DNA of 64,000 bases from Salminus brasiliensis (taxonomy: Eukaryota; Chordata; Actinopteri; Characiformes; Bryconidae). The notes beneath the pieces are model-generated. The model saw only the letters and a list, made by a program, of their open reading frames with translations, made no database searches and was not told the origin of the DNA. The translations under genes were made by a program, and so were the position numbers. This document shows positions 1-64,000 of this stretch, piece after piece (the first letter of the stretch is position 1; every line of letters starts with the position of its first letter). The stretch is from NCBI RefSeq assembly GCF_030463535.1, contig NC_132901.1, positions 1,841,636 to 1,905,635 of the forward strand. The letters are read 5' to 3'.

Positions 1-22
1 ATGAATCACTTTTACTTTAAAG

Positions 23-2631
23 GTGAGAATGGTCTTCTTTTAAACTCAGATTCTACAGCTGCTGGAATCCTAGAAAGCTCAGGTAACACCATCAGATCAT
101 GTAGGTATTATATAAAGGTCAGTTGACTTGGAACACAAAAAACAACAAGCTTGGAGATTTATCTCCAATTACCATTTCATTAACTTGTTTAAATTAAACA
201 GCTAATCCAAATGTATTGAATTGAAATGTATTCTTTAATTTAGTTGTAAAAATGATTGGTAAAAAAGGTGTTGTGATTAATAGCAATATACTTTCATTAC
301 ATTTTCAGATTTTTTTCTAATATAATTAAAAGTGATCTAAAATAAGGGAATGCCAATAGTTTTGTTCAATAGTTTACTCAGTATTTAATAGACTGCACTG
401 GTGTACAATATAAAGTCCAATTTACTGTTTTGAAGTTTTTTTGAAAATAATAAGGCTGAAATAATAAATATCCATGTTGATTTACAGCGCAGGGGCATTA
501 ATTTTGTTTTTCTACATCTCTGTTTAAATATTTGTTTAAACTGTGGACTTGAGAGCACTAATGCAATATTTTAATTGTTTCAGAAAATGAAGAGTATGAA
601 ATTCCAGGTAACTTAGAACATGATTTTACATTATTTCTAATTGCATTGTAAACAAAATTGTAAAAAGTAAAATGTAATTGCAATGGCAATTTTACAATAT
701 TTTACAATAATGGCAATTTTACAATAATATATATTGTCACAATGTATATCATTGTTTATTATGATAATTAGCAACTGTAAATGTTATTAAATATATTCAT
801 TTTTTATATTAAAAAAATATAATAAGTAATGAGTTCAGTTTTTTAGCATTGTTTTTCAGTGCAAGGTTTTTTTTTACAAACATAAAATAGCCAAAAATGC
901 TTGCTATTCTATACATATTACGAAATATTTATTGGAATAATGTATCATTTCCAGAAAATTAGACATGTGATATAGGTATTTATGGTATTTTACTGTTACA
1001 GAAACTGTTTTCAACTTTTTCTATAATGTCATGTTTTGACCTTAAAATGTACAGACATTTCTACAATGTAGGGTCTTCACCTTGAAAATGTAGTTATTTT
1101 CAATAAAACTTGAATATTGACTTTCAGATAAAATCCTTTAAATGCTCCAAAAGAGACTAAATAACAAACTGTATTTTTCTCATTTCAGAAACAGCTGACA
1201 AAGCAACAAATACAGAAGAAGAAATTCCAGGTAAATTTTAGCATACCTTTGGTAGTATATTCATGTCAGAAAAAAAAAATCTACTTTTTAGATTTTGTGT
1301 TAATTCCCTTTTTCGTTTGCAGACTGGGGAAAGATGCTTGCATGTAAAGGTAAAACACAGACACAGTATACATTATACCTAATAAATAAACATAGAGAAT
1401 TGACATTTTACAGCTGAAAGAACCTCATGGGGATATCACAGTACAGGTTTAAGAAATACAGTACTTACAAATACTTACAAATCGCCACATTTGGTGTGTA
1501 ATACTCACAGATCAGCCACTGACTAAAAGTGGGTCAAAACTATTGGTTCCTGTCAAGGGGTGTATATATTAGGCAACAAGAGAACAGTCAGTTCTTGAAG
1601 GTGACTGAAGGTGTAGAAGTGTCGACAAGAACCAAACTGTGAGGTTCTAGACCTCAGAACATAGGTCGGAACATCTCCAAAAATCAGGAAGCAGGTCTTG
1701 TGGGGCGTTCCCGGTATACAATGGTCAGTACCAACCAAAAGTGCTCGAAGGAAGGACAACCAGTGAACCGGTGACAGACTCATGGACACCTAAGGCTAAC
1801 TGATGCTCATGGAGGTCCCACCCACCTCACAACCTACAGGACTTAAATTATCTTCTGCCAATATTGGTTAGTCTTGGTGCCTTAGATACCACTGGACACC
1901 TTAAGAGGTCTTGTGGAGGCCATGCCTTGAACGGTCAGATCTGCTGTGTCGACCCCAAGAGGGATCTTCTCAATATTAGGCAGCATTAGGCTAATGTTAT
2001 TATAATGTATAATGTTTATCTTTCTGTAAATATAAATGTCATTTTGGTGGGTTTTTTCACAGTTGCTATCAGACCAGACGCATCAACTACAGGTTTTCTG
2101 GAAGTTGGAAAGAGTCAGACTAGAGTGACGTGTAAATCCATCACTAATGAGGCAGAGCTTGTTCACGTCCTGGGTAAAGAGAGAATCCGCTCAGGGCGGT
2201 ACTACTGGGAGATAACGGCACTGACAGAACCTCCACCTGCTCCAAAGATAGGCAAGTCCTACGAATGTCCATCATCCTGGTACGTTGGGGTGACCAGTGA
2301 AGCAGCTGAGAAAAAGAGCAGAGTTCCTCTAACTCCACAGTACAGCTACTGGGTTCTTCACTACGATAAAGAGAGAGGGTACTACGTTAATGATCCCTCT
2401 CTGACCAATGTTCTAGTGAGAGATCGGTTCTCTAAGCTGGGAGTGTTTCTAGATTGTGTGAAGAACAAGCTCTCTTTTTACGACTGTGATAAAAAGTCCC
2501 ATCTCTACACCTTCTATAACGTAGATTCTACCAAACCACTGGTTCCAGTTTTAAGTCCTGGAGAGAAACTTCAACACACACTTGTGATATGTGAAGAACA
2601 GTGTGTCACATGTGATGAACTTTATGCATGA
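23..2631 (+). CDS. Butyrophilin-like protein with B30.2 domain, 3' end only (BTN-L0)
   Basis: This is the last part of a gene that begins before the window. Exons by splice sites and phase: 23-82, 584-607, 1189-1230, 1323-1349 and 2063-2631. All internal exons are multiples of three with phase 1-1 borders. The first exons give a short acidic linker (NEEYEIP, TADKATNTEEEIP). The 27-nt exon gives DWGKMLACK, the small exon that precedes the B30.2 exon in BTN-L2 too. The last exon (about 188 residues, stop at 2629-2631) is a full PRY-SPRY domain: PRY part with RPDASTTGFLEV, then GRYYWEI, SWYVGVTSE, WVLHYDKERGYY and LGVFLDC. B30.2 domains of butyrophilins and TRIMs sit in the cytoplasm and bind ligands. 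The Ig and membrane exons must lie upstream. An AATAAA at 3201-3206 is a possible poly(A) signal. It is intact as far as seen. The family is clear, the exact member is not. Confidence 0.87.
1507..2001 (+). mobile_element. Internally deleted Tc1/mariner-like transposon in BTN-L0 intron
   Basis: The stretch starts with a GATCAGCCACTGAC-type end and finishes with AGGCTAATGTTAT. Between them are collinear relics of a fish Tc1-like transposase gene: CAGGTCTTGTGGGG, GTATACAATGGTCAGTACC, AGGAAGGACAACCAGTGAACC, then a jump to CAACCTACAGGACTTAAA and GAGGCCATGCCTTGAACGGTC. The middle (catalytic) part is missing. Related relics occur at 32690-33060, 33330-34120, 35226-35460 and 43315-43530. It lies inside the last intron of BTN-L0. 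Confidence 0.75.
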
Positions 2632-2734
2632 ACCAAGCTCTGGAGTTCAGATCTTCGGTCGGTTCTCCATGTCTACACTGGGTAGGTGTAATCACCAGAG
2701 GAATCAGAAACAGAACTATATATCCAATATATAT

Positions 2735-3180
2735 CCAAAAAGTTTGTGGACACCCCTTCTAATCAATGCATCCAGCTGCACCCACTGTTGACACAGCTTG
2801 TCTAGTCCCTGTAGCAGATAAACATGACCCTGCTGCCACCTTGCCTAATGCCAGGCGTGGGCTAGAGGGGTATAAAGCCCCCCAGCATTGAGTAGCTGTG
2901 GAGGAACTGTGCTCTCCAGAATGATGGTGGAGGAGCTCCATCCAGTACTTTTGAGAAGAGCTGGGGAGTTTTTAAAGATGAGATGGAGTGGTGATCGTCC
3001 AAGTCCAACATCCTGACCTCACTAAAGCTCTTGTTGCCGAATGCAATCAAATCCTCATAGCATTGACCCTCCAAAAGCCTTCTTCCCTGGACAGTAGACA
3101 CAGTTATTCCAACAGAAGCAGGATAAAGTCAATGTTTACAATGAACATGTCCCAAAACTTTTGTCAATATTGTGCATAGA
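2735..3180 (-). mobile_element. Non-autonomous DNA element, copy 1 of a dispersed family
   Basis: A roughly 450-bp unit starts with CCAAAAAGTTTGTGGACACC and ends with GTCCCAAAACTTTTGTCAAT, which are imperfect inverted ends. Its body includes GGGGTATAAAGCCCCCCAGC and GTGGAGGAACTGTGCTCTCC. Pieces recur at 4465-4680, 37892-38165, 38665-38775, 42765-42960, 44335-44632 and 47845-48145 in both orientations. It has no long reading frame. This is a MITE-like fish repeat by structure; I do not assert a family name. Confidence 0.7.
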
Positions 3181-4464
3181 CTTCATTAGATTAATAGATT
3201 AATAAAGGAGATATTATAGATATTTTATATCTTCATATTTATTATATATCTTCAGCTAGATGACCAAAGCTTTTAAAATGAGTCATTTATTGATATATTG
3301 GCGATATTACGACCCTCATTACACAGACTAGCTAGCTAGCTAACTGCCGCCTTTGCTAGTTTCGTTAGCTAATGGCTAATGGCTTGGTTTCTGAGGTAAA
3401 ATGTCGCTATTTTAAGCGGGTTAATGTTTATAAGTGTCCACAATCAAACCACAGAGCTATAAGCTTTACGTATTTACCTTGTTTGTTGGGTGGTTGACTT
3501 TCTTTTAATTATTTATTAGCGAAATTCTCTCTGACTGAAAGCGCTAGCTGCTCAAGAGTCGGGAAAGGAGCTGAGGCATTATGGGAAATGTAGTCCCCTG
3601 TAGTTCTTCTGAGGAATCATGGATAAATGACTTTTTACACAAATAGCCAAGTCATTACTTTTAGATCATTTAACACAATTTACATCAAGAAATCTCAACA
3701 TTTCACCTCTATGGACGTTTTATATATTTCCCTCTGTTATATTACACTGTTGTCTCATTTCCCCCTCATTTTTTAAAACATTCTTTGATGTATTTTTATT
3801 TTTATTGTTCTTTAATGTGAACTGTATGGAATTTGACCTGGTGAATAAGAACTATCTACTTCCGTCTGTGTATCCAACCCTGTAAAAACCCAATAAAATA
3901 AAAGCTAGACCTCCATATTTGTTGTGTTCCATGGGTTTGATGGTTAAGTTGGTCTACCCAGGACCATAATGACCAAGCTGGTTGACCAGCCAAACCGACA
4001 AAACTTTAGTCAGTGTGACCAGCCTGACGGTCATGCTTTTGTGGTATACTGGTCATCTTCAGATTGCTATTGTTTATTTATATTACCCCCGTCCCCATCT
4101 CTCACTGTTGATCCCATTAAGATAGATCAAATATCCAGATGTTTAAATATGTTTAAAAAGACATGGGGTGTCCTGATTTTTTCACATGACTGTGTGACTA
4201 TTGTTACTATATTTATATTTACATTTAATTAGGCATTTAGCAGATGTTCCAGAGCGTGTTACAAAAGTGCCTCTTTAGACAGTTTAGTCATATATACATA
4301 GGTCTATACATATATATTACTATATATTTTATTTCATTAGGGAAAAGCAAATATCTTTCTAACTTTTAATGGACGTCAATGTAAAAAGGTTTTACTCCAA
4401 GTCATTTTGGAGCATTTCTATTGGCCCAATCATCTTGGAAAATGAAAAAAAGAAAGATAATGTG
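3181..4464. other. Intergenic DNA, no gene seen
   Basis: This stretch is AT-rich and without a convincing reading frame. It holds a GCTAGCTAGCTAAC-rich segment near 3330-3400, a ZNF143/THAP11-like motif at 3576-3594, and a short run of ACCAGC/CTGGTTGACC words at 3940-4060 that resembles the larger array at 38160-38665. Confidence 0.5.
3576..3594 (-). promoter_or_regulatory. ZNF143/THAP11-like (SBS) motif
   Basis: On the minus strand it reads ACTACATTTCCCATAATGC. This is close to the vertebrate promoter motif ACTACAATTCCCAGCATGC bound by ZNF143/THAP11. No gene start is visible next to it, so it may be a repeat-borne or decayed promoter copy. Confidence 0.4.
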
Positions 4465-4680
4465 GAGCTGAGGAAGAACTGTGCTCTCTGGAATGATGGT
4501 GGAGGAGCTCCATCCAATACTTTTGAGAAGACCTGAAGAGTCCTCATAGCATTGATCCTCCAGAAGCATTCTTACCTGTAGATACAGTTAGACAGTAGAT
4601 ACAGTTATTCCAACAGAAGCAGAATAAACTCAATGTTTACAATGAACAATGTCCCAATACTTTTGTCCATATTGTGTACA
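4465..4680 (-). mobile_element. Non-autonomous DNA element, truncated copy 2
   Basis: It matches the second half of the element at 2735-3180, from GAAGAACTGTGCTCTC to GTCCCAATACTTTTGTCCAT. The first half is missing. The TA microsatellite starts directly after it. Confidence 0.65.
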
Positions 4681-4683
4681 GAC

Positions 4684-4685
<2 letters not shown>

Positions 4686-4755
<70 letters not shown>
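4686..4755. repeat. (TA)n microsatellite
   Basis: About 70 bp of uninterrupted TA dinucleotides. Reading frames through it that spell Ile-Tyr repeats on both strands are artefacts. Confidence 0.97.
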
Positions 4756-4757
<2 letters not shown>

Positions 4758-5249
4758 TATGATATCTTCATGTGTAAATTTTATTTCATTGGGGGTCGAT
4801 TTAAAAAGATTGTACTTTAAGTCATTTTGGAGCATTTCTATTGGCCCATTCATTCTGGAAAATGAAATAATAACATAATATATACATATATAATAACATA
4901 AATACCACAAAAACCTTACTTACTTCAACAGCAGTATTATACAGAAGTAATACATAAATTTATTATTGTGTTTTAAAGCCTTTAACAGCCTTTAGAAACC
5001 TGCAAAAGCAGAATTATGATATATTAAAGGCTTCTTTGGGTTTTAGACTTTTAAGACGGTCCCTTAAAGATCCACCAGCATTTATTAACCTTGATCTTCA
5101 GATAATATTTAACTTCAGCCTTTATTGGAGAATCATGTCTGTAGGTGGTTCTCTGACTCTCAGGACTGATTGAAACCCAGACATGGAGCTTATCAGGTCG
5201 TTGAAACAGTGATTGGCTGTCCTGAGCCGGTTTGACCGTTCTCAGGTGG

Positions 5250-5458
5250 CTCCCATACTTCCTCACCTGTACGCGCGACTTGGTTTCAGGTATTCACAGG
5301 TGAGCTCGCGATGAAAGAACTCACAAGCTTTTAGGTTTACCTCGGTAAAATCACTCGGTGGGGTCTGCAGGTAAGGAGTGAGCTCGTAGTTTAGTTGAGG
5401 TGGGATCTGGGATGGTCCTGACTCTCCTCAAGACCCTCCACACTGGCAGCACATGACG
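5250..5458 (+). promoter_or_regulatory. Promoter and 5' non-coding exon of BTN-L1
   Basis: Paralogue comparison shows this block is homologous to 22080-22300 upstream of BTN-L2. Shared words include ACAGGTGAGCTCGCG and CTCGGTAAAA/GTCGGTAAAA, and both end in a donor, GACG|GTAAgCTGTG at 5458/5459. An ATG at the exon end (ATGACG) would hit a stop in the next exon and is absent in BTN-L2, so the exon is called non-coding. The exact transcription start is not visible. Confidence 0.55.
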
Positions 5459-5520
5459 GTAAGCTGTGATTTTACTGTGATTTAACTGCAGTGTTTATCA
5501 GATCATTATATATAGTTGAT

Positions 5521-5580
<60 letters not shown>
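5521..5580. repeat. (CA)n(TA)n compound microsatellite
   Basis: A short CA run passes into TA dinucleotides inside intron 1 of BTN-L1. Confidence 0.95.
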
Positions 5581-5584
<4 letters not shown>

Positions 5585-5645
5585 TACTTCCCTTGGTGTC
5601 TCTATCTGTCATAGGAATGTTTAAACACAGTTTTGAGTTTTGATC

Positions 5646-5663
5646 AAAGTGAAAGTGAAAGTA
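5646..5663 (+). promoter_or_regulatory. IRF/ISRE-like motif in intron 1 of BTN-L1
   Basis: The site reads AAAGTGAAAGTGAAAGTA, three GAAA cores spaced as in interferon-stimulated response elements (GAAANNGAAA). It lies about 190 bp after exon 1. The same motif stands at the matching place in BTN-L2 (22438-22457). Function is inferred from consensus and paralogue conservation. Confidence 0.5.
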
Positions 5664-5911
5664 ATTCACCAGCAAAAGTTGTAAAATAGGAAGGGAGGTG
5701 ATTGAGCTTGCGGTGTAGGGGCTACACTGTTAAGTATAAGTATAAGACCCTTAAGGAACTTTGAGGAACCTTGAAGAAAAGTTTTTTAGATGAAAAATGT
5801 TATTTGAAGTTTCTTTGGAGGATCCTCTGCAGTTCTACTTCTCCTGAAGAACCTTCAACAGTTTTGAAAAATGTAATGTTCAACGTTTACTTGTATTTTA
5901 CAGTGACAGTG

Positions 5912-8900
5912 ATGCTTGTTCTATTGGTGATGTTTGATCTTCTCACTTCTTCAAATGCAGGTCATTCACCACACCAAGCTTATCTTCAACTCTTTACATT
6001 TTAAAACTTAAATGTTAAACCTGATGTAATCTAAAAACGTACACAGAAATGTTTGGAAATAACGTGTTCCTCTTTTAGAAACCTTCTCTTTGGTGGTTCC
6101 TGATGGTGCTATATCAGGACAGTTGGGATCTTCAGTGGTCCTACCCTGTGCACTTTCTCCTTCACTGGACTGTACTATGGACTATGAAATACATTGGTAT
6201 CGTTCCAATGACAAGGACAATCCAATTCTAGTGTACAAAGATCTCCAGGTCCAGGAGAGGTCTGGTCAGTATAAAGGCAGAGTGGATCTGGTTGGGGATC
6301 TGCAGAAAGGGAATGTCTCTCTGAAGCTGGAGGACCTCACACTAGCAGACCGAGGAGAATATGTCTGCTATATTCACAGTCATGAATGGTATGAGAAGGC
6401 CAGCGTTTTCTTCACCATTCCAGGTGAGGAAACGTTTTCATCATTTTTTTTTGTACAGTGTACAAAATCAGTGTCATCCCCAACACATTCAATGATGTTG
6501 AGGTCTGAACTCTGAGGTGGCCAGTCCATAGCTCTGAGAGATGTTTACTTTTTCTAAATAAGAACATCTTTATCAGTCAGCTCCTCATCCACATTTGGGA
6601 ATGTTTCGAGATCTGAAGCTGTTACACGGCCATTATTTGTTTAAGGTTCATTGACCTGTTGGTTTGGACTTTTCCGTCTTTATACTTGTGGATCATCTTC
6701 TTATCTGATCAGCTCAGAACCTCAGAATTTCCTAACAAATAATGAAAAGGTCCTTCAAAGGCCATTTTGGAAAATGTTAATGTATTTGGTGTGAAATAAC
6801 AAACAAACCTACTTTACACTCTACTAGTGGTTGGATCTCCTCCTCGCCTCTCGCTGGTTGAAGCTAAAGACCAGTTGAATGTTACCTGCACATCAAATGG
6901 TTGGTCACCAAACACCACCCTCATCTGGAGAGACAAAGGAGGAGAACTCAGGAACAGTGTTGATCACTTCACAGTAGGTTAGTAATCATGGTTCAACAGG
7001 TGTAAAGTGTGAAGTCTCACCAGTTTAACAGTTCTTAGATGGACCTAATTCCCCCCTCATATCCCCCCTCACTCCCTCCAATCAGACTCTGAAGGGTTGG
7101 TAAGTGTGAGCTCCTGGTTGCTCGTCTTGCCCTCAGAGTCAAAGTGGATCTCCTGTTCTGTGGGTTTATCCAATCAGGAGATGAAAGAGGGAAAAGTGCT
7201 GCTACTGATTCCTGATTCTGGAACTCTTCACCCAGGTAAATCTCATGAGGTTAAAGAGCACATTCTCACATTCTACATTCCAGTGTAGTTTTACTATGTA
7301 CAGATTACAGCATTCTTTATACGTAGCCTCCATTGCAATGCACCACACTGACGCTAGCGCTAACCTTATATTTGACTAGGATGGATCGCCTTCATCACCT
7401 TACTGGTCATCACATTGTTGGCTTTTACTATAATGGCAATCATCTGCATCCCCAAAATCAGAGGTATGAAATGTCCAGTTATCAGCGGATCCTTCAGTCC
7501 TAATCAGAACCTTTACATTTTATTGTCAAAATCTAATGTCTGACATTTGCTGCCATTCAGGCCCAAAAGGTCCAACGGCCACATCGACAGGTGAGATTCA
7601 GTAGGCTGCATCTAGTCAAATCAATAGATTGAAGAAATCAATCAATATAACATCAAACAGAAGGCTGCATTTATTGCTGTATTAACAATGAAGAAATTGA
7701 TATTTTCTTTTTTTCTTATGATCCTCCAGAACAAGAAGAACTCCCTCTTATTAGTAAGTACATTTCAGTAACACTCTAACCCTAACTGTTATACTGCATT
7801 TTCGATCTTGCTTTAATGCAATTTATTATTGGGTTGTGTTCCTGTTCCGGTAGGTTAATCAGTGAACTCTTTGCCAAATTTTGCAGTGCATTTATAAAAA
7901 TGGCTACATTTCCACAATTAGAAGCTGCTTAATAACTGAGTGCAAACATGGCTAGCTAGTAGTAATATGGAAAATTGCTGCATTTCCAAAGTCAAATTCA
8001 CTGTCGCAAGGATGAACAGTCTCTGAAATGGTCTGAATGGTTTGAAAGAAGCTAACCATGAAGAACCCATGAAGAACATATAACCCATCCTTTCTTTCGT
8101 AGTGTTAATGTTAAGCCTGTTTTTTCTGCAGGTCCAGAAACAGTTTATAAACAAACAAGTACAGATAAAGAAACACAAGGTATTTTGAAATAATAAAAAA
8201 ATGGTCGTAATTGTGGCTTGTGCAAACGTTCAGAGACCCTGCTAGGTCAGCACTAAGTAATACCTCATTTGGCAGATATTGAAGCTTACAACCTCTTTTG
8301 TTAGAAAAGATTTGTTCATGAGATATAAATGAAATGTTTATTTATGAATGTCATATTTTAAAGGAAATGTCAGCCCTCCACTATCCCCAGAACCTACTGT
8401 GAGAGAAAAAATAAGAGCTTATGAATTCGCTCAGACCTCAGGTAACAGTATTTATGAGAAATTCAGTTGAACAAGAAATCATTTCTACAGTAATTTCTTT
8501 ACCATCCAGACACAAATTTGAATTATAAAACTGTCCAAAAACACAGACAAATCTATATTAGATTATTTATCTATGATTGTAATATTTTAAAGGTGAGTTC
8601 AGTCCTCAACCATTGCCTGTTTCTACTGTGAGAGAAACAAACACAGCTGATGGATCCACTCACACCTCAGGTAACAGTATCAGATACAGTGCATGTTATT
8701 ATATAAACACCAAAACATGAATAAAACACTTCTAAAACAAAGAAATACTGTCATGATAACTGTCCAAAATATTTGGTATATGGTGTATCGAGATAATGTT
8801 AAGCCTGTTTTTTCTGCAGGTCCAGAAACAGCCTATAAAGAAACAAGTACAGATAAAGAAACACAAGGTATTTTAAAATAATTTAAAAAATGGTCGTAAT

Positions 8901-11900
8901 TGTGGCTTGTGCAAACGTTCAGAGACCCTGCTAGGTCAGCACTAAGTAATACCTCATTTGGCAGATATTGAAGCTTACAACCTCTTTTGTTAGAAAAGAT
9001 TTGTTCATGAGATATAAATGAAATGTTTATTTATGAATGTCATATTTTAAAGGAAATGTCAGCCCTCCACTATCCCCAGAACCTACTGTGAGAGAAAAAA
9101 TAAAAGCTTATGAATTCGCTCAGACCTCAGGTAACAGTATTTATGAGAAATTCAGTTGAACACAAAATCATTTATACAGTAATGGCTTTGCCATCTAAAA
9201 ACAGATTTTAATTATAAAACTGTCCAAAAACACAAAAAAAATCTATATTAGATTATTTAGCTATTATTGTAATATTTTAAAGGAGAGTTCCCCACTCCAC
9301 CATGTCCTGTTTCTACTGTGAGAGAAACAAACACAGCTGATGGATCCACTCACACCTCAGGTAATAGTATCAGATACAGTGCATGTTATTATATAAACTC
9401 CAAAACATGAATAAAACACTTCTAAAACAAAGAAATACTGTCATGATAACTGTCCAAAATATTTGGTATATGGTGTATCTGAATGTTAAGCCTGTTTTTT
9501 TCAGCAGGTCAAGAAACAGCCCACAAAGAAACAAGTACAGATAAAGAAACACAAGGTAACAGTCTGAATTTACAGAATTTAATAAAATTTGGTTATGGCC
9601 CACAACATACTCATGATATGGAACATTGCTGCGTTCCTGAAAGCAAATTCACTGTTACAAGGATGAACAGTCTCTGAAATGGTCTGAATGGTTTGAAAGA
9701 GCCATGAAGAACCATGAAGAACATTTAACCCATCCTTTAATCCTCAGTGCATACAATTGTATTGCAGAAGTTTGGGCACCCCAGCCAAACAATGTCTTTT
9801 GTTGATTTTTGTTGATCCAAATTAGGTAGAAAAAGGGTAAAAAAACAGAAATTAAATGTAAAAATAATCGGAATTGTGGCTTGTGCAAATGTTCAGAGAC
9901 CCTGCTAAGTCAGTAATTCCCCATTTGGGAAATATTGAAGCTTGCAAACTCATTTGGTAGCTGAGATCATTTGTAACAGGTAATAGTATTGATTGGAAAT
10001 ACAGTTCACCTTCTGTCCTTTACTGTTCTTCATTTCAAATATACAATACAGCATTGTATAAATATACATATATATTTATATGTATATGTATATTTATTTA
10101 TTCATGGCTTTACCATCTAAACACAAATTTAGAATTTTATTATAACACTGTCCAAAAACATAAAAAGAAATCTGTATCAGATTGTTTATCTATGATTGTA
10201 ATATTTTAAAGGAGAGTTCAACCCTCCATCATTGCCTGATTCTACTGTGAGAGAAACAAACACAGCTGATGGATCCACTCACGCCTCAGGTAATAGTATC
10301 AGATACAGTGCATGTTATTATATAAACTCCAAAACATTAATAAAACACTTCTAAAACAAAGAAATACTGTCATGATAACTGTCCAAAATATTTGGTATAT
10401 GGTGTATCGAGATAATGTTAAGCCTGTTTTTTTCAGCAGGTCCAGAAACAGTTTATAAAGAAACAAGTACAGATAAAGAAACACAAGGTAACTCAACACC
10501 GTTTGAATTTACAGAATTTAATAAAATTTGGCTAATAAAGCAATGATAAACTTTGGGTTATATACTTCCTCATTACTATGATTTCATTTAAATTACATAT
10601 TATTAATCAAAATGTAATAAATGCATGTGGTATGCATTTATTACATTACACTATTACACTGTTTAACTTCAAACATACAGTCCAGTCTGTTGCAAGTATC
10701 TTATATATTAAAGAACGGCCTCAAGAAATAATTTCTACAGTAATGGCGTTACCATCTAGACACAAATTCAGAATTTTAATTATAAAACTGTCCAAAACAA
10801 AAAAAACAAATCTGTGTAAGGTTATTTATCTATTATTATAATATTTTAAAGAAGAGTTCACCCCTCCACTATGTCCTGTTTCTGAATGACCGTACGCTTC
10901 CATACACCTGCAAATTCAGCTACTTACTTCACACTCTGGCCTTTGGTACACCCATTAATACCTGCTTTGTGACCCATTTTCCATACATTACTAAATAATA
11001 TCATATTTGGCAGATATCGCAGCTTGCAAACTGTTTTGGTAGCTAAGATCATTTTGTTCATGAGATTGTGTATTTATGAATGTCATATTTTAAAGAAAAT
11101 GTCAGCCCTCCACCATGCCCAGTTCCTACTGTGAGAGAAAGAAAACAAGCTTTTGAATCCACTCAGACCTCAGGTAACAGTATTTTGTTGGACATACAGT
11201 TCACCTTCTGTCCTTTACTGTTCTTCATTTTAAACTTACAATCCAGCCGGTTGCAAGTATCATATATATTGAAGAAAGGCCTCAAGAAATCATTTCTACA
11301 GTAATTTCTTTACCATCTAGACACAAATTTGAATTATAAAACTGTCCAAAAACACAGACAAATCTATATTAGATTATTTATCTATGATTGTAATATTTTA
11401 AAGGTGAGTTCAGTCCTCAACCATTGCCTGTTTCTACTGTGAGAGAAACAAACACAGCTGATGGATCCACTCACACCTCAGGTAATAGTATCAGATACAG
11501 TGCATGTTATTATATAAACTCCAAAACATGAATAAAACACTTCTAAAACAAAGAAATACTGTTATGATAACTGTCCAAAATATTTGGTATATGGTGTATC
11601 TGAATGTTAAGCCTGTTTTTTTTCAGCAGGTCAAGAAACAGCCCACAAAGAAACAAGTACAGATAAAGAAACACAAGGTAACAGTCTGAATTTACAGAAC
11701 CTAATAAAATTTGGTTATGGCCCACAACATACTCATGATATGGAACATTGCTGCGTTCCTGAAAGCAAATTCACTGTTACAAGGATGAACAGTCTCTGAA
11801 ATGGTCTGAATGGTTTGAAAGAGCCATGAATAACCATGAAGAACATTTAACCCATCCTTTAATCCTCAGTGCATACAATTGTATTGCAGAAGTTTGGGCA

Positions 11901-14900
11901 CCCTGACCAAACAATGTCTTTTGTTGATTTTTGTTGATCCAAATTAAGGAGTAAAAGGGTAAAAAAACAGAAATTAAATGTAAAAATAATCGGAATTGTG
12001 GCTTGTGCAAATGTTCAGAGACCCTGCTAAGTCAGTAATTCCCCATTTGGGAAATATTGAAGCTTGCAAACTCATTTGGTAGCTGAGATCATTTGTAACA
12101 GGTAATAGTATTGATTGGAAATACAGTTCACCTTCCGTCCTTTACTGTTCTTCATTTAAAATATACGATACAGCATTGTATAAATATACATATATATATT
12201 TATATGTATATGTATATTTATTTATTCATGGCTTTACCATCTAAACACAAATTCAGAATTGTATTATAAAACTGTCCAAAAACATAAAAAGAAATCTGTA
12301 TCAGATTGTTTATCTATGATTGTAATATTTTAAAGGAGAGTTCAGTCCTCCATCATTGCCTGATTCTACTGTGAGAGAAACAAACACAGCTGATGGATCC
12401 ACTCACACCTCAGGTAATAGTATCAGATACAGTGCATGTTATTATATAAACACCAAAACATGAATAAAACACTTCTAAAACAAAGAAATACTGTCATGAT
12501 AACTGTCCAAAATATTTGGTATATGGTATATCGAGATAATGTTAAGCCTGTTTTTTCTGCAGGTCCAGAAACAGCCTATAAAGAAACAAGTACAGATAAA
12601 GAAACACAAGGTATTTTAAAATAATTTAAAAAATGGTCGTAATTGTGGCTTGTGCAAACGTTCAGAGACCCTGCTAGGTCAGCACTAAGTAATACCTCAT
12701 TTGGCAGATATTGAAGCTTACAACCTCTTTTGTTAGAAAAGATTTGTTCATGAGATATAAATGAAATGTTTATTTATGAATGTCATATTTTAAAGGAAAT
12801 GTCAGCCCTCCACTATCCCCAGAACCTACTGTGAGAGAAAAAATAAAAGCTTATGAATTCGCTCAGACCTCAGGTAACAGTATTTATGAGAAATTCAGTT
12901 GAACACAAAATCATTTATACAGTAATGGCTTTGCCATCTAAAAACAGATTTTAATTATAAAACTGTCCAAAAACACAAAAAAAATCTATATTAGATTATT
13001 TAGCTATTATTGTAATATTTTAAAGGAGAGTTCCCCACTCCACCATTGCCTGTTTCTACTGTGAGAGAAACAAACACAGCTGATGGATCCACTCACACCT
13101 CAGGTAATAGTATCAGATACAGTGCATGTTATTATATAAACTCCAAAACATGAATAAAACACTTCTACAACAAAGAAATACTGTCATGATAACTGTCCAA
13201 AATATTTGGTATATGGTGTATCGAGATACTGTTAAGCCTGTTTTTTTCAGCAGGTCCAGAAACAGCCTATAAAGAAACAAGTACAGATAAAGAAACACAA
13301 GGTAACAGTCTGAATTTACAGAATTTAATAAAATTTGGTTATGGCCCACAACATACTCATGATATGGAACATTGCTGCGTTCCTGAAAGCAAATTCACTG
13401 TTACAAGGATGAACAGTCTCTGAAATGGTCTGAATGGTTTGAAAGAGCCATGAAGAACCATGAAGAACATTTAACCCATCCTTTAATCCTCAGTGCATAC
13501 AATTGTATTGCAGAAGTTTGGGCACCCCAGCCAAACAATGTCTTTTGTTGATTTTTGTTGATCCAAATTAGGTAGAAAAAGGGTAAAAAACAGAAATTAA
13601 ATGTAAAAACAATCGGAATTGTGGCTTGTGCAAATGTTCAGAGACCCTGCTAAGTCAGTAATTCCCCATTTGGGAAATATTGAAGCTTGCAAACTCATTT
13701 GGTAGCTGAGATCATTTGTAACAGGTAATAGTATTGATTGGAAATACAGTTCACCTTCTGTCCTTTACTGTTCTTCATTTCAAATATACAATACAGCATT
13801 GTATAAATATACATATATATTTATATGTATATGTATATTTATTTATTCATGGCTTTACCATCTAAACACAAATTTAGAATTTTATTATAACACTGTCCAA
13901 AAACATAAAAAGAAATCTGTATCAGATTGTTTATCTATGATTGTAATATTTTAAAGGAGAGTTCAACCCTCCATCATTGCCTGATTCTACTGTGAGAGAA
14001 ACAAACACAGCTGATGGATCCACTCACACCTCAGGTAATAGTATCAGATACAGTGCATGTTATTATATAAACTCCAAGACATGAATAAAACACTTCTAAA
14101 ACAAAGAAATACTGTCATGATAACTGTCCAAAATATTTGGTATATGGTGTATCGAGATAATGTTAAGCCTGTTTTTTTCAGCAGGTCCAGAAACAGTTTA
14201 TAAAGAAACAAGTACAGATAAAGAAACACAAGGTAACTCAACACCGTTTGAATTTACAGAATTTAATAAAATTTGGCTAATAAAGCAATGATAAACTTTG
14301 GGTTATATACTTCCTCATTACTATGATTTCATTTAAATTACATATTATTAATCAAAATGTAATAAATGCATGTGGTATGCATTTATTACATTAGACTATT
14401 ACACTGTTTAACTTCAAACATACAGTCCAGTCTGTTGCAAGTATCTTATATATTAAAGAACGGCCTCAAGAAATAATTTCTACAGTAATGGCGTTACCAT
14501 CTAGACACAAATTCAGAATTTTAATTATAAAACTGTCCAAAACAAAAAAAACAAATCTGTGTAAGGTTATTTATCTATTATTATAATATTTTAAAGAAGA
14601 GTTCACCCCTCCACTATGTCCTGTTTCTGAATGACCGTACGCTTCCATACACCTGCAGATTCAGCTACTTACTTCACACTCTGGCCTTTGGTACACCTAT
14701 TAACACCTGCTTTGTGACCCATTTTCCATACATTACTAAATAATACCATATTTGGCAGATATCGCAGCTTGCAAACCGTTTTGGTAGCTAAGATCATTTT
14801 GTTCATGAGATTGTGTATTTATGAATGTCATATTTTAAAGAAAATGTCAGCTCTTCACCACGTCCAGTTCCTACTGTGAGAGAAAGAAAACAAGCTTTTG

Positions 14901-17544
14901 AATCCACTCAGACCTCAGGTAACAGTATTTTGTTGGACATACAGTTCACCTTCTGTCCTTTACTGTTCTTCATTTTAAACTTACAATCCAGCCGGTTGCA
15001 AGTATCATATATATTGAAGAAAGGCCTCAAGAAATCATTTCTACAGTAATTTCTTTACCATCTAGACACAAATTTGAATTATAAAACTGCCCAAAAACAC
15101 AGACAAATCTATATTAGATTATTTATCTATGATTGTAATATTTTAAAGGAGAGTTCAACCCTCCATCATTGCCTGTTTCTACTGTAAGAGAAACAAACAC
15201 AGCTGATGGATCCACTCACACCTCAGGTAATAGTATCAGATACAGTGCATGTTATTATATAAACTCCAAAACATGAATAAAACACTTCTACAACAAAGAA
15301 ATACTGTCATGATAACTGTCCAAAATATTTGGTATATGGTGTATCTGAATGTTAAGCTTGTTTTTTTCAGCAGGTCAAGAAACAGCCCACAAAGAAACAA
15401 GTACAGATATAAAAACACAAGGTAACAGTCTGAATTTACAGAACCTAATAAAATTTGGTTATGGCCCACAACATACTCATGATATGGAACATTGCTGCGT
15501 TCCTGAAAGCAAATTCACTGTTACAAGGATGAACAGTCTCTGAAATGGTCTGAATGGTTTGAAAGAGCCATGAATAACCATGAAGAACATTTAACCCATC
15601 CTTTAATCCTCAGTGCATACAATTGTATTGCAGAAGTTTGGGCACCCTGACCAAACAATGTCTTTTGTTGATTTTTGTTGATCCAAATTAAGGAGAAAAA
15701 GGGTAAAAAAACAGAAATTAAATGTAAAAATAATCGGAATTGTGGCTTGTGCAAATGTTCAGAGACCCTGCTAAGTCAGTAATTCCCCATTTGGGAAATA
15801 TTGAAGCTTGCAAACTCATTTGGTAGCTGAGATCATTTGTAACAGGTAATAGTATTGATTGGAAATACAGTTCACCTTCTGTCCTTTACTGTTCTTCATT
15901 TAAAATATACGATACAGCATTGTATAAATATACATATATTTATATGTATATGTATATGTATACTTATTTATTCATGGCTTTACCATCTAAACACAAATTC
16001 AGAATTTTATTAAAAAACTGTCCAAAAACATAAAAAGAAATCTGTATCAGATTGTTTATCTATGATTGTAATATTTTAAAGGTGAGTTCAGTCCTCAACC
16101 ATTGCCTGTTTCTACTGTGAGAGAAACAAACACAGCTGATGGATCCACTCACACCTCAGGTAATAGTATCAGATACAGTGCATGTTATTATATAAACTCC
16201 AAAACATGAATAAAACACTTCTAAACAAAGAAATACTGTCATGATAACTGTCCAAAATATTTGGTATATGGTGTATCGAGATACTGTTAAGCCTGTTTTT
16301 TTCTGCAGGTCCAGAAACAGTTTATAAAGAAACAAGTACAGATAAAGAAACACAAGGTAACTCTACACCGTCTGAATTTAGAGAATTTAATAAAGTTTGG
16401 CTAATAAAGCAATGATAAACTTTGGGTTATATACTTCCTCATTACTATGATTTCATTTAAATTACATATTATCAATCAAAATGTAATAAATGCATGTGGT
16501 ATGCATTTATTACATTACACTATTACACTGTTTAACTTCAAACATACAGTCCAGTCTGTTGCAAGTATCTTATATATTAAAGAACGGCCTCAAGAAATCA
16601 TTTCTACAGTAATGGTGTTACCATCTAGACACAAATTCAGAATTTTAATTATAAAACTGTCCAAAACAAAAAAAAAATCTGTGTAAGGTTATTTATCTAT
16701 TATTATAGTATTTTAAAGAAGAGTTCACCCCTCCACTATGTCCTGTTTCTGAATGACCGTACGCTTCCATACACCTGCAGATTCAGCTACTTACTTCACA
16801 CTCTGGCCTTTGGTACACCTATTAACACCTGCTTTGTGACCCATTTTCCATACATTACTAAATAATACCATATTTGGCAGATATTGCAGCTTGCAAACCG
16901 TTTTGGTAGCTAAGATCATTTTGTTCATGAGATTGTTTATTTATGAATGTCATATTTTAAAGAAAATGTCAGCTCTTCACCACGTCCAGTTCCTACTGTG
17001 AGAGAAAGAAAACAAGCTTTTGAATCCACTCAGACCTCAGGTAACAGTATTTTGTTGGACATACAGTTCACCTTCTGTCCTTTACTGTTCTTCATTTTAA
17101 ACTTACAATCCAGCCGGTTGCAAGTATCATATATATTGAAGAAAGGCCTCAAGAAATCATTTCTACAGTAATTTCTTTACCATCTAAACACAAATTTGAA
17201 TTATAAAACTGTCCAAAAACACAGACAAATCTATATTAAATTATTTATCTATGATTGTAATATTTTAAAGGTGAGTTCAACCCTCCACCATTGCCTGTTT
17301 CTACTGTGAGAGAAACAAACACAGCTGATGGATCCACTCACACCTCAGGTAATAGTATCAGATACAGTGCATGTTATTATATAGACTCCAAAACATGAAT
17401 AAAACACTTCTAAAACAAAGAAATACTGTCATGATAACTGTCCAAAATATTTGGTATATGGTGTATCGAGATACTGTTAAGCCTGTTTTTTCTGCAGGTC
17501 CAGAAACAGCCTATAAAGAAACAAGTACAGATAAGGAAACATAA
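5912..17544 (+). CDS. Butyrophilin-like receptor with amplified microexon tail, no B30.2 (BTN-L1)
   Basis: Type I membrane protein of the butyrophilin/MOG Ig family. Exons: 5910-5960 (ATG 5912; signal peptide [16 protein letters not shown]), 6079-6423 (IgV; Cys in VVLPC, Trp in EIHWYR, DRGEYVC), 6828-6977 and 7086-7235 (IgC split in two; Cys in NVTC and WISC), 7380-7463 (transmembrane [15 protein letters not shown]), 7561-7590, 7730-7753. Then come repeat exons, 48 nt at 8132, 8820, 9508, 10440, 11630, 12563, 13254, 14185, 15374, 16309, 17498, and 78 nt at 8364, 8593, 9053, 9283, 10212, 11096, 11404, 12336, 12796, 13026, 13957, 14841, 15149, 16082, 16963, 17271. All junctions are phase 1. If every exon is used the frame is open for 868 codons and stops at TAA 17542-17544, a CAA-to-TAA change in the last 48-nt exon. 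Residues: IgV 17-131, IgC 132-231, TM 232-259, tail 278-868. The usual C-terminal B30.2 is lost (relic at 18194). It could be a functional tail-only receptor or a young pseudogene; the ectodomain is fully intact. Confidence 0.78.
9768..9875 (+). mobile_element. MITE-like piece with TTTGGGCACCCC end, copied with the modules
   Basis: The segment AGAAGTTTGGGCACCCCAGC followed by CAATGTCTTTTGTTGATTTT lies in an intron. It recurs at about 11888-11990, 13511-13615 and 15629-15735. It predates the module duplications. The family was not determined. Confidence 0.5.
10611..10647. repeat. Perfect 16-bp-arm hairpin, three copies
   Basis: AATGTAATAAATGCAT and its exact reverse complement ATGCATTTATTACATT are separated by five bases (GTGGT). 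Identical copies are at 14356-14392 and 16480-16516, carried by the B modules. It sits in an intron between the 48-nt exon and the disrupted microexon. Confidence 0.85.
10852..10990 (+). pseudogene. Type E microexon broken by a transposon fragment (three copies)
   Basis: After TTTTAAAG the sequence follows the type E exon (GAGTTCACCCCTCCACTA...GTTTCT, with one A/G change at the border). After 10886 it switches into GAATGACCGTACGCTTCC, which is part of the Tc1-like element seen at 17570-18005. The 3' half and donor of the exon are gone. The same breakpoint occurs at 14597-14740 and 16719-16860, so the insertion happened once and was then multiplied with the B module. These copies cannot be spliced normally and are left out of the BTN-L1 model. 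Confidence 0.75.
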
Positions 17545-17569
17545 GGTAACTCAACACAGTCTGAATTTA

Positions 17570-18005
17570 CACTACTGGACAAAGTTCTGCTGGTACAGTG
17601 CAGTGAGTGTCTCGTTGGATAAGTCACAAGGCAGATGTTAATGATTGGCTGTAGTGTCAAGGACATAGCCGAATCTGCAGATGTATGGAAGCGTACGGTC
17701 ATTCTGGTCTACCAGCAGTGGCAAAAGTCTTAGCCTACAATACATTCTCGTCAGTTTTGTTTGAAAGACCATCAACATATGAAGCAGAGTGGCTCACAGG
17801 AAGCCTATGCTCACTTCTGTTGAAAGAATGACCAGACTGAGGAGAACTGGGATTTCTGCCACTGCTGGTAGACCCGAATGACCGTACGCTTCCATACACC
17901 TGCAGATTCAGCTACTTCCTTCACACTTTGGCCTTTTGCACACCTATTAACACCTGCTTTGTGACCCATTTTCCATACATCCAACGAGACACTCACTGCT
18001 TTGTT
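17570..18005. mobile_element. Inverted pair of Tc1-like transposon fragments downstream of the last microexon
   Basis: On the + strand 17590-17735 and on the - strand 17845-18000 are two diverged copies of the same coding fragment, facing each other. Shared words include GAGTGTCTCGTTGGAT, GCGTACGGTCATTC and GTCTACCAGCAGTGGCA. The minus copy encodes a helix-turn-helix-like piece ([20 protein letters not shown]), typical of the N-terminus of Tc1-type transposases. No complete transposase is present. The insertion occupies the place where the small exons before the B30.2 exon would be expected. Confidence 0.65.
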
Positions 18006-18193
18006 CCACCTCTTCTAATCTAATAATAAAAGGTAATAATAGACAAATTCAGGACTGAACAATTCAGCAATTCAGCTACATTTCCTGTAACACCAAGAAC
18101 TCACCAAGTATAGAGTGCTAGTAATGGCTTAAATATTCTTTTACATTCTTTTATTTTCTTAATCTGTTTTAATTGAATCATTTTTTTCTCCAG

Positions 18194-18320
18194 TGGCCAT
18201 CAAGCCAGATTAATCAGAGTCTGATCTGGGCGTCCTGTTTAAAGAAAGAATGAGAGAAGGACGGTATTACTGGGAGGTGACTGGATTGACTGGATTAAAA
18301 GTTCCTACTGCATGTTCCAG
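18194..18320 (+). pseudogene. Truncated B30.2 exon relic of BTN-L1
   Basis: After a good acceptor (TTTTTTTCTCCAG) the sequence aligns without gaps to the start of the BTN-L2 B30.2 exon at 29164: VAIK, then LGVLFKERMREGRYYWEVTG. Codon 7 is TAA, where BTN-L2 has CTA. The homology ends near 18315, so roughly three quarters of the domain, including SWYVGV and LGVFLDC, is deleted. The relic shares the shortened PRY region of BTN-L2. Confidence 0.85.
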
Positions 18321-19690
18321 CGACCGAAAAGAAAATGAATGATCAAAATCTAATTATGAAAGGAACTGTTTACAACAATGAAATGGTTACCTTTATACTA
18401 TTTAACATTTTTATCCAACGATCAATAGAAACGAATGTCGTAAATTAAGTACTGTCATTCAGCTGTAAATCAGGGGTAGCCTGACCTGCTACTGGGGATC
18501 CTAGAGAGCTCAGATCCAATATTTGATATTCAGATGCTTCTAAAAGTCTTCGCTCAGGTTGTTAGGCTGGGGTTGGAGCTAAACTTGACACGGTGGTAGA
18601 TCACCGGGTCCAGGATTGGGCACCCCAGCTCTCAACTTTTATCTTTTGTCAGTGAATAATATATATTTTGGTTTGTTAATAGAAAAAAAGTTGAACATAT
18701 TAAATAACTCAAATGTATAGACTGTTTAATAATGATTGCTAATGGTTTTATCACTGGTAATTATGCTTGCAATTATGGCTGATTTAATGTTCCCTTATGT
18801 TATCTACTGCGGGGAATATTTTTCACTATGTATAATATTTTTACATATTCCATATATATTTCTGTTACATAAATACATTTTAAGATTCATGTATATCTTT
18901 GGAGAGTCAGTGTATGTCTTCAGAGAGTCACGTTACCTGTGTGTTGCCAGAACTTGTTCCTAATTCACAGCGAACTGTCCTGTGAACATTTTATGTCCTA
19001 TAGAAGGTTAAAAAAATACATTATTTTGGACAAAAAACAAACAAACCTATATATACATGGATCCAGAAGAAATGTGGTAATCCTCAGTACTGTATTAGGC
19101 TTAAAACAACACTAGGAGGTCACATTTGGTCACTGTTTTGTGGACAGAAATGTTTTCTGTTTAATAGTTATAGTATTAAATGTAATGTAATGTATTAAGC
19201 ATAAATATTTTTCTGATTTAATAAAAAAAAGAACTGAGCAGTTTTGTCACAGTTTTGTCACAGTTTGTTTAAGAATCCTATTAGCACTAAGATTAATATA
19301 GGGGCTTGTGGTATGGTTGACGTTCACATTTTTTATTGCATTCTTTTAAACAAATATTTCTCGCAACAAATAACAATAACAAATTCTGTCAAGTAGGGAT
19401 AAGCTTCAATGTTTTATTATTGAGTAATAATATCTATATTATACATGTATCAGAAAAATACACAACAGTTTATGCGTTTGATTTTATGACATAATATGGA
19501 TAACCTTTTTTAATGCTTAAATTGTTGTATGGAAGTGTTTGCTTTATCAATGTTGGCCTCACCTGCCTGAAAATAAAATAGTTATTATTAAGTAAACATT
19601 TAACTAATAAAGAAATAGTATAGTTTTATTAACAGTTAAACCCTTACTCCATTATCTCAGTTCTGACTGACCTTGCTTAAAATAAGAAAA
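18321..19690. other. Intergenic, no gene seen
   Basis: AT-rich DNA without convincing exons. The stretch 18480-18635 (GGTTGGAGCTAAACTTGACA, ATCACCGGGTCCAGGATTGG) matches a repeat downstream of BTN-L2 at 29695-29825, so it is either a shared 3' flank or a dispersed repeat. Confidence 0.5.
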
Positions 19691-20420
19691 TCTACCCAGC
19701 AACACATATCACTTCTCTGTTCTGATTGGCTGCCTTGCGTTGAGAGCGGTGGGAAATTAACCAATGATCAACCGTAACTGTAAAATCAACCACTAACAGA
19801 GAGACTACACAAAAAGTCTACCCAGCAACACATCTCACTTCTGATTGGCTGCCTTGCGCTAAGAGCGGGAAAATTAACCAACGGTTCAACTTACTGTAAA
19901 TCAACCGCTAACAGAGAGGCCAGACCGAAAGTCTACCCAGCAACACATCTCACTTATGATTGGCTGCTTTGCAGGACGCGGGAAATATGAACCAATGACC
20001 GAGCGCAACTGTAAAATCAACCACTAACAGAGAGACTACACAAAAAGTCTACCCAGCAACACATCTCACTTCTGATTGGCTGCCTTGCTGAGAGCGGGAA
20101 AATTAACCAACGGTTCAACTTACTGTAAATCAACCGCTAACAGAGAGGCCAGACCGAAAGTCTACCCAGCAACACATCTCACTTATGATTGGCTGCTTTG
20201 CAGGACGCGGGAAATATGAACCAATGACCGAGCGCAACTGTAAAATCAACCACTAACAGAGAGGCTACACAGAAAGTCTACCTAGCAACACACCCAAGTT
20301 CTGATTGGCTGCCTTGCTGAGAGCGGGAAATATGAACCAATAACTGAGCCACGATGGTGAATCAGCCGCTAACGGAGAGGCCAGACCGAAAGTCTGCCCA
20401 GCAACACATCTCAAATAGGC
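19691..20420. repeat. Tandem array of about 115-bp units with CCAAT and E2F-like boxes
   Basis: Unit marks (TCTACCCAGCAACACA) start at 19691, 19817, 19932, 20048, 20161, 20277 and 20393. Spacings are 126, 115, 116, 113, 116 and 116, and units two apart are more alike than neighbours. Most units contain TGATTGGCTG (inverted CCAAT), a GCGGGAAA word (E2F-like) and a forward CCAAT or CCAAC. The order is CCAAT-E2F-CCAAT about 20-45 bp apart, as in cell-cycle promoters. A similar word pattern (CTCTGTTCTGATTAGCTGCC) at 59480 suggests the unit may come from a dispersed element. Confidence 0.85.
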
Positions 20421-20457
20421 TAGCTAATTTAACTAGCGCTGGCTAAAAGAGAGGAAA

Positions 20458-20668
20458 ATGAGGGGGGAAGACCAGCAGACGCGCACTGTGAGGAGAAAAT
20501 TACACCAGAGACAGTTTATCAGGAGGCTGGACACTTTTTATTCCCCCCTTTTTCCCATTAAACCATACAAATGGCTCTTAAACTCTGAAGGACCAGCCAC
20601 AGCGACATGGCTGCCCTCAGTTTCTCCTCAGAAACTTAGCTAGTCCCTGCTTGTGACTGTGGAGCTTG
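20458..20668 (+). other. Exon-like stretch downstream of the CCAAT/E2F array (uncertain)
   Basis: An ATG at 20458, just after the array, opens 61 codons (basic start RGEDQQTRTVRRKLHQR) ending in TAG at 20641-20643. A strong donor-like GTAAGTATGA follows at 20669. Position and donor fit a first exon of an unknown transcript driven by the array, but the short frame resembles no family I know and may be chance. Confidence 0.22.
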
Positions 20669-22000
20669 TAAGTATGACAGGATTTCAGTTTAAGTGGTTT
20701 TGGTCAGAAACAACTGTTATTATTTACAACATTTTTAAAAATCAGGTAGCTATATTTAGGTAGAGCTAGCATTACTGCAATAAAACACAAAGCAGAGTAT
20801 TAGAATTAGCTAGCTAATGTTTTTACTCATAAAAAGTTTTCAGTTTTTCGTGTATGGATGAGAAAAAAAACATATAGCTAAATCACTTCTATTATAAGTA
20901 TATTACATAATTACTAATTTAGCATTTTCATTAGAGCGCCTTCATTTTGGAGTGGCTCGGTAGCGCCCCCTAGTGGCGGGTGTGAAGAAACCGAAAGAGA
21001 ATCCAGTGGCAACTTACTTTCCTCACAGCAATTTCTCCTGACTTACTTACCTTAAAGAAAAACATTCATGAAATTCTGTAACGACCAATAAGAAAAAATA
21101 AAACATAAATTATAAAACACGGCCTTTAGTTGTACATTTGATTTTAGTGTAAAATAATCCAAGATAAAGGTAAATACTTTACTAATTAAGCTTAAAACAG
21201 ACTAATTTAGATTTATGCACTATTTTACTGATAAAGTCTGAACAAAAATTCTATATTTACCCTTTAAGAAGTTAACAGTAAATAAACTTTTATGTGTAAT
21301 TATTTGGATCACATCGCTGGATGTTTGATTTTATTTTATTTATACATTTAAAGAAAACAGGCAGTAAAATACATGTATATTTTAAAACTATTATTTGTTC
21401 AAATTAGTTTTTATGAAAATAATTTGGCAATTATCTTTAGACCTGCAGATGAATGACTCTTTAGTCATTAAGGCACCGTCTAAAAGTGCACAAATTTTAG
21501 GACTGGTTACTTTGAATTGACCAAGAAATGCAAAGTATGATCACTTTCATTAACCATCATTAATCACAATTAATTTCATTAGTCACTTTTATTATTGCAG
21601 CTTTGTACAACTTCCTAAATAGTATATAATAACTCCTTAAATCATAATTAATATGCTTTAGAAACGTAAATGCTTTATGAAATGCATTAAAAATGACTTT
21701 TATTAATGGAATAACACATTTTAACACATTGGAAGTTTTAGTAAATTCCAGGTCCAACATTGAAGGTTGTATTAATCACCATACAAAATATGATGCAAAG
21801 CCAAGCCAATAAATTTAGTAATTAAAATAGTAAAAAAAAATAGTAAATTAGTAAAACTAAAAATAGTAGCGCATCTTCAGATCTTCAGATCAACTAAATA
21901 ACTCGGGGGTTTGTGTTCTGTCTCCAGGACTGCTGAGATCTTAGGTCTGCTCCTGTTGTGGACCTTTATTTAATGAGAAATCGAACAGATAGAGCCGTTA
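20669..22000. other. Intergenic AT-rich DNA, one CTCF-like site
   Basis: No supported exon. Apart from the CTCF-like motif at 20962-20976 the stretch is low-complexity AT-rich sequence. Confidence 0.5.
20962..20976 (-). promoter_or_regulatory. CTCF-like motif
   Basis: On the minus strand it reads CCACTAGGGGGCGCT, a full match to the vertebrate CTCF core (CCASYAGRGGGCRS). It lies between BTN-L1 and BTN-L2. Confidence 0.55.
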
Positions 22001-22019
22001 ATCCAGGTAATGTCCCGCG

Positions 22020-22300
22020 CAAAGCCGGGATTACCGTCCTGGGGCGGAGCTTTGTCCCTCACCTGGACTCTCGCGACCTTTGAGCGTTTTTTTTGCGCGC
22101 GGTCGTTACAGGTGTTAACAGGTGAGCTCGCGGTCAGAAAAACGGACAAACTCCGGGTTTAGGTCGGTAAAACGGAATCGTGTCGTGTTTAACAGGAGGC
22201 TGGAGGTAGGAGGCTGCAGGTATTTTGGTTAAGGTGGGCTCTGGGAAGATCTGGACTTTGCTCACGACCCTCCGTTATGGCCCACTGACCTCACGCGACG
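22020..22300 (+). promoter_or_regulatory. GC-rich promoter and 5' non-coding exon of BTN-L2
   Basis: A GC-rich island (GGGGCGGAGC, CTCGCGACC, GCGCGCGGTCG) stands out from the AT-rich surroundings. It is homologous to the BTN-L1 5' region and ends in the matching donor GCGACG|GTAAACTGTG at 22300. GGGGCGGAGC near 22040 is a GC-box. There is no usable start codon, since an ATG at about 22276 stops after three codons. Confidence 0.55.
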
Positions 22301-22437
22301 GTAAACTGTGATTTTACTCCGGACCTGTGATTTAACTGCAGCGTTTATCAAACCATGTCGTTATGTTTCCCCAATGGGTTTCTGATTTTTCACTGTAATC
22401 CTTTTAACACTTTAGTAATTCTTCTGAGCTTCTGAGC

Positions 22438-22457
22438 AAAGTGAAAGTAAAAGTAAC
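22438..22457 (+). promoter_or_regulatory. IRF/ISRE-like motif in intron 1 of BTN-L2
   Basis: CAAAGTGAAAGTAAAAGTAA, about 140 bp after exon 1, parallels 5646-5663 in BTN-L1. One GAAA core is changed to AAAA. Conservation between paralogues in an otherwise diverged intron supports a role. Confidence 0.45.
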
Positions 22458-23190
22458 TGGCCCTTCAGATCATGCAGATCATCCTACAGGATGTTTATAA
22501 CTTTTATAACGGGATTTTATTTTTTATTTAAAAAGCCATGACATAAAATAATTAAGAAAAATGGCTTTTAAGCCTAATGGAATTAGTTTTTAAGTCATTT
22601 TCAAGAATGCAGTATTTTACATGTGCTTTAAGACATTGAAGTTACATCTTAATAATTACTAAACATATGTATTACATGTTAACTTTACAGCTGGGCCCCA
22701 CAGTTTACCCTCAGTACCCACAGTTAAGCCACAGATCTCTCCTATAGCTGTCCCTCATCCTGTAAGTTGTAAACTAGGGTTTGTTTTATAATTGGATGAG
22801 CGAAATTCCAAACAGATGCTTTTAGGCATGGTAACATTATTAACTCCAATTTGGCAGCAGCAATATGATGGACGCAATTAAAGAAAACAACAAAAATCAC
22901 ACATTAAAAAATATGTGGATTTTTAACTACTACTACCATTTAACTGCTAGTGCAGCTGCTTTTATTAAAGTGATTCTGGATTTCTCTTCACTTTGTTTTT
23001 TACAGCGGTAAATAACCACAACCTAAAATGACTCAAAAAATAAAGCAATACAGGTTGCTTGTACAAAAGTCTAAATTGTATTTGTGCAACCAGGCACTGT
23101 TCACCTCTGAACACAGTGCTCTGAAAGTTTGACACAAGTTAGTGTCCGCTAAGTGTAATAAAATAATATTATTTTTCCATTGTGACAGTG

Positions 23191-26100
23191 ATGCTTGTTT
23201 TACTGGTGATATTTGATCTTCTCACTTCTTCAAGTGCAGGTAATTCACCACACCTTATAAGACATGTTTAATGTTTTAATGTGAAATTAAAAACTTTAAG
23301 AACAAAAAAATTCTGTCTCTGTTAGACACCTTCTCTCTGGTGGTTCCTGATGGCTCTCTATCGGCACAGTTGGGATCTTCAGTTGTCCTGCCCTGTGCAC
23401 TTTCTCCTTCACTGGACTCTAAGGACTACGAAATACGCTGGTATCGTCCGAACAACGAGGACAACCCAGTTCTTCTGTACAAAGATCTACAGGTCCAGGA
23501 GAACGCTGGACATCCCCAGTACAGGGGCAGAGTGTCTCTGGTTGGGGATCTGCTGAAGGGGAACGTCTCTCTGAAGCTGGAGAACCTCACACTAGCAGAC
23601 AGAGGAGAATACGTCTGCTTTGTGAGCAGTTATAAATGGTATGAAAAGAAAAGTGATTTCCTCACCATTCCAGGTAAGACGTCATTTAACATACAGGAAG
23701 AGTACAAATAATGTACTAGCCATTTAGCCATGAAAACCTCTTATGGATACACTTTGTTCACCTTGCTCTGTTCTCTTCGATTAATGGAAAGACAACCCCA
23801 ATTGGACCACCACTGACCAGATATTATTTGAATGGTGGTTAATTCTCATCAGATAGATATTTTGGGATCACCATCAAACTTAGCAGTGACATGAATCTGT
23901 ATAAAAACCCCAGCAGCATCACTGTACCTGATACACTTGCACTAGCGCCATGCATAGACTTCAGTGAACACTACCATATCGTTGTCACTGCTGTGCTGAG
24001 AACCAACCATAAACCCAGTAATATCTGGTCAGCGGGTCAATTCATTTCCAACCAGCAAGCGCAGAAGAATAATAAACAAAAACAGCCCCCCCCTCGAATA
24101 CAGAATACATTTTTTAACAGAAAAGGACCCAGAGGCCTTGACATCTAACCCTAATATCAGACTGGAGTGTTTGGAGCTCCAATTTTTCAAGAGACTTACT
24201 TTCAGTGTTTCTGTAGAAATCTGCAGGAGGTCTTTGAAACTCTTTGAAGTCTGGACTGACTTGTCTGTTTGCTTTTCTCTGTGAGAGCTTCTTGATCAGC
24301 TCCACACAGCAGAGGGATGGACACAAACACCTCTGAATGTTTCAAGACCTGAATTGTAATCTCACATTAAAACAAATAACTTTTTTTTGCCTGTTTTGAC
24401 TGGAAATTAAATGAAGAATGAAGTCCCAGACTTTTGCAATATATTGAATATTGAACAAACCTTCTTTACACCAGTGGTCGGATCACCTCCTCTCCTCACA
24501 TTGGGTGATGTTGGAGACCAAGTGAACATTACCTGTGAATCTGGTGGATGGTCACCAAACACCACCCTCATCTGGAAAGGCAAAAGAGGAAGAGAACTCA
24601 GGAACAGTGTTGATCACTACACAGTAGGTTAGTTAATACTGTTTTGATGTTCTGAAATGGAAACCATCGCCTAGCTGTGTTACAGGGTATAGTCCAGAGA
24701 TTATGATAGTTAAATAAAACCTAGATAAAACCTAAAAAACAGTTTTACACTTTGTAAGGACTTACTCAACAATATATAGCAGTATATAGCTTTTATAATG
24801 GCTCTCAGTGGCTCCCAGGCAGTCCAGAGCAGGGTTGGATGTTTTTTTCTTTTTTTTTAAGGTCCATGCAAACCAATTTGTAAACCACTGCTGTGGAGAA
24901 TTTGCCAAAAAGTAATTTTGCTACCTTTAGCCGATGTGAACCCTACCCCTCACTTCCCCTCACTCTCTCTGCTCAGACTCTGAAGGCTTGGTGAGTGTGA
25001 GCTCCTGGCTGATGTTCTCTCCCACTGGGTCAGAGTGGATCTCCTGTTCTGTGGGCTTATCTGATCAGGAGATGAGAGAGGGACGAGTGCTGCTATTTAA
25101 ACCTGCTTCTGCAACGCTTGAACCAGGTAAGTCTCATGCCAATCATTCTTTGTTTTTTTTATTATTGTTATTATTTTACCACTAACACCATATTATATCT
25201 GTTATATCAGGAGTTTCTCCAGGATGGATAGCCTTCATCATCTTACTGGTAATCAGTCTGTTGGTATTGGCACTTCTCATCACCCCCAAAATCAGAGGTA
25301 AGAAATGTTGACTTATGAGTGAATCCTTCAGCTCTAATTAGAAGATTAACGATATGATTTCTTTTGGAATATAGGCCAGATTTTGCCAAAACATCAAAAG
25401 GCGACACCAACAGGTGAGACTTGGTTTCGAGTTGTGGCTAGGTTGCTTCTTCAGCATCAAATCATAAAGATTTCAGAAAGCAAAACACCACTGGATTTAT
25501 TTCACAAAACAACTACTTATAAAATATATATATTTTTATTTGTATCTTTTTTTATGGTCGTTTAGAAGAAGAAGCACATCCTTTTGTTGGTGAGTAGATT
25601 TGGATAACAGCCATATCATTTCACTGCATTTTCACCATTCTTTAAATGTCATTATTTTTGGGGGGATATTTTCACATTGTTACTTTAATTTGATGGATTC
25701 CTTGGCTGGGGCTAAATGAATGCTATTTAATTTAAAGTGTGGGAAATCTAGTTCACTTCCTTTACTGTTCTTTACTGATCTTTAATTCACATCTATAAAC
25801 CAACCTGTTGCAAGTATTATATTGAGGAATGGCCTCAAAAAATCATTTCTACAGTAACGGCTTTACCATCTAAACACAAATTCAGAATTCTAATGGTAAA
25901 ACTGTCCAAAAACAGGAAATCTGTATTCATCTATAACTGTAATATTTTAAAGCAGATTTCAACCCTCCACCCTTCCCAGTTTGTACTCTGAAAGAAACTA
26001 ACACAGCTGAGGAATCCACTCAGACCTCAGGTAACGGTATCAGATACAGTGCACTTCATTACACTTGAAATTCTCAAGTATTATTGAACACGTAACCCAT

Positions 26101-29100
26101 TTAGTAATCTTATGTACATACCACACATGAAAACGTTGTTGTTTTTAGCTGATTTTTGTTTTTAAAATGACTGTTTTTAAAATGCATATATTTCTGCAAA
26201 ATATGAACCCTCCCTAACTAATTTGTCTCCTTTGTGAGGAGGGTAATTTAATAATTGTCCTACACACAGGACTTTCAAGTTTGTTTATAAATGCATGTGT
26301 AAATGTCCTCATCAGGCCTTGACTGGGGCTAAATGAATGATATTTACTTTAAAGGAGAGGTCAGTCCTCAATCAAGTCCAGTTTCTACTGGGAGAGAAAT
26401 AAACAGAGCTGATGGAGCCACTCAGACCTCAGGTAACAGTGTTTATTGGAAATGTAGCTCACCTCCTTTACTGTCCTTTATTTCACATCTACACTGTCAG
26501 TCTTTCTTGTTGCAAGATAATATTGAATAACAGCCTTAAAAATAATTTCTACAGTAACGGCTTTACTATCTAAACACAAATTCAGAATTTTTATGATAAA
26601 ACTGTCCAAAAACAGGAAATCTGTATTCATCTATAACTGTAATATTTTAAAGGAGATTTCGACCCTCCACCCTGCCCAGTTTGTACTCTGAGAGAAACTA
26701 ACACAGCTGAGGAATCCACTCAGACCTCAGGTAACGGTATCAGATACAGTGCACTTCATTACACTTGAAATTCTCAAGTATTATTGAACACGTAACCCAT
26801 TTAGTAATGTTTTGTACATAACACATATGAAAATGTTGTATTTTGCTGATTTTTGTTTTTAAAATAATTTGTCTCCTTTGTGAGGAGGGTAATTTAATAA
26901 TTGTCCTACACACAGGACTTTCAAGTTTGTTTATAAATGCATGTGTAAATGTCCTCATCAGGCCTTGACTGGGGCTAAATGAATGATATTTACTTTAAAG
27001 GAGAGGGCAGTCCTCAATCAAGTCCAGTTTCTACTGGGAGAGAAATAAACAGAGCTGATGGAGCCACTCAGACCTCAGGTAACAGTGTTTATTGGAAATG
27101 TAGCTCACCTCCTTTACTTTCCTTTACTGTTCTTTGATTCACATCTATAAACCAACCTGTTGCAAGTATTATATTGAGGAATGGCCTCAAAAATAATTTC
27201 TACAGTAACGGCTTTACCATCTAAACACAAATTCAGAATTTTAATGATAAACTATCCAAAAAAAAAAAACAGGAAATCTGTATTAATCTATAACTGTAAT
27301 ATTTTAAAGCAGATTTCAACCCTCCACCCTGCCCAGTTTGTACTCTGAGAGAAACTAACACAGCTGAGGAATCCACTCAGGCCTCAGGTAATGGTATCAG
27401 ATACAGTGCACTTCATTACACTTGAAATTCCCAAGTATTATTGAACATGTAACCCATTTAGTACCCATTTATGTTTTGTACATACCAACATGAAAGCGTT
27501 GTTGTTTTTAGCTGATTTTTGTTTTTAAAATGACATAAAAATTGCTAAAAATGCATATATTTCTGCAAAAATATGAACCTGGACTTTCAAGTTTGTTTAT
27601 AAATGCATGTGTAAATGTCCTCATCAGGCCTTGACTGGGGCTAAATGAATGATATTTACTTTAAAGGAGAGGTCAGTCCTCAATCAAGTCCAGTTTCTAC
27701 TGGGAGAGAAATAAACAGAGCTGATGGAGCCACTCAGACCTCAGGTAACAGTGTTCATTGGAAATGTAGCTCACCCCCTTTACTGTCCTTTACCTGTTGC
27801 AAGTATCATGTTGATGAATGACCTAAAAATATATATATATATGTTATATGTATTTATATAAATATATATGCATTTTTGTCTGAGAACATAAATGTGTATG
27901 TAAATTATTTTCTTTGAACGTCACATTTTAAAGGTTCACGCCTTTATCAAGTCCAGTTTCTACTGTCAGAGACAGAGAGAGCATCTTAGAAGTTGACATT
28001 TATGAGACATAATAATTTTAATATCAAAGCCATTATAGGCAAATTCAGTACTGAGACATTCAGCAGTGAACGCTCCCAGTTGATAAAACAAAGAGGAAAA
28101 AAAGGGATATGATCATTGTGTGATGATTGTGTGATGAATGTTAAAGGCGAGTTCGACCCTCCACCCTGCCCAGTTTGTACTCTGAGAGAAACTAACACAG
28201 CTGAGGAATCCACTCAGACCTCAGGTAACGGTATCAGATACATGTGTAAATGTCCTCATCAGGCCTTGACTGGGGCTAAATGAATGATATTTACTTTAAA
28301 GGAGAGGGCAGTCCTCAATCAAGTCCAGTTTCTACTGGGAGAGAAACTAACACAGCTGAGGAATTCACTCAGGCCTCAGGTAACGGTATCAGATACAGTG
28401 CACTTCAATATAGAGACACCAATACATTAATAAAAGAGTTTAAACCAAAGAAAGTTTCTAATGTGTTTCATACAAGCAATTTTGATGGAACATTTAAAAG
28501 GTAACGTTAAGATTAAAGATGTGCGTTTTATCCATCTGATCCAGAAACAAGCTAACTATGTAGCCTTCTTGCATTTTACAGCTGCATGTTTAACATCCCT
28601 GATCACCCAAAAATATATATAAAAATATGAAATTATTAGGACTAAAATATAATACATGCTGTTTATCCTAAAGGACAGTTCAGCTCTGCATTAAGCTTCT
28701 CAGCTTCTGCTCAGAGAGAAATCCCCAGAACTGATGCTGCCCCTCCGACCCGAGGTATCACCATCACATAAATCACTGCAGTTCTAAAGTCCTTCATTCC
28801 TGCTTTTGGTCTGATTTTCTGAATCACAGGAAAATATCTTTTCACACTAACATGAATTTTTCTTTAAACAGCCTCAGAAAGAAGGGCCAAAGAATTAAAT
28901 GCAGAAGGAAATGCAGGTAAACGTTCATCCGTCCTTCACGTGTTTGTTTCCATTAGTAGAACATTTTTATACCAAAAACTGATTCACTCCTTCTGTTTCT
29001 AAACCACCTCTTTTGTCCAGACTGGGACAAGATGCTCGACTGCAGAGGTAAGAAAGGCAATATTCTGCCTCCCCCAACTCTCTGCAGAAACCCCATTATT

Positions 29101-29642
29101 AATAACCAGCATTCTTTTACTTTCTGAATCTGCTGGTTTAAATTTGCTGTATTTTTTTTTCAGTGGCCATCAAGGCAGGTCTATCAGATCCTCATCTGGG
29201 CGTCCTGTTTAAAGAGAGAATGAGAGGAGGACAGTTTTACTGGGTGGTGACTGGACTGACAGGATCATCAGCTCCTGCTGCATCACTCAGCAAGTCTGTA
29301 CCATATCAATGTCCAAACTCCTGGTATGTTGGTGTAATCAGTGAGACGGTGATGAAGAGCAGAGTTCCTCTGACTCCACAGAACAGCTGCTGGGTTCTTC
29401 ACTATGATAAAGAGAACGGGTTCTATGTTAATGATCCCTCTCAGACTCCGGTTCTAGTGAGAGATCGGTTCACTAAGCTGGGAGTGTTTTTAGACTGTGA
29501 GAAACACACACTGTCGTTTTATAGCCATGATAAACGGTCCCATCTCTACACCTTCTATAATGTAGACTCTACAGAACCACTGGTCCCAGTTGTGTTTCCT
29601 GGACTCAAACCTAAATATTCACTTGAAATATTAAATGCCTGA
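23191..29642 (+). CDS. Butyrophilin-like receptor with repeat exons and B30.2 domain (BTN-L2)
   Basis: Exons: 23189-23239 (ATG 23191, signal peptide MLVLLVIFDLLTSSSA), 23326-23673 (IgV; VVLPC, EIRWYR, DRGEYVC), 24475-24627 and 24977-25126 (split IgC; NITC, WISC), 25211-25297 (transmembrane WIAFIILLVISLLVLALL), 25375-25413, 25566-25589. Eight 78-nt repeat exons start at 25953, 26355, 26653, 27001, 27310, 27667, 28147 and 28302. Then come 28872-28916, 29021-29047 (DWDKMLDCR) and 29164-29642 (SPRY; FYWVV, SWYVGV, WVLHYDKENGFY, LGVFLDC). Without the problematic exon at 28674 all parts join in phase 1 to an open frame of 674 residues. SPRY is residues 516-674, with the N-terminal PRY part about 23 residues shorter than in BTN-L0. 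It probably acts at the surface of immune or epithelial cells, with a cytoplasmic sensor domain, by analogy with butyrophilins. Confidence 0.88.
25953..28379 (+). repeat. Alternating 78-nt repeat exons of BTN-L2
   Basis: Type A exons (25953, 26653, 27310, 28147) read DFNPPPCPVCTLRETNTAEE then STQTS. Type B exons (26355, 27001, 27667) read E(V/G)SPQSSPVSTGREINRAD then GATQTS. They alternate A-B-A-B-A-B-A. The eighth exon (28302) is a chimera, with the first half type B and the second half type A. Introns are about 280-360 bp except the last, only 77 bp (28225-28301), as expected if an unequal crossover fused units. All use the TTTTAAAG or CTTTAAAG acceptor. A decayed copy is at 27934-27990. 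Confidence 0.87.
27934..27990 (+). pseudogene. Decayed 78-nt repeat exon
   Basis: After CATTTTAAAG the words ATCAAGTCCAGTTTCTACTG and a degraded AGAGACAGAGAG match a type B exon. The start is rearranged, the second half is lost and there is no donor in place. Confidence 0.6.
28674..28755 (+). pseudogene. 82-nt repeat-like exon with a frame problem (BTN-L2)
   Basis: AAAG acceptor, QFSSALSFSASAQREIPRTD, then a run of five C and the donor CCGAG|GTATC. The length of 82 is not a multiple of three, unlike all other tail exons, so including it shifts the B30.2 exon out of frame. A single extra C at about 28739-28744 explains it. Either the exon is skipped, or the run is polymorphic or a sequencing error. 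Confidence 0.55.
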
Positions 29643-30419
29643 GTTCTGACCCAAGATCTGTCCCCTCTGTCTGCTCTTTCAGAAGTTCAGTTCAGTAATC
29701 AGGGATACTCAATCCTGGCACTGGAGATTTACCACCCTGGAGAGTTCAGATCCAGGATCAGGTGTGTTAGGTGAGGGTTGGAGCTAAGGTCTACGAGGTG
29801 GGAGGTCACCAGATCCAGGATTGTTTGGTATATTAACAGATAATAATTATACAATTACTACTAATACTAATAAAAATAATCTAGGTTCGAAATAACACCG
29901 TTTATCCTCAGTACTGGACTAGGTCAAGTACATAGGGAATCCTCAGTATTGTAATTCGCTCAATAAGCAATGTGAATTCTCAGGAAAGAAGAAACCTCTG
30001 AATGGCTCAACATTTCTACTCTAAAAGTGAAGAACCTCTCTCTAGCAGAGAGTAATGTACTCAAGGCAGCATTATGGAAGTGGTGAATATTTGGCTAGAC
30101 ATAAATAATTCATAGATTTAAACTCAACTACTGCTGGAAATCTAACATTTAACCCATGTTGAACATTTATTTTTTTTCTAACACGTTAATATAATCTGTG
30201 TGCCAATAGCACCATCTAGTGGCCATCTTGGACCAGCAACCAAGAACCAATCAAAAGTAAACACTCATTTGAAAATGTTTTGTTTTCAGAAAGCCAAGGA
30301 ATAAAAGCTATATGTACTATGAGTTTTTTTTTTGTTCAGTTATGTTTTTTCATTATTATTAGTTCATGTTTTATATAATGATGTATATTTACATAATATT
30401 TACATAAACTGTAGTGGCA
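29643..30419. other. 3' flank of BTN-L2, no gene seen
   Basis: It contains a repeat (29695-29825) shared with the flank of the BTN-L1 relic, a possible poly(A) signal AATAAA at 29870-29875, and a CTCF-like motif at 30209-30222. Confidence 0.5.
30209..30222 (-). promoter_or_regulatory. CTCF-like motif
   Basis: The minus strand reads CCACTAGATGGTGC, matching the CTCF core with one weak position. It lies between the BTN-like cluster and FRG1. Confidence 0.45.
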
Positions 30420-30885
30420 GAATCAGGTTGTGGGATGCTTTTTACATTTTTTTTTCCTCGGACTGGGCACCTTGTTCAACCTGAAGGACGTACGGACGGT
30501 CCAAATCACAGGAAGATATTGCAGGACAACCTGCTTCAGCTCTGCTCAAGACGAAAGCTTGGAAGAATCTCTTCTTTGGAGAAGAACAACGATCTCAAAC
30601 ACAAACCTAACCGCAGGAGTAGCCGAACAACCCAATGGTGACAGTTTACAGTGGCCAAGTCAAGTCCAGATCTCAGTCCAACTGAGAATCCGTGGCATTG
30701 GTTGAAAATTGTGGTCTACAAGTGTCCTCCAATCAACCTGAACAACCTGGGGAGCAGCAGGTCTGCAGGACGAATGGGTGAGCAAAGTGGTGGAAACCCA
30801 CCCCAAAGCTGATACAGCAGCAAGGGTGCATCTACAAATGACTGGTCTGATGGGGCTGAATAGCCAGTAGCTGCTCATTCATTGG
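30420..30885 (+). mobile_element. Degenerate Tc1-like transposase fragment
   Basis: Collinear words of a Tc1-type transposase 3' half are visible: TGGGATGCTTTTTACA, GACTGGGCACCTTGTTCA, GGACAACCTGCTTCAGCTCT, GGCCAAGTCAAGTCCAGATC, GAGAATCCGTGGCATTGGTT and GTGGTGGAAACCCACCCCAA. The frame is broken several times, so it is a relic. Confidence 0.7.
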
Positions 30886-30961
30886 CTGCTTAATAATACA
30901 AAAAAAATCAGAACAGTGGCTAGCTATATTATATATATATATATTCACCTAGAGCACTTCT

Positions 30962-30967
30962 TTTATT
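30962..30967 (-). terminator. Possible FRG1 poly(A) signal
   Basis: AATAAA on the minus strand, about 200 bp after the FRG1 stop codon. No closer canonical signal was seen. Confidence 0.35.
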
Positions 30968-31164
30968 TGTGTATAAACCAACATCATGGGTTTCTACATC
31001 ATAATCACTACTACTACCATACAAAAAACTGTAGAGATGATCGTGGACTTAAGATAAAATTTAATATAAAAGAAAAAAAATGGTCAATTTCAGAATTTGT
31101 ACTGGGGTCATTCATAAAATACACAAACTAAAACAATTAAAAAAAAAAAAAAAAGCTTCTCTTC

Positions 31165-34100
31165 TCACTTGCAGTATCGGTCAGCTTTCATCTTGGCTCT
31201 CCTGTTAAAAAATAAGATATGACCTCACATGTATTGCAAAGGGATCATTTCAAACACCTTCAGTTAATTACCAACAGACATAAAGAGGATAAATTCCCAC
31301 AGGTTAATCGATCTTCTCAGGCAGATTCGGGCACTAGGTCTGAAATTGGACTGGTGGTGGGCTATCCACCTGATATGGTCACGCCTACTTTCAAGAATTT
31401 GTTCTTAACTAGAATGTCTGTTCATTTGTACCGTATCAAATGTACACTGGGAATTCTCAGTCCTGTACTGGGTTTAGAAGAGCACTGGGAATCCTTAGTA
31501 TTATACTAGATTGAGAAGAGCACTGGGGATTCTCAGTCCTGTACTGGGTTGAGACAGTTCCTCACCTGTCCAGTAAAGCCTCGTGGAACTTTCCGTCCGT
31601 CCTGGCCTTCTTCAGCGTGCCGCTGTCCTCCTCGTTCACCCTCAGCTTCCTGTCCTGGAAGCTCTGGAACTTCTTCCTGTTGGACAAACATAAAAAAAAA
31701 ATGAGCGCCGCTGTTTCTCAGTTGTGCTACTTTCGATTAAGCTACTCTCAGTCACTGAGACTCCGAGACCACCCTTTGTGTTGTAAATTTGATGGTAAAA
31801 GGACATAATTGCTATAATTTTCACCCATCAATCAACACTTAAACCCATGCCTTCAGCTTCAGGTCCTCGTGGATATGCTTCTACAAGCTTTACACACCAG
31901 GACTTGGGCAGTGTATCCCAATCTCCATGGTGGACCTCCAGATTGGTCTCCCCACAGATGTTTGAGGGGGGTTTCAGTCTTGACTTTGGCTCAAAGACAC
32001 TCAAGGGACATTTGGATACTTGTCCTAAAACCCCTCCAGTGCTGTTTTGGACGTATGGCTATGGATTACTCACACATAGTTGAGCTCGCAACTCTTGACG
32101 TTGCCTCTGTCCTCGTCTGCAAGGTCATCACTTTTCTTCTCTTCCCTCTCGGTGATTGAGCGGATCTGCAGACCACACATCAGCTCATCATTTAATATAA
32201 AACACCTACTTCAGACACTTCATCAAATCCAGATGTTTATGGTAGGTTTCTGCTGGCAGGGCCAATCAGATTTCAGAACCATCTGTTTTCCAAAGTGATT
32301 TGGGTTCCGTTTAGACCCTACCTTGATCATCTCCTCATTGCCAGCTGTCTTGTTTTTGGCCACGATGTCGCCGCTTTCACTGTACGAGATGAAGCAGCTG
32401 TTTGCTGCCATGAGAGCCATTTTACCCTGGAGAGAACCGACAAGCACTTCTTAAATACAGGGACCAGACCTGCTCTCGAGTAAGGTCTACAATATCCCAT
32501 AATAACCTACAGCTTTCGGTTCTACTCACGTCTTGAAACACCGGCTCCCACTGCTCTCGGGACCCGATGGCATCCGACCGCCCGATCACCACGCCATCCG
32601 AGTTGATGCCCAAGTACTTCCCGTATCCCGACTTCAGTGCTATTCTGTATAAACGGGAATCAGATCAAAGTTATTGTAAAGAATGAACTACATCAGCCAA
32701 AACATTAACACCACCTGCCTAATGTGAGGTGCGGCCTCCAAACACCTCTATCCCGTCAAGGCATGGACTTCTGTGGTATCTGGGCCCAAGGCTAATGTTA
32801 GCAGCGGATCCTTTTAGAAGTCCTGTAGGTTGTCACACGGGACCTCCATGAGCATCAACAAGCCTTGGGTGCCTGTGACCCTGTCGCTGGTTCATTGACT
32901 GGCCTTTTGGTAGATACTGACCACTGCATACCGGGAGAGAACACCCCACAAGACCTGGTCTGCTGATGTTTTGGAGATGTTCTGACCCAGCTATCGTCCA
33001 GATCATCAGTGTTTTTCACCTGATCTGTGAGTGGTGTTAATGTTATGGCTGTCAGTCATATCAAAACATTACGACCACCCCTGGTTTGGAATGAACTCGG
33101 CCCATTAGGTCAGCTCCACCGGCCATGCGGGTGGTCAGGCAGGTGGTATGGTCCTCTTGTGTGGGTGTTGTACCTGGAGTCTGAGAGCTTGATCGCTGTG
33201 AGCTGTTCTGGTGGGTCCGGCCCCTCATCGTCTGCATGGAAACAAACAACAAAAAAAATAGATGTTAAATATAAACATATTATTATCAATTAACTTCACA
33301 GCTTGCAGGAGGTTAGATCAGATGGTTTAGAACATCTCTGAAGCAAGGCTTGTGGGCTGCTCCCGCTCAGCAGTGGTGAGTTCCTACTGATGGAGGCCAG
33401 TGAAGGAATCAACCCAAGCATCCAAGGGAGCGTCTGAACCTCAGAGTGATGAGAGACGAGGGCCTGCTAGGTTATCCTTTACACCTGGACGTTCAGGTGG
33501 ACATCGGTCTAAACATATACCTTCTACCTGAAGGTCACTGCAGACCAAGCACACCTTCATAGCGATGGTATTGATCAGGAATGCTTTGAGGAACTTGACA
33601 AAAGGGTTCCAGATCTTAAACCCAACCACAACCCAAGGGTTGCCACGTACCTCTTATCTAAACATCACTGCAGACCAGCTACACCTTCATGGGAAAGGGT
33701 TTAAGTGACATAAGGAAGGAAGGGTCCCCAAGTGTTGCCCTGGCCTCCAGGCATCCAATTTTTAAACATCTACCTGAACGTCACTGCAGACCAGGCACAC
33801 CTTCATGGCGATGGTATTGATCAGGAATGGTTTGAGGAACTTGACAAATAGGTTCCAGGTGATGCCTTGCCCTTTAGATCTCAAACCCAACCACAACCCA
33901 AGGGTTGCCACGTACCTCCTATCTAAACATCACTGCAGACCAGGCACACCTTCATGGGAAAGGGTTTGAGTGACATAAGGAAGGAAGGGTCCCCAAGTGT
34001 TGCCCTGGCCTCCAGGCATCCAATTTTTAAACATCTACCTAAACGTCACTGCAGACCGGGCACACCACCTTCAGGGTGATGATATTGATCAGGAAGGGAT

Positions 34101-36980
34101 TGAAGAACTTGATGACGATGGGCTCCAGAGCTCCAATCCGGCATCTACTGGATGTACAAGAACAACTAACCAAGCTGAAGACCCAGGAACCAGAGCCCAC
34201 AGGGTCCCTTTCAGACGTCTTTTGTAGAGTCCACATTCTCAAGGGATCAGACAGCACTTTCGGCAGGTGCTCACAACGTCTCATCAGAACACAGTATCTA
34301 CAGACTGACTGACTGACGCTGAGGAACAGAACGCAACACGATGTTCAGCTTGAACAAATCCCATTAGGCTTAAATGGTAAACCCATAAATCACTGAAGAC
34401 GTGGAACTCGGCTCAACGCACTCGCACAGATTAAGGTACATGGCGACATGTATGAATGGTTCAGGAGTGTGTTAGTGGTAAATGTGTGTGTGTTTGTAGG
34501 ACCGTACGCTCCCACTCCAACAGCGCCACACTAATTTCGATGCAGTGGACATCTAATCAAATCCGCAAGACCGGAACAGTCACAGCCAGTTGCTCTCTAA
34601 TTAAAAAACGCCACCCAGCCTCCATTAGCGGCACTAAATTGATTTTGGGAGGAGCGCACCGAACCCATTTCATAAACGATGCGCTCGCCGAACACAGCTA
34701 AACGCTTCGGTCACCCATAGAGGGACAAGATGAAGTTGGAGAAGACAATCAGGCCCACTTCCGTCCGGTTAGCGAGCGATGAAATTGCGGCGCGCTTCAC
34801 AGGAGCGGCTACGCTAATAGCGAACAATGAGCCGTTGTTTTTTTTTTTCCGTTTTTTTTTCTCCTCCAGGACGTGACAAAATAACCTCGGAGATCAAAGT
34901 GAAAGAAAAACTTACAGAAGATATTTTTTATAATTTTTTTTCATCACAATTAAAAGGTTCGGTTTCCAACAAAAACTGAAGCTGGTCGAAAAATAACATC
35001 GCTGGAAAAAAACAAACAAACAAACAAAAACCAAAAACAACTACAGAAAATGAGACACAATATGAGATCAGACCACTCGGAAAATCCACGTAGCAACGTC
35101 CCACAATTCAGTACAAACAGCAGAAAAGAAACGTGTCCACAAACTTTTGGACATATTCACTGTCTGCTTCCAAGAACTTTAGAAATAAGCACCCAGTACT
35201 TCTGATTCATTAATTACTCATGCCAACACACACCGATCAGCCACAACATTAGAACCACCGACAGGTGGGAAGGTCTTGTGGGGAGTTCCCCATTACAACA
35301 TTGATGACCGGTCAACTGGCGACAACTCTTGGTGCCAGACGCCATAGCAGGCCACCTTCAGACATCTCGTGGAGTCCAGGCCTTGAACGGTCAGATCTGT
35401 TGTGGCGGCACAAAGGGGGACTTACTCGATATCAGCCATATTGCGCTAACCGAGCTAGAACAACTGACGTGAGCTCACGTAATCTGCTGAGCTCCGCAGC
35501 CTCTGTTTGGGGTCTGAACTTGTGGCGTGCATGAAGCAGAGCTGTCTGGATCAGAACTCACCAAGTTTCCTTCTAAAGGTGCTTAATTTTCAAGAACGCG
35601 CCAAACAGACTGGATTTCAACTGCATCTCCAGAATGCTAAACAGGCCACGCAGCCTAATCCATCATTGCTCCCCATTAGAAAACCCATTTCACAAGGACC
35701 ATTAATCAATAAGCTGGAGGTACGACTCCATCTGCAACCAAAAGTGCTCGCTGATATTTCATCCAGTTTTCATCTGCAGCTGAACTCAGCCATTAGTCCA
35801 GGTTCTCCACTGAACAGGAGTTGTGCTCGAGGCTTGAGAGTTCTCAGAGCTTCTATACTGAGGTTCAAAAACTGAACTCAGCTAATTTCAGGTCTGAGAA
35901 GCCTCTCAAGGTTCCTCTCAAGGTTCCTCTCAAGGTTCCTCTCAAGGTTCCTCCTTCTCGATCTGACCGGCTCTCAAAGATGGCTCGGACTTGGGTCCTT
36001 TGCGAAACCCAAACAAGACCAACGTCAGACTCATTGGTACCGAGCCCGGGTATCGAACCCGCAACCCTGTCATCAACAGCCCTGAGCTCGAACCGCTGAG
36101 CCTCCACTGCCCCCTAACGTAATAGTGGAAACATGGCGAGAGGGCTTAGGCTTACCTCCTGTATGTGGTGCTCCAACAGTGAAGAGCCCCGTGTCCAGAG
36201 CATGAACGTAGGAGCTGTTGTGCATCTCTATAGCGACAGTACCGCTGATGTCCCCGAGACTACGGACGGTCCACCAGCCACCTGAGAAGAACGAAAAATA
36301 AATAAATAAATAACTACGTAGCTACGCAGCTACGCCCTTCTGAGACCCCCACATCCATCATAAATAGGACCAGTCTAATAACTTCGCCAGTCACTGTGGA
36401 GCTCTACTGGCTCAGGGCAACAACGGCGCTTAGTGCTTGGGCCCCCGAGGGTTGCCACTCAGCTAGACGTTCTTCTGCGAATTTTTGACCGCTCAGCCTT
36501 CTACAGGAAAGTGAGGGGACGCCATACCGAATCAGATCCAGCAATGATACGAGAGACCGATCGCTGGACCTCTGTATCGTATTGGACTCAAAAATGACGA
36601 ACAGAAGAGCCGACATACGACTCTTGGCCGACATTGATCATTTATCGTATGGCGATACACGATCCGCTTTCCTAAGCATATGGAGGATATAGTCAGTAAT
36701 TAATAAACACTGGTCAACTGCAGGGGTCGTCACAGACAGCGCGATTAGACTGGTTTAATTAGACGAAGTTTTTAAGAATCTGCTGCTACCGATGTTTTAC
36801 AGTCTGTGTGGAGAAGAATCGTGATGCTGTATTTTCACCATATCATCCAACCCTACGACATACCGACAATGTCGAGCTTCTCCTCGTCGTCGTCCCGCTT
36901 TCGCTTCTTGTCCTTGTGCTTCTTCTTTCTGTAACGAGAAGGTTGAAGAAGGTCCATCACACAGGAAACCCCAGTGTCCT

Positions 36981-37033
<53 letters not shown>

Positions 37034-37742
37034 CTGCAGAACTTCAATAACCCACAGAACCGCTAACAGCAACACCGCTGGTACCAGCACCGCACCCTCA
37101 CCACCATGACCACGAGTCACGGTCCACCACACCCATCACATCTGGACAGCAGCAGCTGAAAGTGACCAGTGATGAATGGGGTAGAGGGGGGCTGGAGTTA
37201 AACCTGTACCCCTATCTAGTCCTCTATGGGGTTTCTGATAAAGTGGCCAGCAAGTGGAAGAAGTACAAGGTGGGTGTTTCTAATAAAGTGGCCAGAGTAG
37301 AAGTACAAGGTGGGTGTTTCTAATAAAGTGGCCAGCGAGTAGAAGCACAAGGTGGGTGTTTCTAATAAAGTGGCCAGCGAGTAGAAGCACAAGGTGGGTG
37401 TTTCTAATAAAGTGGCCAGTGAGTAGAAGCACAAGGTGGGTGTTTCTAATAAAGTGGCCAGTGAGTAGAAGCACAAGGTGGGTGTTTCTAATAAAGTGGT
37501 CAGTGAGTAGAAGCACAAGGTGGGTGTTTCTAATAAAGTGGCCAGTGAGTAGAAGTACAAGGTGGGTGTTTCTAATAAAGTGGCCGGACCCCTGAACCCC
37601 CTGCTGCTAAGCTGCGGCTTCCTGGACGCTCCTCCCTCAGAAAAACGAAAAGCCCGCAGACGCAGAAACGGAAACTTCACCTCTTGTCCTTCAGTCCCTT
37701 TAACACGAGTTTCGTTGATTTGACGTGAGAATATTCCGCCAT
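31165..37742 (-). CDS. frg1: FRG1, nuclear RNA-associated, actin-bundling protein
   Basis: All nine coding exons are present. Minus-strand order: 37742-37681, 36928-36864, 36281-36156, 33231-33174, 32644-32530, 32426-32322, 32165-32074, 31676-31566, 31201-31165. They total 771 nt, 256 residues plus TGA, close to the 258 of human FRG1. The frame starts [17 protein letters not shown] basic nuclear signal [11 protein letters not shown] (about residue 22) precedes LDIVGGWWTV. The beta-trefoil (fascin-like) core has [25 protein letters not shown] and REQWEPVF, and [20 protein letters not shown] follows. The end is KADRYCK. The family is nuclear and nucleolar, linked to pre-mRNA splicing and F-actin bundling. 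Every junction has GT and AG. Introns hold many repeats, and intron 3 (33232-36155) is the largest. It looks fully functional. Confidence 0.97.
32690..33060 (-). mobile_element. Tc1-like relic in FRG1 intron 4
   Basis: Same family as 1507-2001, mostly in reverse orientation, with the middle deleted: CTGACCGT-type words are replaced, but CCCGTCAAGGCATGGACTTC, TGGTAGATACTGACCACTGC and CCCACAAGACCTGG are clear. It ends in GGTGTTAATGTTATGGCTG, the typical terminal sequence. Confidence 0.65.
33330..34120 (+). mobile_element. Tc1-like relic with repeated transposase segment in FRG1 intron 3
   Basis: Words of the transposase 3' part (GTCACTGCAGACCA, CACACCTTCATGGCGATGGT, TTGATCAGGAATG, TTTGAGGAACTTGACAAA, ATCTTAAACCCAACCACAAC) recur at about 33530, 33660, 33780, 33930 and 34045. 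Part of the dead transposon has thus been tandemly duplicated inside the intron. The frame is broken. Confidence 0.6.
34440..34800. other. Compositionally distinct stretch in FRG1 intron 3
   Basis: Non-repetitive, balanced-composition sequence (GCAGTGGACATCTAATCAAA, GCTCTCTAATTAAAAAACGC, AACCCATTTCATAAACGATG) stands out from the repeats around it. TAAT-rich words resemble conserved non-coding enhancers, but there is no direct evidence. Confidence 0.2.
35226..35460 (+). mobile_element. Short Tc1-derived MITE in FRG1 intron 3
   Basis: It starts with CCGATCAGCCACAACATTAG and contains CCGACAGGTGG, GGTCTTGTGGGGAGTTCCCC, CTCTTGGTGCCAGACGCC and GGAGTCCAGGCCTTGAACGG, so it is a drastically shortened relative of the element at 1507-2001. 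Confidence 0.65.
35903..35955. repeat. 15-bp minisatellite
   Basis: About three and a half copies of CTCTCAAGGTTCCTC-type units. Confidence 0.85.
36000..36115 (-). mobile_element. tRNA-derived SINE head in FRG1 intron 3
   Basis: On the minus strand it begins GGGGGCAGTGGAGGCTCAGC (an A-box-like GGCTCAGCGGTT), followed about 45 bp later by GGGTTGCGGGTTCGATACCC, a B box. This is the layout of a pol III SINE promoter. No clear tail is seen. Confidence 0.6.
36985..37031. repeat. (CA)n microsatellite
   Basis: Uninterrupted CA dinucleotides in FRG1 intron 1. Confidence 0.97.
37225..37590. repeat. About 40-bp minisatellite in FRG1 intron 1
   Basis: Eight to nine units built around GGTGGGTGTTTCTAATAAAG followed by TGGCCAGTGAGTAGAAGCACA. 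Unit length is mostly 41-42 bp (not a multiple of three throughout). The long frames on both strands here are artefacts. Confidence 0.92.
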
Positions 37743-37890
37743 GCTGCCGCAGCGTCTAACCCAGCCGCTCCTGCGCCCAAAACAAGCCTCCTTCTGCGGT
37801 GCGCCGGACGGTGGCCGACAAGGTACACACCGGAGCCCCCCAGCGGCGGGAGGACAGAACTACAACTCTGGACACATCGCCTACTAACGG
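37743..37890 (-). promoter_or_regulatory. FRG1 promoter region
   Basis: CpG-rich sequence directly upstream of the FRG1 start codon (GCGGCAGCAT, CCGCTGGGGGGCTCCGGTGT on the minus strand), typical of a housekeeping CpG-island promoter. No TATA box is seen. Confidence 0.5.
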
Positions 37891-37891
37891 T

Positions 37892-38165
37892 TCTAACTAT
37901 GAGGACAAAAGTATTGGGACACCTGCTCATTCACTGTTTCTTCTGCAATCAAGGATATTAAAAAGAGTTGACCTGGTCTCTACTGTCCAGAGAAGGAGTT
38001 TCTACTAGATTGCTGTGAGGATTTGATTGCATTCAGCGACAACTCCCCACTCAACTCATCCCATCCAAATGTACAGGATGGAGCTCCACCACCACCATCA
38101 ACACAGTTCTTCAATGCTGGGGGGCTTTATATGGCATTAGGCAGCATGCTACCAATAGCTGGTAA
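37892..38165 (+). mobile_element. Non-autonomous DNA element, copy 3 (first part)
   Basis: It starts GACAAAAGTATTGGGACACC and holds TGTGAGGATTTGATTGCATT and TGCTGGGGGGCTTTATATGG, the same family as 2735-3180 in reverse. It is followed by the ACCAGC array. An opposite-facing fragment closes that array at 38665-38775. Confidence 0.7.
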
Positions 38166-38665
38166 CCAAGCTGGTGGCTGAGCTGGTTGACCACCATGAC
38201 CAACTTAATCAGCATGACCAGCTTGACCAAACTGGCCAACCACCACGACTCGAATTTGTGACCAGCTTTATGAAGATGGTTGACCACCAAGACCAACTTG
38301 ACCAAGCGGGTCGACCACCATGACAAATTTGATCACACTGGTTGACCATCAGAATCATCAGAATTTGATCCAGCAGGTCAACCAGAACGACCAAGCTGGT
38401 CAACCACCAGACCAATTTTACCAAGCTGGTCAACAACCACTAACCTGAACATCATAACCAGTTTCACCAAGCAGGTCAACCACCAGCCAAATTGACTATA
38501 ATGACCAGGCTGGTCGATCGCCACAACCAACCTGACCAAGTTGGTTGGCCATCAAAACTGATTTGATGAAGCAGGTCAACCACCACCAGCATGACCAACA
38601 AGACCAATTTTACCAAGCTGGTCAACAACCACTAACCTGAACATCATAACCAGTTTCACCAAGCA
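38160..38665. repeat. Degenerate tandem repeat of CTGGTTGACCACCATGACCA-type units
   Basis: About 30-40-bp units combine AGCTGGTCAACCACC and ATGACCAACTTGACC, with frequent drift and one longer repeat (38425-38480 resembles 38620-38670). Related words occur at 3940-4060. Confidence 0.8.
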
Positions 38666-38775
38666 GATAAACCCATTGAACCTATTGGCACCATGCCTCC
38701 TAATGGCAGGCCAGGCGTTCCGGAAGAAACAATGAACGAGCAGGCGTCCCAATACTTTAGCCCTGTAATATAGTG
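38665..38775 (-). mobile_element. Non-autonomous DNA element fragment, opposite orientation
   Basis: CACCATGCCTCCTAATGGCA through GTCCCAATACTTTAGCCCTG corresponds to the family ends in reverse orientation relative to 37892-38165. Confidence 0.65.
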
Positions 38776-39360
38776 TAGTTTGTTTGGCACAAGTTTGACG
38801 GCACGTTGTTGAGAAAGTCAAGGTGGATGGCCTTTCTAAGCGTGCTAGCATGTGAGGTGCCCATATATACAGTATGTCCTCTATGTCTTCTTCTTATCCT
38901 CGCTAAAGAGCCTCTTGTCCCGGCGCCCGGCGGTCCACCCCATTAGCTCTGCCTCTCAGGCGCGAGGGAAAATTCATCATCCTGAGCGAGCGGCGGGACA
39001 CTCTAACCACCGGGAGAGGGAGCGGGAAATAAATAGAATTTTACAAGCATGATAAATGCTTTTTATTGCCTTCCATGTTCGACGCCATCATTCAACCATT
39101 CAACCTATGGACTATTCTCAGACATTACAAATCGCCCCCTGCTTACAAAACACCCCGACACACCGGTGCGCCGATGGCAGCGCTTCAGCCACCGCACTGG
39201 ACGGCCTGCTTAGAGCTACAACACGCTAGTTTAGATCATTCAGAGATTAATGAACCCCACGCTAACTCCATGTCATCCACGTTTAGCAGGATCAACAAGA
39301 GCCAAGCAGCCAAGGCAAGGTCTTTGTGCTGCGGCTATGAGGCTAAAGTAGCTTGCTAAC

Positions 39361-40075
39361 ATTTAATGGACGCTTCTAGCTAGGCGAAATCGTCATACGC
39401 TCCCCTCAGAACTTGTGGAGGTGTTCCGTAATCTCTGATTCTTGCAGTTAGCACCATGCTAGCACCATGATAATGAGCTTCCATGACAACAAACATGCCT
39501 TCCACTTTAGCAAGAGCGACAAAACAGCCCAAAAGCCAAGGCAAGGTCTTTATGCTGGAGCTACGAGGCTAAAGGCTAAAGTAGCTCGCTAGCATTTAAT
39601 GGACGCTTCTAGCTAGGCGAAATCGTTATACGCTCCCCTCAGAACTTGTGGAGGTGTTCCGTAATCTCTGATTCTTGCAGTTAGCACCATGCTAGCACCA
39701 TGATAATGAGCTTCCATGACAACAAACATGCCTTCCACTTTAGCAAGAGCGACAAAACAGCCCAAAAGCCAAGGCAAGGTCTTTATGCTGGAGCTACGAG
39801 GCTAAAGGCTAAAGTAGCTCGCTAGCATTTAATGGACGCTTCTAGCTAGGCGAAATCTTCATACACTTCCCTCAGAACTTGTGGAGGTGTTCAGTAATCT
39901 CTGATTCTTGCAGTTAGCACCATGCTAGCACCATGATAATGAGCTTCCATGACAACAAACATGCCTTCCACTTTAGCAAGAGCGACAAAACAGCCCAACA
40001 GCCAAGGCAAGGTCTTTGTGCTGGAGCTACGAGGCTAAAGTAGCTAGCTAACATTTAATGGACACGCTTAGCCAC
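39361..40075. repeat. 233-bp tandem repeat, about three units
   Basis: ATTTAATGGACGCTTCTAGC-type marks begin at 39361, 39594, 39827 and 40053 (spacings 233, 233, 226). Units include GTTAGCACCATGCTAGCACC and TTAGCAAGAGCGACAAAACA. Diverged single copies lie at 40320-40560 and 42070-42260. No coding frame is kept across units. Confidence 0.9.
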
Positions 40076-40926
40076 GCTTCTAGCTAGGCTAAATCGGCAT
40101 ACACTCTCCTCAAAGCGTGTTAATGTGTTCAGTAAATAATAATAATAATAATATAATATTAACCCTAACACACGACTCAGCTGCCACTGTTGTTTTTAGC
40201 TATGCTACGTAGCTAGAGATATATATCAGAGAGTCATACAGTGTCAGAAATCACATGCTCAAGTCTGTTAGCGATTACTGAACACCTTCACACAGTTTGT
40301 GTGGAGAAAATCTAGAATTCCTGCAGTTAGCACCATGCTAGCACCATGATAATGAGCGTCCATGACTTGTTAGCTACATTAGCCCTGTAGCTCCAGCACA
40401 GAACTAAAGCAGCAAACTTCAGGCAACAAACGTCTTCCACTTCAGCAAGAGCGACAAAAGCCAAACAGCCATGGCAAGGTCTTTATGCTGGAGCTACGAG
40501 GCTAAAGGCTAAAGTAGCTCGCTAACATTTAATGGAAGCTTCTAGCCATGCTTCTAGTCATACAACCAGTCAAAAACCACATGGTCAAATCTGTTAGCGA
40601 TTACTGAACACCTCCACACAGTGTAGTTTGTTTGGAGAAAAACTAGGACTTCTGCAGTTAGCGCCATGCTAGCACCACGATAATGAACGTCCATCACTTC
40701 TAAGTTTTAAGCGGCGTCCCGATCGCAAACTACACGCTAGTGCTAGAAGGTCTAGACTATATGCTAATCTTAGCATCTCTGGTTCTGCAGGGTTAGTACA
40801 TTAAAAATATTAGCGTACTAGCCCATTTTGTGCTACCAGAAAGTGATAAAGTGTTGCTATGGCAACATAGGTCACGGCAATTTCACCTGCATCGATATCC
40901 GACATTTTTTTGTCTTCTGATTTTTT

Positions 40927-40945
40927 CGCACTGCATTGTGGGATA
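40927..40945 (-). promoter_or_regulatory. ZNF143/THAP11-like motif
   Basis: The minus strand reads TATCCCACAATGCAGTGCG, very close to the CCCACAATGCATTGCG promoter motif. No neighbouring first exon could be supported. Confidence 0.42.
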
Positions 40946-41785
40946 ACAGTGCCCATCATAACCACATTTAAAAACTCTGCATTTATTGGCCGGTTCACAT
41001 CACCGCAGCGCTACACAGAAGCCATATGGCGTAGCATAACTTAGCTTAGCTTAGCATAGCATAGCTTAGCCTAGCCTAGTGCTGTAAGAGGAACAGTCTT
41101 CCTGGATACGGTTGCTGTCCACTCTGGGTCATCCTGGGCATCCTCTTGGCATGGGGTCCTGTTACCTACCTAAAGAGACTGTAGCCAGTCGCCTGGGTTA
41201 GCTTGTAGCCTAGCAGCCACTTGTTTGGCAGCCAGCTTTCCTGCCATTCGACAACCCACTGAGATGCCTCCCCCAGTCAGCCCTTCTTCCTTTTAAGGTT
41301 AGCCTTTTTAGCATGACGCTCATATTCTGCTACTAATAGCGAGTCAAGACTGTGATGTAACAGTTTTGGGGTTTTGGAAATGGCCTGTTTTACAGCTCTG
41401 TTTTGGTTCTCCTGGAGGTTCTTTTGACCTCCGGATTGGTCTGACTTCTGGACACTGACGTCATCCCAGGGCGCGGCGGTTTTCGACTTCTGAGTGTGGA
41501 GGAGGTTAAGCTAAGTCTTGTAGGATGATTGACAGATCAGGGAGGGTGCAGAGAGCCCCGCTATGAGCCTGAGCGCTGCTGGGAAATCTCCCGCAGGCCT
41601 GGGATGATCTTCGGTAGCTCCGCACCTGACAACCCCCCGCATTTTTCTTCATGGCTGAGGCTTAGCCGCAGGTGCAGCTAGATATTGGGGCTCCCTGAGG
41701 AGAGGTTTCAGGGGGATATGTGTTGCGTGAGGAAAGTGGAGGAGCTTACCTCTCTGACTGGAAAGCTCCAGACACTAACAGAATG

Positions 41786-41826
41786 AGAGAGAGAGAGAGA
41801 GAGAGATAGAGTAAGAGTGAGTGAGA
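41786..41826. repeat. (GA)n microsatellite
   Basis: GA dinucleotides with two interruptions. Confidence 0.9.
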
Positions 41827-42764
41827 GAGGCTAGGTATGCTAACAGTCCTCCGTCCCCCTATGTAGGGTACAACCCAGATTGGGCCCATGTTTAACCCCT
41901 CTTAGGCCAATTACTGACCCTGGTGGGCGTGTTGGGCCACCTATACAGGCCCCACATGGGCATGTTACCTGGGACCTACCCACCAAACCCACTCTGAACG
42001 ACCAGTTAACGACTACTATAACCGTTAGCGATCTGTTAGCGCTTACCGTATACCTCTGCACGCTTTGTGTGGAAAAGGATGATTCCTGCAGTTAGCGCCA
42101 TGCTAGCACCATGATAATGAGCTTCCATGACTTGTTAGCTACATTAGCCCTGTAGCTCCAGCTCAGAACTAAAGAAGCAAACTTCACTTCTTCCACTTTA
42201 GCACATGAGGCTAAAGGCTAAAGTAGCTCGCTAACATTTAATGGAAGCTTCTAGCCATTCTTCTAGTCATACATACGAGTCAGAAACCATTCATTTACCC
42301 GACCTGTCTGTCTTCTCTCTCCTGCTCAGCTGGTTAGATCTACAGAAGGCTGAACCTGCCTCCTAGATATCCATCACCCAGCGGGGCGGCGTGTTCCCCT
42401 CTGCGGGGGGTTCACCATCCAGGAGCAGGGCTTGCGTGAACAGGCTAAGAGCACCTCTGATCTACGCCGCAGTTTCTCTCGATCTCCAGCTCTCCTTCGC
42501 AAGAACTTGGCTGTAGCCTGGTCTTTGATGTGTGATCTGATGTTTGATGGGTGATGTTTGATTTTTGACCATGTCTGCAGCCATGTCTCCGTGGCCTTGG
42601 GGGCCCCAGACTAAACTGAGGGCATTATGTCATATCCTGTTGGGGTTAACCTACCGTCTGCAGAGCGACCCCGTCCAGTCCCCGAAGATCAGAGAGGATC
42701 AAACAACTAAAAAGATTAGAGGTTGGGATGTTGGATGGGTTGATGATCCACATCTCACCTCATC

Positions 42765-42960
42765 CACAACTCCCCAACTCGTCCCATCCGAAAGTACTGG
42801 ATGGAGCACCACCACCGCCAGCCTCCATTCCAGAGAACACAGTTCTTCCACTGCTCCACAGCTCCTCAATGCTGGGGGGCTTCATACCCACCCTACTAGC
42901 CCACGCCTGGCATTAGATAGCATGGTGCCCATAGCTTCATCATGTTGATCTGCTCCTGAG
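42765..42960 (+). mobile_element. Non-autonomous DNA element, fragment 4
   Basis: ATGGAGCACCACCACC, TTCCACTGCTCCACAGCTCC and GCTGGGGGGCTTCATACC match the family at 2735-3180. Both ends are missing. Confidence 0.65.
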
Positions 42961-43169
42961 AGAGAGTCCTAATCTATCGACAGTACTTTTGTCAGCACAC
43001 GTGAAGGTCTGGGATCTCTGGAGATCTTCTGGTCAGCACTGGCCATTCCCTTACTGCTGATGGTGGTCCAAGGAGGGGCTAAGCATGAACCGGTGACTTA
43101 AGGCTTTGACCCAGAACTTCTTGTTTGATGCCAGCAGGGTAACCTGCTGTTGAACCTAGGAGGAGAAAG

Positions 43170-43315
43170 GAGGGTCTCCAAGCTGTGATTTGAAGACATT
43201 GACAGCACCTGTGGGTCTCTAAGGATCTCCAAGGGTCTCCAAACTGTGATTTCAAGACACTGCCAGCACCTGTGGGTCTCCAAGGATCTCCTAGGGTCTC
43301 CACAAGGCTATCCCA
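43170..43315. repeat. Minisatellite of CTCCAAGCTGTGATTTGAAG units
   Basis: Two to three units of about 57-60 bp (AAGACACTGCCAGCACCTGT, GGGTCTCCAAGGATCTCC). The same repeat reappears at 44105-44320. Confidence 0.8.
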
Positions 43316-43530
43316 CCTTTTCCTGTCCTTTCTTGGAGCCTCTTTTTGGTAGATACTGACCACTGCGTACCAGCAGCACCCCACAAGACCTGCCTGACCT
43401 TTTGGAAATGTTCTGACCCAGTCGTTGTCCAGAACCTCACAGTTTCCCAGGTCCATTTGTCCTGTTCACTCGCTACAGATCCAGTCAGATCTGTAGAAGT
43501 CAGTCAGTGGTGCTAATGTAATGGCTGACC
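43315..43530 (-). mobile_element. Tc1-like relic
   Basis: On the minus strand it carries ACTGGGTCAGAACATTTCC, CAGGTCTTGTGGGGTGC and CAGTGGTCAGTATCTACC, collinear with the family at 1507-2001. It ends at a GGTGCTAATGTAATGGCTGA terminus. Confidence 0.7.
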
Positions 43531-44104
43531 GGTGTATCTTTGAGGCTAGTTTTTTTGCGGTCCAGCAAAACTGAGCATGTTCTCTGGTGACTTTCCAGAG
43601 TCTCAGAATATGAGAGATATGATGAGACAGAGAGAGCTGCAGTAGAGAAGATGGAGGTGGAGGAAGTTAATGATGTGAACACACTTGGCATCGAGCAAGC
43701 TGGCTGCGATATACGCCCGAAGCTATTAACAGCAGGGAACTCCCCGAAGCATATGGAGATGTGTTGCAGCTCTTTCAATTTCGGAAACACTGCATGGCCA
43801 AAAGCATCGCTGGTCCAGACTTACACACATCTCCTCACAGCATCTCCTTAGAAAAGCTCTGACCAATAGAAACCGGACGCTCTGGAGAAGCTGCATCACC
43901 ACGTCCAATGCTGAGGTAAAGCCCTCCAGCCATTTTGCTTTGCCATAGAAAGTCAGAACCAAATCTCCAAAGGTTCTACAAGACAGTGAACCTTTTAAGA
44001 GCCCAAATGATTTGAGCTGTCATGGTTCTTTGGGAGAACCACTGCCTTTCCTAAAGAACCCTAGAGGAACCCTTTGCAAGGAATGTGGAACTACCTTCTC
44101 TGCA

Positions 44105-44320
44105 GTCACGGAGCTCCACCGAATCTCCAAGCTGTGATTTGAAGACATCGCCAGCACCTGTGGGTCTCCAAAGGTCTCCTAGGGTCTCCAAGCTGGGATT
44201 TGAAGACAACGCCAGCACTTGTGGGTCTCCAAGTGTCTCCTAGGGTCTCCAAGGTGTGATTTGAAGACATCACCAGCACCTGTGGATCTCCAAGGGTCTC
44301 CTAGGGTCTCCAAGCTTAGA
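44105..44320. repeat. Minisatellite, second site (about 57 bp x 4)
   Basis: Units CTCCAAGCTGTGATTTGAAG plus ACATCGCCAGCACCTGTGGG plus TCTCCTAGGG, the same family as 43170-43315 about 1 kb away. Confidence 0.85.
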
Positions 44321-44334
44321 GACCTTCCCTTCTC

Positions 44335-44632
44335 TTCCTAGGTTCAACAGCAGGTTGAACCTGCTGGCACCATGCTGCCTAATGCCAGGCCAGGCGTGGG
44401 CTAGTAGAGGGGTATAAAGCCCCCCAGCATTGAGCTGTGGAGCAGTACTTCCAAGCAGGGACTTGGGGATGCTCACTAATGCAATCAAATCCTCACAGTA
44501 ATGCTCCAGCAAATCTTGTAGAAATCCCCCTAGACATCTCCTCCAACAAAAGCAGGATCTGCTCCTTTTAATCTTCATTTCAGAAGAAACCATGAATGAG
44601 GAGGTGTCCCAATACTTTTGCCCATATTTTTC
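44335..44632 (-). mobile_element. Non-autonomous DNA element, copy 5
   Basis: CACCATGCTGCCTAATGCCA, GGGGTATAAAGCCCCCCAGC and GTCCCAATACTTTTGCCC identify the family, with internal deletions. Confidence 0.7.
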
Positions 44633-44879
44633 TGGGATGGTCAGCCAGATTTCAGAGCTATGAGGCAGAGCTGGCAGCTCTACTTAAGGAGGCCTCGGAT
44701 CATGACAGTCCATCCGACGGCATTCGACACACTTGGCTACGCCTGCAGCCTCGACAAGTCCATTAGAAGCAGCGGAATTCCAGGAAATCAAACAGATGAT
44801 GACCGAAGAGTGCCGGGAAGACCATCGTTGGCCGGTCAGAGGCCTGCTCTTGTACAGATGAATGGAGAATCTCCACGCT

Positions 44880-45300
44880 ACTACCTTCTCTTTCACGCAT
44901 GCACACATCCGAAAGGCCCCGTGACCGAGGAAGGCTTTTGGCTATTAAACCCCTGCAGTAGTGGATGACACGGTGGAATAGGCAGGATAATACGCAGAGG
45001 TTAGAGAGGGTCCGAGAGTGCGTTATCGCCGTCGCTCCGGCTTGGCGATGGATTCTTCCACTCCGTCACGCAGATGTGGGCCGGTAAACGGACGAAGAGC
45101 TCATGCAATTTCACCCCTCGATATGGAAGGGATGAGATGGCAGGGCAGAGAGCCAAGCGTGAAATACCCTCTGGAAGCCATGGAGGAGGCAACGGCAGGA
45201 GGAGCTTTAATGGCACCTCTGTCAGAGACACAAAGGGACACATTCAGGGGTTTAAAATCAATGTTCTCAACGATAGAAAACCAATTTGGTTCCAAATAAA
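44880..45300. other. Non-repetitive GC-moderate stretch, no gene proven
   Basis: Overlapping short frames on both strands show no family resemblance and no splice logic. It is compositionally unlike the flanking repeats and may be conserved non-coding DNA or part of an intron. Confidence 0.25.
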
Positions 45301-45339
45301 AATGATATCATTTCATGCTAATATGCTAGTGCTAAGTTT

Positions 45340-46860
45340 GAGATAGTCTGTAGGAAGCTGTAAAACTGAAGAATGAGAAAGCTGTACAACATCATGCAGA
45401 CCAACATGTGAATCTTGTTGAATGAAAGTGTTATAAAATTACGATCCAGAGAGAATTACCAATAAAATTATCATCAGATTCGATACTAAAATGAGGTTTT
45501 AATAAAACTAATACCTGACATTAAAGTTCTAATAAATTGACCACACATAATGTAGTTACAACAAATCTAAAATCTGGAAAGAAGTTCTAATACAGTTTAT
45601 ACCTGGAGTTCAGTTCTAATAAAACTAATACCTGGAATGAACTTGTAATAATATTTAATCTAGTTCAAGTAAAATTCAAATCTAGAAGAAAGTTCTAATG
45701 AAAATAACACCATTTCTAATAAAGTTGACACTCATTTATAATATAACTAAAACCTAGAACTGTTTTTAAATAAAATTAATACCTGAAATGTAGATCTAAT
45801 AAAGTAAATCTGAATCTGAAGTAATGTTCTAATGCAAATAATCCCTAAAATAATGATCTAATAAAGTTAATACTTAGTTGAAGTAAAATAAAAATCTAGT
45901 ATAAAGTTCTAATGGAACTAAAACCCAAACTAGCACAATTTCTAAGAAAGTAAACACTTGTTTAAAATACAACTAAAATCTAAAACAAAGTTTAAATAAA
46001 ACTAATACCTAAAATGTAGATCTACTAAAGCAAACATGTATAGTGAGTTAAAATTGGAATCTAAAATTACGTTCTAATGAAAATAATCCCTAGATGACCT
46101 AATAAAGTCAACATGGTTAAGATCAAAAAGTAAAATCTAAAATAATAATAAAACGTATACCTGGAATAAAGTTCTAATAAACGCTTAAAATAAAATAAAG
46201 TTACCAGTTAAAATAAAATTCAAATAACACTAATACCTGGAACGAACTTGTAATAAAATTATCATCTATAATCTAGTTCAAATAATATAAAATCTAGAAG
46301 AAAGTTCTAATGAAATGAACGCTTGTTTAACCTACAATAAAAACTTCGAATGAAATTTAAATAAAACTGAAATATATGAAATACAGATCTAATAAAGGAA
46401 ACTAGAATAAAAAAATTAAATCTAAAATAATGTTCTAATGAAACTAATACCTAGAATAAAGTTTTAATAAATATAAGATCTTATAAAGTTAACATGGTTA
46501 AAATAAAAGTGAAATCTAAAATAAAGTTCTTATCAAAATAATACCTAGAATAAAGTAAACACTTAAAATAAAGTTACCAGTTAAAATTAAATTAAAATCT
46601 ACAATGAAGTTCAGATAAAAACAAAACCTAGAACAGTATAGACCTCATAAAGTTAACACATATATTAAGTTAGAATCTAGAAAATAAAATTACAATCTAG
46701 AATGAAATTTGAATAAAACGAACCCCCAGTAATAATGGCGTTGGAATAGAGTAACCACATATTACAGCTTAAATAAACTTCCAATAAAACTAACATCCAG
46801 CATGAAGTTTGAATAAAAGTAATACCTGAAATACCTTGTATATTAAAAGTAATCTTAATT
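45340..46860. repeat. AT-rich degenerate tandem repeat (TTCTAATAAAACTAATACCTG units)
   Basis: About 1.5 kb of strongly diverged units of roughly 35-45 bp containing AAAGTTCTAATAAA, ACTAATACCTGGAAT and AAAATCTAGAA words. There is no coding signal. Confidence 0.8.
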
Positions 46861-47242
46861 ATTTACCAGTAAAAGAAATTAATATTTCACACAATTGTAC
46901 ATGAATATTTATATATGTCATTTTTTATGTAAAAAAATACCCTTTTGTTGCCATTATTTGAGATTTGGAACAAATTAAACGAAACAAAAAAAAAATGTAA
47001 TAGTTCATAATAGTTCAACATTTATTATGATAATAGACTTTATTATTGTGTGTTAAATTATTGAGTGCTGGATAAAATCTGATATAATTATATACCTTTA
47101 GGTTTAAATACAATGACTTTTGACTCATACTGCACTCATTTGAATGGCTCTCTCACTGGTACAGAACAGTTCGCACCTAGGAAACAAAGCCTCCAGCTGG
47201 CTCCCTGTGGATACAGCAGGTGATCAGACGAACACACAGTAA

Positions 47243-47245
<3 letters not shown>

Positions 47246-47275
<30 letters not shown>
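47246..47275. repeat. (TA)n microsatellite
   Basis: Short TA run. A CT run (47598-47624) and a CA run (47821-47842) follow in the next 600 bp. Confidence 0.9.
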
Positions 47276-47279
<4 letters not shown>

Positions 47280-47593
47280 TTCAGTCCTCCCGTAAATCGC
47301 CTGTCAGGCCTGGTCTTACAAAGGCTCAGACCAATCACATCGTTTAAGCTGTTATTATGGATTATTATGGGTTGTTATTATGGATTATTATAAACTAATT
47401 ACTGGCCAGAGAGAGCGGTGATACCCGGAGGTTAATGGTGGCGCTGGTAGTTGATACAGCAGCTCTTGTAAATTCAGGCTCGGAGGTTAAGCGAACCACA
47501 AGCCTGGCCTGTAATTTAGAGCCAGAAGCAGAAGAGAACCCTATCATTCAGAAAACCCGCAAAAATAGACCCTTTTAGAACCTTCCTACTCTC

Positions 47594-47631
<38 letters not shown>

Positions 47632-47844
47632 CTCACTCTCACACTCACTCACTCAGAGAGCTTTGGGAGTCAGGCCTGCCTGGCCTTTGTAAGCACACCC
47701 AGTGCCTGGTGCGCCACAGCTGCCAAAAGGTTGATTGGCAGCACCGGTGCCCCCGCCTCCTCTCACTAACCATGGCAACCGGAGCGCCTTCACTGAAATC
47801 CTCCACACTGTACCTCCTATACACACACACACACACACACACTA

Positions 47845-48145
47845 CAGGGACAAAAGTATAGGGACGCCTGCTCCTATTCCACGCTGATCAAGCTGATCCT
47901 GGATTTTGTTGGAGGAGCCGAGCATTGCTGTGAGGATTTGATTGCACTCCCCAACTCATCCCACAATTATTGGATGGAGCACCACCATCACCATCACCAT
48001 CATCAGGTTCAACAGGTTGATCTGCTCCAGAAAGAGAGAGAGTCCTACTCTATAGGAAGAAATTCTTCTCTACAGGGTCTAGTCAAGCTGTGTGTGTGCA
48101 TTTGCACATCTGTGTCAGCAGCAATAGGTGCAACCTGAAGTAGTG
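47845..48145 (+). mobile_element. Non-autonomous DNA element, copy 6
   Basis: GACAAAAGTATAGGGACGCC start, TGTGAGGATTTGATTGCACT, TCTACAGGGTCTAGTCAAGC and GTGCATTTGCACATCTGTG. A CAC/CAT run in the middle (about 47976-48005) is an internal expansion. Confidence 0.7.
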
Positions 48146-48339
48146 AACCAGCGGCAGGGTCGTGGGCACCTAAGGCCCAGTCCTAAATCCGCCTCAGTTA
48201 GTTCTCGCGCTCTCGCGCTCTCCAGGTGCTTCTTGTTCTTCTGCTTGTAAGCAAAGCTCACTCTCTCTATGGGAAGCTTATAGATTGCTTTAGCAACAGG
48301 GTTCATCTCAGCAGGAGTCGACGCCTGCCGTCGCTTCTC

Positions 48340-48355
48340 CCACTAGGGGGCAGTG
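48340..48355 (+). promoter_or_regulatory. CTCF-like motif
   Basis: CCACTAGGGGGCAGTG is a full match to the vertebrate CTCF core, in forward orientation, unlike the two minus-strand sites at 20962 and 30209. Confidence 0.55.
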
Positions 48356-48654
48356 TGTACCAAAGGATATGGGAATGGGTTCTCGCGGAAGGCCTCGCTG
48401 TTGCAGTGGCTGAAGCTCATAGCAAATACTGCAAAAAAGAAAAGGGCTGGGCGGTCCAATAACCCATGTCAGCGGCCATCTCCGTCTCTAATGAGAGCTA
48501 AACACTCTGAAGAAATGCTGATAGGGTGGGGGACTGGGGGTGGGGTGGGGGTCTTCCAGAGAGCTGCTGGTTACTGGTGTGCGGTACAGCAGCAGGATAG
48601 CCGTATCCGGTGTGCAGATCTGAAGCTGCTCACATAGCTGAGCTCCATAGGAAT

Positions 48655-49640
48655 GGTTCCGTAGAAGAACCATTACTGGTCCCATGAAGAACCACTGCTG
48701 TCAAAGAGATGAGTGTGAAGAACCTCTACATCGACTTCTTTACAAGGTTCTTCACACAGATAGAAGGTGCTCTGAATGGTTCTTTGAGGGACACCACAGA
48801 AGAACCATTATTGGTTCCATAACGAAGCATTTTTGTAAAAGAGATGTGAAAGTGAAGAACCTTTGAGTTGGCAAAGAACCTAGACATTGACTTTAAAGGT
48901 TCTTTACACAGAATAAAGGAGCTACGAATGGCTCTTTGAGCAATGCCAGGGAGGAACCATTATTGGTTCCATAATGAACCATTTTTGAAAAAGAGACGAG
49001 AGAGTGAAGAACCTTTACATTGACTTCTTTTCATCTTTAAGGGTTCTTCACACAAAATATAGCGTATTTAAATGATCCATTATTGGTTCCGTAGTAAGGC
49101 GTTTTTGGAAAAGAGATACAAGTGAAGAACCTTCAAATTGGTTAAGAACCTCTACACTGACTTCTTTAAACCTTCAAGGGTTCTTCACACAGATAAAACA
49201 TACTGTAAAGGGTTCTTTGAGGGATACCATAGAAGAACCATTATTGGTTCCAAAATTAACCATTTTTTTAAAAGAGATATGAAAGTGAAGAACCTTCAAA
49301 ATGGTAAAGAACCTAGAGATTGACACAAGAAGTTCTTTCTATATGCAATACAAAAGCTCTGAAGGGTTCTTTGAGGGATACAATAAAAGAACCATTATTG
49401 GTACCATAGTGAAGCATTTTTTTGTAAAAGGGATGTGAGTGTGAAGAACCGTCAAATTGGTAAAGAACCTTTATATTGACGTCTTTAAACCTTCAAGCGT
49501 TCTCCACACAGATAAAACATACTGTAAAGGGTTCTTTGATGGATACCATAGAGTATAAGTGTGAAGAACCTGCAAACTGGTAAAGAACCTCTACACTGAC
49601 TTCTTTAAACCCTCAAAGGTTCTTCACACAGCGAAGGAAG
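48655..49640. repeat. Degenerate tandem repeat of AAGAACC/GGTTCTT units
   Basis: GAACCATTATTGGTTCC marks at about 48669, 48802, 48954, 49073, 49236 and 49389 (spacing 119-163) alternate with GTGAAGAACCTT and GGTTCTTCACACAG. Words from the same family appear at 43960-44090. Inverted words inside each unit allow hairpins. Confidence 0.85.
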
Positions 49641-50400
49641 CTCTAAATGTAACGGCGATGGTAGTCCTCGGAGTCTGGGGGAAGAAAAGTTAGCGCAACA
49701 CTACTAGCGCCATGCTAGCGCACAATGAGAATTCATTAGATCAATATTCTCATTCAGCGCTTTAATGCTCGGAGAACAGAGCTTTCGCAACTCTCACTCG
49801 TGCTTCAGATACATGTAAAAGAATTGTTAGATGCTACTTTTTTCAACATCACCCCCCTTCCCCCCAAATTTCAACTACAAAGCCCAAAATACATAATTTC
49901 GTATTGTCAGATTTGTGAAATTCAAAGGCCGAAAAGAAGGTATCAGGAGGAAAAGCGGGAATAAAGGGAAAGGCAGAGCTGAGGGGCGAGACGAGAGAGG
50001 CAAAAGCGAGAGAAGAGAGACATGAAAACAGAGACGGAGAAAGAAAGAGAGGGAGGCATTCAATAATTGACAAACGTGAGTATTTTTAACGCTCCCCTTC
50101 ATCTATTAAAGATGCTGTTGGATGAGGCTCACAGCTACTCCAGCTGCTCTGAGACTGGCAAGCTGTAAATCATTCAGGGCTGCCTGCGCGACTGCACTTT
50201 AGCGGCGCTAACCAGCCGGGACTGCGGGCCTTGCTGTGAAGTGCAGTGATTTTGCAGGCGAGCTAATGCTAGCGCTAGGCTTAAGCAGTCGGGAAAGCCT
50301 GCTAAAAACACAGGACGTACTAACTGTTTCGGAGGCTGGTACCCAGCTGGCCTCCAACGGCAGTTCAACGCCAGAGCACTGGCTAATGTAATAAACATCA
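49641..50400. other. No gene seen
   Basis: Mixed sequence with a purine-rich tract (49960-50055, GAGAGAGG/AAAGCGAG words). The short frames opposite it are Leu/Ser-rich artefacts of that tract. Confidence 0.45.
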
Positions 50401-51540
50401 GTTTGGCGTAGAATAGTGGCGTCAGTTGACGTCAGCTGATGATAATATCCAACATCTTTCAAACATCACATACCAACGGAACTTTGATGTTGACGTTGTC
50501 TTCATGAGGTATGGAGACCAAAACCCAAAACGTCTGGTCAACGTCGTAATCTTAGTGTCCACGCGACGTGACATTCTTACATCATTAGATGTCGATGTTT
50601 TGTTGGTTTCAGAATAGCAACAAATTGTAGTGTCTGAAAAGTCCAAAGTCTTATAAATGTTATAAACGTTTCACGCAACATCATATTGACATAGAATTTT
50701 AACATTCAGTTGTGAGATACGGTGACCAAAACCCAACGTCTGGCCAACGTCAAAATTCGGTGTTGATATTTTGTTGGTTTTAAACTGTGGTTTCAGGTAA
50801 CCAATGTCCAACATCTTCCAAACGTCACGTAGTATATCAACAGTCACTTGTGAGGAATGGTGACCAAAACCTCTGGTCAACCTCATAATCTTAACGTCCA
50901 CTCAACGCGACATTTTAACATCATTAGACGTTGATATTTTGGTATGAAATTAAGGTGTGAGGTAACTAAAACCCAACATCTTCCAAATGTCTTACGCCAA
51001 TGTCATACTGACACAGAATATCAACATTTAGTTGTGAGGTATGGTGACCAACACAACTAACAAACAACATCTTGTCAATGTCATTATCTTAACGTCCACT
51101 CAACTTGACACTCATTAGATGTTGATATTGAAGGTTACAAATTGTGGTATCAGTTAACCAACGTCCAACATCTTCCAAACATCTTCCAAATGTCTCATGC
51201 CTATGTCATATTTAAGTCCAACGTCTTATAAATGTCTTACCAACGTTTCATGCAACATCATATTGACATAGAATTTTAACATTCAGTGGTGAGGTATAGT
51301 GAACGTCATAATCTTAATGTCCACTCGACATGACATACTTACATCATTAGACTTTGATATTTTGTTGGTTTCAGAAAATCAAAGTCTAACATCTAACAAA
51401 CGTTTTCCAGACATCACAGGCCAGCATTATACTGACATGGAATATCAACAGCAACCAAAACTGAACGTTTGGTAAACGTCACAATCTTAACGTCCACTCA
51501 ACACGACATTCTAACATTATTAGACGTTGCCGTTTCTTAA
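50400..51540. repeat. Degenerate tandem repeat (CATAATCTTAACGTCCACTC units), first block
   Basis: Marks at about 50548, 50885, 51082, 51307 and 51480. Each unit carries CCAACATCTTCCAAACGTC, GACATTCTAACATCATTAGA and TTGATATTTTGTTGGTTT. Spacing is roughly 170-225 bp with losses. The array resumes at 52440 after an insertion. Confidence 0.82.
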
Positions 51541-52059
51541 TTGTTTGTTTAATTGACGCTACGTACAATCAGAAGTACATAGCGAGGGGGGGTCTCTAAT
51601 GCTCTACTGGGCCAGAGTAACAGCTGTGTTTCAAGTCCTTTGGCGGCTGACGTTGCATGACCTTGTGCTCTTCCCACTGGACATGGAAAATAGCCAGCAG
51701 CTTAGTCACCCCCCAGTTGCTTTTGCTGAAACTGCAATATGACTGCCAAAGGGACCTTTCACCAAAACCTGGCAGCTTTGGAGAACGTATGAAGGAGAAT
51801 GTGGGTGACGTAAAACGGCAGCTCTAGCAAATGAAAGTCACCATGAAGTGCATCGCAAAGCTGCCGGTGACGGAGACGGAGGCCATCGTGAGGCTGGAAG
51901 GACAAAACTAGAAGAGAAACTGACCACTGAAGACACTGAAGACACTGAAGTAGATGATGGTAGGATTTTTGGCTTGGTGAAGAAAATCCTCTTCCCAACA
52001 TCTAATCAAGTAAATTATCACTGTGAACGTCTACAATCAAGAGACGCCTTCATGAATTG

Positions 52060-52385
52060 AAGTACCGAAGGTTTACCTAAAGATGAGAACCACTGGTCAC
52101 CCTCAAGAACAGGTAGGTCAGATCAGACTGAAAGAGTGAGTCTAATCTCGAAAACATCCAAAATCCTGATCAGACCTGGGAAAAGAGTCTTTGGACAGAT
52201 GAAGATTGAACTGAGTACGGAGAAGGAAAGCAAAGGTCCATAATCTGTTAAACATGGTGGAGGCAGTGTTGTGGCTTGGGTGTGTATGGCTGAAAAATGG
52301 AGTCAGTGACATTTCCAAAAAACAAAAAAACAACAACAAAAAAATGGTGTCACTGTCCAAATACTTATGGACCTGACTGTGTTTA
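52060..52385 (+). mobile_element. Degenerate Tc1-like fragment splitting the repeat array
   Basis: GAACCACTGGTCACCCTCAA, GTCTTTGGACAGATGAAG, AAACATGGTGGAGGCAGTGT, GTGGCTTGGGTGTGTATGGC and the terminal-like AATACTTATGGACCTGACTG are Tc1 transposon words in order. It lies between array blocks 50400-51540 and 52440-53065, so it probably inserted into the array. Confidence 0.6.
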
Positions 52386-52439
52386 CCTACCCTGCCGTAC
52401 AGGAACAGTTCCGCTCATTTATTTCTGGGTCTAAATGGT

Positions 52440-53065
52440 CAGTATTGACTTAATGTCCACTCGACATGACATACTTACATCATTAGACTTTGATATTTTG
52501 TTGCTTTCAGAAAATCAAAGTCTAACAGCTAACAAATGTTTTTTTTCCAAACATCACAGGTCAACATTATACTGACATGGAATATCAACATCAACTAAAA
52601 CCGAACGTCTGGTTAACATCATAATCTTAATGTCCACATGATGTGTCATTAAAACGTCATTAGATGTTGACACTTTGATCATTTTAAGTTGTGTTGTCAG
52701 GTAACCTAGATCCAACATCTTCCAAACATCACATAAATATACGCTGAATACTGACGTCATGAGGTACCAACCATGGGTTACCAAACGTCTAGTCAGTGTC
52801 GTAATCTTAATGTCCACTCAACGTGACATTCTAACAACCTAGATGTTGATATTTTGATGGTTTTAATTTGGTTTAACTCCAGCATCTTCCAAACATCTGA
52901 CTCCAACATCATACTAACATACAATATCGACATTTAGTTATGAGGTATGGTGACCAAAACCCAACATCTGGTCAACGTCATAATCTTAACATCCACTTAA
53001 CATTACACTCTAACATCCTTAGACACTGATGTTTTGGTCAACGTCGTAGTCTTGTAGTATTGTAT
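52440..53065. repeat. Degenerate tandem repeat, second block
   Basis: Marks at about 52450, 52622, 52800 and 52980 (spacing 170-180) match the units of the first block. Confidence 0.8.
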
Positions 53066-55154
53066 GGCTAATGCTAATGCTATTCCTTCTATTCTATCCT
53101 ATCTGTCAATGAGCTTCTATTATGTACTTTATATTCATCAAACTTCTGCGCGGTCTACAGTTTCTGGCTAACTGCTAACTGCTAAGTGTAGCAGTGGTAT
53201 TAAGAGTTTTTTTGCAGGGTTACTAGTTGCAGTTACATTTTGGAGTTCGGTTCTTAACATTTTTGCCAATTTTTGTTATTATTTGACTATAAAACAAAAA
53301 CCAGAAAAACGCTGCTTTGCCATCAGCAGCCGGAGCCAGAGGGAGCACAACTGGCCTCGCTCTCTCTGGGTGGGTAGGTGGGTCTACCCCCACAGCAGCA
53401 AACCTGCACCTTCCTAATCAGCGACATCCGTTCGATCAACAGTGTTTTTTTTAGACGGCTGTCCCGGGGTCACACGGACGGCCACCCCCGCTTCGGGAGC
53501 TGCTGTTTAATTGGGCTTTGCAGATTCATCTCTCAGGCCTGACGGCTGGTCACTGTTAGCTGCAGAGATTACAAGGCCCGAGGGTGGAGGAATTTCAGAG
53601 AAACCCACTTTCTCTCTGCCTCCGTCTCCGTCTCGGAGGAGACAGATTAGTTTGACGGTTACTTACGGACCCTCGTCTGCTCGTAATTAGCTGGGAAATT
53701 ACGGCAAGAGGGGCAAGGCACTCGCCGCTCTGCAAAACAAATTGCCGTGAGCATTGGTGGGGAGACAAAAAAATGCATAATTCATATCTACAGTGGAGCT
53801 GTCAGTCAACAAGGTAATTTCATAGTTTGTCTGCGGAGACAGGGAGCGAGAGTTTAAAGCTCTGTTCTAATGGTAAAACTCACTGTAAAGAACAGGGTAA
53901 TCGGCTGTACACAGTTAAAATCACTTAAAAACAAACATTACAGTACATAAATTAGTATTTTTAGGATGAAATGTTATTATTTAGTTTGTCAGTATTTATA
54001 AAATATGTATGTAATATATTTGTATGTAAACAAAAAATATTAAATGACAAAAATGTAAAATAAGTAGTGCAGTATAACAATAAAATTACATAACATATTT
54101 TCCTAGATTTTATTTATTTAAATTTCAAAACAAATAAAATGTAAAAAAAACTATATACATGCATTAACTTTCTTTTACTTAACATTTTAAAATAAATTTG
54201 TTATATGCACATTTCCATGCAAATGTAATAGAAGCCCAAGTGATAAAATTTACATATAATTATTCTAGTGATTAGATGTAATTATTTAATTTAGTATTAA
54301 AAACATATGTAAAACAAATGTATTGAAATAATAATAGAAAAACATCAATTGTGTAATGTTGATATGTAACATTTATTTGTTGACAAAAGTATACCTTTAA
54401 AAGTAGTTTATTTTTTATCAGTATTTTATGCAATACATACTACATGAAGGTTATACTGGATATTAAATATAAATAAATATAAAACAACATCTTGCTATAT
54501 TTTATTTGTGTATAAGTAAATTGTTTGATATTTTTACATAATTTTTTTTAAATAAATTGCATTGCATACATGCATTCCATTTTTATCTACCTAACATTCA
54601 TTTATTTAATTCAATTTAAATTAATTCAATTTTTTACTAATAAAATATGCAATACATCTGAACAATGTTTTATTAGATTTATTATATTTACATAGAGATG
54701 TTCATAAAAAATTAATAAATGCTTCCGTTAAGCACTGAAAGCGATCATATTATGTATGTGTGTGTGTGTGTGTGTGTGGGTGTGTGTGTGTGTGAGAAAG
54801 TGTGTGTGTGTGTTTCCCTTAAGCAAAACAAAGCACATCATTTGCACACAAGAGTGTAAGATGTAATTCATGCAGGTCATTAGCGTGGCGGTGTGGCCTG
54901 TTAGTGACGGCGGTTATACAATTCATAATTGATTGGATCAGTTTAGTCTGACGCTCATGTGCCATTAATCCTCATCAACCTGCCCTCAGACAAAGCGGAA
55001 CCCGCAGGCAGCGAGAACCCTTACAGAATCTATAGCAGCACAGTAGTTCATCAACACTACGCTTAAATTATTAATAATTAAACGTTAAATAGCCATACAG
55101 TGTCAGGAAGCACATGCACAGGGCTAGACGAGATTTCAGCATGTCGTTAGCACA
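53066..55154. other. No gene seen; possible conserved non-coding segments
   Basis: 53700-53830 and 54836-55000 are non-repetitive, with TAAT/ATTA-rich and CAGCTG-like words, and look like conserved non-coding DNA. 53840-54745 is simple AT-rich sequence, and 54755-54812 is a (TG)n run. Confidence 0.3.
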
Positions 55155-57610
55155 GTGTTAATGGTCTGGCTAATTAGCTTCTATCACTCATTAGATACAT
55201 TAGCATTTCATCTTATTTTCAAAGTGATCTTCAAAGTAACCCTTGATGCAAATCTGCAGAATTCTGACTTTCATGTTCAGAGAGAATATGAGCTCGATGC
55301 CACCCCAAAGAAACGTAGCGTGGCGATGCAGGCCGCAACAACTGTGATTGGTCCCCTCGGTAACATCGGATTTCCGCCTTCGTCAGCATTCTTACACATC
55401 GCACATCTCACACACACTGTACAAAAAATGGCGAGAAATGATCAAAGGACAGAAATTGCAAAAAAAACCCATTACATTACATATAACATACAAGCCCGCC
55501 TAAGAGACGGTAGCCCCGGGGAAACGACAACACACTGACGATGAGTTTCGGAGACTGGAGGACACGCCCTGTACGTAAATAGATGGTGTCAGAAGCCAAT
55601 GGAAAAGATGTATATGTTTGCTGCTGAAACTTTTAGTCAATTAAAAAAAAAAAGTTATCGATGGTAATAATTCAGGAAAAAATCTGTAAAATAACAAAGT
55701 TTCTCTGCAGAAACGTGAATGAAAGAAATTTCGGTAAATGTATTGTTTGTATTTTTAATAGGATATTTGATTTGATTTTACATTTGATTCCAGCCAGTGC
55801 AAAAAAAAACAAAACAAAATAATAAAATTTACCCTAAAATGACACAGAAAAAAATAAGTATTAGTACGGACATTAAACATTTTACATATTATTATATGCA
55901 TGTTCAACTACATATACTTATTGTAATTTTTACATACATTTGCTGATATATTTGGATTTGAAGAAAGTAGGAAAATACAGAAATAATATACGTTTTTTCT
56001 GTAAAAATAGGAAATAAATGTAATTTGTAAAAAATTATTGGCATAATTTATAAACAGTTGGGAATTTTTGTAATGTTTTGTAATATATATATATATAATA
56101 AAACTACTTAATTTAATATAAAATTAGGATTATTTATTGATTTATTATTATTATTTATATAGAAATACAAACATTTGATTGATTTGGGGGATGGTGTGGG
56201 GTGGGTGGTCTTGATTCGGACATCCCTAATTCTCACACAAATGAATATGTTTGTACAGACATAATATAGGTAAAGTATAACTGTTCAAATTCTGCAAATA
56301 AAGATATAAAAACGCCTCCGGGTGGGTTTTTAAATCGTGAATATTGTCATTTTTAATAAGGCGCATAATTTCGCTGTTTTCTCTCAGATGTTTCTTAATT
56401 ATACACACTTTTTATTCCACTAACATTTGCCTACACCACCTTCTTGCCTACACCATGCATTATACAGCCCGGAAGTCTCTCAAGCATGGCCTAGTATCTT
56501 TCCTCCATGCAGGCCTTCCCCAAGGCGAACATGAAAAACATCACTTATACCGCCTTAGGATACGGCGTACGGCTTTTACTGCGGGGGTCTTTCATCGTAC
56601 TCCACGAGCACCACGTTCCTCGGACTAAATTAAGCTGTAACTCCAGCCGGGAAGGGGGTGCTGTTTTTTGGCGTTCCCCATTTGGTTGCTGGTAATCCGG
56701 CGGTGACTGTAGTGGGATTTAGGCCCAAAAAAAGGAGTGAATCTGTGTGGATTTGTAGAGCGGGATCAGAGCTGGTGCTGTAACAGAGGCTCACACCTTC
56801 CTCTGAGCTGCATGAGAACCATCCAGATATACAGGGAACGTCCTCCGTTATCAGCAGCAGCAGATGTAAATCATACCAGTGATTTTCTTTTTTCTATTTC
56901 AATTTTTTTTTATCATTTTTGCTTTTGGAAAGGATGTTCAAGCACCATTTGATTTGTAAATGGGGTCCAACACATCACCTTAGGTGACAGGGAACAGCGC
57001 TGTGAATCTGTAAGTGTTTCAACCAGTGTTTTGAATATTAATTGTTGTTTGAATATTAAAAATGCTGCCTTACTTCGGAGCCTGGCTGCATTTCAGCTTT
57101 CAGCCAAGTAGATCTTAACGATGAGACGATAGCAGTGTGGAATGATCTACGTTTCTATACTGTAAACGTCAACGTCTGACTTTTTTTTTATATAATAATT
57201 TTTTTTAATTATGCAGAGAGTTTCTAAGCAATTCAGAGCAATTCTTGTGTAGAAAAAAAAATAATTAAAATGGTAAAAATCTTCAAATATGTTAATAAGA
57301 CACCTTGCAATTCAGCAGCAATCATATTACAAAAATATTTAATTTTTAAAAATATATTTTACATTTAATTTTGCCATTTTTATTTTTCCTATATTTTGAG
57401 ATTTCAAACTGAGAAAATGAACTAATTTCTATCTTTTTTTCCATTTTTCAAAATTGAAGGTGCTTGAATTTTATTGAACAGCCCAATGTACATCGCTTGT
57501 CCAATGACAGTACAGTAATTATGAAAAATCTTTTTAAAAACTGTGTGGGTGTAGCCTTTTCATTTTGCTCATCGTTGCGATGCTACAACAGTATCTGTTA
57601 ATCACGTAGT
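55155..57610. other. No supported gene; AT-rich with two short GC-richer islands
   Basis: 55270-55560 (GTGATTGGTCCCCTCGGTAA) and 56450-56830 (short overlapping frames) are more complex than the flanking AT-rich DNA and may be old transposon pieces. The frames are short and have no recognisable domain. Confidence 0.3.
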
Positions 57611-57614
57611 CGAC

Positions 57615-58165
57615 AATTAATAATGTAATGTAACGTAACATAATTGAACATAACATAACGTAACTTAACCTAACATAACATAACGTAACCTAATGTAACA
57701 TAACATAGTGTAACATAATGTAACGTAATGTAACATAACGTAATCTAGCGTAACAAAAAAATGTAACATAACATAACTTAACATAACGGAACGGAATGTG
57801 ACATAATGTAACGTAACATAATGTAACTTAACGTGACATAATGTAACATAACATAACGTAACAATGTAACGTAATGTAACATAACGTAATCTAGCGTAAC
57901 ATAACGTAACAAAAACATTTAACATAACATAACGCAACATAACGGAACGTAATGTGACATAATGAAACGTAACATAATGTAACATAACGTGACATAATGT
58001 AACGTAACATAACAAAACATAACCTAATGTATTAACCTAACGTAACAACCTAACATAACATAACATAACGTAGCGCAACGTAACATAACATAATGTAACA
58101 ACCTAACATAACAACATAACACAACGTAACACAACGTAACATAACATAACATAACGTAACTGACC
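57615..58165. repeat. TAACA/TAACG pentamer-based array
   Basis: More than 500 bp of ACATAACGTAACATAATGTA variants. A roughly 190-bp stretch is repeated (57690-57770 resembles 57855-57920). It creates open frames on the minus strand without meaning. Confidence 0.95.
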
Positions 58166-58482
58166 AATTGGATTTTTTTTCTTTTACTAAACTAGGCCTG
58201 GTCTGTAAGCCAGATACTCTCCTGGAGTAGCTCCACAGCACTCCCATCTGTGGTTGTGTGTTGCATTGGAAAGCCAGCTAGTTTTGCTCTAAATAGCCCT
58301 AAATCACGTTAACTAGCCTGCTAGCATGTTGGGTTAGCATAGCTTCCACCAACTGGGGGAGAACTTCATAAAATGCAGGATTGCTTCTCCAAAAGCCCAT
58401 AAACTAAAGCAAGCCGGTGGGCTAGCTTTCCTGCTAGAATCCATACAGTCTTGAGCTCAGACACTCCAGCATGCATGAACAT

Positions 58483-58488
<6 letters not shown>

Positions 58489-58528
<40 letters not shown>

Positions 58529-58641
58529 CCCTTATCTATAGAGAGCATACTCTCTCTGATTCAGGAAACACCCCAGGGCTTCAGATCTCAGTGTGAAGCC
58601 ACATTGCTTCTGGTGTTGTGGGTTCTGTTTGTGGGGTATTT

Positions 58642-58721
<80 letters not shown>

Positions 58722-58842
58722 GCTTTGTGCTTCTTCACCGCTGCTAGATTGCCACAGCGAAGCCTCTCCAGATTATGACAGCCTGAAGGAGGACACTCAT
58801 AGAGCACAGCACACAAACACATATATACACAATCTCTCTCGC

Positions 58843-58883
<41 letters not shown>

Positions 58884-59021
58884 CTCAGTCCTGCATCGCC
58901 GTGTGAAGGCAAGTCTTGCCTGGTGTAATGGGTTAGTGGGATAGGCCCAGGTTCCTCTCCTAAATATGTATTATGCATAAAACATGACATTCGCAATCAA
59001 TAAATTACATCTGAGAGCAGT

Positions 59022-59050
<29 letters not shown>
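58489..59050. repeat. Cluster of CA and CT microsatellites
   Basis: (CA)n 58489-58527, (CT)n with TAT and G interruptions 58642-58718, (CT)n 58832-58886, (CA)n 59022-59050. Frames spelling Ser-Leu or Arg-Glu repeats here are artefacts. Confidence 0.95.
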
Positions 59051-59053
<3 letters not shown>

Positions 59054-59324
59054 AAATATCGAATGAAAAACATCCTAAAGCTACAGAAGACACGGAACAT
59101 TGTGTTCTATGAATGAGTGGTTATATATTTGTATTAATATAACATCAGAATAAAGAATAATGTAATAAAACAGTGGTGAAAAGATCGTTTATTAATTTAA
59201 TAGAGATGATTCATGAATGTATCATTGCAACCAATACAGCTGGGAGCACATCAGCATTAAATATGCAAGGAAATACTACAGGATATTATAAAAGTATGAC
59301 ACTGCATCTTTTTAAAAGAGCATT

Positions 59325-59620
59325 AAAGGGCCCATATGCGTTTTTTTTTTTTTTTTTATAAAAATAATATGTATATATTATTATACATATTATATATATG
59401 TACATAACCTCTCATTAATGCCTTAGAATTCAACTTTCTGTTTTTAGTTACTGTGCCTTTAAGACTGATGTATGAAAATGAGCTCTGTTCTGATTAGCTG
59501 CCCTCAATTGTTCAAAAAGTAGTCCCAACTGAAACAGAAATGGGTGGAGCTTGACTGCTGAATGGTTGAATAAGCAAATATATGCAGACATATGCAAATA
59601 TCCTGGTTTTGATTATATAT
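59325..59620. mobile_element. Probable dispersed element (TTAAAGGGCCCATATG end)
   Basis: It begins with TTAAAGGGCCCATATGCG and contains CTCTGTTCTGATTAGCTGCC and GGGTGGAGCTTGACTGCTGA. This layout is typical of fish non-autonomous DNA elements, and the CTGATTAGCTGCC words resemble the 19691-20420 units. Confidence 0.4.
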
Positions 59621-59650
59621 ATATATGCTAACAAGCCATCAAAGCCTAAA

Positions 59651-59755
59651 ACAAAGCAATTAGCCTGATGCTAGGAAGCAAAAGCTCACATACAGTGATA
59701 TATATAACTGTATCTGAGCTTTTGCTTCCTAGCATCAGGCTAACTGCTTTGTTTT
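59651..59755. repeat. Long hairpin (about 45-bp arms)
   Basis: Left arm 59651-59695 (ACAAAGCAATTAGCCTGATG...AAAAGCTCACATACAG) and right arm 59709-59755 are reverse complements with about two mismatches. The loop is about 13 bp and TA-rich. It may be the core of a foldback element. Confidence 0.88.
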
Positions 59756-59761
59756 GTTGCT

Positions 59762-61000
59762 TTGTTAGCAACATTAGCCTTTAAACGTCGGACACCAGAC
59801 ATGACTTACATTAGCAATAATAGCCTTGTAGCTCCAAGCAAACTAAAAAAACAAACCTCAGACACCAAACTTGACTTAGCGACTCAACGTAGAGTTAGAG
59901 ATTAGAGAGATTAACTAACAGTTAGTCAGGAGAGTGAGCGATTTCGATAATGCTAACTGCTTACTTTAGCTTTAGCTACGTTAGCGTCATAGCTCTAGAG
60001 CAGGTCAAAGCAGCTCTGGCTGGTCGAGTAAAGTTGGGCTAAGAGAGAAAAACTGTAAAACGGTTTGTTTTGGCTGAAAAATCACTTGAATGCGATTCTG
60101 TAATGTTTAAAACTAGCTTTGCTAGCTTCGCCGCTATCTCTGTTACTTTGCTAGCTTTGCTAGTAGTATCTAGTAGTGTCTAAGCTTAGAGGGATCTTTT
60201 GGATTCTAGCCGAACAAATAAACTAGCTAACGATATTTCCTGAGTGAACAGTGAAGCTCTTCTGAACGTCGCTCTGGAGAAGAGCGTCTGCTAAAGGCCT
60301 AAAGGCTACCGAACACTTCCATGCGGTTTGAGCCAAATGTTAGCATCATGCTAATCGCTGTGTTTTAGGCTTTGATTGCTTGTTAGCAACATTAGCCTTC
60401 AAATGTCAGACACCAGACATGACTTACATTAGCAATAATAGCCTTGTAGCTCCATGCAAAGTAAAAAAAAAAGCTAACTTCAGACACCAAACTTGACTTA
60501 GCGGCTCAACGAAATTTGGACACATGGGGGTAGATTGTGAAGACTAGCTTTACTACCTTAACAGCTTTACTAGCTTTACTAGCCTAACAGTTATCTCGAA
60601 GGTTGCATTTTGTCTGAACGTTAGAGATTAGAGAGATTAATTAACAGCGATTTCAATAATGCTAACTGGCCTACTTGTTAGCTACGTTAGCGTCATAGCT
60701 CTAGAGCAGGTCGAAGCAGCTCTGGCTGGTCGAATAACTGCAAAGCGGTTTGTTGAAGGCGATTCTGAGATGTTTAAGACTAGCTTTGCTAGCTTCACCG
60801 CTATCTGGCAAACAAACTAGCTAACGATATTTCCTGAGTGAACAGTGAAGCTCTTCTGTACGTCGCTCTGGAGAAGAGCGTCTGCTCTAGAGGCCTAGAG
60901 ACTACCGAACACTTCCACGCGGTTTGAGCCAAATGTTAGCATCATGCTAATCGCTGTGTTTTAGGCTTTGATTGCTTGTTAGCAACATTAGCGACCTTGC
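59762..61000. repeat. About 0.6-kb tandem duplication
   Basis: TTGTTAGCAACATTAGC begins copies at 59762, 60380 and 60976 (spacings 618 and 596, third only started). Shared blocks are ACCAGACATGACTTACATTA, GAGCAGGTCAAAGCAGCTCT, CTAGCTAACGATATTTCCTG and CGTCGCTCTGGAGAAGAGCG. The right arm of the 59651 hairpin abuts the first copy. Confidence 0.88.
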
Positions 61001-61534
61001 TTGTCGCGGCTCCAGTACAAATCTTACAATATGGACCTCAGTCGTGGCCGGTGGTGGAGGTAGGGTGGGTTGGGGGGCTGTTTTAAATACCAGACCCTGA
61101 ATGAAACACTGTATCGGCGCTTTTACCTGCTTTTCATTAAAGCAAACGCATTGATTTGCTCGGTAAAGAGCGCGGGAGCTAATGACACACGCTAATGAAT
61201 CTCTGCCATGCGGGAACAGATGGCCTTTTCGAGAAGTCCTTCATGAAAGCCGGCCATTGTTTCCGATCCAAGAGCACAAGCAGCCTTTTACCTATCGATT
61301 GTACGGCGAGCGTTCGCGTACGCAATCGATTCCACGCTAGTTATCGTGGGGCCGTGTACGTCGGGCGTGCGGCACAAAAAGAAAAGGACCTAAGGGAAAG
61401 CATCCCCTCATAAATCAGGTGATTTTTCACGGGCGCTAACAAAGGATTAATTCTTAATCCGTTTTGACAAAGTGCTGCTGAGCAAGTCCTCTGGGCCTGG
61501 CTGCTCCTTCAACACCATTCAATAGAGCGCAGCC

Positions 61535-61569
<35 letters not shown>

Positions 61570-62050
61570 ACGAACATGAGCCAATAAACACATTTGGATA
61601 TATTGCTTTGTGTGTGTATGTGTGTGTGTGAGAATCACATTCACCCACATACACACCGTGTGTAAGGCCCACCTATGAATTTATATTGCTCCTATACAGT
61701 AGATTGATTCCCTTAAAGGGGAAGTCCACCAGGTTTTCAAAATTTTCGGCATAATTCAGGGTTTGCAGTGCAAGCAGGGAATCACAGTGGATTTGGCGTG
61801 AGATGGATCACAGTGGAGAAACTCACCATTTAGATTTCTTTACAGTGGTGGTGAATGGAACCGGGCGTCTGTTGTCATGACTACAACGCTAATGTAGCTG
61901 CTTTGTGTACCATCCAAACCCACCAGTGAAAGAGTTTTAGATGGACTGTGGACAGGGAAATAGTGGCAACTCTAAATAAGCGTGTTTTGTTGGGGACTAT
62001 TTTTTCCTGCATGTATCCCTCCACCGTCTCAGGCATCAGGCAGTGATCCA
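61001..62050. other. No gene seen
   Basis: 61180-61500 is complex, non-repetitive sequence that could be conserved non-coding DNA. CA/TG runs are at 61533-61566 and 61608-61632. 61715-62050 reads like a dispersed repeat (TTAAAGGGGAAGTCCACCAG). No splice-supported exon. Confidence 0.35.
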
Positions 62051-62154
62051 CTGTGTGCTTAAGCGTCTGTGTGTGTGTGTGTGTGCTCCCATATGTTGAA
62101 TGTGACTCGGTATTGCCATGCATGAGGACAGGGACAGTCAAAGCCCTTTAGATT

Positions 62155-62155
<1 letters not shown>

Positions 62156-62190
<35 letters not shown>
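62156..62190. repeat. (CA)n microsatellite
   Basis: CA dinucleotides just downstream (minus strand) of the possible exon. A TG run is at 62068-62084. Confidence 0.93.
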
Positions 62191-62192
<2 letters not shown>

Positions 62193-62202
62193 ACCCACCC
62201 AC

Positions 62203-62299
62203 CTGCTGTAATATCTCAGTCCAGTGCTGCCGAGCCAATATTGGTTTTCTGCTTTTACACACAGTGAGGACGATGCAGCACAGGCCGGCGTAGCTCACC
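62203..62299 (-). CDS. Possible internal exon of an unidentified gene
   Basis: On the minus strand CTCTGCAG precedes an open 97-nt segment encoding VSYAGLCCIVLTVCKSRKP and then ILARQHWTEILQQ, closed by a donor CAG|GTGGGT. The composition is protein-like and both splice sites are good. No family is recognised and no partner exon was found, so this may be one exon of a large minus-strand gene whose other exons lie outside or in unseen small exons. Confidence 0.4.
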
Positions 62300-62329
62300 C
62301 TGCAGAGAGAGGGGAAATGTCAACTGAGT

Positions 62330-64000
62330 GAGTTACTAACACCGTTACTAACACTGTTACTGATACACTGTTCCTGATACACTGTTCCGGATACATCATT
62401 ACTGATACACTGTTACTAACACTGTTCCTGATACATCATTACTGATACACCGTTACTAACACTGTTACTGATACACTGTTCCTGATACATCATTACTGAT
62501 ACACTGTTACTAACACTGTTACTGATACACTGTTCCTGATACATCATTACTGATACACTGTTACTAACACTGTTACTGATACACTGTTCCTGATACATCA
62601 TTACTGATACACTGTTACTAACACTGTTCCTGATACATCATTACTGATACACCGTTACTAACACTGTTACTGATACACCGTTACTGATACACTGTTACTA
62701 ACACTGTTACTGATACACTGTTACTGATACACCGTTACTAACACTGTTACTGATACACCGTTACTGATACACTGTTACTAACACGGTTACTGATACACTG
62801 TTCCTGATACATCATTACTGATACACTGTTACTAACACTGTTCCTGATACATCATTACTGATACACCGTTACTAACACTGTTACTGATACACCGTTACTG
62901 ATACACTGTTACTAACACTGTTACTGATACACTGTTACTGATACACCGTTACTAACACTGTTACTGATACATCATTACTGATACACTGTTACTAACACTG
63001 TTCCTGATACATCATTACTGATACACCGTTACTAACACTGTTACTGATACACTGTTACTGATACACTGTTCCTGATACATCATTACTGATACACTGTTAC
63101 TAACACTGTTCCTGATACATCATTACTGATACACTGTTACTGATACACCGTTACTGATACACCGTTACTAACACTGTTACTGATACACCGTTAATGATAC
63201 ACTGTTACTAACACTGTTACTGATACACTGTTACTGATACACCATTACTAACACTGTTACTGATACACCGTTACTGATACACTGTTACTAACACTGTTAC
63301 TGATACACTGTTACTGATACATCGTTACTGATACACTGTTACTAACACTGTTACTAACACTGTTACTGATACACCGTTACTGATACACCGTTACTGATAC
63401 ACTGTTACTAACACTGTTACTAACACTGTTACTGATACACTGTTACTGATACATCATTACTGATACACTGTTACTAACACTGTTACTGATACACTGTTAC
63501 TGATACACTATTACTAACACTGTTACTGATACACTGTTACTGATACACCGTTACTGATACACCGTTACTAACACTGTTACTGATACATCATTACTGATAC
63601 ACTGTTACTAACACTGTTACTGATACACTGTTACTGATACATCATTACTGATACACTGTTACTGATACACCGTTACTAACTGTTACTGATACACTGTTAC
63701 TAACACTGTTACTGATACACCGCTACTAACACTTACTGATATACTGTTACTGATACACTGTTACTGATACACTGTTACTAACACTATTACTGATACACTG
63801 TTACTGATACACTGTTACTGATACACTGTTACTAACACTGTTACTGATATCCTGTTACTAACACTGTTACTGATACACCGCTACTAACACTTACTGATAC
63901 ACTGTTACTGATACACTGTTACTAACACTATTACTGATACACCACTACTAACACTTACTGATACACTGTTACTGATACACTGTTACTAACACTATTACTG
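62330..64000. repeat. 12/14-bp mosaic satellite, extends past the window
   Basis: The array is built from two short units, TAACACTGTTAC (12) and TGATACACTGTTAC (14), with variants ACCG, ATCATT and TTCC. They form higher-order runs such as TGATACACTGTTACTAACAC repeated with ATACATCATTACTGATACAC. It is at least 1.67 kb long, becoming more irregular towards the right end. The minus-strand frame spelling SNSVSVMMYQEQC repeats is an artefact. Confidence 0.96.

Follow-up and report, generated by a model that had tools for sequence, protein, structure and literature searches.

A predicted array of 27 symmetric microexons in the tail of a butyrophilin-like gene of Salminus brasiliensis

One of the genes in the window (the whole 64,000-nt stretch of DNA analysed), gene B, contains an array of 27 microexons that, in our judgement, is probably a set of expanded linker exons giving a length-variable, disordered spacer or scaffold on the cytoplasmic side, where other members have the B30.2 domain. 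Of the AG/GT-bordered exons in this array (8132-17545), 11 are 48 nt and 16 are 78 nt long; all 27 are in phase 1 on entry and exit and together measure 1,776 nt, and the exon numbers, lengths and phases of the original prediction are thus confirmed at its coordinates. All exons and exon fragments given below lie on the + strand, while repeats and duplicated blocks are given without strand.

Architecture and reading frame of gene B

Judged from its predicted exons, gene B encodes a type I membrane protein of the butyrophilin family (IgV, IgC, transmembrane or TM) and belongs to a tandem butyrophilin cluster. A signal-peptide exon (5912-5960; 87.5% amino acid identity with the next gene, gene C, over 16 codons) precedes an IgV exon (6079-6423; Pfam V-set, 6.1e-16), the two halves of the IgC exon (6828-6977, Pfam C2-set_3, BTN3A2-like, 3.2e-10; and 7086-7235, from spliced translation and Pfam), a TM exon (7380-7463; a hydrophobic run, then KIR) and two linker exons of 30 nt (7561-7590) and 24 nt (7730-7753), both from spliced translation. 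The order of IgV and then BTN-type IgC is that of butyrophilins, and short linker exons, which have relatives in genes A, C, D and E, follow the TM. The best PDB matches are BTN1A1 (4hh8, 3.1e-27) and then BTN2A1 (1.8e-25), and CD276, a related protein, comes next at 2.2e-25; the BTN2A1 alignment reaches query residue 259, and a single, type I TM is judged from this match and the hydrophobic exon. The V-set, C2-set_3 and PDB matches support the butyrophilin-like identity proposed originally. The B30.2 domain found in most butyrophilins, and not obligatory for the family, is present in gene B as a fragment only.

The 48-nt exons start at 8132, 8820, 9508, 10440, 11630, 12563, 13254, 14185, 15374, 16309 and 17498, and the 78-nt exons at 8364, 8593, 9053, 9283, 10212, 11096, 11404, 12336, 12796, 13026, 13957, 14841, 15149, 16082, 16963 and 17271. 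Exon-by-exon translation bears out the frame foreseen for the gene: the seven 5' exons and the array form 34 coding exons of 868 codons, followed by a TAA (17542-17544) inside the last 48-nt exon, where the other ten copies have CAA. Nonsense-mediated decay follows a 50-55-nt rule, and is unexpected for gene B because the last predicted junction follows its TAA by 1 nt. The 78-nt exons have pyrimidine-poor acceptors (tattttaaag), and non-consensus donors occur among the microexons.

This frame had also been called hard to obtain by chance, an argument that counts duplicates as independent; 27 homologous exon copies are not 27 independent events. Considered singly, all 16 of the 78-nt exons are free of stops in the used frame and stopped in each alternative frame; among the 48-nt exons, stops occur in one of 11 in the used frame (the last exon), in one in the next frame and in ten in the third, and their openness alone is weak evidence because the next frame is stopped just as rarely. 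Only 4-5% of single-base changes in the array exons create a stop. Elsewhere, AG..48/78..GT segments open by chance are common (0.66-1.89 per kb), and therefore the case for the array rests on its 27 homologous copies.

The predicted tail is rich in T (18.6%), S (12.2%), E (11.7%) and P (10.8%), has a net charge of -41, and is placed among disordered sequences by the charge-hydropathy line, with ILVMFYW making up 13.4% of array residues; it is thus acidic, T/S/E/P-rich and probably disordered. A motif scan of this tail for ITIM, ITSM, YxxPhi, YxN and PPxY gave no match, and the excess of PxxP (14 vs 7.5 in shuffles) and [ST]xx[DE] (62 vs 29.5) is in both cases inflated by repeat copies. A single acidic dileucine match, EELPLI, is membrane-proximal, and PEST-type scores computed with our own script reach 7.8.

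Duplications and neighbouring genes

The array copies, together with their introns, lie in tandem and block duplications nested within one another. In the newest step, of 3.7 kb, units 2-5 (8820-12562) and 6-9 (12563-16308) are 98.7% identical, with 48 mismatches over 3740 aligned positions and 6 gap events. In type II units the first 78-nt exon is absent, and each type III unit has a dead half 78-nt exon (10842-10883, 14587-14628 and 16709-16750; profile match 1-42, E 3.9e-7 each) adjoining a transposon piece, the introns of these three units containing 105-nt pieces of a fold-back (MITE-like) element. Such an element (17591-18008; self inverted repeat, fold z -18.1) also sits between the array and the B30.2 fragment. 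This fragment, with the end of its upstream intron (18144-18313), is 80% identical to 29110-29283 of gene C; from the acceptor before 18194 it would read VAIKPD, six codons, and then a stop. A search of 17546-18194 for a remnant of the 27-nt exon yielded only chance matches of 7-9 nt.

Gene C (23191-29642) has an open frame of 701 codons, a SPRY match (2.1e-13) and an array of its own (25953-28754), made of eight 78-nt exons (starts at 25953, 26355, 26653, 27001, 27310, 27667, 28147 and 28302) and one 81-nt relative (start 28674); comparison of its 45-nt exon with the 48-nt exons at the DNA level gave no convincing match. The upstream genes D, E and A have at most one 78-kind exon and zero to two 48-kind exons each. 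In the 3' end of gene A (23-2631), exons of 60 nt (78-like, weak), 24 nt, 42 nt (48-like) and 27 nt lead to B30.2 (SPRY 1e-13). Scored with profiles built from gene B alone, since profiles that include A, D and E sequences are circular for D and E, gene D has one 78-kind exon and no recognisable 48-kind exon; gene E has a single 78-like stretch, whose donor is GG, and two 48-like stretches that match weakly (E 0.011 and 0.086). In all four genes (A, C, D and E), the 78-kind exons are followed by a 27-nt exon and then by a match to B30.2, and acceptors of the tactttaaag/tattttaaag type also precede the 78-kind exons of A and C. The original prediction overlooked the broken B30.2, the array of gene C and the low-copy relatives upstream.

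Genome-wide DNA searches with gene B queries returned matches in the arrays of B and C only: 11 of 11 with a 48-nt exon, 21 of 21 with 78b (two being dead halves) and 6 of 6 with 78a. Because of this confinement, and of the low-copy relatives in D, E and A, the array is probably an amplification of older, ordinary linker exons, as judged from sequence. The same genome has at least 76 IgV matches (150 of 242 candidates scored), and the gene DNA examined covers the cluster and three further IgV genes (23.87-23.89 and 15.16 Mb, same contig); one scan each of prokaryote and viral contigs found no array relatives, as expected. The cluster brings together three states, namely B30.2 alongside low-copy linkers, B30.2 alongside eight to nine copies, and an array of 27 copies where B30.2 is missing, so that the order of events (array or B30.2 loss first) becomes testable across related species.

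Constraint and competing explanations

Indels are a better test of the array than frame openness. In the two-exon modules shared by B and C (7 of 9 aligned), no distinct gap interval falls within an exon, as against 12 within introns (crude P 0.0006); exon gap intervals are likewise 0 in six further alignments (P 0.008 to 0.48), intron gap intervals ranging from 4 to 18 over all seven. Frame and length of the microexons look constrained. The predicted 48-nt exons also show some sequence constraint, with a dN/dS of 0.43 and 21% variable columns vs 58% in flanks, although homology between the flanks of unlike unit types is incomplete. For the 78-nt exons of gene B, no sequence constraint was detectable in variable columns (78b exons 15% vs introns 19%; B-C modules, 31% vs 30%) or in dN/dS, which is 0.97 within 78b and within 78c and 1.95-3.5 between types. 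In the gene C array, 3.8% of exon columns vary vs 11.9% of intron columns, and dN/dS for its two 78-nt types is 1.3 between and 2.2-2.9 within them. Among seven representative 78-nt exons, Fisher p exceeds 0.05 in all 21 pairs (lowest 0.077); with dN/dS around 1 or above and non-significant, neither purifying nor positive selection on these exons is claimed. For the Ig ectodomain, a comparison of 213 codons of B with those of C gives a dN/dS of 0.44 (dS 0.33).

How could such an array grow and be kept? Unequal crossing-over between intron repeats may expand and contract it, and exon gain, loss or skipping preserves the frame because all exons are phase 1-1 and multiples of three. The resulting tail, variable in length with up to 591 array residues, would serve in the cytoplasm as a spacer or scaffold, acidic, disordered and probably phosphorylated, instead of B30.2, and selection would act on exon length and frame more than on exact sequence. 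Against this explanation, the 78-nt exons of gene B behave as under neutral drift and have pyrimidine-poor acceptors, the loss of B30.2 could signal early decay, as could a stop inside the last microexon, and relatives of the 48-nt exons are weak in gene E and not recognisable in gene D.

If gene B is instead dying, its B30.2 would have been broken first, leaving an unconstrained tail in which harmless symmetric repeats accumulated neutrally, and the long frame would be a recent relic. The reduction of B30.2 to a fragment and the TAA inside the last microexon fit such a course, as do 78-nt exons that diverge about as much as introns (dN/dS around 1 or higher) and a newest duplication merely 1.3% diverged. 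The open Ig exons speak against it, although their dN/dS of 0.44 also reflects the gene C branch and the period when gene B would still have been functional, and so do the complete lack of exon gaps, the dN/dS of the 48-nt exons, and gene C, whose array stands alongside an open B30.2, so that amplification does not need B30.2 loss; we consider decay unlikely. The array could also be real DNA that is mostly spliced out, its weak acceptors making most microexons cryptic and the usual product short-tailed. The pyrimidine-poor acceptors and non-consensus donors would suit this, as would the frequent exon skipping of macaque BTN3A transcripts described in an excerpt of PMC6790196, but the same acceptor type stands before the 78-kind exons of A and C, whose frames, predictions likewise, reach an open B30.2; we rate this account as quite unlikely. 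Over-assembly of repeat units, for which one could cite the 98.7% identity of units 2-5 and 6-9 across 3.74 kb and a chicken BG0 3' end once mis-assembled (in part of PMC4046983), is very improbable: 48 substitutions and 6 gap events separate the copies, the 1.07-Gb assembly consists of 103 contigs, one of which, of 29 Mb, spans the locus, gene C has a second, diverged array, and 17 microexons are left even without units 6-9.

Known systems with multiplied tail exons

Growth of a receptor tail by exon multiplication had been put forward as possibly undescribed, yet chicken BG genes, of the butyrophilin family and the MHC B region, provide a precedent: according to excerpts of PMC4046983 and PMC5938342, they have 13-36 small tail exons, 21 nt long or sometimes 18 or 24 nt, with a mean of 26 per gene and 358 in 14 genes. 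As described in these excerpts, BG genes resemble gene B in having many small phase-1 exons after the TM (first codon split one-plus-two) and a layout without B30.2; further points of likeness are a stop in the penultimate exon or at the start of the last, a variable exon number and a tandem gene cluster. They differ in having a single V and no C domain, whereas gene B has both, and in their 21-nt heptad coiled-coil exons, gene B having 48/78-nt exons with few hydrophobics that encode hydrophilic, T/S/E/P-rich units of 16 or 26 residues. Gene B also retains a B30.2 fragment, unlike BG as described there. The unit, likely structure and lineage are different, but the principle of multiplication is already known. 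Taken together, the three states in the cluster and chicken BG point to a tendency of butyrophilin tails towards phase-1 exon multiplication. A broader proposal is speculative and rather doubtful: that fish butyrophilins repeatedly, and independently of birds, make expandable phase-1 arrays out of linker exons, and that the splice-tunable, copy-number-variable disordered tail of gene B replaced B30.2 as a selected trait.

Among the titles and abstract beginnings of the open-licence literature matches listed, no such array is described in fish, which is weak evidence. Mammalian BTN1A1, BTN2A1 and BTN3A share the IgV-IgC-TM architecture of gene B. In an excerpt of PMC6790196, short exons likewise lead from TM to B30.2 in mammalian butyrophilins, but these are several very short 'heptad' exons and no array is described; BTN3A2 is, according to the same excerpt, also without B30.2.

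Exon array of gene B and its end

A real case of exon multiplication, for which a known analogue exists, is found at the DNA level in the butyrophilin gene B (plus strand), whose array at 8132-17545 comprises eleven 48-nt and sixteen 78-nt exons, all of them (27/27) in phase 1-1, and gives, together with seven 5′ exons, a frame of 868 codons over 34 coding exons. The original prediction of a symmetric microexon array is borne out there in exon counts, lengths, phase and frame. The array is built of three unit types, where 78a, 78b and 78c denote types of 78-nt exon: type I (48-78a-78b, 688-691 bp), type II (48-78b, 931-935 bp) and type III (48-78c-78b, 1189-1190 bp), which succeed one another as I I II III II I II III II III, with one more 48-nt exon closing the array. 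Identity is 98.7% (3692/3740 aligned bases) between units 2-5 and 6-9, and 97.4% (2060/2116) between units 7-8 and 9-10. The first 78-nt exon is absent from type II units, and all three type III units carry a half 78-nt exon running into a piece of a fold-back element; exons have therefore been gained, lost and broken. These 105-nt pieces (10884-10988, 14629-14733 and 16751-16855) mark the duplication history.

The stop codon of gene B (TAA, 17542-17544) lies inside the last 48-nt exon, at a position where the other ten 48-nt copies have CAA. A MITE-like fold-back element (an inverted repeat, 17591-18008) stands between the array and a B30.2 fragment at 18144-18313, where homology to the B30.2 exon of gene C (the next gene downstream, 23191-29642) and to its upstream edge resumes and then ends. 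Joining the last array exon to this fragment by predicted splicing gives VAIKPD and then a stop, and so does skipping that exon and joining the preceding 78-nt exon; the array is therefore where gene B ends by either junction. Domain matches in the ectodomain are to Pfam V-set and C2-set_3 (BTN3A2-like), its best relatives of solved structure being BTN1A1 (3.1e-27) and BTN2A1 (1.8e-25), followed by CD276 of the wider B7 group (2.2e-25), and the IgC domain is split over two exons in both genes B and C. A tandem repeat with a period of about 116/229 bp lies between the two genes (19751-20413).

Related exons in the cluster and array history

In gene C the reading frame stays open for 701 codons. 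Its eight 78-nt exons alternate between two types and are followed by an 81-nt relative, exons of 45 and 27 nt, and B30.2; a decayed 78-nt exon fragment is present at 27925-27978 (E 6.2e-7). The 27-nt exon (DW.KM) precedes the B30.2 match in all four of D, E, A and C, the first three being cluster butyrophilin genes 5′ of gene B. The 60 kb upstream contain four further IgV exons, together with the IgC exons of gene A. The latter gene, which runs from the 10 kb directly upstream into the window (its 3′ end at 23-2631), shows IgC, transmembrane and B30.2 matches; over the roughly 4.2 kb preceding its IgC, an IgV exon could not be recognised. Genes D and E were scored by profiles made from gene B exons only, which detect in D a single 78-nt exon (E 1.8e-14) and nothing recognisable as a relative of the 48-nt exons, and in E one 78-like stretch (E 3.9e-11) whose donor is GG, not GT, with two weak 48-like exons (E 0.011 and 0.086). 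With the same profiles, gene A has a 42-nt exon resembling the 48-nt kind (5.4e-7) and a 60-nt exon that weakly resembles the 78-nt kind (0.022). Two further weak plus-strand matches, at 48.8 kb (0.033) and 56.4 kb (0.066) of the upstream stretch, do not lie between transmembrane and B30.2 exons. No convincing match was obtained in two genes further upstream than D, E and A, and scores never fell below E 0.29 in three butyrophilin-like genes elsewhere on the contig. Across the genome (1.07 Gb, 103 contigs), DNA searches returned at least 11 (48-nt), 21 (78b) and 6 (78a) matches, those listed all falling inside the gene B and C arrays (dead halves making up 2/21 for 78b), and the IgV of gene C, used as a protein query, returned at least 76, six of them in this cluster. 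Two exon-like FRG1 stretches (32226-32664, minus strand; Pfam FRG1 6.3e-16 and 1.1e-9) adjoin the cluster.

In trees of two-exon modules, the six copies of gene B and the three of gene C split with full support; in the single-exon tree each of four types clusters, with strong support only for the first gene B type (78a and 78c). Similarity between B and C reaches 76-80% in the intra-module intron and 71-83% in exons, versus 51-61% in flanking introns (8/9 modules). Either each gene amplified separately a common two-exon module, or copies were homogenised within genes.

Tail properties, constraint and known systems

The tail encoded by the array is 591 residues long (T 18.6%, S 12.2%, E 11.7%, P 10.8%), with a net charge of -41 and a hydropathy under the disorder boundary. 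A motif scan of this tail, which would face the cytoplasm going by a type I layout, found no ITIM or ITSM, and PEST-type segments are few and modest.

Between genes B and C, ectodomain dN/dS is 0.44. Tail modules show 0 distinct gap intervals in exons and 12 in introns (crude P 0.0006; 7/9 modules, one B and one C module being left out), and exon gaps are also 0 in alignments of the three unit types (P 0.24-0.48), of the 78b set (0.055), of the gene C repeats (0.035) and of the 48-nt set (0.008). The 48-nt exons show some sequence constraint (dN/dS 0.43; variable columns 21% versus 58% in flanks), and in the gene C array variable columns amount to 3.8% in exons versus 11.9% in introns. No clear sequence constraint was seen on the gene B 78-nt exons by dN/dS, variable columns or B-C similarity. 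Our reading is that motifs are less constrained than length and frame, in line with what a disordered spacer would predict; a failing gene drifting neutrally is a real rival.

According to published accounts, chicken BG genes resemble gene B in their many small phase-1 tail exons (the first residue being split one-plus-two; PMC5938342), and differ in exon size, 21 (sometimes 24) nt versus 48/78 nt, with 13-36 such exons per tail (358 over 14 genes, mean 26; PMC4046983) and stops in the penultimate exon or at the beginning of the final one (PMC5938342). The account of macaque and human butyrophilins describes several very short exons from the transmembrane segment to B30.2, and BTN3A2 without B30.2 (PMC6790196). 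The principle is therefore already known; as far as literature searches show, what is new in gene B is the repeat unit, the likely disorder and the lineage, probably that of a fish.

Other repeats in the window

Further tandem repeats comprise a 42-bp unit in 8.5 copies (37227-37585), a 233-bp unit in 3 copies (39340-40040), and a 14-nt unit (ACACTGTTACTGAT) in about 125 copies from 62332 to the window end at 64000.
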